DNA from: Actinomycetota bacterium
GTDB taxonomy: Bacteria > Actinomycetota > Acidimicrobiia > IMCC26256 > PALSA-610
Reading direction: 5' to 3'
Length of the DNA stretch: 37,786 nucleotides
NCBI GenBank assembly: GCA_003134555.1
Contig: PLBO01000122.1
Location: 38,389 to 76,174, forward strand
The position numbers and the translations under genes are program-made. The stretch's first letter is position 1. Every line of letters starts with the position of its first letter. Below, piece after piece: positions 1 through 37,786 of this stretch. A model generated the notes under the pieces. It made no database searches, was not told the origin of the DNA, and saw only the letters and a program-made list of their open reading frames with translations.

Positions 1-176
1 TTCTCGCGCACGACGACGAAGTCGATGTCGCGGTCCTCCAACGACGACAGCAGCAGGAACGGGCTCCCGGCCGGGCCCCAAGGCGCGACCTCGAACCGGT
101 GCGCGTGCGGGAAGCCGGGCAGGCCCGCCGGGAAGGTGATCTCGGCGACGTCGGTCGCACTGTGGGTCTCGAGCAT
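1..176 (-). CDS. fliW: Flagellar assembly factor FliW (3' part cut by window edge)
   Basis: Only the first 58 codons are inside the window. They run from an ATG at 176 and stay open to base 1. The peptide contains FPAGLPGFPHAHRF followed by SPFLLLSSLEDRDIDFVVV, which matches the FliW amino terminus (GLPGFE..RF, then SPFL.LQS..D). In Firmicutes, FliW binds flagellin and antagonises the translational repressor CsrA, so that hag/flagellin mRNA is translated when flagellin is exported. The gene starts 7 bases after the flgL stop, and AGGGA within that junction can serve as ribosome binding site, so it is probably cotranscribed with flgN-flgK-flgL. A csrA gene often follows fliW, but that stretch lies outside the window. 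Confidence 0.85.
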   Translation of the reverse strand, partial: MLETHSATDVAEITFPAGLPGFPHAHRFEVAPWGPAGSPFLLLSSLEDRDIDFVVVRE

Positions 177-183
177 GGTTTCC

Positions 184-1074
184 CTACTTCAAGAAGTCGG
201 TGAGCGACGGCTGGATGGCCCTCGCGGTGGCCGCAAGGGCGGCCTGGTAGGCGACTTGCTGGGATTGGAGTTGCACCATCACCTGCGCGATGTCGGCGTC
301 CTCGATACTGGACAGGTTCTGTTTCATCGTCAGCCCGTTCGAAGTGTTTTGGGTCTGCATGGTTTGAACTCGAAGAAACTGGCTGCCGACCTGCGCCAGC
401 TGGTTCTGCACCTGGGTCGTGCGCCCACCCAAGGTGGCCTGGAGCGCACTCAACTGCGCCGGGTTGGTCTGCACCGCCTGCGAGATCTGCGCGAGGGTCG
501 TGAACAGATCGTTTCCGGGCTGTCCGAACACCGTGTCGCCGTTCACGTTCACTTGGACACGCTGTCCGGGAGCGATGTTGCGCTCGACCGCCGACGACAC
601 GCCCACGTACTGCCCGTTGGCGTCGTAAGCGACGTTGCCGCCCGCGGTCCCGGCGAAGATGGGGCGTCCCGCGTACTGAGTGTTGGCGACACCGATCAGC
701 GTGTTGCGAATCGAGTCGATCTCGGCCGCAATGCCTTGGCGGGCGTTCGCGTCGGTCGACGCGTTCGCGGCCTGCACGACGAGGTCGTTGACGCGCTGCA
801 GCTGCGTCACCGTGGTGGTGAGCGCGTTGTCGGCGTTGCCCAACCAGCCCTGCGCATCGCTGAGATTGCGCGTGTACTGGACGTTGCGATCGATCCCGGC
901 GTGCAGCTGCATGGCCGAGACGACGTCGGCCGGCGCGTCGGACGGCTTGCGCAGGCGCTTGAGCGAGGATGCCTGGTCCTGGAGGTCGGTGAGCTTCGCA
1001 AAGGATTGCTGGAGCGCGCTGAGCGAGTTGTTCACCAGCAACTGGTTCGGGACGCGGAAGTCGGACGACGGCAT
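184..1074 (-). CDS. flgL: Flagellar hook-filament junction protein FlgL
   Basis: A 296-residue protein, close to the usual length of about 300 for FlgL (HAP3). The N-terminal flagellin-like helix is clear: VPNQLLVNNSLSALQQSFAK, then a heptad-rich segment ending in KPSDAPADVVSAMQL. The C-terminal helix (IEDADIAQVMVQLQSQQVAY) is the matching coiled-coil partner of the flagellin fold. HAP3 sits between HAP1 (FlgK) and the filament. The gene follows flgK by 16 bases and precedes fliW by 7, consistent with one leftward operon flgN-flgK-flgL-fliW. The KPSDAP motif and the position after flgK separate it from flagellin itself. Confidence 0.92.
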   Translation of the reverse strand: MPSSDFRVPNQLLVNNSLSALQQSFAKLTDLQDQASSLKRLRKPSDAPADVVSAMQLHAGIDRNVQYTRNLSDAQGWLGNADNALTTTVTQLQRVNDLVVQAANASTDANARQGIAAEIDSIRNTLIGVANTQYAGRPIFAGTAGGNVAYDANGQYVGVSSAVERNIAPGQRVQVNVNGDTVFGQPGNDLFTTLAQISQAVQTNPAQLSALQATLGGRTTQVQNQLAQVGSQFLRVQTMQTQNTSNGLTMKQNLSSIEDADIAQVMVQLQSQQVAYQAALAATARAIQPSLTDFLK

Positions 1075-1090
1075 CAGACATTTTCCCCGC

Positions 1091-2776
1091 TCACACGCCG
1101 GTGCGGTTGATCAAGGTGTCGAGCATGGAATCGATGGTCGTCATCAACCGGGCCGCGGCGTCGTACCCGTGCTGGAACTCGACCAGGTTGGTCATCTCCT
1201 CGTCGATGCTGACCCCGGACTGCTGCGAACGCGCGTTGTCGAGGCTCTGGGTCGCGCTCTGCTGGATCTGGTGCCGGCTCGTCGCGGTCTGGGTGTCGAC
1301 ACCCAACTGCACGATCGCCTGGCGATACACCGAGTCGGAGCCGTTGGGGCTCGTCGCGAGGTCGGCGAGATCGAGCGCGTTGCTGCTGTCGAGCGGCCCG
1401 CCCGCCGCGGTGCCCGCGGCGATCGCGGCCGGATTGCCCGCGACCACGGCCGATACCGCGAGCGACGCCGCGTCGGTACCCGTGAAGAACTGTCGTCCGC
1501 CCACGCCGTCGGAGCCGACCGCGGTCGCTCCGAGCAATGTGGCGAAGCCCGTCGTCGCGCCCGTCGACCGAACCTGCAGCTGGTGCGCTCCCGTCGGCGC
1601 GATACCGATCGAGAGCGCGCTCCCGTTGCCGCCCGAGACCGTCGCCGTCGCGTTACCCGCGCCTACGGCGGCATCGACTGCGGCCTGCAGCGCGGTCTGT
1701 AGCGTCGCCGCGCCACCCGGGCCCGACCAGTCGGCGCCCGCGAGCGTCACGGTCGCGAACGCGCCGTTGTCGAGCGCGACGTCGAACGTCAGATTGCCGT
1801 TCGCGCTCTGGTCCTGGCTGCCGACGGCGAGTGAGCCGGCGATCGCGCCGTGCAGCTGGTTCACCTGGTCGCGCAGCGTCGTCGCGACGGTGTCGAGTTT
1901 TGCGATGTAGCTCGGGATCGTCCCGTTGATCGCGTCGAGCTCACCGCCCGCCTTGCCGGACGTGACCGACGCCGCCGAGTTGTTCGCCGACCAGCGCAGG
2001 ACGGTGGCCGGACCCGACGTGTCGACGGTGAGCGCGGAGGCGGTGTCCTCCTGTACGAGCGAAGTGCCGTTCAGCATCACGTTGACCTGGTTGAACGGCC
2101 CCGCACGCAGACTCGCGCCGCTCTCCTCCGACAGCTGGTTCGCGAGCAGATCACGCTGGTCCTGCAGGTCGTTCACCGGAAGGTTCGCGATCGTGTTCAC
2201 CTTGATCGCCTGGTTGAGCTGCGCGATCGACTGCGCCTTCGAGTTGATGTCGGCGACCGTCGCCCCGAGCTCGCTCGTCGTGTCCAGCTTCTGTTGCGCC
2301 AGGTTCTGACTGATCGCGTTGAAGCTCGCGGCGAGGGTGTCGGCCCGCTCGAGCAGCTGCGTTCGCGATGCGGTATCGGCCGGATTGTTCGCGACGTCGT
2401 CGAAGCCCGCCCAGAGATCGGAGAGTTGCTTCTGGATCCCCGAGTCGGACGGCTCGTTGAACAGCTGCTGGATTGCATTCATCGTCGACGACGCCTGATC
2501 GAGGCTTGCCATCGAGCCGTGCTGGAGGGCGGCGCGCATCTCCATGAACTGGTCGCGAAAGCGCGTCACCGAGTCGACCTGCACGCCTTGGCCGTCGCCC
2601 GTGAACTTCGAGAACAACGCGGGCCGGGCGGGAGCGCCGATGTTCACGAGATTGACGGCTTGGCGCGAGTAGCCCGCGGTGTTCGCGTTCGCGACGTTCT
2701 GCGCCGCGACCTGGACGCTGCGCTGCTGCGCCTGGAGCGCGGTGAGCGCGAGGCGCAGCCCCGAGAAGTCCGACAT
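1091..2776 (-). CDS. flgK: Flagellar hook-associated protein 1 FlgK
   Basis: A 561-residue protein, within the FlgK range. It begins with the rod/hook family signature (LRLALTALQAQQRSVQVAAQ, then NVANANTAGYSRQ at about residues 27-39) and ends with the FlgK C-terminal helix (GVSIDEEMTNLVEFQHGYDA, then AARLMTTIDSMLDTLINRTG). Residues of about 320-410 look like a beta-rich, Gly/Ala-rich insertion typical of the surface-exposed D2 region. HAP1 joins hook to junction and filament. The ATG at 2774-2776 shares one base with the flgN stop (TGATG), and GAGG lies 7 bases upstream, so chaperone and cargo are translationally coupled. No frameshift or missing block is seen. Confidence 0.95.
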   Translation of the reverse strand: MSDFSGLRLALTALQAQQRSVQVAAQNVANANTAGYSRQAVNLVNIGAPARPALFSKFTGDGQGVQVDSVTRFRDQFMEMRAALQHGSMASLDQASSTMNAIQQLFNEPSDSGIQKQLSDLWAGFDDVANNPADTASRTQLLERADTLAASFNAISQNLAQQKLDTTSELGATVADINSKAQSIAQLNQAIKVNTIANLPVNDLQDQRDLLANQLSEESGASLRAGPFNQVNVMLNGTSLVQEDTASALTVDTSGPATVLRWSANNSAASVTSGKAGGELDAINGTIPSYIAKLDTVATTLRDQVNQLHGAIAGSLAVGSQDQSANGNLTFDVALDNGAFATVTLAGADWSGPGGAATLQTALQAAVDAAVGAGNATATVSGGNGSALSIGIAPTGAHQLQVRSTGATTGFATLLGATAVGSDGVGGRQFFTGTDAASLAVSAVVAGNPAAIAAGTAAGGPLDSSNALDLADLATSPNGSDSVYRQAIVQLGVDTQTATSRHQIQQSATQSLDNARSQQSGVSIDEEMTNLVEFQHGYDAAARLMTTIDSMLDTLINRTGV

Positions 2777-3261
2777 CAGATCGCCTCGTCGACGATCCGC
2801 AATGCGAGCGAGCGGTCGGGCAGCGTGCCGTGGGCGTCGTAGGCGTCGATGTCGATCTCACCCATCGCGGCGATGGCCTCGCGCGCGGCTTGGTGGCCGC
2901 GCTGCAACAGATCGCGGTTCGACTTCGTGATCGAATCGATCTCCTGCGCGAGCGTGAGCAACGCGCGGCGGTGCTCGGCGAAGATGCCGTCCCACGGCGA
3001 CGTGGTGAGACCCGCGAGCTCGCGCAACGTCGGTGACCCCGACAGACCGAGATCCCGACCCGCGTCGGCGACGAGCACCGCGCGCTCCAGCTCGATGCGC
3101 TTGATCTCACCGAGCACGTTCTCGACTTCGCGGGTCGCGTAGGCGAGCCAGCGCGACCGTCCCGCCGCGAGCACCAGCTGTTCCTCTTCGAGCTTGAACA
3201 CGAGAAGCTCGAGTAGCTGCCGTTCGCGCCACAGGATGTTCGATACGTCGCTCAGCGCCAT
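2776..3261 (-). CDS. flgN: FlgN-family flagellar export chaperone
   Basis: A 161-residue, mostly helical protein. The N-terminal segment (SNILWRERQLLELLVFKLEE) and the following helix with basic residues match FlgN-type chaperones, which are 140-160 residues, all alpha, and bind the C-terminal helices of FlgK and FlgL to deliver them to the export gate. Sequence conservation in the family is low, so the call rests on helix pattern, length and position directly upstream of flgK with a one-base overlap. The ATG at 3259-3261 has GAGG 7 bases upstream. It is the first gene of the leftward flgN-flgK-flgL-fliW group, after a 242-base gap to the upstream regulator gene. Confidence 0.8.
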   Translation of the reverse strand: MALSDVSNILWRERQLLELLVFKLEEEQLVLAAGRSRWLAYATREVENVLGEIKRIELERAVLVADAGRDLGLSGSPTLRELAGLTTSPWDGIFAEHRRALLTLAQEIDSITKSNRDLLQRGHQAAREAIAAMGEIDIDAYDAHGTLPDRSLALRIVDEAI

Positions 3262-3294
3262 AATCCGACCTCGAGGCCCGCTGTTACCGGTGTC

Positions 3295-3302
3295 TCATCG
3301 GC
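3295..3302 (-). promoter_or_regulatory. Possible sigma-28 type -10 element upstream of flgN
   Basis: Reading leftward, GCCGATGA lies 34 bases before the flgN start, one base off the FliA/WhiG -10 consensus GCCGATAA. A good TAAA -35 is not present at the expected distance, so this is only a candidate. A FliA promoter here would fit late-gene control of flgK/flgL by the sigma factor encoded at 4387-5268. Confidence 0.25.
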
Positions 3303-3427
3303 CAGAACCCGACCCAAGATGAAGGAACCCACTCGTGGTCTCCGACCCGCCGGACCGAGCGGACGGCCAAACAAGTCCCAAGCTGCACCGAGTGACCAGA
3401 AGGGAGCGCTTACGCGCTGTGCGTGTT

Positions 3428-3455
3428 GTTCACTCGCGCTGGCGAGTTCACTCGC
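3428..3455. repeat. Short direct repeat in a structured intergenic region
   Basis: GTTCACTCGC occurs at 3428-3437 and again at 3446-3455, a period of 18 bases. It is surrounded by overlapping inverted repeats (ACTCGC/GCGAGT, and CTCGCTGCGCTCGCTC just after). The 242-base gap 3262-3503 between the regulator stop and the flgN start has no convincing gene. This structured block may be the transcriptional boundary between the two leftward genes. Confidence 0.4.
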
Positions 3456-3503
3456 TGCGCTCGCTCACCGCTTCGTGCGATCCCCGTTCCGCGGGCGTGC
3501 GAA

Positions 3504-4205
3504 TCAACCCATCAGGCCGAGCGCTACCGCTCGGCCTAATGCCTCATTGCGGTTACCCGCTTCGAGCTTGGCGTAGACGCGAACGAGGTGGGACTTCACG
3601 GTGGCCAGCGACACGGACAGCGCGCCGGCGATCTCACGATTGCTGCGGCCCTCGCCGAGGAGCACGAGCACCTCGCGTTCGCGCGAGGTCAGGATGTCGA
3701 CCGTCCGGTCCGAGAGGGCCGGCAGCGCGACCGCGCCCGACAGCGCCTGGTGCAGGGCCGGGACGACGTGCCGGCCGCCCTTGCGCGCCGCGTCGACGAC
3801 CACGCCGAGCTCGTCGGCGTCGATCGTCCGCAGTGCGATGCCCGCGGCGCCGAGTGCGAGGAGGTAGCGCACGGTGTGCTCCTGCGCGGGCGGGAGGAGC
3901 ACGACGATCTCCGGATGGGGGCGCAGGCGCACGAGCCGGCGGACGACGTCGGCCACGTCGAGATCGGCCGGGGCGCCGACGACGACGAGATCGGGCCGCT
4001 CCATGGTCGCGAGACTCACGAGCTCACGACCCGAGCGGGTCTGCGCGAAAACCTCGATGCCCCGCGCCTCGAGCACCGCGGTGATGCCCGCGCGAACGAG
4101 GCCGAGCTCGTCCGCGACGATCGCTACGGGTGCTGCCCCGGAATCGTCGGCGCGTGCTTCGTCCGAGGACTCGCCGCTGCTGCTTGCGCTCCCACCGAGC
4201 ACCAT
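3504..4205 (-). CDS. LuxR/NarL-type regulator with a degenerate receiver domain
   Basis: A 233-residue protein. Residues 1-24 are a Ser/Glu-rich, probably disordered tail. Residues 26-150 follow the receiver fold (VAIVADELGLVRAGITAVLE at the start). The position of the phospho-acceptor Asp reads PDLVVVGAPADLDV, so Asp is replaced by Gly or Ala, and the conserved Lys region reads ALRTIDADEL with Arg in place of Lys. Residues 170-230 are a standard GerE/LuxR helix-turn-helix (LTSREREVLVLLGEGRSNRE, then IAGALSVSLATVKSHLVRVYAKL). The ATG at 4203-4205 has GGAGG 6 bases upstream and is preferred to the adjacent GTG. It is probably a phosphorylation-independent regulator. The place between fliA and flgN suggests flagellar control, which is inferred. 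Confidence 0.82.
   Translation of the reverse strand: MVLGGSASSSGESSDEARADDSGAAPVAIVADELGLVRAGITAVLEARGIEVFAQTRSGRELVSLATMERPDLVVVGAPADLDVADVVRRLVRLRPHPEIVVLLPPAQEHTVRYLLALGAAGIALRTIDADELGVVVDAARKGGRHVVPALHQALSGAVALPALSDRTVDILTSREREVLVLLGEGRSNREIAGALSVSLATVKSHLVRVYAKLEAGNRNEALGRAVALGLMG
3514..3537. other. Perfect hairpin at the 3' end of the LuxR-type gene
   Basis: AGGCCGAGCG, loop CTAC, then CGCTCGGCCT forms a 10-bp perfect stem inside the last codons (LGRAVALGL). No T-run follows on the minus strand. It may be an attenuator, or simply a by-product of Gly-Arg-Ala-Leu codon choice. Confidence 0.25.
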
Positions 4206-4339
4206 CACGCGCCTCCCAGCGGTCGTGATCCGTAAACGCTACCTTCCGCGAACGCCCAAGCCACGCAAAGCGGTCACTTCTTTCAACCCCGAGACCGATC
4301 AAGAGCTTGGCCCCTCGCCGCCGAAGTTTGCGTCCAACA

Positions 4340-4356
4340 TCCACAAAACCTGTGGA
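4340..4356. promoter_or_regulatory. Inverted repeat upstream of fliA
   Basis: TCCACA-AAACC-TGTGGA is a 6-bp inverted repeat with a 5-base loop, ending 30 bases before the fliA start. It lies in the 181-base gap (4206-4386) between the divergently transcribed regulator and sigma factor genes, so it is a candidate operator for either. Confidence 0.3.
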
Positions 4357-4386
4357 CACCTGCAGAAGGAACCGGGGGCAACGGAC

Positions 4387-5268
4387 GTGAAGCCAGCACA
4401 GAAGGCCGACATCGACATCGAGCGGGCGACCTACGAAGACAACCTCGTGCGCCAGCATCTCCCTCTCGTCCAGTATGTGGTCTCCGAGGTGGCACATCGG
4501 GTCCCGAGCCACGTCAGCCGCAGCGACCTCGTGTCGGCCGGGATGCTGGGCCTCGCCCAGGCCGCCCGGAGCTACGACCCGGAGCGCGGGATCGCGTTCG
4601 ACCGCTTCGCCTCGACCCGAATCCGCGGCGCGTTGCTCGACGAGCTGCGCGGCCGCGACTGGGCGAGCCGCTCCGTGCGGGCCCGGGCCCGCGGGCTGCA
4701 AGCGGCCAACGAAGAGCTCATGAACCGGCTGGGGCGTACGCCCACTCCCGAAGAGGTCGCGAAGATCCTCGACGTGCCGACCGAGACCGTGCACAAGCTC
4801 GTCGACGACGTTCACCGCGCGACGGTGCTCAACTACGACTCGCTCGTGCTGGAAGGTGACGCCGAGTCGTTCATCGCCGGTGACGAGGTCGGCCCCGAGG
4901 ACGCGATCCTCGACCGCGAACGCAAGGCCTACCTCGTCGACGCGGTGCACGCGCTCCCCGAGCGTCTGCAGCGGGTCGTCACGGGCTACTTCTTCGAAGA
5001 GCGCTCGATGCAGGACCTCGCCGACGAGCTGGGCGTGAGCGAGTCACGTATCTCCCAGCTACGCGCGGAAGCGCTGTTGCTCCTGAAGGACGGCATCAAC
5101 TCGCAGCTCGAGCCGGAAGCGGTGACGCCGGAGCCGCGTCCGAACGGCCGGGTCGCGCGCCGCAAGGCTGCGTACTACTCGGCCGTCGCAACCGGGTCGT
5201 CGCCGCGTGAGCGGGTTTCGGAGCGACCGGTCACCACGACCGAGATGGTCGGTATCGCGAATTCTTGA
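4387..5268 (+). CDS. fliA: FliA/WhiG-family RNA polymerase sigma-28 factor
   Basis: A 293-residue sigma-70 family protein of the FliA/WhiG class. Region 2 (about residues 17-85) includes LPLVQYVVSEVAHRVPSHV, SAGMLGLAQAARSYDPERGI and FDRFASTRIRGALLDELRG. Region 3 covers NEELMNRLGRTPTPEEVAKI. Region 4 reads LPERLQRVVTGYFFEERSMQ followed by DLADELGVSESRISQLRAEA. The GTG at 4387 is chosen because it follows GGGGG/AAGGA and gives the family start length; the frame is open further upstream but without family similarity. FliA directs late flagellar genes, and WhiG directs sporulation genes in Streptomyces. The flagellar neighbours favour the FliA role here. The stop TGA overlaps the TTG start of the flhA fragment. 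Confidence 0.93.
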   Translation: MKPAQKADIDIERATYEDNLVRQHLPLVQYVVSEVAHRVPSHVSRSDLVSAGMLGLAQAARSYDPERGIAFDRFASTRIRGALLDELRGRDWASRSVRARARGLQAANEELMNRLGRTPTPEEVAKILDVPTETVHKLVDDVHRATVLNYDSLVLEGDAESFIAGDEVGPEDAILDRERKAYLVDAVHALPERLQRVVTGYFFEERSMQDLADELGVSESRISQLRAEALLLLKDGINSQLEPEAVTPEPRPNGRVARRKAAYYSAVATGSSPRERVSERPVTTTEMVGIANS

Positions 5269-7082
5269 CGGAGTCCGGCCCCGGAAAGCCTCAGCTCCCG
5301 GGGTCGGTCGCCGACGAGGAAAAGTTCCGGCCGAAACATCGGCGGGAGTGCATTGAGGAGCCCAGGGACCTGGGCGAGCAGTTCATCGTGATCACGAACG
5401 GTGCCGGGCGCGTCGCCGAGGTCGCAGCGCGCTTCACCCTCGACGCAATGCCCCGCAAGCAGATGGCGATCGACGCCGACCTCAACTCGGGTCTCATCAA
5501 CGAGCAGGAGGCGAAGCGGCGGCGGGGCGAGGTTGCGGAAGAGGCCGACTTCTACGGCGCGATGGACGGTGCCTCGAAGTTCGTGAAGGGCGACGCGATC
5601 GCCGCGATCGTCATCGTCGCGATCAACCTCATCGGTGGGTTCGCGGTCGGCATCCTCCAGCAGCACCTGTCGTTCGGCGACGCGATCAAGACGTACAGCC
5701 TCCTCACCGTCGGCGACGGCCTGGTCGCGCAGATCCCCGCGTTGCTCATCTCGCTCTCGTCGGGCCTGATCGTCACCCGAGCCGCGACCGAGATGGACCT
5801 CGGCTCCGACCTGTTGCACCAGTTCACGCGGCACAAGAAGACGCTGCAGCTCGGTGGTGGCGCGATCTGCGCGGTCGCGATCGTTCCCGGTCTGCCCAAG
5901 GTTCCGTTCTTCATCGTCGGCGGCGCGCTCCTCCTACTCGCGACCAGAGTGCCCAGCGACGACGAGATCGCGGCGCGTGAAGCCGCGGCGAAGGAAGTCG
6001 AGATTGCTCCCATCGAGCTCTCTCCCGACTCACCGGAGCACCTCGTCGGCGAGATGCGCGTCGAACCGCTCGAGCTCGAGATCGCGTACGACCTCATCGA
6101 CCTCGTCGACGCGTCGAAGGGCGGCGACCTGCTCGACCGCGTGCGCGCGCTTCGGCGCAAGCTCGCGCTCGAGCTCGGAGTCGTGATCCCGCTCGTCCGC
6201 ACGCGCGACAACCTCGAGCTCCCGGCCAGCACCTACGCGGTGCGCGTCAACGGCGTCGACGTCGGGCGGGGCGAAGCGCCGGCCGGCCACGTGCTGGTCC
6301 TCGGCGACGACGCGGGCGCGCTCCCGGGTATGCCGACGCGCGAACCCGTCTTCGGCCTTCCGGCCACGTGGGTGCCGACCGAGTTCCGTCATCAGGCCGA
6401 GATCACCGGCGCGACCGTCGTCGACCGCGCATCCGTCATCACCACGCACCTCGCGGAAGTCGTGCGCCGCAACGCGGGTCGTCTGCTGAGCCGCCAGGAC
6501 GTGAAGATGCTCGTCGACGTGGTGACGCAGAGTGATCCCGTCGTGATCGACGAGCTCAACGGCGCGAACGTGACCACGGGCGAGATCCAACGCGTGCTCC
6601 AGATGCTCCTCGACGAAGGCGTCGGCATCCGCGACCTCGTGCGGATCTTCGAGGTGATCTCGGAGCGCTCCCGAGTGACGAAGGACGCCGAGCAGATCGT
6701 GGAAGCAGTGCGTACCGCGCTCGGCCCCGCGATCTCGTCGTCGTACGCGAAGGACGGCAAGCTCCCCGTCATCACTCTCGATCCGCTCGTCGAGCATGCG
6801 CTGGCGGAGACGCTGCGCACCGGCGATACCGGCAGCTTCCTCGCGCTCGATCCGCAGACCGCGGAACAACTCGCCCTCGCGGTCGCCCGCGAGGCCGAGG
6901 CCGCGGAGATGAAGGGCATCGAACCCGTTTTCGTCTGCGCGACCCAGCTACGGCCGTCGGTTCGCCGGCTGCTGCACGCGGCCGCGCCCCGTCTTCCAGT
7001 TCTTGCGTACACAGAGCTCGGCGCGCAGCTCGAGCTCGACACGATTGGAGTGGTGAACCTTGGCCAGCCAGCTGCGGTTTGA
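5265..7082 (+). CDS. flhA: Flagellar export gate protein FlhA, lacking the N-terminal membrane block
   Basis: A 605-residue reading frame starting with TTG inside the fliA stop (TTGA). Similarity to FlhA begins abruptly near residue 39 (FIVITNGAGRVAEVAARFTL) and continues to the end. Three membrane-spanning segments (about 111-132, 149-172 and 197-226) and the whole cytoplasmic domain are present. FlhA is normally about 690 residues with eight membrane helices; the first roughly 110 residues with TM1-TM4 are absent. Residues 1-38 are hydrophilic and resemble no part of FlhA. The highly conserved MPGKQMAID motif reads MPRKQMAID (Arg64). FlhA is the export-gate platform for FlgN/FliS/FliT-cargo complexes, so a protein without TM1-TM4 may not work. 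Alternatives are an assembly deletion, a pseudogene, or a second complete copy elsewhere. Confidence 0.85.
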   Translation: MTESGPGKPQLPGSVADEEKFRPKHRRECIEEPRDLGEQFIVITNGAGRVAEVAARFTLDAMPRKQMAIDADLNSGLINEQEAKRRRGEVAEEADFYGAMDGASKFVKGDAIAAIVIVAINLIGGFAVGILQQHLSFGDAIKTYSLLTVGDGLVAQIPALLISLSSGLIVTRAATEMDLGSDLLHQFTRHKKTLQLGGGAICAVAIVPGLPKVPFFIVGGALLLLATRVPSDDEIAAREAAAKEVEIAPIELSPDSPEHLVGEMRVEPLELEIAYDLIDLVDASKGGDLLDRVRALRRKLALELGVVIPLVRTRDNLELPASTYAVRVNGVDVGRGEAPAGHVLVLGDDAGALPGMPTREPVFGLPATWVPTEFRHQAEITGATVVDRASVITTHLAEVVRRNAGRLLSRQDVKMLVDVVTQSDPVVIDELNGANVTTGEIQRVLQMLLDEGVGIRDLVRIFEVISERSRVTKDAEQIVEAVRTALGPAISSSYAKDGKLPVITLDPLVEHALAETLRTGDTGSFLALDPQTAEQLALAVAREAEAAEMKGIEPVFVCATQLRPSVRRLLHAAAPRLPVLAYTELGAQLELDTIGVVNLGQPAAV

Positions 7083-8244
7083 AGGCGGCGAGCTCGAGGA
7101 GCTTCTCGAGCGCGTCCGCACCGAGGTCGGACCGGAGGCGCACATCGTCGCCGCGAACCGGATCCGCCAAGGCGGCATCGCGGGCTTCTTCGCGCGCGAG
7201 GGATTCGAAGTCGTCGTCGATCTGGCGAAAGGCGATCAGGCGGCGAACACCGGGCGCGGGATGCGCGGGCGGCGTTCCCGCGCCGCGAGCACCGCGACGG
7301 CGGCTTCGTCGTCGGCGTCGGTTCTCGACCTCGTCGAAGAGGTGAACCAGGTGGAGCGCGAGCAGGTCATCGACCTCTCGGAGCCCGCGATGTCGACGAC
7401 GGCAACCGTGTCGACCGAGCGTCCGGACTTCGGGACGATGCTCGCCAACCTCACACGCGAGCTCGACGAAGAGGAGGCATCCATGCCCATGACCGTCACC
7501 GACGGACCGATCTCGCCGAGCGCGCACTACCGGCGCGTGACCGCGGACCCGGCCGGCGCGCCGGTCGCGCCCGCGCCCGCGGCGGCGCCCGCGGCGGCAG
7601 CTTCGGAAACGACGCTGCTGCCGCAAGGTGACGCGCGGCTGCTCGCGCTCGGCTTGCCGAACGAGCTCGCGCCGTCGACGGCGGTGACGGGCGACCTGCG
7701 GACCGCGCTGTGCCAGCGCCTCGCGCAGCTCCCCCCTCCGCCGGTGCTCCCCCGCACGACCGGAGTCGTGATCGCGATCGTGGGCATCGGGACCGCGCCC
7801 ATCGCGCTCGCGCGCCGCCTCGCCGACGAGCTCGACATCGATCCCGACCACGTGCTGCTCGCGACGCCCGAAGCGATGAGCGACGTCTCGCATCCCGAGG
7901 AGGCCGAGGCGTTCCGGCGGAGCTGCCGTCGTCGCGCCGAACCGACGATCGTCGCGTGCAGCATCGGTGCCGGTCGGGCGCAGTTGGGATGGGCCCATCG
8001 CATCCTCGACCGGCTCGAGCCGACGATCACGTGGGCCGTCGTCGACGCGTCGTGCAAGGCCGAAGACGTCGGACACCGGATCACGTTGCTCGGCGGCGTC
8101 GACGTCATCGCCATCACCGGCATCGCCGACACCGTCAGCCCGGCTGCAATCCTCGGTCTCGGCGTCCCCATCGGTCGGATCGGCTCCAACCCGGCGACGC
8201 CGGCGGTGTGGGCCGACCTCCTGATGGAACGCCTGGCGCGGTGA
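7060..8244 (+). CDS. FlhF-like protein with a degenerate GTPase domain
   Basis: A 394-residue protein with a TTG start overlapping the last 23 bases of flhA. Residues 5-55 match the FlhF N-terminus (LRFEGGELEELLERVRTEVG, then GPEAHIVAANRIRQGGIAGF and FAREGFE). A Ser/Ala/Pro-rich linker covers about 60-230. Residues 235-394 have the length and rhythm of the SRP-type G domain, but the P-loop position reads AIVGIGTAPIALARR instead of GxxGxGKTT. The G4 position reads ITGIADT instead of TKxD, although GLGVPIGRIG resembles the end of the FlhF fold. FlhF normally places polar flagella and interacts with FlhG. Here GTP binding is probably lost, so it may be a structural pseudo-GTPase. Position after flhA supports the family call. 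Confidence 0.7.
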   Translation: MASQLRFEGGELEELLERVRTEVGPEAHIVAANRIRQGGIAGFFAREGFEVVVDLAKGDQAANTGRGMRGRRSRAASTATAASSSASVLDLVEEVNQVEREQVIDLSEPAMSTTATVSTERPDFGTMLANLTRELDEEEASMPMTVTDGPISPSAHYRRVTADPAGAPVAPAPAAAPAAAASETTLLPQGDARLLALGLPNELAPSTAVTGDLRTALCQRLAQLPPPPVLPRTTGVVIAIVGIGTAPIALARRLADELDIDPDHVLLATPEAMSDVSHPEEAEAFRRSCRRRAEPTIVACSIGAGRAQLGWAHRILDRLEPTITWAVVDASCKAEDVGHRITLLGGVDVIAITGIADTVSPAAILGLGVPIGRIGSNPATPAVWADLLMERLAR

Positions 8245-8257
8245 AGCAGGTCACGTC

Positions 8258-8587
8258 ATGAACCGTCCGAGCGTCGATCCCGCGTTCACCTTCGGGTTGA
8301 GCCTCGCCATCTCATTGCTGCTCTGGTACCCGACCCTGCGCGAGACGATGACCGGCAACATCGAGATCACCGACGCCGGGATTCGCTACTTCCTCGCGCT
8401 CGCGATCTCTTGGGCCGGCGTGTACAGCGTCTCCGCGATCGTCGCGATGTACGCGAGCAAGCCGCACCAACCCGGCTTGCCGCCGCCGCCCGATCCGGGC
8501 GCGCGCGAAGGTGTTCCGGCGCGCCGGCAGGACGACGCCATGGCGGCGGAAGCGCAATCGGAGCGGTCGGACAGCAACGCCGCCTGA
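8258..8587 (+). CDS. Small two-helix membrane protein of unknown function
   Basis: A 109-residue protein not recognised as a known family. It has two hydrophobic segments, at about residues 11-24 (FGLSLAISLLLWYP) and 44-66 (RYFLALAISWAGVYSVSAIV). A hydrophilic Pro-rich and Glu/Ser-rich cytoplasmic-like tail follows. It starts 13 bases after the flhF-like stop, so it is likely the last gene of the fliA-flhA-flhF group and may have a flagellar or envelope role. It ends in a hairpin at 8580-8598, facing the convergent whiB. Confidence 0.65.
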   Translation: MNRPSVDPAFTFGLSLAISLLLWYPTLRETMTGNIEITDAGIRYFLALAISWAGVYSVSAIVAMYASKPHQPGLPPPPDPGAREGVPARRQDDAMAAEAQSERSDSNAA

Positions 8588-8598
8588 TCGTCAGGCGG
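8580..8598. terminator. Hairpin between convergent genes
   Basis: CCGCCTGA, loop TCG, then TCAGGCGG forms an 8-bp perfect stem containing the stop codon of the small membrane protein and lying 16 bases before the whiB stop. CGTCAGGC recurs at 8589, 8602 and 8612. No T-run is visible, so it may be a bidirectional terminator of the GC-rich, T-poor kind. Confidence 0.45.
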
Positions 8599-8613
8599 AA
8601 GCGTCAGGCAGCG

Positions 8614-8907
8614 TCAGGCGGCCGCGTGCGCGGCTTCCCGCGTCTTGCGTGCGGCCTTCTGCCGGCGGCGGATCAGCCGATGCCGCTCGGACGCGGTCAA
8701 GGCGCCCCACACGCCGTCACCGGGCCGGGTCTGGAGCGCGTACTCGAGGCACTCCTCCCGCACGGGGCAGGTCGCGCAGATCGCCTTGGCTTCGTCCGCA
8801 TGCGCCTCCGACGTCGGGAAGAAGACGTCGGTGTCGACGTCGCGGCACGCCGCATCGTCGAACCAATCAGTGCGCGTCATGTCCAAATTCAAAGTGAGAC
8901 GAGGCAT
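8614..8907 (-). CDS. WhiB-family iron-sulfur regulator
   Basis: A 97-residue protein from the ATG at 8905-8907; an in-frame ATG at 8878-8880 would give 88 residues. The four Fe-S cysteines are present (C21, C44, C47, C53 in AACR, ICATCPVREEC), followed by GDGVWGAL, the family G(V/I)WGG turn, here with Ala in the last position. A basic C-terminal tail (HRLIRRRQKAARKTREA) is the usual DNA-binding part. WhiB proteins hold a 4Fe-4S cluster, bind the principal sigma factor and regulate transcription; the class is restricted to actinobacteria and their phages. The frame stays open upstream through the 45-bp repeats, but that stretch reads as a DNA repeat and not as a protein domain. Confidence 0.92.
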   Translation of the reverse strand: MPRLTLNLDMTRTDWFDDAACRDVDTDVFFPTSEAHADEAKAICATCPVREECLEYALQTRPGDGVWGALTASERHRLIRRRQKAARKTREAAHAAA

Positions 8908-8953
8908 AGCGGGCCGTACAACATCCACCCCCCACCCCACATTCCCGAGAATC

Positions 8954-9060
8954 GCTCCCAACTGTTGGGCGCGAAAACCGCTCCACGCGTCCAGAATCGC
9001 GCCCAACTGTTGGGCGCGAAAACGGCTCCACGCGCCTGGAAACGCGCCCAACTGTTGGCG
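8954..9060. repeat. Three 45-bp tandem repeats, each carrying a palindrome
   Basis: The core CCCAACTGTTGG begins at 8957, 9002 and 9047, an exact 45-base period. The best copy is the 19-base inverted repeat GCGCCCAACTGTTGGGCGC at 8999-9017. The first copy has one change at the left arm and the third lacks one G. Between cores, GCGAAAAC(C/G)GCTCCACGCG is also conserved. The array fills most of the 165-base gap between the DUF5666-like gene and the whiB start, upstream of whiB in its direction. It could be a triple operator for a dimeric regulator or a REP-like element. Confidence 0.85.
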
Positions 9061-9072
9061 CGGAAATGGGGG

Positions 9073-9645
9073 TTAGCCGCTGGGAGTGGTGGCGGTCGCG
9101 CTCGCCGGGCTGAGGACGAGGGAGGTCGCCGTGTACGAGCCGTTGGTGTTCTGGGTGCCGCGGACGATCACGACATCGCCGGGCGCGACGTCCTTGAGCG
9201 TGGCGGGATCGGTCTTCGAGAGCTGCGAGCTTCCGCTCGTCGTGACCTTCACGACGTTCCCGTTGGTGTCGGTCACGTAGACGTTCGCGCCGTCGACGAA
9301 CTTGACGGTTCCGGCCAAGCCGCCACCGCCACCGCCACCACCGCCGGCACCGCCGGCACCGCCACCGAAGCGAGCGCCGCCGCCACCTGCACCTCGCGCT
9401 CCGCTCGCTCCCGTCGCGCCACTGGCGCCGGCGCCGAAACGGCCCGCGAACGTCGATGCGGACGCGCTCGAGCTGCCACCCTGATGCTTCTGGACGAGGA
9501 CACCGCCGTAGAAACCCGCCGCGACGAGCAGCGCGGCGCCGAGGACGAACGTCAGCGAGTGGGCGCGCCGGCGCGGCCGCGGCCGGAACTCGGGCTCGTC
9601 GTCGCCGTCAACGTCGTCGTACGGCGGCGCGGGGAGATCGGTCAT
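9073..9645 (-). CDS. Membrane-anchored DUF5666-like protein
   Basis: A 190-residue protein. A charged, Pro-rich N-terminal 27-30 residues is followed by one membrane segment (LTFVLGAALLVAAGFYGGVL). Next comes a long Gly/Ala linker with a run of glycines at about residues 80-115. The small beta domain (GTVKFVDGANVYVTDTNGNV, then LKDVAPGDVVIVRGTQNTNG) resembles DUF5666/OB-like domains, with the PGD..V.G element typical of them. The ATG at 9643-9645 has GGAG 8 bases upstream. It follows the permease by 34 bases and is likely the last gene of the MacAB-type operon. Its function is unknown; an outward-facing accessory is plausible. Confidence 0.7.
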   Translation of the reverse strand: MTDLPAPPYDDVDGDDEPEFRPRPRRRAHSLTFVLGAALLVAAGFYGGVLVQKHQGGSSSASASTFAGRFGAGASGATGASGARGAGGGGARFGGGAGGAGGGGGGGGGLAGTVKFVDGANVYVTDTNGNVVKVTTSGSSQLSKTDPATLKDVAPGDVVIVRGTQNTNGSYTATSLVLSPASATATTPSG

Positions 9646-9679
9646 CGCAATCGCTCCTCGTTCATTCATTCGTGACACC

Positions 9680-10939
9680 TCATTCGTGGCGTAGTGCTTC
9701 GATGGGACGCATCGAGGCGGCGCGGTTTGCGGGATACAGACCGAAGAACAGCCCGACCACCACCGCGACCCCGAACGCGAGCCCGACCGAGTACCAGGCG
9801 ACAACCGGCGTGACCCCGACGATCCGGAACCGGCTGCCGATCAGGCCGCCGATCACGCCCAACACACCGCCCAACAGGCTGAGCAGGACGGCTTCGACGA
9901 GGAACTGCCCGAGGATGTCCGAGCGGCGCGCGCCGATTGCCTTACGGATACCGATCTCGCGCGTGCGCTCGGTCACCGTCACCAGCATGATGTTCATCAC
10001 GCCGATCCCACCCACGAGCAGAGAGATCGCGGCGACCGCGCCGAGCAACACCGTGAACACGCTGTTGGTCGAGCTCGCCGTCGAGAGCAGCGTGGCCTGA
10101 TTGAGCACCTGGAAGTCGGCGTTGGTCGCGTCGGTGAGGTGATGGGTCCCGAGCAGCACCGTCGTGACCTCGTCGGCCGCGGCCGTCATCACGCCTCTTG
10201 ATCGCGCTTCGATCGTGATCTGCGAAAGCGGCGCGTTCGCGCCGGCGAGCGTGTCCTGCACCGCGGTGATCGGCGTGATCACGATGTCGTCCTGATCTTG
10301 TTGGCCGTTGCTGCCCTTGGGGGTCAGCACGCCGCCCACGTGGAAATCGATGCCGCTGAACTGCACGGTCGCGCCGATCGGGTCCTGCGACCCGAACAGG
10401 TTCGTCACAACGGTCTGACCGAGCAACGCAACCCGGTTGCGGTTCGTCACGTCGTCGGCCGTGAATGCCGCTCCCTCGGCCACCGTGTAGTTGCGTATCG
10501 AGAGGTAATCACTGTTGGTACCGACGAACTGGCCGGGCGTGTAAGTGGCACCGGCGTAGGTCGCCGTCACCGCCGCCTCGGTAATGACCGGTGCAATCGC
10601 GACGAGGTCGGGCGCCTGAGTCTTGTCGCCCAGCGCGGTCACGTCTTTCATCGTGAGTTGCGTTGCCGAGCTCTGGGTGCCGTTCGTTGCCCGGCCGCCC
10701 CCGCCGGCTCCACCGCCGAATGCTCGGCCACCGCCGCCGCGCGAAGAAAACACGACGAGGGTGTTCGTACCCAATCCCTCGATCTGCTTCTGCACCGCGA
10801 GCGAGGAACCGTTGCCCACCGCGACGAGCACGATCACCGATCCGACGCCGATGAGGATGCCGAGCATCGTCAGCCCGGAACGCAACCGGTTGCCCGACAG
10901 CCCCCGCACGGCGATGCGCGTACTCTCGGGCAGGTTCAT
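9680..10939 (-). CDS. MacB/FtsX-type ABC transporter permease
   Basis: A 419-residue protein with the MacB architecture. TM1 lies near residues 20-42 (LTMLGILIGVGSVIVLVAVG), followed by a large extracytoplasmic domain and three C-terminal helices. The FtsX signatures are present: GGIGVMNIMLVTVTERTREI, then GIRKAIGARRSDIL, and near the end GLYPANRAASMRPIEALRHE. The outer domain contains a Gly/Arg-rich insertion at about residues 68-88 (GGGGRAFGGGAGGGG). The ATG overlaps the ATPase stop (ATGA), so the two are coupled. MacB-type proteins act as mechanotransmitters, not classical pumps, and work with a membrane fusion protein, here encoded upstream. The exported substrate is unknown; antimicrobial or lipid cargo would be guesses. 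Confidence 0.92.
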   Translation of the reverse strand: MNLPESTRIAVRGLSGNRLRSGLTMLGILIGVGSVIVLVAVGNGSSLAVQKQIEGLGTNTLVVFSSRGGGGRAFGGGAGGGGRATNGTQSSATQLTMKDVTALGDKTQAPDLVAIAPVITEAAVTATYAGATYTPGQFVGTNSDYLSIRNYTVAEGAAFTADDVTNRNRVALLGQTVVTNLFGSQDPIGATVQFSGIDFHVGGVLTPKGSNGQQDQDDIVITPITAVQDTLAGANAPLSQITIEARSRGVMTAAADEVTTVLLGTHHLTDATNADFQVLNQATLLSTASSTNSVFTVLLGAVAAISLLVGGIGVMNIMLVTVTERTREIGIRKAIGARRSDILGQFLVEAVLLSLLGGVLGVIGGLIGSRFRIVGVTPVVAWYSVGLAFGVAVVVGLFFGLYPANRAASMRPIEALRHE

Positions 10940-11655
10940 ACGGAGCCACTCCTCACGGCAGCTCGCGGAGTCTGGTACTCGTCGCTCACGATGCGGCCGT
11001 CGGAAAGGCGCACGACCCGCGACGCGCGCATCGCAACGTCGGGCTCGTGCGTGATGACGACGATCGTGCGCCCCGACTCGTGCAGGCGGTCGAGGAGGTC
11101 GAGCATCTCGCCACTCGAGGTGGTGTCGAGGTTGCCGGTGGGTTCGTCGGCGAGGACGATCGCCGGGTCGGTGACGATCGCGCGTGCCACGGCGACGCGC
11201 TGTTGCTGACCGCCCGAGAGCTCCGACGGTTTGTGTCCCGCGCGATTCGCGAGTCCGACCATCTCGAGGGCGACTCGGGCCCGTTCGGCGCGCTCGCGCG
11301 GCTTGACTCCCGCGTACACCATTGGCAGTTCGACATTGCGGAGCGCGCTCGTGCGCGGAATGAGGTTGAAGCTCTGGAACACGAACCCGATCATCCGGTT
11401 GCGCACCGCGGCGAGGTCGGTGTCGTCGAGAAGCCGAACGTCGGTGCCGGCGAGGATGTACTTGCCGCGCGAGGGCAGGTCGAGACATCCGAGGATGTTC
11501 ATGAGCGTGCTCTTTCCGCTGCCCGACGCGCCCATCACCGCGACGTATTCACCTCGGGTGACAGCCAGGTTCACCTCGCGCAACGCCACGACCGAGATCT
11601 CACCGGCGTCGTAGCGTTTCTCGACGTGTTCGAGTGCGAGCAAAGGTCGGCGCAC
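10936..11655 (-). CDS. MacB/LolD-type ABC transporter ATPase
   Basis: A 239-residue ATPase of the LolD/FtsE/MacB-N class. Walker A is GASGSGKST (42-50), the Q-loop is FQSFNLIP, the signature is LSGGQQQRVAVARAI (146-160), and Walker B is IVLADEPTGNLD (166-177), with the switch His in VITHEPD. The GTG at 11653-11655 is chosen because GGAGG sits 8 bases upstream, overlapping the end of the membrane fusion protein gene; the longer reading frame starts inside that gene. It powers the permease encoded directly downstream. The four-base ATGA overlap with the permease and the 4-base gap to the fusion protein show a tight operon. Confidence 0.95.
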   Translation of the reverse strand: MRRPLLALEHVEKRYDAGEISVVALREVNLAVTRGEYVAVMGASGSGKSTLMNILGCLDLPSRGKYILAGTDVRLLDDTDLAAVRNRMIGFVFQSFNLIPRTSALRNVELPMVYAGVKPRERAERARVALEMVGLANRAGHKPSELSGGQQQRVAVARAIVTDPAIVLADEPTGNLDTTSSGEMLDLLDRLHESGRTIVVITHEPDVAMRASRVVRLSDGRIVSDEYQTPRAAVRSGSV

Positions 11656-11659
11656 CCGA

Positions 11660-13237
11660 TCAACCTCCGCCGCGGGCGCCGCCCGTACCGCCGCCGGTGC
11701 GTACGCCGCCACCACCGACGCCACCGCCGAGACCGCCGCCGGTCAGCGCGCCGCCGCCGCGAGTCGCGCCGAGCTGACTCGAGACACCGTTCAACGTGCT
11801 CGACGGCAGCACCACTGTGTCACCCACATTGAGACCGCTGGTGATCTCGGTCGTCGTGTCACCGCGCAGACCGACGCCGACCGTCTTCGTGGTCTGGACT
11901 TTGCCGCTCACCACGGTCACGGTGCCGCTGGACCCCGTGCCGCGTACGGCCGCGCTCGTAAGGTTGACCACGCCCTCGCGTCGGTTGACCGTGACCGTCA
12001 CCGAAGCGGTCATGCCCGGCTTCACACCCGCGGGCACTTTCGTGAGCGTGACCGTCGCGAAGTAGGTGACGACATTGCTCACGAGCGTCGAGCTGAGGTC
12101 GACACTCGTGACGATTCCCGCGGCCTGCACACTCGGCAACGCGCTGAACGAGATCGCGGCGGGTTGGCCGGCTCGCAGCTTCGTCGCGTCGGTCTCCGCG
12201 AAGCCGGCCTTCACCGAGAGCGCGTCGACATTCGTGATCGTCATGAACGGGCTACTCGAGCTACTCGAGCTACTCGACGACGATGAAGACGACGCGCTGG
12301 CCGACGAGGCGCCCGAGGTCGTCGAGCCCGCAGTCGCCGAGACTCCGCCGCCCGAGACGGTCTGGCCGACCACGCCGTTCACGGCTGTGACGACGCCGTC
12401 GGCGGGCGCCTGCAGTGTGGTCCAGCCCATGGTCTGCTCCGCGCTCATCGCCTGCGCCTGTGCCTGCGCCAGCGACGCCTGCGCGGCAGCGAGATCGCTC
12501 GGCTGCAGTTGTTGACTCGCCGCGTTCGTGGCGACCGTCGCGTTCAACTGGTCGGTTGCCTGCGTGAATTGGTTCTGCGCGGCCGTGATCGACTGTTGAT
12601 CTTTGTTCGTTCCGTTCGTTTGCGCGTTCTGAGCTTGCGTGAGCGCGCTCTCGTCCTGCGAGATCACGGTCGCGGAAGCCTTCGCCGCAGTGTCGTCGTT
12701 GAGCTTGGACTGCGCGTCGTCAACCGCCTGCTGCGCCTGGCTCGCGTCGATCGACGTCGTCTTCTGCGCGGCGTCGAGGCCCGACTTCGCCGAGTCGACC
12801 TGTACTTGTGCCGATGTCAGCGACGCCGCTGCTTGCACGCGCTGCGCGGGCGTCAGGACCTGCTGGACCTGCGTGAGATGCGCTTGCGCCGACGCGAGTC
12901 CGGCTTGCGCCGACGCCAAGCTCGCGGAGTCCATGGTCGGGTCGAGGTGTGCGAGCTCCTGGCCCTTGGTGACGACGTCGCCGACCTTGGCACCGATGTC
13001 GATCACCTGCCCCCCGGTCTGGAACCCGACCGAGTAGCTCTGGCCGGCCTGCACATTGCCGCTCGCCTGGATGCTCGTGACCACGACTCCACGCGCCACG
13101 GTCGTCGTGCGGGGCGCCGCAGCCGCGGCCTTCGGAGAACCGGATGCGGCGTACGCGCCGATACCGAGTGCGACGACTGCTACCGCGAGACCGACGTCGA
13201 GCACGCGATTCGGACGGGTGATGACTGCGGTGCTCAT
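11660..13237 (-). CDS. HlyD/MacA-family membrane fusion protein
   Basis: A 525-residue MacA-like protein. It has an N-terminal membrane anchor (VLDVGLAVAVVALGIGAYAA) and a first lipoyl half (GNVQAGQSYSVGFQTGGQVI, then KVGDVVTKGQELAHLDP). A long Ala/Gln-rich helical hairpin spans about residues 105-270, and the second lipoyl half reads LQAPADGVVTAVNGVVGQTV. A Ser run of about 15 residues near residue 330 interrupts the region before the beta-barrel domain. The C-terminal 40 residues are almost entirely Gly with Thr/Arg, ending in GGARGGG. Its ATG shares one base with the upstream lipoprotein stop (TAATG). It should form the extracytoplasmic partner of the ABC transporter. The Gly tail and Ser run are unusual for the family. 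Confidence 0.9.
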   Translation of the reverse strand: MSTAVITRPNRVLDVGLAVAVVALGIGAYAASGSPKAAAAAPRTTTVARGVVVTSIQASGNVQAGQSYSVGFQTGGQVIDIGAKVGDVVTKGQELAHLDPTMDSASLASAQAGLASAQAHLTQVQQVLTPAQRVQAAASLTSAQVQVDSAKSGLDAAQKTTSIDASQAQQAVDDAQSKLNDDTAAKASATVISQDESALTQAQNAQTNGTNKDQQSITAAQNQFTQATDQLNATVATNAASQQLQPSDLAAAQASLAQAQAQAMSAEQTMGWTTLQAPADGVVTAVNGVVGQTVSGGGVSATAGSTTSGASSASASSSSSSSSSSSSSSPFMTITNVDALSVKAGFAETDATKLRAGQPAAISFSALPSVQAAGIVTSVDLSSTLVSNVVTYFATVTLTKVPAGVKPGMTASVTVTVNRREGVVNLTSAAVRGTGSSGTVTVVSGKVQTTKTVGVGLRGDTTTEITSGLNVGDTVVLPSSTLNGVSSQLGATRGGGALTGGGLGGGVGGGGVRTGGGTGGARGGG

Positions 13238-13818
13238 TACGCGCTCGGCGCGGTGGTCGTGGTGGTCCCACGACGGCCTCCCGCGGGCCGGAGCGGCTGA
13301 CAGGTCTTCAACGCGGCCTGCACCTTCGGGTCGTTGCGGTTGATGCTCCCGGTTCCCCCAGTGGCAGGAAGCGTGACGCCATGATCCTGCAGGCAACTGC
13401 GATACGCCTGGAAGGCGGAATTGTTCGGGACGCTGCCGGTCGGAAGCAACGAGCGGCACGCGCCCAACGCGGTCGCATATTTCGTCGGATCCACTCCCGC
13501 CGGCGGCGTGTTGAACCGGTTCCCGGGGTTGCGGCCGAAGCCACCACCGGCGCCTCGCGGTCGGGTACCTCCCGGCGTGGTCGATGGCGGGCCGCCGTTG
13601 CCACCGCCGGGTCGTGTCGCCAATGTCACGCCGTGAGTGCTCATACAGCTGCGAAACGCGGCGATGGTTCCGGCGCCGCCGCTTCCGACTGGAGTCGTCG
13701 TCGGCGCGGTACTCGCACTCGCCGGATGGGACGACCCACCACCACACGCAGCCAGAACGAGCCCGGCCGCCAGCAGGCCGCCCAGCATCGCGAGGCGTGA
13801 CTTTCGAACGTCATGCAT
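13237..13818 (-). CDS. Secreted lipoprotein with two internal cysteine repeats
   Basis: A 193-residue lipoprotein: basic start, hydrophobic stretch and lipobox LAAC at Cys25, followed by GGGSS. The mature part is an internal duplication. Repeat A has FRSCMSTHGVTL (55-66) and YATALGACRSLLPTG (114-128). Repeat B has YRSCLQDHGVTL (139-150) and VQAALKTCQPLRPAG (166-180). Each half thus contributes two Cys, suggesting two disulfide-bonded modules. Between them lies a Gly/Pro/Arg-rich linker. Proteins with a CM..HGV motif occur beside MacAB-like transporters in actinobacteria, but I know of no defined function. It is the first gene of the leftward transporter operon and diverges from the response regulator gene. 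Confidence 0.8.
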   Translation of the reverse strand: MHDVRKSRLAMLGGLLAAGLVLAACGGGSSHPASASTAPTTTPVGSGGAGTIAAFRSCMSTHGVTLATRPGGGNGGPPSTTPGGTRPRGAGGGFGRNPGNRFNTPPAGVDPTKYATALGACRSLLPTGSVPNNSAFQAYRSCLQDHGVTLPATGGTGSINRNDPKVQAALKTCQPLRPAGGRRGTTTTTAPSA

Positions 13819-13883
13819 AGGCCATTGTCAGCGGGTCCACCTGAGAAGTAACTGTGCGCGGCGTGCGCGAGCTCGCATTCTTG

Positions 13884-13910
13884 ATTGGTTCTTACTTAAT
13901 TGGCTCTTAC
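13884..13910. promoter_or_regulatory. Direct repeat in the divergent promoter region of the two-component system
   Basis: ATTGGTTCTTAC (13884-13895) and ATTGGCTCTTAC (13899-13910) differ at one base and are offset by 15 bases. They lie in the 114-base gap between the lipoprotein/MacAB operon and the response regulator gene, 23 bases before its ATG. The block is noticeably AT-richer than its surroundings. OmpR-class regulators bind direct repeats, so this is a reasonable autoregulatory site. Confidence 0.5.
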
Positions 13911-13932
13911 GTGTTCGCGCGAGGCTGGCCGC

Positions 13933-14628
13933 ATGTCCGCCAGCAGTGAGAGGAGCCGCGTTCTCGTCGTCGAGGACGACCCGCACGTGCGCGAGGCGGT
14001 CGAGCGGGCGCTGCGATTCGAGGGCTACGACGTTCACGCCGCGGTCGACGGCAACGACGCATTGCTCCGCGTCGACGAGCTGGTGCCCGACGTCATCGTG
14101 CTCGACGTGCTCATGCCCGGCACCGACGGGCTGGCCGTGTGCCGAATCCTGCGCGACCGCGGCAATCGCACGCCGGTACTCATGCTGACTGCTCGGCACG
14201 AGGTGTCGGATCGGGTTGCCGGCCTCGACGCCGGTGCGGACGACTACCTCGTGAAGCCGTTCGCGCTCGACGAGCTCTTCGCGCGGGTGCGGGCACTGCT
14301 CCGGCGCAGCAGCATCACCGACGGCGACTCGACACTGACGGTCGGCGATCTCGTGCTCGACCCGATGCGCAGGCAGGCCTGGCGCGGCGAACGCGAGCTC
14401 GATCTGACCAAGACCGAGTTCGATCTGCTCGAGCTCTTGATGTTCAACGCCGGGATCGTCGTCACGCGCGAATCCATCTACGAACGCATCTGGGGATACG
14501 ACTTCGAAACCTCGTCGAAGTCGCTCGACGTCTACATCGGGTACTTGCGCCGTAAGACGGAGGTCGACGGCGCGCCCCGGCTCATCCACACGATCCGCGG
14601 CATCGGATACACGGCGCGAACCGCATGA
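13933..14628 (+). CDS. OmpR/PhoB-family response regulator (MprA-like)
   Basis: A 231-residue regulator. The receiver has acidic residues D15/D16, phospho-acceptor D58 (VIVLDVLMPGTDG), and K108 (DDYLVKPFALDEL). The winged-helix domain (about 135-228) has LTKTEFDLLELLMFNAGIVV, then KSLDVYIGYLRRKTE and HTIRGIGYTAR. The ATG at 13933 has GAGG 8 bases upstream and gives the family length. It overlaps the kinase gene by ATGA. The pair resembles MprAB/TcrXY systems that sense envelope stress; the divergent MacAB-type operon is the obvious candidate target. Regulation of that operon is inferred from position and from the direct repeat at 13884-13910. Confidence 0.94.
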   Translation: MSASSERSRVLVVEDDPHVREAVERALRFEGYDVHAAVDGNDALLRVDELVPDVIVLDVLMPGTDGLAVCRILRDRGNRTPVLMLTARHEVSDRVAGLDAGADDYLVKPFALDELFARVRALLRRSSITDGDSTLTVGDLVLDPMRRQAWRGERELDLTKTEFDLLELLMFNAGIVVTRESIYERIWGYDFETSSKSLDVYIGYLRRKTEVDGAPRLIHTIRGIGYTARTA

Positions 14629-16007
14629 GCCTGCGCTTTCGACTCCTTCTCGTCGTGGCCACGACGTTCGCGGTCGTCGTGGTCGGATGCGTGTACGCCG
14701 CGCACGTCAGCACGCAACGGGAGCTACGCGCCGAGACCGACCGGTTCTTGTTGCAGCGCGCGCACGAGCCCGGCATCGCTTCCGGCTTTCGCGACCACAG
14801 GCCGCCACCCGGCGGAACCGGCGTGACCGGGAACCAGCCACCCGGCAACGCGCCCCAGCTCGCCGAGCCGGACGCGATCGTCCAGTTGCTCGACGCGAAT
14901 GGCAGCGTCGTGCGGTCGATCGCTGACCAGCCGGCGATTCCGGTCGACACCGTCGACAAGGGCATCGCCGCGCACGGTGGCGCGCCGCGGTTCCGCACCG
15001 TCACGATTTCGGGCACGCAGCACCGCGTGCTCACAGTGTCGACCAGCGGCGGCGGCGCCGCGCAGATCGCGCGCAGCATCGCCGACACGAACAAGGTGCT
15101 GTCGACGCTCGACGTGCGGCTGCTGCTCATCGCGCTCGCGGGAACCGCGGTGGCCGCCGCGCTCGCCTGGCTGATCGCACGGCGCATCGTCCGGCCCGTC
15201 GAGCAGCTCACGCTCGCGGCCGAACAGATCGCCGAGACGCAACAGCTCGAGCATCACATCGAGGTTGCGCGACACGACGAGCTCGGCCGCCTGGCCGCGA
15301 GCTTCAACACGATGCTGGCCGCGCTCGGCTCGTCGCGCGCCCAACAGCGGCGGCTCGTGATGGACGCGAGCCACGAGCTGCGAACTCCACTCACCGCGCT
15401 GCGCACGAACATCGAGCTGCTCCAACGGGCCGGGACGCTCGACGAGGCGCAACGCGTCGAGCTCGTCGACGCCGCGCAGGTCGAGCTCGCGGAGCTGGGT
15501 GAGCTCGTCTCCGAGCTCGTCGACCTCGCGACCGACGAGCGCGCCGAGGAGCCGGTTCAGCAGGTCGACGTCGGAGATCTGATGGAGCGGGTGGTCGAGC
15601 GGGAGCGCCGGCGGAGCGGACGATCGATCACGCTGTCGCGCGACACGGCGACAGTGGTGAACGTTCGGGTCTCCGCGATCGACCGCGCCGTCCACAACCT
15701 GCTCGACAACGCGCGCAAGTTCAGTCCGGCGGACACACCCCTCGAGGTCGACGTGCACGGCGGAGTCATCGAGGTCCGCGACCGCGGCGTCGGCGTCGCA
15801 CCCGACGACCGCGCGCTGGTCTTCGATCGCTTCTACCGTGCGGCCGCGGCTCGATCGCAACCCGGTTCCGGTCTCGGCCTCGCGATCGTGCGCCAGATCG
15901 CGGAGCTGCACGGCGGGACGGTCGAGCTGCTCGAGCGCGACGGTGGCGGCACCATCGCGAGGTTGACACTGCCGACACCCGCCGACGTGCCGTCAACGTC
16001 GGCGTGA
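14625..16007 (+). CDS. Sensor histidine kinase, partner of the upstream regulator
   Basis: A 460-residue kinase. TM1 spans about residues 7-27, and an extracytoplasmic sensor of about 135 residues has a Pro/Gly-rich part (60-75). TM2 lies at about 165-185, followed by HAMP (185-238). The HisKA box is DASHELRTPLTALR with His250. The ATPase part shows the N box (HNLLDNARKFSP near 357-368), G1 (VRDRGVGVAPDD), F box (VFDRFYR) and G2 (GSGLGLAIVRQI). Every catalytic element is in place. It is translationally coupled to the regulator. The kinase ends near a hairpin at 16018-16043 facing a convergent cupin gene. The signal is unknown; the sensor resembles no domain I can name. Confidence 0.94.
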   Translation: MSLRFRLLLVVATTFAVVVVGCVYAAHVSTQRELRAETDRFLLQRAHEPGIASGFRDHRPPPGGTGVTGNQPPGNAPQLAEPDAIVQLLDANGSVVRSIADQPAIPVDTVDKGIAAHGGAPRFRTVTISGTQHRVLTVSTSGGGAAQIARSIADTNKVLSTLDVRLLLIALAGTAVAAALAWLIARRIVRPVEQLTLAAEQIAETQQLEHHIEVARHDELGRLAASFNTMLAALGSSRAQQRRLVMDASHELRTPLTALRTNIELLQRAGTLDEAQRVELVDAAQVELAELGELVSELVDLATDERAEEPVQQVDVGDLMERVVERERRRSGRSITLSRDTATVVNVRVSAIDRAVHNLLDNARKFSPADTPLEVDVHGGVIEVRDRGVGVAPDDRALVFDRFYRAAAARSQPGSGLGLAIVRQIAELHGGTVELLERDGGGTIARLTLPTPADVPSTSA

Positions 16008-16017
16008 CCCTCACACA

Positions 16018-16043
16018 AGGACACGCTCAGCTCCGCGTGTCCT
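16018..16043. terminator. Hairpin between convergent kinase and cupin genes
   Basis: AGGACACGC, loop TCAGCTCC, then GCGTGTCCT forms a 9-bp perfect stem starting 11 bases after the kinase stop. The loop contains the cupin stop codon. It could end transcription in both directions. Confidence 0.5.
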
Positions 16044-16494
16044 CTATCCAGTCGGGCATGTCGATCGGCGGGTTCGGCAACTGCCGCGCGCCCCGGTCGA
16101 CGAGGAAGCGCTCGTAGCCCTCGGGATCGGCCGGGAAGGAGCGGGGATCGCCCATCATCACCTCGAACAGCTCGACACCCTCCGGACCGGCGACGAACGG
16201 ACCGAACGTGTCGCCCTGATCGAGTGCGATGTGCGCACCCTTGCGGCACACGACGCGGCCGCACGTCATCTCGCCCTCGAGGACGAACACCACGTGGTTG
16301 CTGTTGTGACCGTGCGGTTGCACGATCATGCCCGGGTCCCACTTCGCGTAGAGCGACAGGTACGCGGGCGAGAAGTCGAGCCACTTCTCCCGCACCGACA
16401 TGATGCGATCGCCCTGGCCGATGCGCCGCACCTCTTGATACTCGAGCTCGTCGAGGTGGCTGAACCGCGGGCTCCCCGGTCCGGGCTCGGGCAT
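16027..16494 (-). CDS. Cupin-domain protein
   Basis: A 155-residue protein with one cupin barrel at about residues 50-120. The metal-binding motif reads IVQPHGHNSNHVVFVLEGEM (two His spaced by one residue, a third His, and Glu), and motif 2 is seen as IALDQGDTFGPFV with only weak similarity. The ATG at 16492-16494 has GGAG 8 bases upstream; a longer frame overlaps the divergent SRPBCC gene and lacks similarity. Such stand-alone cupins often act as dioxygenases, isomerases or small-molecule binders; the substrate cannot be read from the sequence. Divergent from the SRPBCC gene, with a 70-base shared promoter gap. Confidence 0.8.
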   Translation of the reverse strand: MPEPGPGSPRFSHLDELEYQEVRRIGQGDRIMSVREKWLDFSPAYLSLYAKWDPGMIVQPHGHNSNHVVFVLEGEMTCGRVVCRKGAHIALDQGDTFGPFVAGPEGVELFEVMMGDPRSFPADPEGYERFLVDRGARQLPNPPIDMPDWIEDTRS

Positions 16495-16564
16495 CGGACA
16501 CTCTCCTCGTCGAAACGGTGCGGAGCGCGAGCGTAACGATCGGTAGCGGCGTACGCTGCGGCCC

Positions 16565-17038
16565 ATGAGCGAATCACCTGACGTCGTATCCGTCGAGCGC
16601 GTCATCGCCGCGCCCGCCGACCGGATCTTCGAGCTCGTCGCCGATCCGGCCCGTCACCACGACATCGACGGCTCCGGCAGTGTGCGCGACGCGAAGAGCA
16701 GCCCGACGCGTTTGACCATGGGCGCAACGTTCGGCATGTCGATGCACATGGGCATCAACTACTCGATGCTCAACGAGGTCATCGAGTTCGACGACGGCAA
16801 GCGCATCGCCTGGCAGACCGGACCCGTTGGCAACTTCCAGGGCAAGTTCTTCGGCGGCCGCATCTGGCGATACGAGCTCGAGGCAGCCGTTGGCGGCACG
16901 CTCGTGCGCGAGAGCTGGGACATCTCGCAGGAGAAGGGCCCGATCAAGGGTCTCCTCCGCATGGAGAGAACGAAGAACCACACCCGCGAGGCCATGGAAA
17001 AGACGCTCGCCAACATCGCGCGGCTCACCGAGCAGTAA
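16565..17038 (+). CDS. SRPBCC (START/Bet v1-like) family protein
   Basis: A 157-residue protein of the polyketide cyclase/dehydrase-like SRPBCC superfamily. The start VSVERVIAAPADRIFELVAD and the following PARHHDIDGSG are typical of this fold's first strand and helix pair. The centre has the strand pattern VIEFDDGKRIAWQTGP, and the end carries the long C-terminal helix (NHTREAMEKTLANIARLTEQ). These proteins bind hydrophobic ligands, but the ligand and any enzymatic role are not predictable here. It is monocistronic, divergent from the cupin and convergent with the repeat-protein gene, from which it is separated by 34 bases. Confidence 0.85.
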   Translation: MSESPDVVSVERVIAAPADRIFELVADPARHHDIDGSGSVRDAKSSPTRLTMGATFGMSMHMGINYSMLNEVIEFDDGKRIAWQTGPVGNFQGKFFGGRIWRYELEAAVGGTLVRESWDISQEKGPIKGLLRMERTKNHTREAMEKTLANIARLTEQ

Positions 17039-17072
17039 CGGGCGTGAGCCCGGCCACCCGGCTACCCGGCTG

Positions 17073-17969
17073 TCAGTTCGCGCACACGACTGGTGTGCCG
17101 GTCGACCCGTTGCCGTCGAGCCCGCCGCCGAACGCGATGGTCGCTCCCGACCGGGTCACCAACCGGTATCCCTGCTGGCGCGGATTCGTGATGATCGCAA
17201 CGACGGGGTCGCAGAGCGAGGCGGCGTAGCTGCGGAACTTCGCGGCTGCGCCGAACGCGTACACCTGGCCGGTCCGGCGCGCGATCCAGTAGCCCTTCCC
17301 GCCGGGCGTAACGGCCATGCCCACGACATCTTGGACGTGGACGCCGAGCCCGGGAAGACTGCCGGCGAACTTCGCGTCACCGAAGCCGAAGACGCCACCG
17401 TCTCGGGCGACCATCGTGTAGCCGTTCCCCGTCCAGTTGCGCGCGATCCCGGCGATCGGCTGCTGCAGCTGGATTCCACCGGTCGAGCCGTAGTACTTCG
17501 CGTCACCGAAGCTGAAGACACCACCATCACGAGCTACGAGCCAGTACCCGCGGCCCGTCGTGGTCGACGCCATCGAGAACACCGGCTGGTTCAGCGGCTT
17601 CCCGCCCATGCTCCCGAAGAATCGCGAAGTTCCGTAGGAGAAGACTCCGCCGTCGCTTGCGACCAACCAGTAGCCGGTACCGGTGGGCAGTGCGGAGCCG
17701 CCGAGGAGCGGGCCCTGCAGCGGGAGCTCGTGCGCATCGCCGTAGAAATGGGCATCGCCGGACGGCGAGACCGCACCGTTGGCGAACGCCAACCAGTAAC
17801 CGCCACCCGTCGGAGTCGGAAATCCGCCAACAACGAAGCGAAGAAATTGATTCGGCGCCGCGGCGGCCGGTGTCACCGGGGCCACCGAGACGGTGACGAG
17901 CAAGAGGGGCACAAATGCCGCGAGGATTGCAACGGACGATCTTCGAACCCGCAGCCTCGTCTTCGACAT
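17073..17969 (-). CDS. Secreted repeat protein (GYWLV..DGGVFSFG family)
   Basis: A 298-residue protein with a signal peptide (basic start, then AAFVPLLLVTVSVAP and TPAAAA as cleavage region). The mature part is six copies of a module of about 48 residues with core GYWLVA.DGGVFS(F/Y)G.A.F.GS; the first and the last two copies are divergent (GYWLAFANGAVSPSG, GYWIARRTGQVYAFG, GYRLVTRSGATIAFG). The repeats probably fold as a beta-propeller-like domain. They are frequent in extracellular proteins of Acidimicrobiia, often attached to other enzymes, but here they stand alone. The ATG at 17967-17969 has GGAGG 7 bases upstream. The function is unknown; surface binding is a guess. Confidence 0.85.
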   Translation of the reverse strand: MSKTRLRVRRSSVAILAAFVPLLLVTVSVAPVTPAAAAPNQFLRFVVGGFPTPTGGGYWLAFANGAVSPSGDAHFYGDAHELPLQGPLLGGSALPTGTGYWLVASDGGVFSYGTSRFFGSMGGKPLNQPVFSMASTTTGRGYWLVARDGGVFSFGDAKYYGSTGGIQLQQPIAGIARNWTGNGYTMVARDGGVFGFGDAKFAGSLPGLGVHVQDVVGMAVTPGGKGYWIARRTGQVYAFGAAAKFRSYAASLCDPVVAIITNPRQQGYRLVTRSGATIAFGGGLDGNGSTGTPVVCAN

Positions 17970-18036
17970 CGGCTTCCCTCCCCGGCCCACGAGGGTACAG
18001 GCCGACGAAACCGTTGCCACATCGCCGGGCGAGGGG

Positions 18037-18738
18037 TCAGCCGAGACGGTGGCGGAGATACGTGCGCGACGCGGGCCTCCGCTTCGACGCCTTGCGCCAG
18101 CGCGGGTAGGACCTGCCCCAGATGTTGCGGGCCCCGCTGCTGGTGTGATGGATCACGTAGCCGTCGGGCGCGATCTCGAACGGTTTTCGCAGCACCTCCA
18201 TGTGGTCGACCTGCGTCCCGGCCGGCACGTACGGGTTGAACCAATCGGGATAGACGAAATCGGAGACGCTGACGCGCCGACCGTCACGAAGCGAGACGGT
18301 GTATGCGCAGCTCTCGACCGGGTCGCACAGTTCGACGGCGACGAGCGCGCCGCGCGCATTCTCGACCCAGTGATTGGCGGTCGGATCACCGACGAGCTCG
18401 CAAACCTCGTGGGAGACCGTCGCCGAGACCGAGCTCGGGCCTCGCAGCCACGTGCCGTCGTTCTCGAGGATCGGGTTGACGAACACCCGGGCGTAGGGCC
18501 GGCCGTGCTTGTCGAGGTCGTGATAGCCGAGTGCATCGGCGGCGTCGGCGTCGTCGAGCAGCACGATGTTGAAACCCTGGCGGTGCGCGTCGTCGACGAC
18601 GGTGTACACGTACTCACCCCACATCCGGGCGACGTCGTGCAGCTGGATGTTGAGGGCCCGGCGCATCCCGTCGATCGCGCGCTCGACTCGGACCGATCGG
18701 TGCGACGACTGGTTCTCGATCCGGAGCGTTCGCGACAT
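18037..18738 (-). CDS. Zincin-like hypothetical protein
   Basis: A 233-residue soluble protein with no signal peptide. Its most notable motif is ATVSHEVCELVGDP (106-119), with H110, E111 and E114. This resembles the HE..E element of SHE(V/L).E...DP proteins, which are found scattered in bacteria and some phages and are usually called hypothetical. A third metal ligand is not obvious. The segments YARVFVNPILENDGTW and WVENARGALVAVELCDPVES are well ordered in appearance. The C-terminal 25 residues are strongly basic. It is divergent from the methyltransferase gene with a 41-base gap. A peptidase activity is a hypothesis only. Confidence 0.55.
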   Translation of the reverse strand: MSRTLRIENQSSHRSVRVERAIDGMRRALNIQLHDVARMWGEYVYTVVDDAHRQGFNIVLLDDADAADALGYHDLDKHGRPYARVFVNPILENDGTWLRGPSSVSATVSHEVCELVGDPTANHWVENARGALVAVELCDPVESCAYTVSLRDGRRVSVSDFVYPDWFNPYVPAGTQVDHMEVLRKPFEIAPDGYVIHHTSSGARNIWGRSYPRWRKASKRRPASRTYLRHRLG

Positions 18739-18779
18739 TCACACGAAGCTAACCGGGCCGCGACCCTTAGAGTGCGGGC

Positions 18780-19574
18780 GTGTCCGATCCGGGCGACGTG
18801 ATCGGCGGCGGTTACGACTCGTTCTACGGAGCGTGGGGTCGCAGCCCGACCCTGCGCCGCATCTGGCGGGATCACATAACCGGCCCCGACTATCCCGAAG
18901 CGTTCGCGCACATCAGCTTCCTCTCGTTGACGCAACTGCGCGCCATCGCGGAAGGTCTACGCCTCCGTGCCGATCAACTGCTCGTCGACTTGGCGTGCGG
19001 CGCGGGCGGTCCGGGCCTTTGGGTCGCGAAGGAGACGGGTGCGCGACTTGTGGGCCGCGACCTGTCGCCGGTCGCGGTGCAGCGCGCAACCGAGCGTGCA
19101 ACTGCGCTCGCGATGCACGACCACGCCGAGTTCGCACCGGGGAGTTTCGAAGCGACGGGGCTCCCTTCCGATTCCGCGGACGCCGTCATGACGGTCGACG
19201 CCTTGCAGTACGCGCCCGACAAGACGACGGCGTTGATCGAGGTGGCGCGGATTCTTCGGCGCGGTGGCCGGTTCGCGCTCGTGGCCTTCGAGCTCGACGC
19301 GGAGCGCGTCGCCGCTCTCGGCGTCTGGAACGATCCGGTAGGCGACTATCGACCGCTCCTCGAACAAGTCGGGTTCGAGATCTCGAGCTACGAGCAGACG
19401 CCGAACTGGCGCGACCAGGTCGCCGCGGGCTTCGGAGCGATCGTCGCCGAACGAGAGGCGCTCGAAGCCGAGCTCGGTGACGCCGCCGCGGCGGCAACGG
19501 TGCTGGAGGCGTCCATAACGCTGCAGTTGCAGCCGTACTGCGGTCACGTGCTCGCCTTCGCGACACGACTCTGA
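18780..19574 (+). CDS. Class I SAM-dependent methyltransferase
   Basis: A 264-residue methyltransferase with a GTG start. Motif I reads LLVDLACGAGGPGLWVA (about 67-83), the acidic end of strand 2 is VGRDLSPVAVQRATERA, motif post-I carries FEATGLPSDSADAVMTVDAL, and the later strand reads ILRRGGRFALVAFELD. These are diagnostic of the Methyltransf_11/25 class acting on small molecules. The N-terminal segment (GGGYDSFYGAWGRSPTLRRI) resembles methyltransferases of the UbiE/sterol-like group. The substrate is not identified. It stands alone between the zincin-like gene (divergent) and a small convergent membrane-protein gene. Confidence 0.88.
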   Translation: MSDPGDVIGGGYDSFYGAWGRSPTLRRIWRDHITGPDYPEAFAHISFLSLTQLRAIAEGLRLRADQLLVDLACGAGGPGLWVAKETGARLVGRDLSPVAVQRATERATALAMHDHAEFAPGSFEATGLPSDSADAVMTVDALQYAPDKTTALIEVARILRRGGRFALVAFELDAERVAALGVWNDPVGDYRPLLEQVGFEISSYEQTPNWRDQVAAGFGAIVAEREALEAELGDAAAAATVLEASITLQLQPYCGHVLAFATRL

Positions 19575-19590
19575 GCACGGCTACCGACAG

Positions 19591-19794
19591 TCAGAAGCGT
19601 CCGTTCCGCCGTTGCGCGAGTCGGCGGCGAAGTTGCTCGCGTCGACCGTGCAGCCGGACAAGGAACGTCGCACGCATCAAGGCAACGGCGCCGAGGAGCG
19701 CTCCGATGACGAGGTTTCCGCGCGCGATCAGCGCGATCGCCACCGCCGCAGTCAGCGCGACGAGTATCCCGCGGATGACCCACATCGACGTCAT
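19591..19794 (-). CDS. Small membrane protein
   Basis: A 67-residue protein starting at the ATG at 19792-19794, which has AGGAGG 6-7 bases upstream, a near-perfect ribosome binding site. One long or two short hydrophobic segments (about residues 4-42: WVIRGILVALTAAVAIALIA, then LVIGALLGAVALMRATFLV) are followed by a very basic tail (HGRREQLRRRLAQRRNGRF). No family is recognised. It is divergent from the ECF sigma factor gene across a 138-base gap and convergent with the methyltransferase. The strong binding site and clean topology argue that it is real. Confidence 0.7.
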   Translation of the reverse strand: MTSMWVIRGILVALTAAVAIALIARGNLVIGALLGAVALMRATFLVRLHGRREQLRRRLAQRRNGRF

Positions 19795-19891
19795 CGAACC
19801 CTCCTTGGTCGTAACCGCATTCTTGCCGGGGAGTATGAGGCGTCGAGCCGGCTGAGGTAAAGAGTTCGTGAGGACACCATTCACAGCGTCC

Positions 19892-19920
19892 GGGAACCTC
19901 GCGGCGCCGGGCGGTGTATG
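19892..19920 (+). promoter_or_regulatory. Candidate ECF sigma promoter upstream of its own gene
   Basis: GGGAAC at 19892-19897 and GTATG at 19916-19920 are separated by 18 bases, matching the GGAAC-type -35 used by many ECF sigma factors. The -10 ends 12 bases before the sigma gene ATG, giving a leader of only a few bases. The same -35 and spacing occur at 21249-21277. Confidence 0.5.
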
Positions 19921-19932
19921 CAATGACACAAC

Positions 19933-20478
19933 ATGGACCGACGCAGCGACGCGGAGCTGGTGATCGCCGCCCGAACGGGCGATCTCGACGCGTTCACGGA
20001 ACTGGTGGAGCGCTACCGGCTGCCCGCGCTGCGGTTCGCGTACGGAATCGCCGGCAACGAAGCAGAGGATGCGGTGCAGGAGGCATTCGTCAAAGCGTTT
20101 CGCAACCTCGGCGGGTTCCGGACGGAGGCGGCGTTCAAACCGTGGCTGTTCACGATCGTGGCCAACGAGGCTCGCAACCGTCGGCGTTCGCTCTCACGTC
20201 GTAACAAGCTCGAGCTGCAGGTCCGCGAGCAACCTCGACCCGTCGGGGTCGCGGTGGACGAGGTGTTCGCGCAGCACGACCAACGCCAACGCCTCCTCGA
20301 CGTGGTGTCGAGGCTGCCCGGCCGGTACCGCGAGGTGATTGCGCTTCGCTACTTCGCAGAGTTGAGCGAGAGCGAGACGGCCGAGGTCTTGTCGTGTCCG
20401 TTGGGAACCGCGAAGTCGCGGTTGTCGCGGGCGTTGGCAGTGCTGCGGGCCCAACTCGGAGAGGAGGTGACGTCGTGA
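19933..20478 (+). CDS. ECF-family RNA polymerase sigma factor
   Basis: A 181-residue ECF sigma factor. Region 2 (about residues 10-85) has LDAFTELVERYRLPALRFAY, EDAVQEAFVKAFRNLGGFR and FKPWLFTIVANEARNRRR. Region 4 (about 120-172) has LPGRYREVIALRYFAELSES, then ETAEVLSCPLGTAKSRLSRA. Region 3 is absent, as expected of the ECF class. The 3' end overlaps the next gene (GTGA), which encodes a membrane protein with an anti-sigma-like layout. A candidate promoter of the ECF type precedes it, suggesting autoregulation. The ECF group cannot be assigned without a search. Confidence 0.93.
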   Translation: MDRRSDAELVIAARTGDLDAFTELVERYRLPALRFAYGIAGNEAEDAVQEAFVKAFRNLGGFRTEAAFKPWLFTIVANEARNRRRSLSRRNKLELQVREQPRPVGVAVDEVFAQHDQRQRLLDVVSRLPGRYREVIALRYFAELSESETAEVLSCPLGTAKSRLSRALAVLRAQLGEEVTS

Positions 20479-21230
20479 TCGACCTCGAGCGCGCGCTCGT
20501 CGATCTGGCCGAACACCTCGATCACCCGACCGGCGCCGACCTCGGCGACGAGGTGCGCCGCCGGATCGCCGACCCGATCGCCGCCGGCGACCGTTCGCGA
20601 CACCGGACGCGTTCGCTGCTCGCGCTCGCGGCCGTGCTCCTGTTGATCGTTGCCGCGGTCGTCACGATCAGTCCCGCGCGGAGTGCGATCGCCGACTGGC
20701 TCGGCATCGGCGCGGTGGAGGTCCGCCGCTCCGTCCGCACGTTGCCGACCGGCCCGCCGGACCGCACCGTTCCGGGCGCCTCCGATTCCTCGCCCGAAGG
20801 CGCGGCCCGGCAGGAGCTCGCGGCCGCGCAAAAGAACGTCGACTTCACGATCGCCACTCCGCACGACTCGTCGGCCGGCGCGCTTTCGGGCGTGCAGGTC
20901 GACCGCAGGGTGCGCGGCGGGCTCGTCGTGCTCGGCTACAAGCGATTCACGCTCGTCGAGATCGCGACGTCGACCGACGGTCCGCCGGTCGTCGGCAAGC
21001 TGCTCGATCCGGCGGCCCGCGCCGAGCCGGTGACCGTCGACGGCCGAGCCGGCATGTGGATCACCGGCGCGCACCAGATCGGCTACCTCGACCGATCCGG
21101 CAACTTCACAACGGACACTGTGCGGAGATCGGGACCGGTCCTGTTGTGGGCCGGCACCGGAGTCACCTACCGGATCGAAGGACTCGAACGGCTCGCCGAC
21201 GCGCAGGCCGTCGCCCGTTCGATTCGTTGA
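20475..21230 (+). CDS. Putative membrane-bound anti-sigma factor
   Basis: A 251-residue protein with a GTG start overlapping the sigma factor stop; GGAGG sits 7 bases before it. The first 40 residues are a soluble helical segment (LERALVDLAEHLDHP). One membrane helix (SLLALAAVLLLIVAAVVTIS, about 47-66) follows, then an outer domain of about 180 residues. The cytoplasmic part lacks the HxxxCxxC motif of zinc-binding anti-sigma factors. The outer domain resembles no sensor I recognise. Coupling to the sigma gene and topology support an anti-sigma role, sequestering the factor until an envelope signal. This is inferred, as sequence identity alone is weak. Confidence 0.7.
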   Translation: MIDLERALVDLAEHLDHPTGADLGDEVRRRIADPIAAGDRSRHRTRSLLALAAVLLLIVAAVVTISPARSAIADWLGIGAVEVRRSVRTLPTGPPDRTVPGASDSSPEGAARQELAAAQKNVDFTIATPHDSSAGALSGVQVDRRVRGGLVVLGYKRFTLVEIATSTDGPPVVGKLLDPAARAEPVTVDGRAGMWITGAHQIGYLDRSGNFTTDTVRRSGPVLLWAGTGVTYRIEGLERLADAQAVARSIR

Positions 21231-21248
21231 CGCCGATCCGTCGAAATC

Positions 21249-21277
21249 GGGAACCAAGCGCGTCCCCGGGGAGTAGG
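21249..21277 (+). promoter_or_regulatory. Second candidate ECF promoter, upstream of the lipoprotein gene
   Basis: GGGAAC at 21249-21254 and GTAGG at 21273-21277 are again separated by 18 bases, mirroring the element before the sigma gene. The -10 ends 6 bases before the ATG at 21284, so transcription would start at or near the start codon (leaderless). Confidence 0.45.
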
Positions 21278-21283
21278 TAGGTC

Positions 21284-22303
21284 ATGACACCACGCGCAAT
21301 GGTCATCGGTGCCGCCGTGCTCGCGCTCACAATCAGCGGCGGTTGCGGTTCGAGCAAGCAGGGCGCGACCCAGGCCGTGAAGGTCGCCGACGCGTCGCAG
21401 CCCACGGATCCGCCGAAGCTGGCGCAATTCGACAAGGGCATCGGTGCGGTCTCGGCCGAGTCGTCTACGCCGATCTGGTTCGAAGCCGGCGCCGTCGCGG
21501 CACTCGACGGATCAGCCGTCTTCTCGATTCGCCACGACGGCACCGCCGGCTCCGATCGTCTGGTTCGCATCGATACGAGTGACGGCAGAGTCACGGCGAC
21601 GTGGCCGTTGCGGAGTGGTCTCTCGATCGGTGCAGTGGCTCCGGGCGGCCGCTGGATCGCGCTGACCGACCGCCGGCCCGGATACGGAAGCCAAAGCCGC
21701 GCGTCCACCGAGCTCGTGGTCTTCGACCTTCGCGCCGGCGCCGAGGTGCATCGCCGCTCGCTCACCGGCGACGTGCAGCCCGAAGCCTTCTCGGTCGACG
21801 GGTCGCGGGTGTTCGCGCTCGACTACCGCGGCGACCATTACCGGGTGCAGACGATCGATCTTCGCACCGGCGACCGCTACGACACGAGCGATCGGAACAA
21901 GGTCGTTCCCGTCGAGGACATGCACGGCCGGGCGGTGCACGGCGTGATGAACGCGGATCGCACGCTGCTCGCGACGCTCTATCGCAACCCCGGCAACGTC
22001 GACGAGCCCGCGTTCGTGCACGTCCTCGACCTGACGAACGGCTGGTCGCATTGCGCCGACCTTCCCGCGCCCTTCGGCACCGGTCCGCCGGGAACCGACG
22101 CGATCGAGCTCACCGCGCGCGACACAGTCGTGGTCGCCGCGACCCAGGCGCGACGTCTCGCCGAGATCCACATCGAGGCGGTCCACACGCCCGGAACCAC
22201 CCTGGTTCCGGTCGCGTTCCGTACCGGCACGATCGCGCCTCCGAGCGCAACGCTCGCATCGATGCCGGGCTTCGAGTACGTGATCGCCACGATCACGGCC
22301 TGA
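21284..22303 (+). CDS. Propeller-like lipoprotein
   Basis: A 339-residue lipoprotein: signal peptide AAVLALTISGGC with the lipobox Cys at residue 21. The mature part has repeated short strand pairs ending in Asp-Gly or Asp-Thr turns (RIDTSDGRVTATWPL, AVAPGGRWIALTD, VFDLRAGAEVHRR, SVDGSRVFALDYRGD, TIDLRTGDRYDTSD, HVLDLTNGW). This is the pattern of TolB/YVTN-like beta-propellers, with about five to six visible blades. It starts 53 bases after the anti-sigma gene, and a candidate ECF promoter of its own lies directly before it. It could be an envelope sensor partner or stress effector of the sigma system. The role is inferred from position. Confidence 0.75.
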   Translation: MTPRAMVIGAAVLALTISGGCGSSKQGATQAVKVADASQPTDPPKLAQFDKGIGAVSAESSTPIWFEAGAVAALDGSAVFSIRHDGTAGSDRLVRIDTSDGRVTATWPLRSGLSIGAVAPGGRWIALTDRRPGYGSQSRASTELVVFDLRAGAEVHRRSLTGDVQPEAFSVDGSRVFALDYRGDHYRVQTIDLRTGDRYDTSDRNKVVPVEDMHGRAVHGVMNADRTLLATLYRNPGNVDEPAFVHVLDLTNGWSHCADLPAPFGTGPPGTDAIELTARDTVVVAATQARRLAEIHIEAVHTPGTTLVPVAFRTGTIAPPSATLASMPGFEYVIATITA

Positions 22304-22353
22304 TCGCGCCGCGGAAAGAACGCCGCACGACGCGTCGTCACTACCCTTCCGGT

Positions 22354-22725
22354 GTGGCAATCACAGGCATGGCGAACCTCGCAGTAAAGGTGGCCGACCT
22401 CGACGCCGCGTGCGCGTTCTACGTTGCCGCGGGCGCCGAGGTGCGCGATCGCATGCAATGGAACAACGGCGAGCGCGCCGACGTGTTCCTCGGACCGGTG
22501 ATGATCACGCTGTTCACCCACGCGATCTACGAGGACCGCGTCGATCTCCCCGCCGAGGGCTTCCTCCATCCCGCGCTCTTCACCGACGACCTCGACGCGG
22601 AGCTCGAGGGCCACACCGTGGTGTGGGGTCCGGCCGTTGTCGAAGGCGCGTTCGGAAAACGGCGCATCGCCTTCGTCGAGGCGCCGGGTGGCATCCGCCT
22701 CGAATTCATGGAGCAGCTCGAGTAA
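22354..22725 (+). CDS. VOC-superfamily (glyoxalase/dioxygenase-like) protein
   Basis: A 123-residue protein with the vicinal oxygen chelate beta-alpha-beta-beta-beta layout. The first module reads MANLAVKVADLDAACAFYVA and the second ends in IAFVEAPGGIRLEFMEQLE, the usual E/EAPGG...EF ending. The GTG at 22354 is chosen because five residues precede MANLAVKV, as in relatives; the ATG at 22369 is the alternative. Reading upstream from there would overlap the lipoprotein gene. Metal-binding residues cannot be assigned safely without a structure model. It ends 4 bases before the stop of the convergent acyltransferase gene. Confidence 0.82.
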   Translation: MAITGMANLAVKVADLDAACAFYVAAGAEVRDRMQWNNGERADVFLGPVMITLFTHAIYEDRVDLPAEGFLHPALFTDDLDAELEGHTVVWGPAVVEGAFGKRRIAFVEAPGGIRLEFMEQLE

Positions 22726-22729
22726 CAGC

Positions 22730-24766
22730 TCAGGGCGACGGAGGAATGTGGATCTCGCGGGCTTCCGGCCCGTCGATCCGCACTCCGGTAAGAACGCCTT
22801 GATGCTGGGCCCGCGCAATCAGCCACGCGGCGAACACCCGCGCCGACGCGTCGCGGAAGTGCACCCCGTCGGGGCGGAGCACCGTGCCTCCGACGTGGCT
22901 GTCGCAATCGGTGTCGATCCGTGGGCAGATCCACGAGAAGAGATCGGCCAGCACGGCGCGCGGTTCGCTCGCGGCGACCCGCCGGAAGATCGCGTTTTGA
23001 CAGTCGTTGTGACGGAACCACGCGAGTGTCTTGTACGGAAGACCCGCGTACGCCGTCGTCGTGACGACCACGCGCGCGCCGTTCGCCGCGAGCAGGCGGA
23101 TTTGTTGGTGCAACTCTTTCTCGAGAACGTTGTCGTAGGCAGGCTCGCACGGCGCCGTCCAATTGCCGTTGATCTCGTGTTCCGCGTCCGTGGGGTCGGA
23201 GACGAGCATCACCACGACGTCGGGCCGGAACGCGGAGACCGCGTAGGCCCAGTTGTCGAGGCACACTCGTGACTGGCCCACGTACGTGTCGCCGTTGGGA
23301 AACCTCGAGCGCGTTTCTTCGGGAAGCACGCGGCAACCGATCGAGCCGAGATTGAGCACGTCGAGCGGCGGCGACGTGTGCAGCTGTTTGAAGCCCTCGT
23401 CGGCGGTGTACAAGGCGATCGAGTTGCCGACCACCAGCACCCGTGGCGGAAGCACCTTCTGCTTGTGCCCGCGCGCGGCGGGCGGCGCCGGGATCGAGCG
23501 GCGGATCGGATCGGCCACGACGACCTTGGACGCGGGCGTGCCCGCGGTGGAGACCATGACCGCGACGACCACCGCGACCGCGGTCGCAAATGCAAGCGTG
23601 ACGCGTCGGGCGGGAGGCCGGGTCCAGACGCCGCGCCGGATCGGTCGCTCGACGAAGCGGTAGGAAACCGCGGCGACCGCGAGCGTCGCCGCGACCCGAA
23701 TGCAGAGCAGGGGCCAGCCGCCGAGATGTGCACGCGACGGGTCGAGCACCACGTAGATCGGCCAATGCCAGAGGTACACGCCGTAGCTGACGAGTCCCAA
23801 CGCGCACAACGGACGGAACGAGAGCAACTGGCTGACCGGACCGCGCCGCGGGTGCACTGCGGCCGCGATCACGATCACGGTCGCGAGCGCGCACACGAAC
23901 AGGCCGCCTCGATACAGCATGTCCGAGGAACCCGCGACTTGCGTCCATGCGATCGCGAGCAGTGCGAGAGCCCCGAGCGCTCCCGCTTCGAGCGCCAGGC
24001 GCGAGCTACGCGCCCGCACCGGACCCCGCAGTCCGAGCCACGCGGCGAGCGCGGCGCCGACCACGATCGACGCGAGGCGGGTATCCGTGCCGTAATAGAC
24101 GCGCGACACGTCGGCCGGGTCGAAGATGACGAGCGTCCACGCGAGCGACGCGAACGCGAGGACGACCGACGCAACGAGCACCCGAGCAGCCGCCGCACGC
24201 CCGCGGCAACCGCGTACGAGAACGGCGACGACCAGCGGCCACACCAGGTAGAACTGCTCTTCGATCGCGAGGCTCCACGTGTGGTCGAGCGGCGAGGGGC
24301 TACGGAACAAGGTCCAGTAGTCACGGCTGGTGAAGATCGCCCGCCAGTTCGCGAAGTATCCGATCGTCGCGAGCGCGTCACCGCGGATCGTCGCGAGTTC
24401 GTCGGGCTTCGCGAACAACGCCGCGTACAACGCGACCCCCGCCAGCACGCCCGCCAACGCGGGGAGCAGTCGGCGAGCACGACGCGCCCAGAACGCACCG
24501 AGCGCGATACCGCCGCGGTCGCGTGCCTCGGCCAGCAGCAGCGAGGTGATGAGGAAGCCCGAGAGCACGAAGAACGCGTCGACGCCCAAGAACCCGCCGC
24601 TCAGGTGCCCGCCGTGGAAGAGCAAGACGGCCGCGACCGCGAGCCCGCGCAACCCGTCGAGCGCGGGCTGATGGGTCAGTCGCGGGCGCGGGAGGTCGCC
24701 GGGCACGCCGGTCGAGACGCCGGTCGAAACGGACGATGAATCACGCGTGCCGGTTGCTATTTCCAT
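22730..24766 (-). CDS. OafA-type acyltransferase with C-terminal SGNH domain
   Basis: A 678-residue protein. The membrane acyltransferase-3 domain (about residues 30-400) shows ALDGLRGLAVAAVLLFHGGH with the catalytic-type His, GFLGVDAFFVLSGFLITSLL, and LDHTWSLAIEEQFYLVWPL, with about ten helices. A linker near 430-450 precedes an SGNH-like domain (PRVLVVGNSIALYTADEG for block I, and RPDGVHF for the Asp-His end). OafA/OatA-type proteins O-acetylate cell-wall glycan, LPS or polysaccharide. Here it heads a leftward single gene next to the rightward glycosyltransferase cluster. The ATG at 24764-24766 has no clear ribosome binding site. The acyl acceptor is not known. Confidence 0.9.
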   Translation of the reverse strand: MEIATGTRDSSSVSTGVSTGVPGDLPRPRLTHQPALDGLRGLAVAAVLLFHGGHLSGGFLGVDAFFVLSGFLITSLLLAEARDRGGIALGAFWARRARRLLPALAGVLAGVALYAALFAKPDELATIRGDALATIGYFANWRAIFTSRDYWTLFRSPSPLDHTWSLAIEEQFYLVWPLVVAVLVRGCRGRAAAARVLVASVVLAFASLAWTLVIFDPADVSRVYYGTDTRLASIVVGAALAAWLGLRGPVRARSSRLALEAGALGALALLAIAWTQVAGSSDMLYRGGLFVCALATVIVIAAAVHPRRGPVSQLLSFRPLCALGLVSYGVYLWHWPIYVVLDPSRAHLGGWPLLCIRVAATLAVAAVSYRFVERPIRRGVWTRPPARRVTLAFATAVAVVVAVMVSTAGTPASKVVVADPIRRSIPAPPAARGHKQKVLPPRVLVVGNSIALYTADEGFKQLHTSPPLDVLNLGSIGCRVLPEETRSRFPNGDTYVGQSRVCLDNWAYAVSAFRPDVVVMLVSDPTDAEHEINGNWTAPCEPAYDNVLEKELHQQIRLLAANGARVVVTTTAYAGLPYKTLAWFRHNDCQNAIFRRVAASEPRAVLADLFSWICPRIDTDCDSHVGGTVLRPDGVHFRDASARVFAAWLIARAQHQGVLTGVRIDGPEAREIHIPPSP

Positions 24767-24890
24767 GAGGCGTCGTGATTGAACCCGCTCCGCGGCAACG
24801 GCGCCAACGTCGCCACTATCCGTGTCGGTTTTGTCACGGAAATGTCGGTAGAGCCGGTACCATTCGGGCCTCCATGTCGACCGCGGAGCG

Positions 24891-25673
24891 ATGACCGAAC
24901 GCAGCGCGGGCCTGGCCGCCGTTCGTGACGGCGAGGTGCTCGTCGTGATTCCGGCGTTCAACGAGGAGCAGTCGGTCGGGCGCGTGGTGGAGCAGGTGCG
25001 CTCGCTCGGCTACCCGGCGCTCGTCGTCGACGACGGCTCGATCGACCGCACGTCCGAGGTCGCCGAGCAGGCGAGCGCGGTCGTGCTGCGCCTTCCGGTC
25101 AACCTCGGTGTCGGCGGCGCGTTGCGGTGCGGATTTCGCTACGCCGTCACGCACGGCTATCAGGTCGTCGTGCAGTGCGACGCCGACGGACAGCACGATC
25201 CGGCGCAGATCGCCAAACTCCTCGACGCCATGCGCACCGATGATGCCCATCTCGTGATCGGTTCCCGGTTCGCCGCCGGTGAGCAGCAGGCGTACGCGGT
25301 GGGTCGCGTCCGAGGCGTCGTCATGCGCCGGCTCGCGCGCATGGCTTCACGGCGAACGGGTGTCGAGATCACCGACGCGACGTCGGGATTCCGCGCGATC
25401 GGCGGCAGCCTCCTCGGCGCGTTCGCGGCCACATACCCGACCGAGTATCTCGGCGACACGATGGAGTCGCTTGCCCGCGCGGGCCGAGCCGGATACCGAG
25501 TGGTCGAGATCCCGGTCGAGATGCACGCCCGCGAAATCGGCGTGTCGACGGCTTCGTCGCTCTCGTCGGCTTGGTACCTGGTCCGAGTCATCATGGCCGT
25601 GTGGTTGCAGCGCTACCGCCCCACGGGGCGGCGCGTCGTGCGTCTCACCCTTTGGGAGGGCGATTCCGCGTGA
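24891..25673 (+). CDS. GT2-family glycosyltransferase (DPM1/polyprenyl-phosphate sugar synthase-like)
   Basis: A 260-residue GT2 enzyme. The GT-A motifs are VVIPAFNEEQSVGRVVEQV near the start, ALVVDDGSIDRTSEVAE (nucleotide-binding Asp pair), VVQCDADGQHDPAQIAKLLD (catalytic DXD-like region) and HLVIGSRFAAGE. There is no C-terminal membrane pair, which separates it from GtrB/ArnC types. Such enzymes move a sugar from a nucleotide donor to polyprenyl phosphate, supplying membrane GT-C enzymes. Four candidate GT-C/YfhO-like proteins are encoded downstream. The stop overlaps the next gene's GTG (GTGA), and DUF2304 follows after it, a common partner of DPM1-like genes. Confidence 0.9.
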   Translation: MTERSAGLAAVRDGEVLVVIPAFNEEQSVGRVVEQVRSLGYPALVVDDGSIDRTSEVAEQASAVVLRLPVNLGVGGALRCGFRYAVTHGYQVVVQCDADGQHDPAQIAKLLDAMRTDDAHLVIGSRFAAGEQQAYAVGRVRGVVMRRLARMASRRTGVEITDATSGFRAIGGSLLGAFAATYPTEYLGDTMESLARAGRAGYRVVEIPVEMHAREIGVSTASSLSSAWYLVRVIMAVWLQRYRPTGRRVVRLTLWEGDSA

Positions 25674-28369
25674 GGATCGCGATCACCGGTGTGACCGGCT
25701 TCATCGGCCGGCATCTCGCAACGCTTGCGTTGGCCGAGGGCCATGCCGTCACGGCATTCAGCCGCCGGCCGTGGACGGGTACGCCCTACGTGCCGCTCGA
25801 CGACCGGCATTTCCTCGTGCTCCCCGCCCGGGCCGACGCGGCCACGCTGGCGGGTGTCGACGCCGTGGTGCATCTCGCCGCCGCGCCGCAGTCGGCGAGT
25901 GACGCGGTGACCGACACCGTGAACCGCGTCGGCACGAAACACTTGTTCGAGGCCGCGCAACACGCAGGCATCGGCCGCTTCGTTTTCGTGTCCTCCCAGT
26001 CGGCGCACGCGGGCGTGGAGTCCGCGTACGGACGATCGAAGCGCGCCATCGAGCAGGACCTGGCCATCGAACCCGGTGTCGTCATCGTGCGGCCGGGCAT
26101 GGTGCAGGGTGACGCGGACGACGGCCTCATGGGGCGCGCAACCCGCACGGCCGCGAAGCTCCGCGTGTTCCCCGTCATCGGCGGGAACACCGCGCGCGCG
26201 CAGCCAATCGACGTCGAAGCGTTGTGCGACGCGCTCATCACTCTCGCGACGATGTCCGACCCGCCGCCCTTCGTCATGCTCGGCGATCCGACCGTGCGCC
26301 TCTTGGGCGACGTCGTGCGCGGCGAAGCGAAGAAGCGCTTCGGTGTTTCACCGCGACCGATCCCGGTGCCGATCGGTCTCGCGCGCACCGCCGTGCGCGC
26401 CATGTCCCGCCTACACTTGCCGTCGCCGATCAGCGAGGCGAACCTCGATGGCATCGCGGGCTGGGTCCCGATGGACACCGCAGCCGACGTCGCGTTGATG
26501 GAGCACCACGCAGCCGCGCGCGCCGGCCTGACCACGGAGCGCGCTTCGGTGGCGCCGCGCCGGCTGCTACTCGTGGGCGCCGGACGCATCGGACTCGTCC
26601 ACGCGCTGACGGCCGCGCACCACCAGCAGATGGTGCTCGCCGGCATCGTCGACCTCGACCGGGGCGCGATGCAGCGCCTGACCGCCTTCGCCGGACCAGA
26701 CCTGCCGACATTCACCGACCTCGACGAGGCCCTACGCGAGCTGCGCCCCGACGCGGCCATCATCGGAACGCCACCGTCGAGCCATGTACCGCTCGCCACG
26801 AAGCTGCTCGCCGCGGGTGTCGACGTGCTGGTCGAGAAGCCGGTCGCGGCCTCGACCGACGATCGCGAAGCGCTTACTGCCGCGGCCGCCGCGCATCCCG
26901 ACCGCTACCTCGCAACCGGTTACCTCGCCGGCCTCCTCCCGCACGTCGCCGCGATCGCTCCTGAATTGCGCGCAGGCCGATACGGAGCTCCGCGTTCGTT
27001 CGACGCGCACGCGTTCGTGTCCCGCGTGGAGGAGGGCGTGGCCGAGCAGCGCGACATGTGGGAGCTCGACACGAGCATCAGCGGCGGCGGGGCGCTCGTC
27101 AACCTGGGCGTGCACGTGCTCGCGATGCTCGATCTTCTGCTCGGTCCGGTCGAAGTGGAGACCGCAACGCTCGTAACGTCGGGTGGTCGCGCGGCCGAAG
27201 ACGGCGCGACGTTGGCGTTACGCGCCGGCGGCGTTCCCGGTCACTTCACCACGGCGTGGCACCTTCCCGGCTTCGACATGCCCGAGAACCATCTGCGCAT
27301 CGACACCGACCGCGGCTACATCGTGGTCACGCTCTCGTGCGCGGCGTTCGTCGAGGGCCGCGAAGTACACATGGTGCACCAGGTCGACGCCGACGCCGGC
27401 TTCGATCTCGCGCCGATGGACGCCGGGGGCGCGTTCTGGGCCGAGCAAGACCTCCTCGCGCGGCGAGCGCCCGGCGCGAACTCGCTCGATGTCGCGAACC
27501 GCGTGGAGGACCTCATCACCGACGTGTACCGCACCGCGGCCCGCGTTCCCGCGGCTGCGGCTGCTCCGCCCGAAGCCGTGCCGCATCCGGCGGCGTCCAG
27601 CGACGACGTGGCCATGCCCGACATGCGCGGCGCGCCCACCGGCGCGGTGTGGGGTGGCAGCGCGCTCGTGGGCACCGACGGCGCCCCACGGCGCGGCGAC
27701 GCGGCGATCGTTGCTTTGCCCGACGTCCCCGGCCACTTCCGGACGCTGACCAACAAGGGACCGGTCGCGCTGGTGCGCGAGCTTGGTGTCACCAATCTGG
27801 GCCGCGCCGCGTTCGGCGTGTCGCCGCGTGGAGCGGTGTCGGCCGGTAGCCGCTCGTGGGAAGCGCTGCTCGTACTTCTGCGTGCCGAGCTGCGCCGCAT
27901 CCCGCGCTCGTATTCGGGCGCGATCATCGTAGATGCGTATCTCGTCGACCTTGCAACCGCGACCGGCAACATCGCCGTCGTCGAGGCCGCGCTCGACGAC
28001 CTGCGCGCATACTGCCGCGACGCGCGCGTGGGGGTAGAAGTGAACGCCACCGCGCGGTTCGTCCCGCACGTCCCGACCCTCGCGTCGCAGCTCGATCTCG
28101 TCGTCGCGCTCGGCACGACGCGGGAGGAGAACCTCGCGCCGTTGCGCGAGCTGCTTCCCTCGTCGGTGGAACTGGTCGTGAAGACCGGCATGCTGCCGCG
28201 AGAGCTGCTCGAGATCGCTTGGGACGAGCCGCGGCGGTGGACGCACGGCCACGGCACCGGCCGCTTGGTCGTGAACTGGCCGGGGGCGCCGAGTCTGCGC
28301 GCGCTCCACGAATCGGCACTCGTGCGGGCGCGGCGCGCCGCCGGCCTCGACGCGGCGGTGAAGCCATGA
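25670..28369 (+). CDS. Fusion of SDR epimerase, GFO/IDH/MocA oxidoreductase and an unrecognised C-terminal domain
   Basis: An 899-residue protein with a GTG start overlapping the glycosyltransferase stop. Residues 1-290 are an extended SDR: ITGVTGFIGRHL (G7, G10, G13), FVFVSSQSAH, and Y120..K124. Residues 297-625 are a GFO/IDH/MocA oxidoreductase: LLLVGAGRIGLVHAL, EKP at 389-391 with Lys390, and GGGALVNLGVHVLAMLD with His482. After an Ala/Pro-rich linker (628-645), residues of about 650-899 form a further soluble domain with helix/strand alternation, which I do not recognise. Separate SDR and MocA genes are normal for nucleotide-sugar pathways. Joining two Rossmann enzymes suggests consecutive steps on one sugar nucleotide. 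No frame break is seen across the joints. Confidence 0.88.
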   Translation: MRIAITGVTGFIGRHLATLALAEGHAVTAFSRRPWTGTPYVPLDDRHFLVLPARADAATLAGVDAVVHLAAAPQSASDAVTDTVNRVGTKHLFEAAQHAGIGRFVFVSSQSAHAGVESAYGRSKRAIEQDLAIEPGVVIVRPGMVQGDADDGLMGRATRTAAKLRVFPVIGGNTARAQPIDVEALCDALITLATMSDPPPFVMLGDPTVRLLGDVVRGEAKKRFGVSPRPIPVPIGLARTAVRAMSRLHLPSPISEANLDGIAGWVPMDTAADVALMEHHAAARAGLTTERASVAPRRLLLVGAGRIGLVHALTAAHHQQMVLAGIVDLDRGAMQRLTAFAGPDLPTFTDLDEALRELRPDAAIIGTPPSSHVPLATKLLAAGVDVLVEKPVAASTDDREALTAAAAAHPDRYLATGYLAGLLPHVAAIAPELRAGRYGAPRSFDAHAFVSRVEEGVAEQRDMWELDTSISGGGALVNLGVHVLAMLDLLLGPVEVETATLVTSGGRAAEDGATLALRAGGVPGHFTTAWHLPGFDMPENHLRIDTDRGYIVVTLSCAAFVEGREVHMVHQVDADAGFDLAPMDAGGAFWAEQDLLARRAPGANSLDVANRVEDLITDVYRTAARVPAAAAAPPEAVPHPAASSDDVAMPDMRGAPTGAVWGGSALVGTDGAPRRGDAAIVALPDVPGHFRTLTNKGPVALVRELGVTNLGRAAFGVSPRGAVSAGSRSWEALLVLLRAELRRIPRSYSGAIIVDAYLVDLATATGNIAVVEAALDDLRAYCRDARVGVEVNATARFVPHVPTLASQLDLVVALGTTREENLAPLRELLPSSVELVVKTGMLPRELLEIAWDEPRRWTHGHGTGRLVVNWPGAPSLRALHESALVRARRAAGLDAAVKP

Positions 28370-28737
28370 CGAATCTCACGGTCCAGCTCAGTATCGTCGT
28401 CGCCGGCGACCTCGCGATGTTCGCGCTCGTCTTTTGGATCTCGCGTCGCCAGCTGCTCTCGCTGCGCTACGCGCTCGGCTGGATGGTCGTCTCGGCGCTC
28501 CTGCTCGTTGCGGCGCTCGCGTTGGCGCTGGCCGGCGGGATCAGCGATTCGCTGCCGCTCACGCCTACCGGACTGCTCTCGGCGACGGGTATCGGCTTCC
28601 TGCTCCTGATCACGCTGCAGCTCTCGATCTCGCTGTCGGGTCACCAAGAGGCGATCCGCGAGTTGAGCGAGGCCAACGCGCTCTTGGAGGAAAGGTTGTC
28701 GCGCGTGGAGCAACGCGAGCGCAGCCGCGACGCGTAG
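28366..28737 (+). CDS. DUF2304 membrane protein
   Basis: A 123-residue protein with three hydrophobic segments (about residues 5-25, 38-58 and 68-88), followed by a coiled-coil-like tail (ELSEANALLEERLSRVEQRE). The arrangement LSLRYALGWMVVSALLLVAA in the middle matches DUF2304. These proteins commonly sit next to DPM1-like GT2 genes and probably assist the membrane step of polyprenyl-phosphate sugar synthesis. The ATG overlaps the stop of the fusion gene (ATGA), so the three genes are one coupled unit. It converges with the next gene, 12 bases away. Confidence 0.85.
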   Translation: MTNLTVQLSIVVAGDLAMFALVFWISRRQLLSLRYALGWMVVSALLLVAALALALAGGISDSLPLTPTGLLSATGIGFLLLITLQLSISLSGHQEAIRELSEANALLEERLSRVEQRERSRDA

Positions 28738-28749
28738 AACGCGGCGTGT

Positions 28750-30438
28750 TCAGCCGTACTGTTCGCCGACGCGCCGATATACATAGGTGCGAGGCAGCGT
28801 CAACTCCAGCGTGTAGTTGACGTTGAACCAGGCGACGAGCTCGGTCGTCCACGGGATGTAGTTGGTGAGCTGTACCGACAGTGCGACGTAGTCGGCCCGT
28901 TCGAACCACCCCCGCCATTTCGCGGTGAACGCCGCGGGAAACGGCGGCTCCGCGGGAGGTGGCGTCTGGTTGTTGTCCGTCAGCCACATGCCGTACGCAT
29001 CGACGGTCTGCGGGCAACCGGGTTGGGCCGCGACGACACGATTGGCGTTCACCAGGATCATGGGATCGTCGGTGACCACACATGCGCCGCGGGGAATCGC
29101 TTGCGCGACGAGACTCCCCGGGTCGGCCGCGCCGGCAAGCAGCGCTCGCTCCGCGTTCACGTCGGAGGGAATCAATGACAGTGCACCTACGACGAGCACC
29201 GCCGGAAGCGCAACCGCGCCCGCGAGCCTGAGCGCGTCGGCCGACCGGCCCTGCAGGCGCGGCGAGGCGCGGGTCGCGAACTCGCCGATCCGGCCGACAC
29301 TCGTCGCGAGGAGCATCGCCCCGAACGGGAAGGCGAAGTACGCGTACTGCTCGAAGAACTGCGCCGACGACAACATCGCGGTGACCGTGACCGCGGTCGC
29401 GCCGAACAGGAACCATTCGACCCGGGACCAGCGCCGGCCGGCCGCGAAGAAGCCCGCCACGACCAAGACGACCAACCCGGCGGCGACCCAATCGGCGATC
29501 GACCCCCGGGTCTGCACACTCTGGAGCCCGCCGATCCCGAACATCAAAACGAGCCGCCATGGGAACGGCAGGTTGCCTCGGCCCGAAGCGCCCCGGCCGA
29601 GTTGCGAGACGATGACGTCATGAAACATCGCGCGCGGCGCGAGCACGAAGAACGGCAATACCACCACGCCGAATCCCAGGGCGAGCCCGACGACATACGC
29701 GCGGAGTCGTCGAACCAACGGGAGGCAACAGCACAACGCGGCGACCACCGGAAAGATCGCGAACAGCTTGATCGCACCCGCGAAGCCGAACAGCGCGCCG
29801 GCCACAAGCAACCGCCGGGAGCCGGCCAACGCGCCGTCACGGTCGAACATGACGCACGCGCCGGCCAGACAGAAGAACACGAGGTACGGCTCGAGCATCA
29901 CCGTGTGGTCGGCGATGCGCGCGAGCGGGAAGCACGCGAGCGCGAGACCCGCGACCAACATCGCGCCCCGCCCGCGCGAACGCACGACCCACGCCGCGAG
30001 CCCGGCGTTGATCCCGACGACCAGCACGGTCAGGAGGCGCGCCACCGCCATCGCGTCTCGGGTCCCGGCGAAACGTCCCACGAGCGCGGCCGGCGTCATC
30101 AGCAGCGCGATCCCAGGGGGGTGCACGAACGCGTAATCGCGGTAGGGCAACACCCCGTGGACGAGCCGGATGGCGGTCCCCAGGTAGACCCCGTCGTCAT
30201 AGCCGTAACCGGTGTAGCCGTGGATGCCGGCGAGGGCGTGCGACAGCGTGAGCTGGTAACCGCAGAGCCCGAGCGCCACGAGCGCCGGCAGGAGCGCGGG
30301 CCAGATCGCCGCGATCGCAGCCGTCACCCGCCCGCGTTCCCGGCGCGCCGTACGGACCCCCGACCTCGGCCGGGGTCCGGCCTCCGGCCGCGAGTCGCGC
30401 GCGTCGTCGACCGAGATCTCCTGCACCGTCGTCACCAC
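28750..30438 (-). CDS. Polytopic GT-C-like membrane glycosyltransferase
   Basis: A 562-residue protein from the GTG at 30438; GTGs at 30435 and 30426 are close alternatives. About 30 residues precede the first helix (ALLPALVALGLCGYQLTLSH). The first loop carries an acidic pair in GYGYDDGVYLGTAIR followed by HGVLPYRDYAFVHPPG, typical of PMT/ArnT-like GT-C enzymes that use polyprenyl-linked sugars. Some ten further hydrophobic helices follow to about residue 440, then a soluble C-terminal domain with NQTPPPAEPPFPAAF and two tryptophan-rich segments. It faces the TPR lipoprotein gene divergently. Donor and acceptor are unknown; the neighbouring DPM1-like enzyme is a plausible supplier. Confidence 0.82.
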   Translation of the reverse strand: MVTTVQEISVDDARDSRPEAGPRPRSGVRTARRERGRVTAAIAAIWPALLPALVALGLCGYQLTLSHALAGIHGYTGYGYDDGVYLGTAIRLVHGVLPYRDYAFVHPPGIALLMTPAALVGRFAGTRDAMAVARLLTVLVVGINAGLAAWVVRSRGRGAMLVAGLALACFPLARIADHTVMLEPYLVFFCLAGACVMFDRDGALAGSRRLLVAGALFGFAGAIKLFAIFPVVAALCCCLPLVRRLRAYVVGLALGFGVVVLPFFVLAPRAMFHDVIVSQLGRGASGRGNLPFPWRLVLMFGIGGLQSVQTRGSIADWVAAGLVVLVVAGFFAAGRRWSRVEWFLFGATAVTVTAMLSSAQFFEQYAYFAFPFGAMLLATSVGRIGEFATRASPRLQGRSADALRLAGAVALPAVLVVGALSLIPSDVNAERALLAGAADPGSLVAQAIPRGACVVTDDPMILVNANRVVAAQPGCPQTVDAYGMWLTDNNQTPPPAEPPFPAAFTAKWRGWFERADYVALSVQLTNYIPWTTELVAWFNVNYTLELTLPRTYVYRRVGEQYG

Positions 30439-30441
30439 CGT

Positions 30442-30474
30442 CCTGACGCCACCCGTGCGGCCGGGTGTGTCAGG
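30442..30474. promoter_or_regulatory. Imperfect inverted repeat at the start of the GT-C gene
   Basis: CCTGA-CGC-CACCCG, loop TGCGGC, then CGGGTG-TG-TCAGG forms an 11-bp interrupted stem just before the leftward start codon at 30438. It could be an operator or an mRNA hairpin in the leader of that gene. The 172-base divergent gap up to 30610 holds nothing else convincing. Confidence 0.35.
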
Positions 30475-30610
30475 CTGTATGAGTTGGGAACGTCGCTTAC
30501 GACCTCGCGGGGTGGCTACACTGTCACTCCCAGAGTTGGACCATGCTAGCAATGTCCGGTTTGACCTGCGAGGATGCCCGGGCGGGCGTGGATCGGGAGC
30601 GCAAATCAAT

Positions 30611-31231
30611 ATGAACAGCACGTCCACGACTCAATCGCGTCGGCACGCGGCTTGGCGCCGAGCCGGCACCACGCTCACGATCGCCCTCACGGCCGGGCTG
30701 GCCCTGGGCGCCTGCGGGTCCGGCGACTCCGGCACCACCGCCAACACCAACCCGGGCACTGCCGGCGGTGTGAAAGGGGCGGCCGCGCTGGTCGCCAAGG
30801 CTCTGCAGGAGCAGGGCGCGGGCGATCTGGCTTCCGCCAAACGCGACTACTCCCAGGCGATCATCGACGACCCGAAGAACAAGTTCGGCTTCTACAACCT
30901 CGGGTTGATCCAGCAGATCGGCGGCGACAAAGCGGCCGCCGAGAACAACTACCGGATAGCCCTCAACCTCGACCCCAAGTTCCCGCAGCCCCTCTACAAC
31001 CTCGCGATCCTCCGCACCGCCGCCGGCTCCCTTCCGGAAGCGATCGACCTGTACCGCCGGACAATTGCGGCGTCGCCCACGGCGGCCGACGCGCACTTCA
31101 ACCTCGGCCTGCTGCTTCGCCAGACCGGTAAAACAGCCGAGGGCAACCTCGAGGTACAGGCTGCGGTGAAGCTCGATCCAACCCTGGCTTCCCGCGCCAA
31201 GGCGCAGGGAATCCCGGCCGCCGGCAAGTAA
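30611..31231 (+). CDS. TPR-repeat lipoprotein
   Basis: A 206-residue lipoprotein: signal peptide with lipobox LGAC at Cys35, after a basic start. At least three tetratricopeptide repeats follow: GDLASAKRDYSQAIIDDPKN, then FYNLGLIQQIGGDKAAAENN with LNLDPKFPQPLYNLAILRTA, and GSLPEAIDLYRRTIAASPTA followed by FNLGLLLRQTGKTAEG. The family normally gives protein-protein contacts, often as a scaffold for membrane glycan machines. It precedes the YfhO-like membrane protein gene by 24 bases on the same strand and likely forms one unit with it. GGGAG lies 11 bases upstream of the ATG, a slightly long spacing. Confidence 0.85.
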   Translation: MNSTSTTQSRRHAAWRRAGTTLTIALTAGLALGACGSGDSGTTANTNPGTAGGVKGAAALVAKALQEQGAGDLASAKRDYSQAIIDDPKNKFGFYNLGLIQQIGGDKAAAENNYRIALNLDPKFPQPLYNLAILRTAAGSLPEAIDLYRRTIAASPTAADAHFNLGLLLRQTGKTAEGNLEVQAAVKLDPTLASRAKAQGIPAAGK

Positions 31232-31255
31232 CCGGCTGACGAGCCGGCGAGCTGA

Positions 31256-33475
31256 ATGAAGGCTCCTTCGGCCGAAAAGACCGTGGCCGCAGAGGTCGAC
31301 GCGCGTGTCGCGGTGGAGGCTCCGCGCAGCCGCGCCGAGCGGCTCGCGAGCCGACGCGCGGAGTGGGCGAAGTACGTGCCGCTCGGCCTCGTCGCCATCG
31401 CGGTGCTGTTCAACCTCTTCGTCCTGCGCTCGGAGGTGAGCCCAGTAGCACCGCCGAACGACACGAGCGTGCACGTCTCGCTGGTGCGCTTCGCCGAACA
31501 GCGGATCCAGGACGGCAAGGACGTGTTCGACGGCTGGTACCCGCGCCTTTCGATGGGCCTCCCCGAGTTCCACCACTATCAGTCCCTCGCACCGATCGTC
31601 GGCGGCGCGATCGCCACGCAGTTGGGCGCGGCCCGCACCGTCGCGTGGTCGAACTACCTGCTGGTGTGTCTCCTGCCGCTCTGTTTCTACTGGGCGGTCC
31701 GGCTGTTCGGCTTCAGCCGTTGGGTCGCGGGGATCGCCGCGCTGTTCGTCCCGCTCATCAGCTCGGTGACCCTGTACGGCTACGAGCACGGCAGCTTCCA
31801 ATGGCGCGGCAACGGTATCTGGACCGCGCTCTGGGGAATGTGGCTGCTCCCACTCACACTCGCGTTCACCTACCGCTCGATCGCGCGCGGGCGCGCCTAC
31901 GCGCTCTCGGCCCTGTTCCTCGCGTTGACGATCACCGCGCACTTCCTCACCGGCTATCTCGCGCTCCTCGCCCTCGGCATATTCGTCATCGTGAAGCCGT
32001 CGGAGATCGTCCGGCGCATCGGGCGGGCGGCGATCGTCAGCGCCGGCGGGATGCTGGTCGCGGCGTGGGTGGTCGTACCACTGCTCGCCGACGGCAAGTG
32101 GTCGAATCGCAGCGAGTACAACGTCGGCACCTTCTGGTACGACTCGGCGGGCGGCAAGGAGGTGATGGGGTGGCTCGCCACGGGCCAAGTGTTCGACTAC
32201 CGGCACTGGCCCATCGTCACGGTGCTCGCGGCCGTCGGCGTGGTCATCTGCATCTGGCGCTTCCGCCGCGACGAGGCTTCGCGCGTCATCCTCGGCTTCA
32301 CGGCGATGAGCCTCCTGCTCTTCTGCGGACGCGACACGATCGGCTTCATCGTCGACCGGCTGCCCGGCGGCAAGGACGTGGAGCTCCACCGCTACATCAT
32401 CGGCGTGCACCTCGGAGGCATAATTCTCGCGGCCATCGCCGCGGCCTGGCTCGTGCAGCTCGCCTTCACATTCGTGAACACGAGACTGAAGACCGTCCCG
32501 CCGGTCGCGATCGGAGCCGGCATCCTCGTGCTCGCGCTCGTCGCGCTCGCACCGGCGTGGCGGGAACGAGCGCACTACAACGCGCTGAACGCGAACCAGA
32601 TCAACGGGCAGCAGGTTGCCGACGCGACCGACGGCAAAGACTTCACGGCCCTCGTCGACACCACCAAGACCCTCGGCGGCGGCCGCATCTACGCGGGCCA
32701 GCCCGGCCACTCGGCGGTGATCGGTCAGGTTCCCACCTACGAATACGTGCTCCATGACAATGCCGACGTCGTCGGCTTCATGTTGCGGACCGTCTCGCTG
32801 AGCTCCGACGTCGAGACTCGTTTCGATTCGACCAACGCCGCCCACTTCGACTTGTTCAACGCGCGGTACATCATCCAACCGCTCGCACAACGTCCCTCGG
32901 TGCCCTCGACGTTCCTGCAAGCTTCGGGTCGGTGGGGGCTGTGGGCGGTGCCGACGTCGGGCTACCTACAGGTGGTCGACACAACGACGGCGATCAGTGC
33001 CGACCGGACGAACCTCGGCCGGCGCACCGCCGGTTTCCTGAGCTCGCCGTTCCCGGCGCAGCGGGTCATCCCGCTCATCGCGTTCGACGGCACGAGCACC
33101 GCCGCACCGACGTTGACGTCGTCCGTCCGTCCGACCGGAGCCGCCGGCGTGATCACGCAGCAGTTCGACCGCCCCGACGACGGCGACTTCGGCGGCACCA
33201 TCGTCGCCAACCGCAACGCCGTGGTAATGCTCAAGGCGACCTACGACCCGCACATGAAGGCGACAGTCGACGGCCATCCCGCGAAGACGCAGATGCTGGC
33301 GCCGAGCTTCATCGGCGTCGCGGTCACGCCGGGCCAGCACACGATCGAATTCCACTACGTGGAGTTCGGGTACTACTGGGAGCTCCTCCTGCTCGCCGCG
33401 CTGACACTCGCGGCACTCGCACTGGTGCCGCGCTACGGCCGGCGGTGGACACAATCCCGGCCTCCCCGGAATTGA
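31256..33475 (+). CDS. Large polytopic membrane protein, YfhO/GT-C-like
   Basis: A 739-residue protein: a basic cytoplasmic start, about 13 hydrophobic helices between residues 40 and 430, then a soluble C-terminal domain of about 250 residues and one more helix near 705-725. The first outer loop has PPNDTSVHVSLVRFAEQRI and DGWYPRLSMGLPEFHHYQSL, with the acidic residue expected in GT-C loop 1. The C-terminal part (VVMLKATYDPHMKATVDGHP, then GVAVTPGQHTIEFHYV) resembles the beta domain of YfhO-type proteins. This architecture occurs in sugar-adding membrane proteins of surface polysaccharides. It follows the TPR lipoprotein and is followed by another GT-C-like gene, so the three probably work together. 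The sugar is unknown. Confidence 0.8.
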   Translation: MKAPSAEKTVAAEVDARVAVEAPRSRAERLASRRAEWAKYVPLGLVAIAVLFNLFVLRSEVSPVAPPNDTSVHVSLVRFAEQRIQDGKDVFDGWYPRLSMGLPEFHHYQSLAPIVGGAIATQLGAARTVAWSNYLLVCLLPLCFYWAVRLFGFSRWVAGIAALFVPLISSVTLYGYEHGSFQWRGNGIWTALWGMWLLPLTLAFTYRSIARGRAYALSALFLALTITAHFLTGYLALLALGIFVIVKPSEIVRRIGRAAIVSAGGMLVAAWVVVPLLADGKWSNRSEYNVGTFWYDSAGGKEVMGWLATGQVFDYRHWPIVTVLAAVGVVICIWRFRRDEASRVILGFTAMSLLLFCGRDTIGFIVDRLPGGKDVELHRYIIGVHLGGIILAAIAAAWLVQLAFTFVNTRLKTVPPVAIGAGILVLALVALAPAWRERAHYNALNANQINGQQVADATDGKDFTALVDTTKTLGGGRIYAGQPGHSAVIGQVPTYEYVLHDNADVVGFMLRTVSLSSDVETRFDSTNAAHFDLFNARYIIQPLAQRPSVPSTFLQASGRWGLWAVPTSGYLQVVDTTTAISADRTNLGRRTAGFLSSPFPAQRVIPLIAFDGTSTAAPTLTSSVRPTGAAGVITQQFDRPDDGDFGGTIVANRNAVVMLKATYDPHMKATVDGHPAKTQMLAPSFIGVAVTPGQHTIEFHYVEFGYYWELLLLAALTLAALALVPRYGRRWTQSRPPRN

Positions 33476-35556
33476 CGGACTCTCCGGCGCTCGAGCCGGC
33501 GGCTCCGGCCGGGCGGTCGACGTCGAGAACGTCCCGCCGCCACAAGCGATCCATGCATCGCATCACGCCGCGGATCACCCGAACCTCCGCGATGTGGGAG
33601 GTCGTTCGATGGGCACCGACGGCGATCTTCGCGGCAGGCATATGGGTGCACCGATGGACAGCCGAGGACGGCTTCATCAATCTCAGGATCGTCAAGAACC
33701 TGATCGGAGGACGGGGATTCGTCTACAACGTCGGTCAGCGAGTGGAGGCAGGCACTTCACCGCTCTGGCTGTTCATCCTCACCCTGTGGGCTCCAGTTCG
33801 GCACTTCCTGAGCCTCGAGGTCTTCGCAATGCTCGTGGGGGCTGCGCTGGCCATCGCGGGTTTCGTGTTCGGCCAGCTCGCCGCGGAGGCCCTGTGCGCG
33901 TCCGACGACCGGCGGCGATTGCTGCCGCTCGGTGCCTTGGTCGTCGCGGTGCTGCCGCCCTTCTGGGACTTCTCGACCTCCGGCATGGAGATGGGGCTCG
34001 GCTTCGGCTGGCTCGGCATCTCTTTCTGGTTGCTCGTTCGGCACGCGACGTCTCCGCGGCTGCGCTGGGTCGCGGCCGCGGTCATCGGCCTGGGGCCGCT
34101 CATCCGTCCGGATTTCGCGGTGTTCACGCTCGGCTTTGCAGCAGCACTTTTGGCGCTGAACTGGTCGCGACGAACCAAGACGCTCGTCGGTCTGACGATC
34201 GCAATCGTCGCGGCGCCCGCGCTGTACGAAGTATTTCGCATCTGGTACTTCGGCCTTCTCCTCCCGGCGACCGCGCTCGCGAAGGAAGCCGGGGCGAGCA
34301 ACACGCAGCAGGGATTCGCGTACCTCGCCGACTTCAATCGGCCGTACATGATTCTCGTGCCGCTGGTCGTCATCGTGGCGATCTTGCAGTTCTCCCGCCC
34401 GCCCGTGTTGGTCTCGTCACGCAACCGGGTCCTCGCGGGCGCGTTGTGGGCTGCGGCCGGGCTCCACGCCGCCTGGGTCGTGAGACTTGGGGGTGACTAC
34501 ATGCACGGCCGCTTCTTCCTGCCGTCGCTGTTCGTCGCTGTCCTCCCGGTGTTCGCCGTCCCTCGGGCGTCCGCGAAGCTAGGTGTGTACGCCATCATCG
34601 TGGCCTGGGCCGGCCTGGTCCTGATGAGTGCCCGCGACCACACCTCCCAGATCGGGGCGTCCGGAATCGTGAACGAGCGTCTCTTCTGGGTAGACGCCAG
34701 CAAGGTTCAGCATCCCGTCGAGGTGGGCGACTTCCGCAACGTCGACTTCTACGGTCCGGGCGCCGCGGCGCACGACCTCGCGGCGGCAGGCATCGGGGAC
34801 TACTTCCAGAGCTACGTCGGCCGAGGTTTGACGACCGTCTCGTCGCCCGGACTCCCCGGTTCGGGGCTCGTCGAGAAGTACTTCTTCCTCGGTGTCTTCG
34901 GATACGCGGCGGGTCCGCACGTGACGGTGTACGACCCGGAAGGCCTGGCCGATCCGGTTGCGGGACATCAGCGAGTCCTGATACGCACCCGACCCGGTCA
35001 TGAGAAGTCGCTTCCGCTCATCTGGTACCTGGCGCGATTCGATGCGAACGCCGAAAACCCGGCCGACCTGGCGACGTGGGCCAACATCTCCTTCGCGAGC
35101 GACCATGTCACGCGTGAAGAGCTCGACAACGCGAAGGCGGCACTGAACTGCAAGCCTCTCCGCGACATCCAAGCGGCATCCACGGGTCCGCTCGGTGACG
35201 TGTGGGGCCGATTCACGCGGGCGTGGCGACTCACGTTTCTGCGCTTCGATCCCGACCCCGCGAAAGCGCGAGCACAGCTGTGCGGTACCACCGCCGCGTC
35301 ATCGGCGCGCTCACTGCTCGAGCGCGGCCCGATAGCCCCGGCTCGTGACTGGCCGAGTGCCGTGGCATTCGGGTTGGGCAGCGCCGCGAGTGACGCCGAG
35401 CCGAGTTTGCGCGTCTCCCTCTCTCCGGGGCCCGCTACGCGTTCGGGAAGCAACAGTCGTTGCGTACCGCGTGAGCGCTCCCCACCGTTCGCTCAGGTTC
35501 CTGTTGAGAAAGGCCGGCAGCCGTATACCCCACCGTCGTCGGGCGTCGGGTCGTGA
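33445..35556 (+). CDS. GT-C membrane glycosyltransferase, AftB/ZomB-like
   Basis: A 703-residue protein if it starts at the GTG at 33445, overlapping the previous gene by 31 bases. A TTG at 33472 forming TTGA with that stop, and an ATG at 33553, are alternatives. After a basic tail it has TM1 (WAPTAIFAAGIWVHRW), and the loop TAEDGFINLRIVKNL with VYNVGQRVEAGTSPLWLFIL resembles the actinobacterial family of the arabinofuranosyltransferase AftB and ZomB. About ten helices follow to residue 410, then a soluble domain with FQSYVGRGLTTVSSPGLPGS. The last 60 residues are low-complexity. The 3' end overlaps the convergent next gene by 64 bases. Terminal arabinose transfer is a possibility, not shown. 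Confidence 0.8.
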   Translation: MDTIPASPELTDSPALEPAAPAGRSTSRTSRRHKRSMHRITPRITRTSAMWEVVRWAPTAIFAAGIWVHRWTAEDGFINLRIVKNLIGGRGFVYNVGQRVEAGTSPLWLFILTLWAPVRHFLSLEVFAMLVGAALAIAGFVFGQLAAEALCASDDRRRLLPLGALVVAVLPPFWDFSTSGMEMGLGFGWLGISFWLLVRHATSPRLRWVAAAVIGLGPLIRPDFAVFTLGFAAALLALNWSRRTKTLVGLTIAIVAAPALYEVFRIWYFGLLLPATALAKEAGASNTQQGFAYLADFNRPYMILVPLVVIVAILQFSRPPVLVSSRNRVLAGALWAAAGLHAAWVVRLGGDYMHGRFFLPSLFVAVLPVFAVPRASAKLGVYAIIVAWAGLVLMSARDHTSQIGASGIVNERLFWVDASKVQHPVEVGDFRNVDFYGPGAAAHDLAAAGIGDYFQSYVGRGLTTVSSPGLPGSGLVEKYFFLGVFGYAAGPHVTVYDPEGLADPVAGHQRVLIRTRPGHEKSLPLIWYLARFDANAENPADLATWANISFASDHVTREELDNAKAALNCKPLRDIQAASTGPLGDVWGRFTRAWRLTFLRFDPDPAKARAQLCGTTAASSARSLLERGPIAPARDWPSAVAFGLGSAASDAEPSLRVSLSPGPATRSGSNSRCVPRERSPPFAQVPVEKGRQPYTPPSSGVGS

Positions 35557-36896
35557 CCGATCGCACCACCACGCGCGAGCTCGTAGCGGAGTCCGTTGTC
35601 GGCGATGCCGCGCAGACCGGCGAGCAGTTGAGGATTACTCCAACTCCACACACGGGACGGCTGCGCGTCGACCGCGCGGGGCGTGAGGTTCCAGCACAAG
35701 GTCGAGCGCATCAACGCTCCCTCGGCGTTGACCACAAATCCGGCCGCGACGAGCGCCCCAGCCGCGGTGAGCGCGCCGACCTTGGCGCCGGAACGAGGCG
35801 AGTCGAACAACGCGGCCGCCGCAGGCACCGCGAGCACGAGCAGGAACGGGATGACGTCACTGAAGAACCGCGGTCCGTACGACCAGCCGCCCCACCATTT
35901 CGGGAACAGCGAGATCACCAGCCACTGCGCGACGACCGCGGCGGCGAGGACGAGAAACGGCTCGCGCAGCGCCCGGCGCCGGATCCCGATCACCAGACCG
36001 ATCGGCGCGAGCAACACAACCGGATTGAAGAGGAAGAGGCCCCGGCCCGGACTCACGAGGTTGCCGGCGAGCGCCGTCAGCACGGTCGCGTGGCCGGTGA
36101 ACGTATTTCCCCGAAAGTAGGCCGGCACGAGCCCGCGGTAGTTGAAGAGGTTGACGAGCACGAACGGCCCGAGCACCGCGACCGCGCCGGCCGCGAAGCG
36201 CGGGACGGCCGCGCGCGGGCGGGCGAGGAGCCACACTCCTACCAACCCGAGCGTGATGATGTTGGTCGGCCGCACGCAGTACGCCGCCGCGAATGCGGCA
36301 CCCGCGATCGCGGTCGTTCCGGCTCGGTACTCCGAGCGCAAGAGCGCCCACAGCCCGACGGTGAGGCACAGCATCGACGGACCGTGCTGCCACGCCGACC
36401 GGCTCGCCGTCGACCACGCCGAGGTGGAGAAGGCGAACACGAGCGCGACGAGCGCCGCGAGCCACAGTCGCTCGCGGAACCGACCGCGGCGCATGACCTG
36501 GAGCGCGACCGTCTCGAGCACGAGCGCAGTCAGGCCGACCACGATGCTCATCGCCATCACCTGTATCCACCAGTCGGCCGGGACGTGGTCGACGATCCCG
36601 AGCCCGTGTGCAGCATCGACAACGGCGACTACGGGGAGCACGAACAGCGAGACCGTCCACGGGAAGACGGGATACAGCACGCCGTGGTGTTGCTCGGTGT
36701 TGAGCGGCAGCTGGTCACCGAATGCCGGGGCGTGGCCGAGGGCGATCGTCCCGTGATGCACGATGTTCTGCGCCACGGGAACGACCTGGTAGGAGTCCGT
36801 GACGGTCGCGTTGGTGCTCAGCGCGTGCAGCGCGACGATCACGAAGAGGAGCAACAACCGGTGGCGCACGGAAGGTCGCACCCGAGGACTATCCAT
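35493..36896 (-). CDS. Polytopic GT-C-like membrane protein
   Basis: A 467-residue membrane protein with about eleven helices. Loop 1 has TNATVTDSYQVVPVAQNIVH, with an acidic residue in the expected GT-C position, then TEQHHGVLYPVFPWTVSLF. Later segments WSTASRSAWQHGPSMLCLTV, YCVRPTNIITLGLVGVWLLA and FPKWWGGWSYGPRFFSDVIP recall the PMT-2/glycosyltransferase-39-like families of actinobacteria. The C-terminal 60 residues lie outside the membrane. It converges with the AftB-like gene and their 3' ends overlap by 64 bases, which is unusual and may mean that one tail is not real. Substrates are unknown. Confidence 0.78.
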   Translation of the reverse strand: MDSPRVRPSVRHRLLLLFVIVALHALSTNATVTDSYQVVPVAQNIVHHGTIALGHAPAFGDQLPLNTEQHHGVLYPVFPWTVSLFVLPVVAVVDAAHGLGIVDHVPADWWIQVMAMSIVVGLTALVLETVALQVMRRGRFRERLWLAALVALVFAFSTSAWSTASRSAWQHGPSMLCLTVGLWALLRSEYRAGTTAIAGAAFAAAYCVRPTNIITLGLVGVWLLARPRAAVPRFAAGAVAVLGPFVLVNLFNYRGLVPAYFRGNTFTGHATVLTALAGNLVSPGRGLFLFNPVVLLAPIGLVIGIRRRALREPFLVLAAAVVAQWLVISLFPKWWGGWSYGPRFFSDVIPFLLVLAVPAAAALFDSPRSGAKVGALTAAGALVAAGFVVNAEGALMRSTLCWNLTPRAVDAQPSRVWSWSNPQLLAGLRGIADNGLRYELARGGAIGHDPTPDDGGVYGCRPFSTGT

Positions 36897-36985
36897 CGCG
36901 GTCGGAACCTACGCCCATCCGCTACCGCAGCCGAGGACGGCCCGACGAGGCAGCCTGGTTCAGCTGTGCCGACTCGAGAAATCAA

Positions 36986-37013
36986 AAGGGGCCCGCCATT
37001 TGGCGGGCCCCTT
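36986..37013 (-). terminator. Strong rho-independent terminator of the collagen-like gene
   Basis: AAGGGGCCCGCCA, loop TT, then TGGCGGGCCCCTT forms a 13-bp perfect stem. In the leftward direction it is followed by TTTTGATTTC, a usable T-tract. It lies 25 bases after the stop of the collagen-like gene. The rest of the 142-base gap 36897-37038 shows no gene. Confidence 0.9.
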
Positions 37014-37038
37014 CTCGTTCTCGTCGCGGGTTTCGTTG

Positions 37039-37786
<748 letters not shown>

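Follow-up and report, generated by a model that had tools for sequence, protein, structure and literature searches.

The window, by which we mean the whole 37,786-nucleotide stretch of actinobacterial DNA analysed here, carries flagellar genes on both sides of an unusual join at 5378/5379. The features at the locus are listed below, with reference to G003 and G002, two relatives of the same genus, and to the relative G006.

184-1074, minus strand: flgL (Pfam Flagellin_N, 7e-18), 87.5% amino acid identity to flgL of G003; retained, left of the probable scar
1091-2776, minus strand: flgK (Pfam FlgK_D1, 1.4e-48), reading frame intact; retained
2776-3261, minus strand: flgN chaperone gene (Pfam FlgN, 8e-18); retained
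3504-4208, minus strand: LuxR-type response regulator (Pfam GerE, 1e-15), syntenic in G003; retained
4387-5268, plus strand: fliA, flagellar sigma factor (Sigma70 r2/r3/r4), 92% amino acid identity to G003 and G002; intact
5265-7082, plus strand: flhA open reading frame, 605 amino acids
5269-5378, plus strand: left parent of the join, the intergenic leader ahead of the first flagellin gene, as aligned with both G003:C219 and G002:C249
5378-5379, no strand: probable deletion junction; left-parent similarity fades over 5380-5385 and flhA similarity runs from 5379
5379-7082, plus strand: right parent of the join, flhA from codon 119, without TM1-TM4 and otherwise open (Pfam FHIPEP), 94% amino acid identity to FlhA of G003
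7060-8244, plus strand: conserved gene after flhA, in the same place in relatives; no Pfam family
8258-8587, plus strand: small predicted membrane protein, conserved after the preceding gene (in G006 at L029:16430-16759); no Pfam family

The gene at 7060-8244 is presumably flhF-like, judged by its position only. Further to the right, a tandem repeat at 8948-9066 (a 45-base unit in 2.7 copies) overlaps the called N-terminus of a WhiB-family gene (8614-9051, minus strand), the true start of which probably lies further inside.

The initial annotation had described an FlhA without TM1-TM4, in which similarity to the family begins at residue 39, shortly after the fliA stop codon and behind a 38-residue head unlike FlhA, and all of this was borne out. 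In a profile search, residues 39-588 matched positions 104-655 of the 657 of Pfam FHIPEP, and the score of 657 bits against a cut-off of 29.1 places the protein in that family. The NCBIfam FlhA model matched from position 119 of 678, with 639.2 bits lying below its cut-off of 772.1. In G003, the motif QFIVITNGAGR is preceded by 118 residues that are absent from the window's flhA; a hydropathy scan placed four hydrophobic helices in this front part and none of them in the window's reading frame, which by comparison with G003 lacks the complete N-terminal membrane part. The join lies 110 bases past the fliA stop codon (5266-5268), and the 567 flhA codons downstream of it are open. The reported substitution of Arg for Gly in MPGKQMAID is also real: MPRKQMAID occurs in the window only, and the Gly is kept in 11/11 relative genomes with a readable motif (G006 contributes a twelfth row through its second locus, and L034 begins within the motif). 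FHIPEP is present in 20 of the 100 genomes searched, the window genome included, and among these 20 the gene is full length in 14, partial solely because of contig ends in five, and cut in mid-contig in the window alone.

The two parents of the join were observed directly. On the left, G003:C219 matches window positions 8-3279 at 83.1% and 3511-5385 at 81.6%, and G002:C249 matches 3944-5380 at 80.4%. Beyond the match, both of these contigs carry a ribosome-binding-like stretch and then a flagellin ATG, which identifies 5269-5378 as a flagellin leader and the 38-residue head as that leader read in frame; by these alignments the head is best understood as a chance reading. The window has lost the presumed ribosome-binding stretch of the flagellin, since this falls on the far side of the junction. 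For the right parent, the whole contig (C100) was aligned with 13 loci of 11 related genomes. In 11 of these loci the flhA match starts at C100:43767 (window 5379), and in the remaining two it starts later, at the beginning of the relative's contig; none of the 13 reaches left of 5379. The only sequence common to both parents at the join is CAG (5379-5381). No direct or inverted repeats of at least 10 were found within 5200-5600, an interval that gives no support to a repeat-driven deletion. A search of 3200-5600 against Rfam, with E up to 1, returned no match to an RNA element in the leader.

The spacing and content of the two points in relatives were likewise read directly. In G006, the best-assembled relative (four contigs), the flagellin start (280129) and the flhA point (315230) lie on the same strand and 35.1 kb apart, such that relatives keep a block between points that are adjacent in the window. 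In a further relative, G021, fliA and flhA are about 37 kb apart on one strand. The corresponding interval in G003 is spread over contigs C219, C274 (24,671 bases) and C263, for which the order was inferred from G006, as was the 35-kb size. These contigs carry two flagellins, FliD, FliS, a FliI-type ATPase, FliJ, a FliM/N-type protein, FliP, FliQ, FliR and FlhB, and FliG and a rod protein of G003 were detected by whole-genome family search. In G006 the flagellar cluster lies between the two points.

The core genes tested were found directly to be missing from the assembly of the window genome (G000), a 154-contig draft that is 98% complete. Family searches of this assembly gave no match to FlhB, FliG or FliP, no flagellin (flgL being the sole Flagellin_N match) and no rod or hook proteins except flgK. 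DNA searches with the G003 cluster contigs found no fli or flh copies in G000, only short, chance-like matches and pieces on contigs C105, C96 and C137, and for FliQ and FliR, both encoded on one same-genus contig, a DNA search with that contig found no copy. Across the five families and the DNA searches, the lost genes are absent elsewhere in the genome, and one 0.86-kb non-core piece survives. A full flhA or a separate TM1-TM4 fragment elsewhere in the genome had been suggested as worth seeking, and neither a second FHIPEP match nor such a fragment is present in the assembly. A functional export gate, taken as FliP, FlhB and a full FlhA, is lacking, with the first two absent and the third truncated. 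CheW had no match in G000, nor in G003 or G006, and its absence from G000 therefore says little. The two relatives have flagellar genes yet no CheW-family match, for which their draft state (88% and 85% complete) may account.

We consider it very probable that a large deletion left its scar at 5378/5379, having taken out most of the flagellar cluster, with the flagellin leader at one end and flhA codon 118 at the other. Judging from relatives, the ancestor would have carried flgL-flgK-flgN-regulator-fliA followed by flagellin, fliD, fliS and modification genes; next the rod, MS-ring and switch genes, the export ATPase, hook and motor genes and fliM/N; and at the right end fliP-Q-R and flhB, then flhA and the genes that follow it. 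About 35 kb would have been lost in a single event in this uncultured, Acidimicrobiia-like actinobacterium, with ends that have few bases in common presumably joined through microhomology or end joining. A recent deletion had been among the readings first offered. The deletion stands and looks recent, but its size, by G006, is about 35 kb rather than about 110 residues. The short flhA would then be a stump left by the loss of the cluster in one piece and not a new export machine. The products left would be the sigma factor, the proteins of the hook-filament junction and the rear portion of FlhA, a set predicted from its content to be insufficient for an export gate or a flagellum, from which it would follow that the cell does not swim by flagella.

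The age of the event was approached through the leftover genes, counting sites with at least two outgroup letters and at least 75% of letters agreeing. Synonymous and replacement changes in the window's own lineage and in the G003 lineage, respectively, were 29/11 and 19/14 for flhA, 14/3 and 11/3 for fliA, 21/27 and 18/27 for flgK, 5/3 and 2/2 for flgN, and 4/5 and 3/7 for flgL, the last including one false row (a G002 flagellin, 24.9%). An old, decayed pseudogene is not supported, given that replacement bias is no higher than in the G003 lineage, and the remainder of flhA is open, in agreement with the earlier view that it is not a random decayed gene. Intact leftovers with replacement no higher than in the sister lineage make the loss look recent. 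The absence of decay fits a very recent loss and fits equally no loss at all.

The latter bears on the possibility of a chimeric join, produced by the assembly or the library, in a genome that really has the full cluster but whose assembly or bin does not include it. The genome is a draft in 154 contigs, the remnant genes look fully constrained, and the splitting of flhA by contig ends in five relatives shows that the region can assemble badly. Against this, the parents have only CAG in common at the join, an overlap too short to be bridged in assembly unless reads span it, and the five core families tested are absent, bar the retained flgK and flgL, from a genome that is 98% complete. A piece of the lost cluster also lies rearranged on another contig: an 862-base stretch of the G003 lost region (C274:10544-11405) is found at G000:C105:9179-10037 (L093) at 84%. 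It comprises an intact methyltransferase gene, the portion of the piece that also lies inside the flagellar cluster in G006, and a WbqC-like gene interrupted at about codon 62. Its neighbours on either side are other genes, giving it new flanks, and this stretch of C105 also carries IS240-type transposases and a serine recombinase. The piece is a putative relic of the lost cluster's modification module, one that may have moved before the cluster was lost, and it favours a real rearrangement over a simple assembly join. Weaker DNA matches of the G003 cluster occur on C96 (181 bases, 79%) and C137 (about 170 bases, 72%). We regard a chimera as unlikely.

It is also very doubtful that selection continues to act on fliA, flgK/L/N and the truncated flhA, with the C-domain of FlhA outlasting the cluster in a role outside the flagellum. 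Least credible are the split-gate arrangement raised in the initial annotation, in which another membrane protein supplies TM1-TM4 to the truncated FlhA, and the further idea that this FlhA is kept for a new job: the 567 open codons and the mostly synonymous polarised changes of its own lineage speak for them, but the split gate fails with no second FHIPEP or TM1-TM4 fragment and no partner export gate in G000 (FlhB, FliP, FliG, flagellin and rod genes absent by family search, FliQ and FliR by DNA search), a head that is flagellin leader in relatives, and a presumed ribosome-binding stretch lost beyond the junction.

A large deletion of this kind has a precedent. Xanthomonas fuscans subsp. fuscans 4834-R, which is non-motile, is described as having lost 33 kb with 34 contiguous flagellar genes (PMC3826837). 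As in the window, a contiguous block kept in relatives is gone, and the flanking fliA and flhA are among the genes retained there (PMC3826837). The Xanthomonas scar has an IS element, ISXfu2, whereas the window junction has none, and flhA is listed as present in that strain, whereas in the window flhA itself is cut (PMC3826837); the two organisms also belong to different phyla. Within the window's own phylum, flagella are reported to have been inherited vertically with massive, repeated losses, and flagellated species occur in Acidimicrobiia among other classes; that study scores presence and absence and, in the sections available, describes no deletion scar like that of the window (PMC10746217). 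A survey of partial flagellar gene sets across bacteria likewise reports genomes that, like the window genome, keep leftover genes without a full motor, in its available sections without breakpoint resolution (PMC12199754).

Two members of the window's family, G004 and G005, keep fliA (in G005 as two overlapping pieces), and a family search gave no FlhB, FliG, FliP or flagellin match in either, G005 being only 77% complete. Other losses have probably occurred nearby, given this combination, and on gene content G004 and G005 apparently represent separate flagellar losses. Genes resembling flgN and csrA were seen, by eye only, at L066 (G004:C1:76000-95900) and L067 (G005:C1:1346000-1362000).

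The event adds one more case to a type already described in Xanthomonas fuscans, the loss of flagella through a large deletion. In a phylum with frequent losses, flagellar loss would here be caught at the deletion step, with a junction that is near base-exact and leftovers that are intact. It also provides a caution: a core gene that is truncated yet open can mark the site of a deletion instead of representing a new variant.

Follow-up and report, generated by a model that had tools for sequence, protein, structure and literature searches.

The window, a 37,786-nucleotide stretch of DNA from an Actinomycetota bacterium (GCA_003134555.1), includes a gene in which a single uninterrupted ORF joins two oxidoreductase domains and a third region, and which is located between genes for a polyprenyl-phosphate-sugar synthase-type glycosyltransferase (GT2) and a small DUF2304 membrane protein. 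Each known part of the encoded protein is ordinary, and the third domain is an orphan. The protein can be considered a candidate sugar-tailoring enzyme. The relevant features of the window are listed below.

22730..24961, minus strand: acyltransferase-3 with an SGNH-like tail (PF01757, 2.4e-26; PF19040, 6e-5)
24891..25673, plus strand: GT2, polyprenyl-phosphate-sugar synthase type (PF00535, 6.4e-25)
25670-28369, plus strand: fusion gene, GTG start to TGA stop, 899 amino acids, no internal stop
25670..26536, plus strand: domain 1 (amino acids 1-289, or about 1-285), SDR/epimerase-type NAD(P)-binding domain (PF01370, motifs, PDB 6wjb, 6jkg and 7ar7)
26540..27530, plus strand: domain 2 (amino acids 291-620, or about 295-620), Gfo/Idh/MocA oxidoreductase (PF01408, PF22725; nearest PDB entries 6nor and 3q2k)
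27530..27620, plus strand: Ala/Pro-rich interdomain linker (about amino acids 621-650); of 40 residues, 13 are Ala and 7 are Pro
27620..28366, plus strand: domain 3 (about amino acids 650-899), orphan C-terminal domain with a predicted alternating beta/alpha pattern (AF2 models m4ab53d62227b and m92f7ae2486d0)
28366..28737, plus strand: DUF2304 small membrane protein, GacJ type (PF10066, 3.6e-12)
28750..30627, minus strand: GT87-type GT-C glycosyltransferase (PF09594, 3.6e-10)
31256..33475, plus strand: YfhO-type GT-C glycosyltransferase (PF09586, 1e-11)
33532..35556 (start approximate), plus strand: AftB-like arabinofuranosyltransferase (PDB 9dlf_C, 5.7e-52; NF041481, 1.5e-62, below cut-off)

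The reading frame of the fusion gene

The GTG start codon is preceded, at a distance of about 10 nt, by a GGGAGG-like Shine-Dalgarno sequence. Coding potential calculated from codon usage favoured one frame from start to stop, the last 250 codons included, and the G+C content at third codon positions exceeded that at second positions along the whole ORF, with a steady position-specific profile. There is thus no sign of a frameshift or of a tail that does not code. The G+C content and the tetranucleotide make-up of the gene are inside the range of the window. The start of the gene overlaps the GT2 stop codon by 4 nt (GTGA), and its stop overlaps the DUF2304 start codon by 4 nt (ATGA).

An earlier sequence-only reading of this DNA had described an 899-residue frame joining an SDR, a MocA-type enzyme and a C-terminal domain, translationally coupled on both sides to a DPM1-like GT2 gene and a DUF2304 gene. 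The single frame, the Pfam matches and the codon usage agree with this description, both 4-nt overlaps were found, and the identity of the two neighbours was confirmed by their Pfam matches. All the motif positions that it gave were correct (GxxGxxG at 7-13, YxxxK at 120-124, GxGxxG near 303, EKP at 389, and His482). The objection that it raised against itself, a frameshift or stop between the domains, finds no indication in the assembled sequence.

The two oxidoreductase domains

Domain 1 matches the Pfam family Epimerase (PF01370) at amino acids 3-195 (8.7e-17) and includes a complete set of SDR motifs: GVTGFIG at 7-13, SSQSA at 108, and YGRSK at 120-124, which supply Ser108, Tyr120 and Lys124. 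Sequence matches in the PDB were 6wjb, 6jkg and 7ar7, the longest alignment being with the NDUFA9 group; the catalytic tyrosine is retained in domain 1, unlike in the aligned NDUFA9 chain. By sequence this domain is as close to SDRs of the NDUFA9, HpnA and 3beta-HSD types as to NDP-sugar epimerases. With respect to NDP-sugar subfamilies it showed the generic Epimerase match only, all NCBIfam equivalogs scoring far below their cut-offs. It shares GxxGxxG, SSxS, YxxxK and the Pfam match with the extended and atypical SDRs (epimerases/dehydratases, HpnA, NDUFA9-like proteins), but it showed no specific NDP-sugar epimerase signature and is fused N-terminal to a MocA-type enzyme.

Domain 2 matches GFO_IDH_MocA (PF01408) at amino acids 298-413 (5.3e-20) and GFO_IDH_MocA_C3 (PF22725) at 433-551 (3e-13). 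Its Rossmann NAD(P)-binding motif is GAGRIG at 303-308, and the catalytic motifs EKP at 389-391 and GGGALVNLGVH at 472-482, the latter ending in His482, are intact when aligned to 6nor and 3q2k. On these matches and motifs, domain 2 belongs to the Gfo/Idh/MocA oxidoreductases. The nearest solved relatives were 6nor (4.3e-16), whose PDB title is "putative NAD dependent dehydrogenase", and 3q2k (1.7e-13); the glucuronide-3-dehydrogenase 8tdi was also matched. Domain 2 also resembles inositol dehydrogenases (TIGR04380, 7.4e-16). We take 6nor to be GenD2 of gentamicin synthesis and 3q2k to be WlbA, a UDP-GlcNAcA 3-dehydrogenase, their substrates being a soluble aminoglycoside and a UDP-sugar. The asparagine in the GGGALVNLGVH motif is also found in 3q2k. 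The Rossmann domain, the EKP lysine and the histidine of GGGxLxNxGxH are therefore common to domain 2 and these sugar 3-dehydrogenases, although the likeness is distant, was drawn from sequence, and concerns a domain that sits inside a three-domain protein.

The sequence-only reading had called the first two domains sugar-nucleotide oxidoreductases. That both are oxidoreductase domains with intact motifs holds, and for domain 2 the assignment to sugar nucleotides is plausible, but the matches of the SDR domain are not specific for NDP-sugars.

The linker and the C-terminal domain

Domain 3, which follows the Ala/Pro-rich linker, showed no sequence match in Pfam, NCBIfam, PHROGs or the PDB, in agreement with the earlier description of a C-terminal domain of about 250 residues that could not be placed. 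The same reading had proposed predicting the structure of residues 650-899 and comparing folds. Two AF2 models, each computed from the single sequence and differing in their boundaries, agreed on the order in which strands and helices alternate; both were weak (pLDDT 43 and 47, pTM 0.41 and 0.45). Comparison with known structures yielded many unrelated TIM barrels with VIA Z scores of at most 7.3, values below 8 being those for which the tool warns that only a common arrangement may be shared; the best Foldseek match was HMG-CoA lyase (E 1.4e-3, TM 0.28). The comparison thus points, at low confidence, to barrel-like models but to no single family, and domain 3 is likely a (beta/alpha) barrel as judged from these models. 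HMG-CoA lyase, DHDPS, type I dehydroquinase and galacturonate dehydratase were dropped as specific candidates, all having Z scores of about 5-7 and none standing above the rest. DUF362 and aldo-keto reductases were compared by eye only and were set aside for mismatched motifs or strand order.

Distribution in other genomes

The source is a draft genome of 154 contigs and is the sole genome with the fusion among those searched. Searches with the full-length protein found the fusion in none of the 198 relatives, in no other of 395 genomes from the class, and in none of the 66 and 249 genomes that represented two other classes, and no relative of domain 3 was found in the 198 relatives, in 396 genomes of the phylum or in 39 of another class. 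The search for the same domain order elsewhere that the sequence-only reading had recommended was negative across about 990 distinct Actinomycetota genomes, each covered with the full protein, domain 3 or both; the runs at strict cut-offs scored few candidates per genome, and three empty runs included no genome known to match. Assembled genome contigs, PLSDB plasmids and viral contigs also lacked both the fusion and domain 3. Three further genomes of the same genus have no copy, which is weak evidence since they are 74-88% complete. In the loci of relatives that were examined for their MocA or SDR matches, no long reading frame encoded both domains.

Three weak matches to domain 3 (E 0.003-0.007) were dismissed on inspection: one was a different protein, read as CinA/MoaB-like; another extended over only 27 residues; the last was not reproduced by BLAST and lies in, or adjoins, a putative enoyl-CoA hydratase. 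The fusion appears to be specific to its lineage, and domain 3 is an orphan.

Gene neighbourhood

The best NCBIfam matches of the GT2 protein were PpgS, a polyprenyl-phospho-GalNAc synthase (4.5e-37), and AglJ (1.9e-22), neither of which reached its equivalog cut-off. GT2 homologues were present in 24 of the 61 genomes searched, the source genome counted. Eight genomes of the same order have, at nine loci in all, a GT2 gene directly beside a DUF2304 gene, and a second pair in the source genome is also directly adjacent. In 7 of these 10 adjacent pairs GT2 comes first, and there the two genes overlap by 4 nt or lie within about 60 nt of each other. In the window both families are present but the fusion gene separates them; it therefore lies exactly inside a conserved pair.

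GacI makes undecaprenyl-phosphate GlcNAc with the help of the DUF2304 protein GacJ (PMC8327497, PMC8035078), and DUF2304 is typical of GacJ proteins, encoded immediately 3' of gacI homologues (PMC8327497). The window has the same two families in the same order as this GacI-GacJ/PpgS module of multi-component transmembrane glycosylation, with a YfhO-type GT-C gene close by, but differs in having a putative tailoring gene between them. The GT87 gene is on the strand opposite to the fusion, and the GT-C genes, which may not share an operon with it, are considered here as context. On the 5' side, the start of the acyltransferase-3 gene is uncertain; the ORF as listed overlaps GT2 on the opposite strand.

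Unfused partners of the same two families were found elsewhere. A genome of the same order (G021) has separate MocA and SDR genes with a 4-nt overlap (7736/7739 of locus L087), and the locus also encodes C-methyltransferases, an NDP-sugar epimerase/dehydratase, a UDP-glucose dehydrogenase and a polysaccharide flippase. A Halomarina plasmid carries MocA, DUF362 and SDR genes, in this order, adjoining glycosyltransferases. Identity to the domains of the window is about 30-35% over the matched parts in both cases, a distant similarity that indicates a recurring partnership rather than orthology. By analogy, the coupling or clustering of separate MocA and SDR genes in sugar loci fits a pair of enzymes that would catalyse consecutive steps.

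Contig C83 of the source genome includes complete genes for DPPR synthase, DprE1 and DprE2, each above its NCBIfam equivalog cut-off. Since the canonical DPA pathway is present, the fusion is not needed for DPA; the AftB donor is supplied by the usual route, and most likely the fusion has another role. DprE1/DprE2 and AftB agree with an assignment of the source to the Actinomycetota. For the same reason we dropped the possibility that it replaces DprE1/DprE2, and no Pfam match to the FAD-binding or ALO domains was found in the fusion protein. The DprE1/DprE2 pair, an oxidase and a reductase that together achieve a net epimerisation for a lipid-linked sugar (decaprenyl-phospho-ribose), is comparable to the pairing proposed below; the differences are that DprE1 is an FAD enzyme and that the source genome has its own separate DprE1 and DprE2.

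Proposed function and alternatives

Our leading interpretation, to which we give somewhat less than an even chance, is that the fusion is a cytoplasmic sugar-tailoring enzyme that entered a GT2-DUF2304 polyprenyl-phosphate-sugar pair as a single gene and carries out an oxidation, a re-reduction and perhaps a further step in domain 3. The MocA domain would oxidise one ring hydroxyl with NAD(P)+, using the EKP lysine and His482; the position oxidised would most likely be C3, as in its nearest solved relatives of the WlbA/GenD2 type. The keto-sugar might then be acted on by the barrel-like domain 3 through an isomerisation, epimerisation or elimination beside the ketone. The SDR domain, with Ser108, Tyr120 and Lys124, would reduce the ketone back, so that the sugar is epimerised or rearranged without net consumption of cofactor. 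GT2, assisted by DUF2304, would move the product to polyprenyl phosphate (or, should the enzyme act on the lipid-linked sugar, the precursor before its modification), and the YfhO-, GT87- or AftB-type GT-C could add the sugar to a cell-surface polymer. We prefer an action before GT2, on the NDP-sugar, over one after GT2 on the lipid-linked sugar. The substrate, the directions of the steps, the role of domain 3 and the product are what we infer. The proposal of the sequence-only reading, channelled consecutive steps leading to an unusual sugar for the neighbouring transferases, is reasonable and partly supported, but over-specific, the channelling of intermediates being conjectural.

The order of steps has an established parallel on free sugars in levoglucosan metabolism, where, after an oxidation, proteins with the annotation "sugar phosphate isomerase/epimerase" catalyse an elimination and a hydration, and a reduction follows (PMC7676230). 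The order of LgdA-LgdB1/B2-LgdC, with C3 oxidation, "sugar phosphate isomerase/epimerase" chemistry and reduction, is the one proposed for the fusion, but the Lgd proteins are separate, catabolic, and employ a MocA-type reductase, and a homology of domain 3 to LgdB would be conjectural. A stronger version, in which a MocA oxidation, a new barrel family acting on the keto-sugar and an SDR re-reduction form a three-step enzyme on one chain that hands an undescribed rare sugar to the co-translated GT2, seems to us rather unlikely.

The two oxidoreductase domains could instead serve different sugars or branches, the fusion only securing equal amounts and co-translation with GT2 and DUF2304; domain 3 would then be a scaffold without catalytic activity, for docking or close to the lipid, and would bring the enzyme to GT2 at the membrane. 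We regard this as unlikely, if deserving of real weight: the long Ala/Pro linker ahead of domain 3 is in its favour, as is the close coupling of the gene with those of two membrane-associated partners, and the absence of sequence relatives of domain 3 is what would be expected of a fast-evolving scaffold, while the alternating beta/alpha pattern of the models suggests a globular, enzyme-like fold and another sugar locus has coupled genes for MocA and SDR proteins. The protein might also be a two-step epimerase comparable to DprE1/DprE2, with the polyprenyl-phosphate sugar as its substrate once GT2 has loaded it. DprE1/DprE2 and ORF13, which act on lipid-linked pentofuranose (PMC11127046), are precedents, and the window includes an AftB-like transferase; the DPA pathway on C83 and the soluble substrates of 6nor and 3q2k make this reading improbable.

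A role for the SDR and MocA domains in catabolism or small-molecule metabolism, such as inositol or glycoside oxidation, with an accidental place beside GT2, would agree with the inositol dehydrogenase match of domain 2 and with the resemblance of domain 1 to steroid and HpnA-type SDRs. The exact insertion into a conserved glycolipid-synthesis pair, with overlaps on both sides, argues against it, and we consider it quite improbable. It is most improbable that the gene is an assembly or annotation artefact, either a chimeric contig or neighbouring genes joined by error: its occurrence in one 154-contig draft genome, with no copy in the three incomplete genomes of the genus, would fit such an error, but the single frame with coherent codon usage, the compositional agreement with the window, the exact 4-nt overlaps and a linker typical of fusions speak for a genuine gene.

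Significance

If the fusion is a tailoring enzyme, its location between a lipid-sugar synthase and its partner would represent a way to change the sugar displayed by a transmembrane glycosylation system, of which few are known. In C. youngae, the auxiliary SDR epimerase ORF13 determines which sugar a three-component polyprenyl-phosphate system uses, and the authors of that study were aware of no further case in which O-antigen side-chain glycosylation involves an epimerase (PMC11127046). With an oxidase-type domain and a reductase-type domain on the same chain, the fusion would be a convenient single protein for testing redox-neutral sugar epimerisation and channelling, and domain 3 may found a new family.

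Gene pairs related to the fusion and its flanks

The genome of the window carries a second GT2-DUF2304 pair (locus L083, contig C84), and unfused MocA and SDR genes occur in G021, a genome from the same taxonomic order:

L083 (G000:C84), GT2 and DUF2304 genes, directly adjacent with a 4-nt overlap
L087 5520-8689 (G021), MocA and SDR genes with a 4-nt overlap, inside an NDP-sugar cluster
Window 22730-24961 (start uncertain), minus strand, acyltransferase-3 with an SGNH-like tail, adjoining GT2

One more GT2 and an SDR lie about 6 kb or less from the L083 pair, and the L087 cluster also contains two C-methyltransferases and a UDP-glucose dehydrogenase. On contig C115 of the window's genome two MocA genes (L004, L006) are neighbours on one strand, with about 0.4 kb separating the matched stretches. 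Since acyltransferase-3 genes likewise adjoin the GT2-DUF2304 pair in the relatives' loci L082 and L084, that of the window may belong to the same surface-glycan module. At the left end of the window (184-8587) lie flagellar genes; inspecting their translated sequences by eye points to flagellin/hook-associated proteins, FlhA-like proteins and a sigma factor.

Putative arabinan genes

Window 33532-35556 (start approximate), plus strand, AftB-like arabinofuranosyltransferase (PDB 9dlf_C, 5.7e-52)
L094 5629-9318 (G000:C83), DPA genes in a canonical cluster, encoding decaprenyl-phosphate phosphoribosyltransferase, DprE1, DprE2 and a HAD-IB phosphatase

In L094 the phosphoribosyltransferase, DprE1 and DprE2 score above their equivalog cut-offs, and this cluster is found in the same genome as the AftB-like gene. 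The AftB-like protein had no Pfam match; its gene suggests that the lineage makes arabinan.
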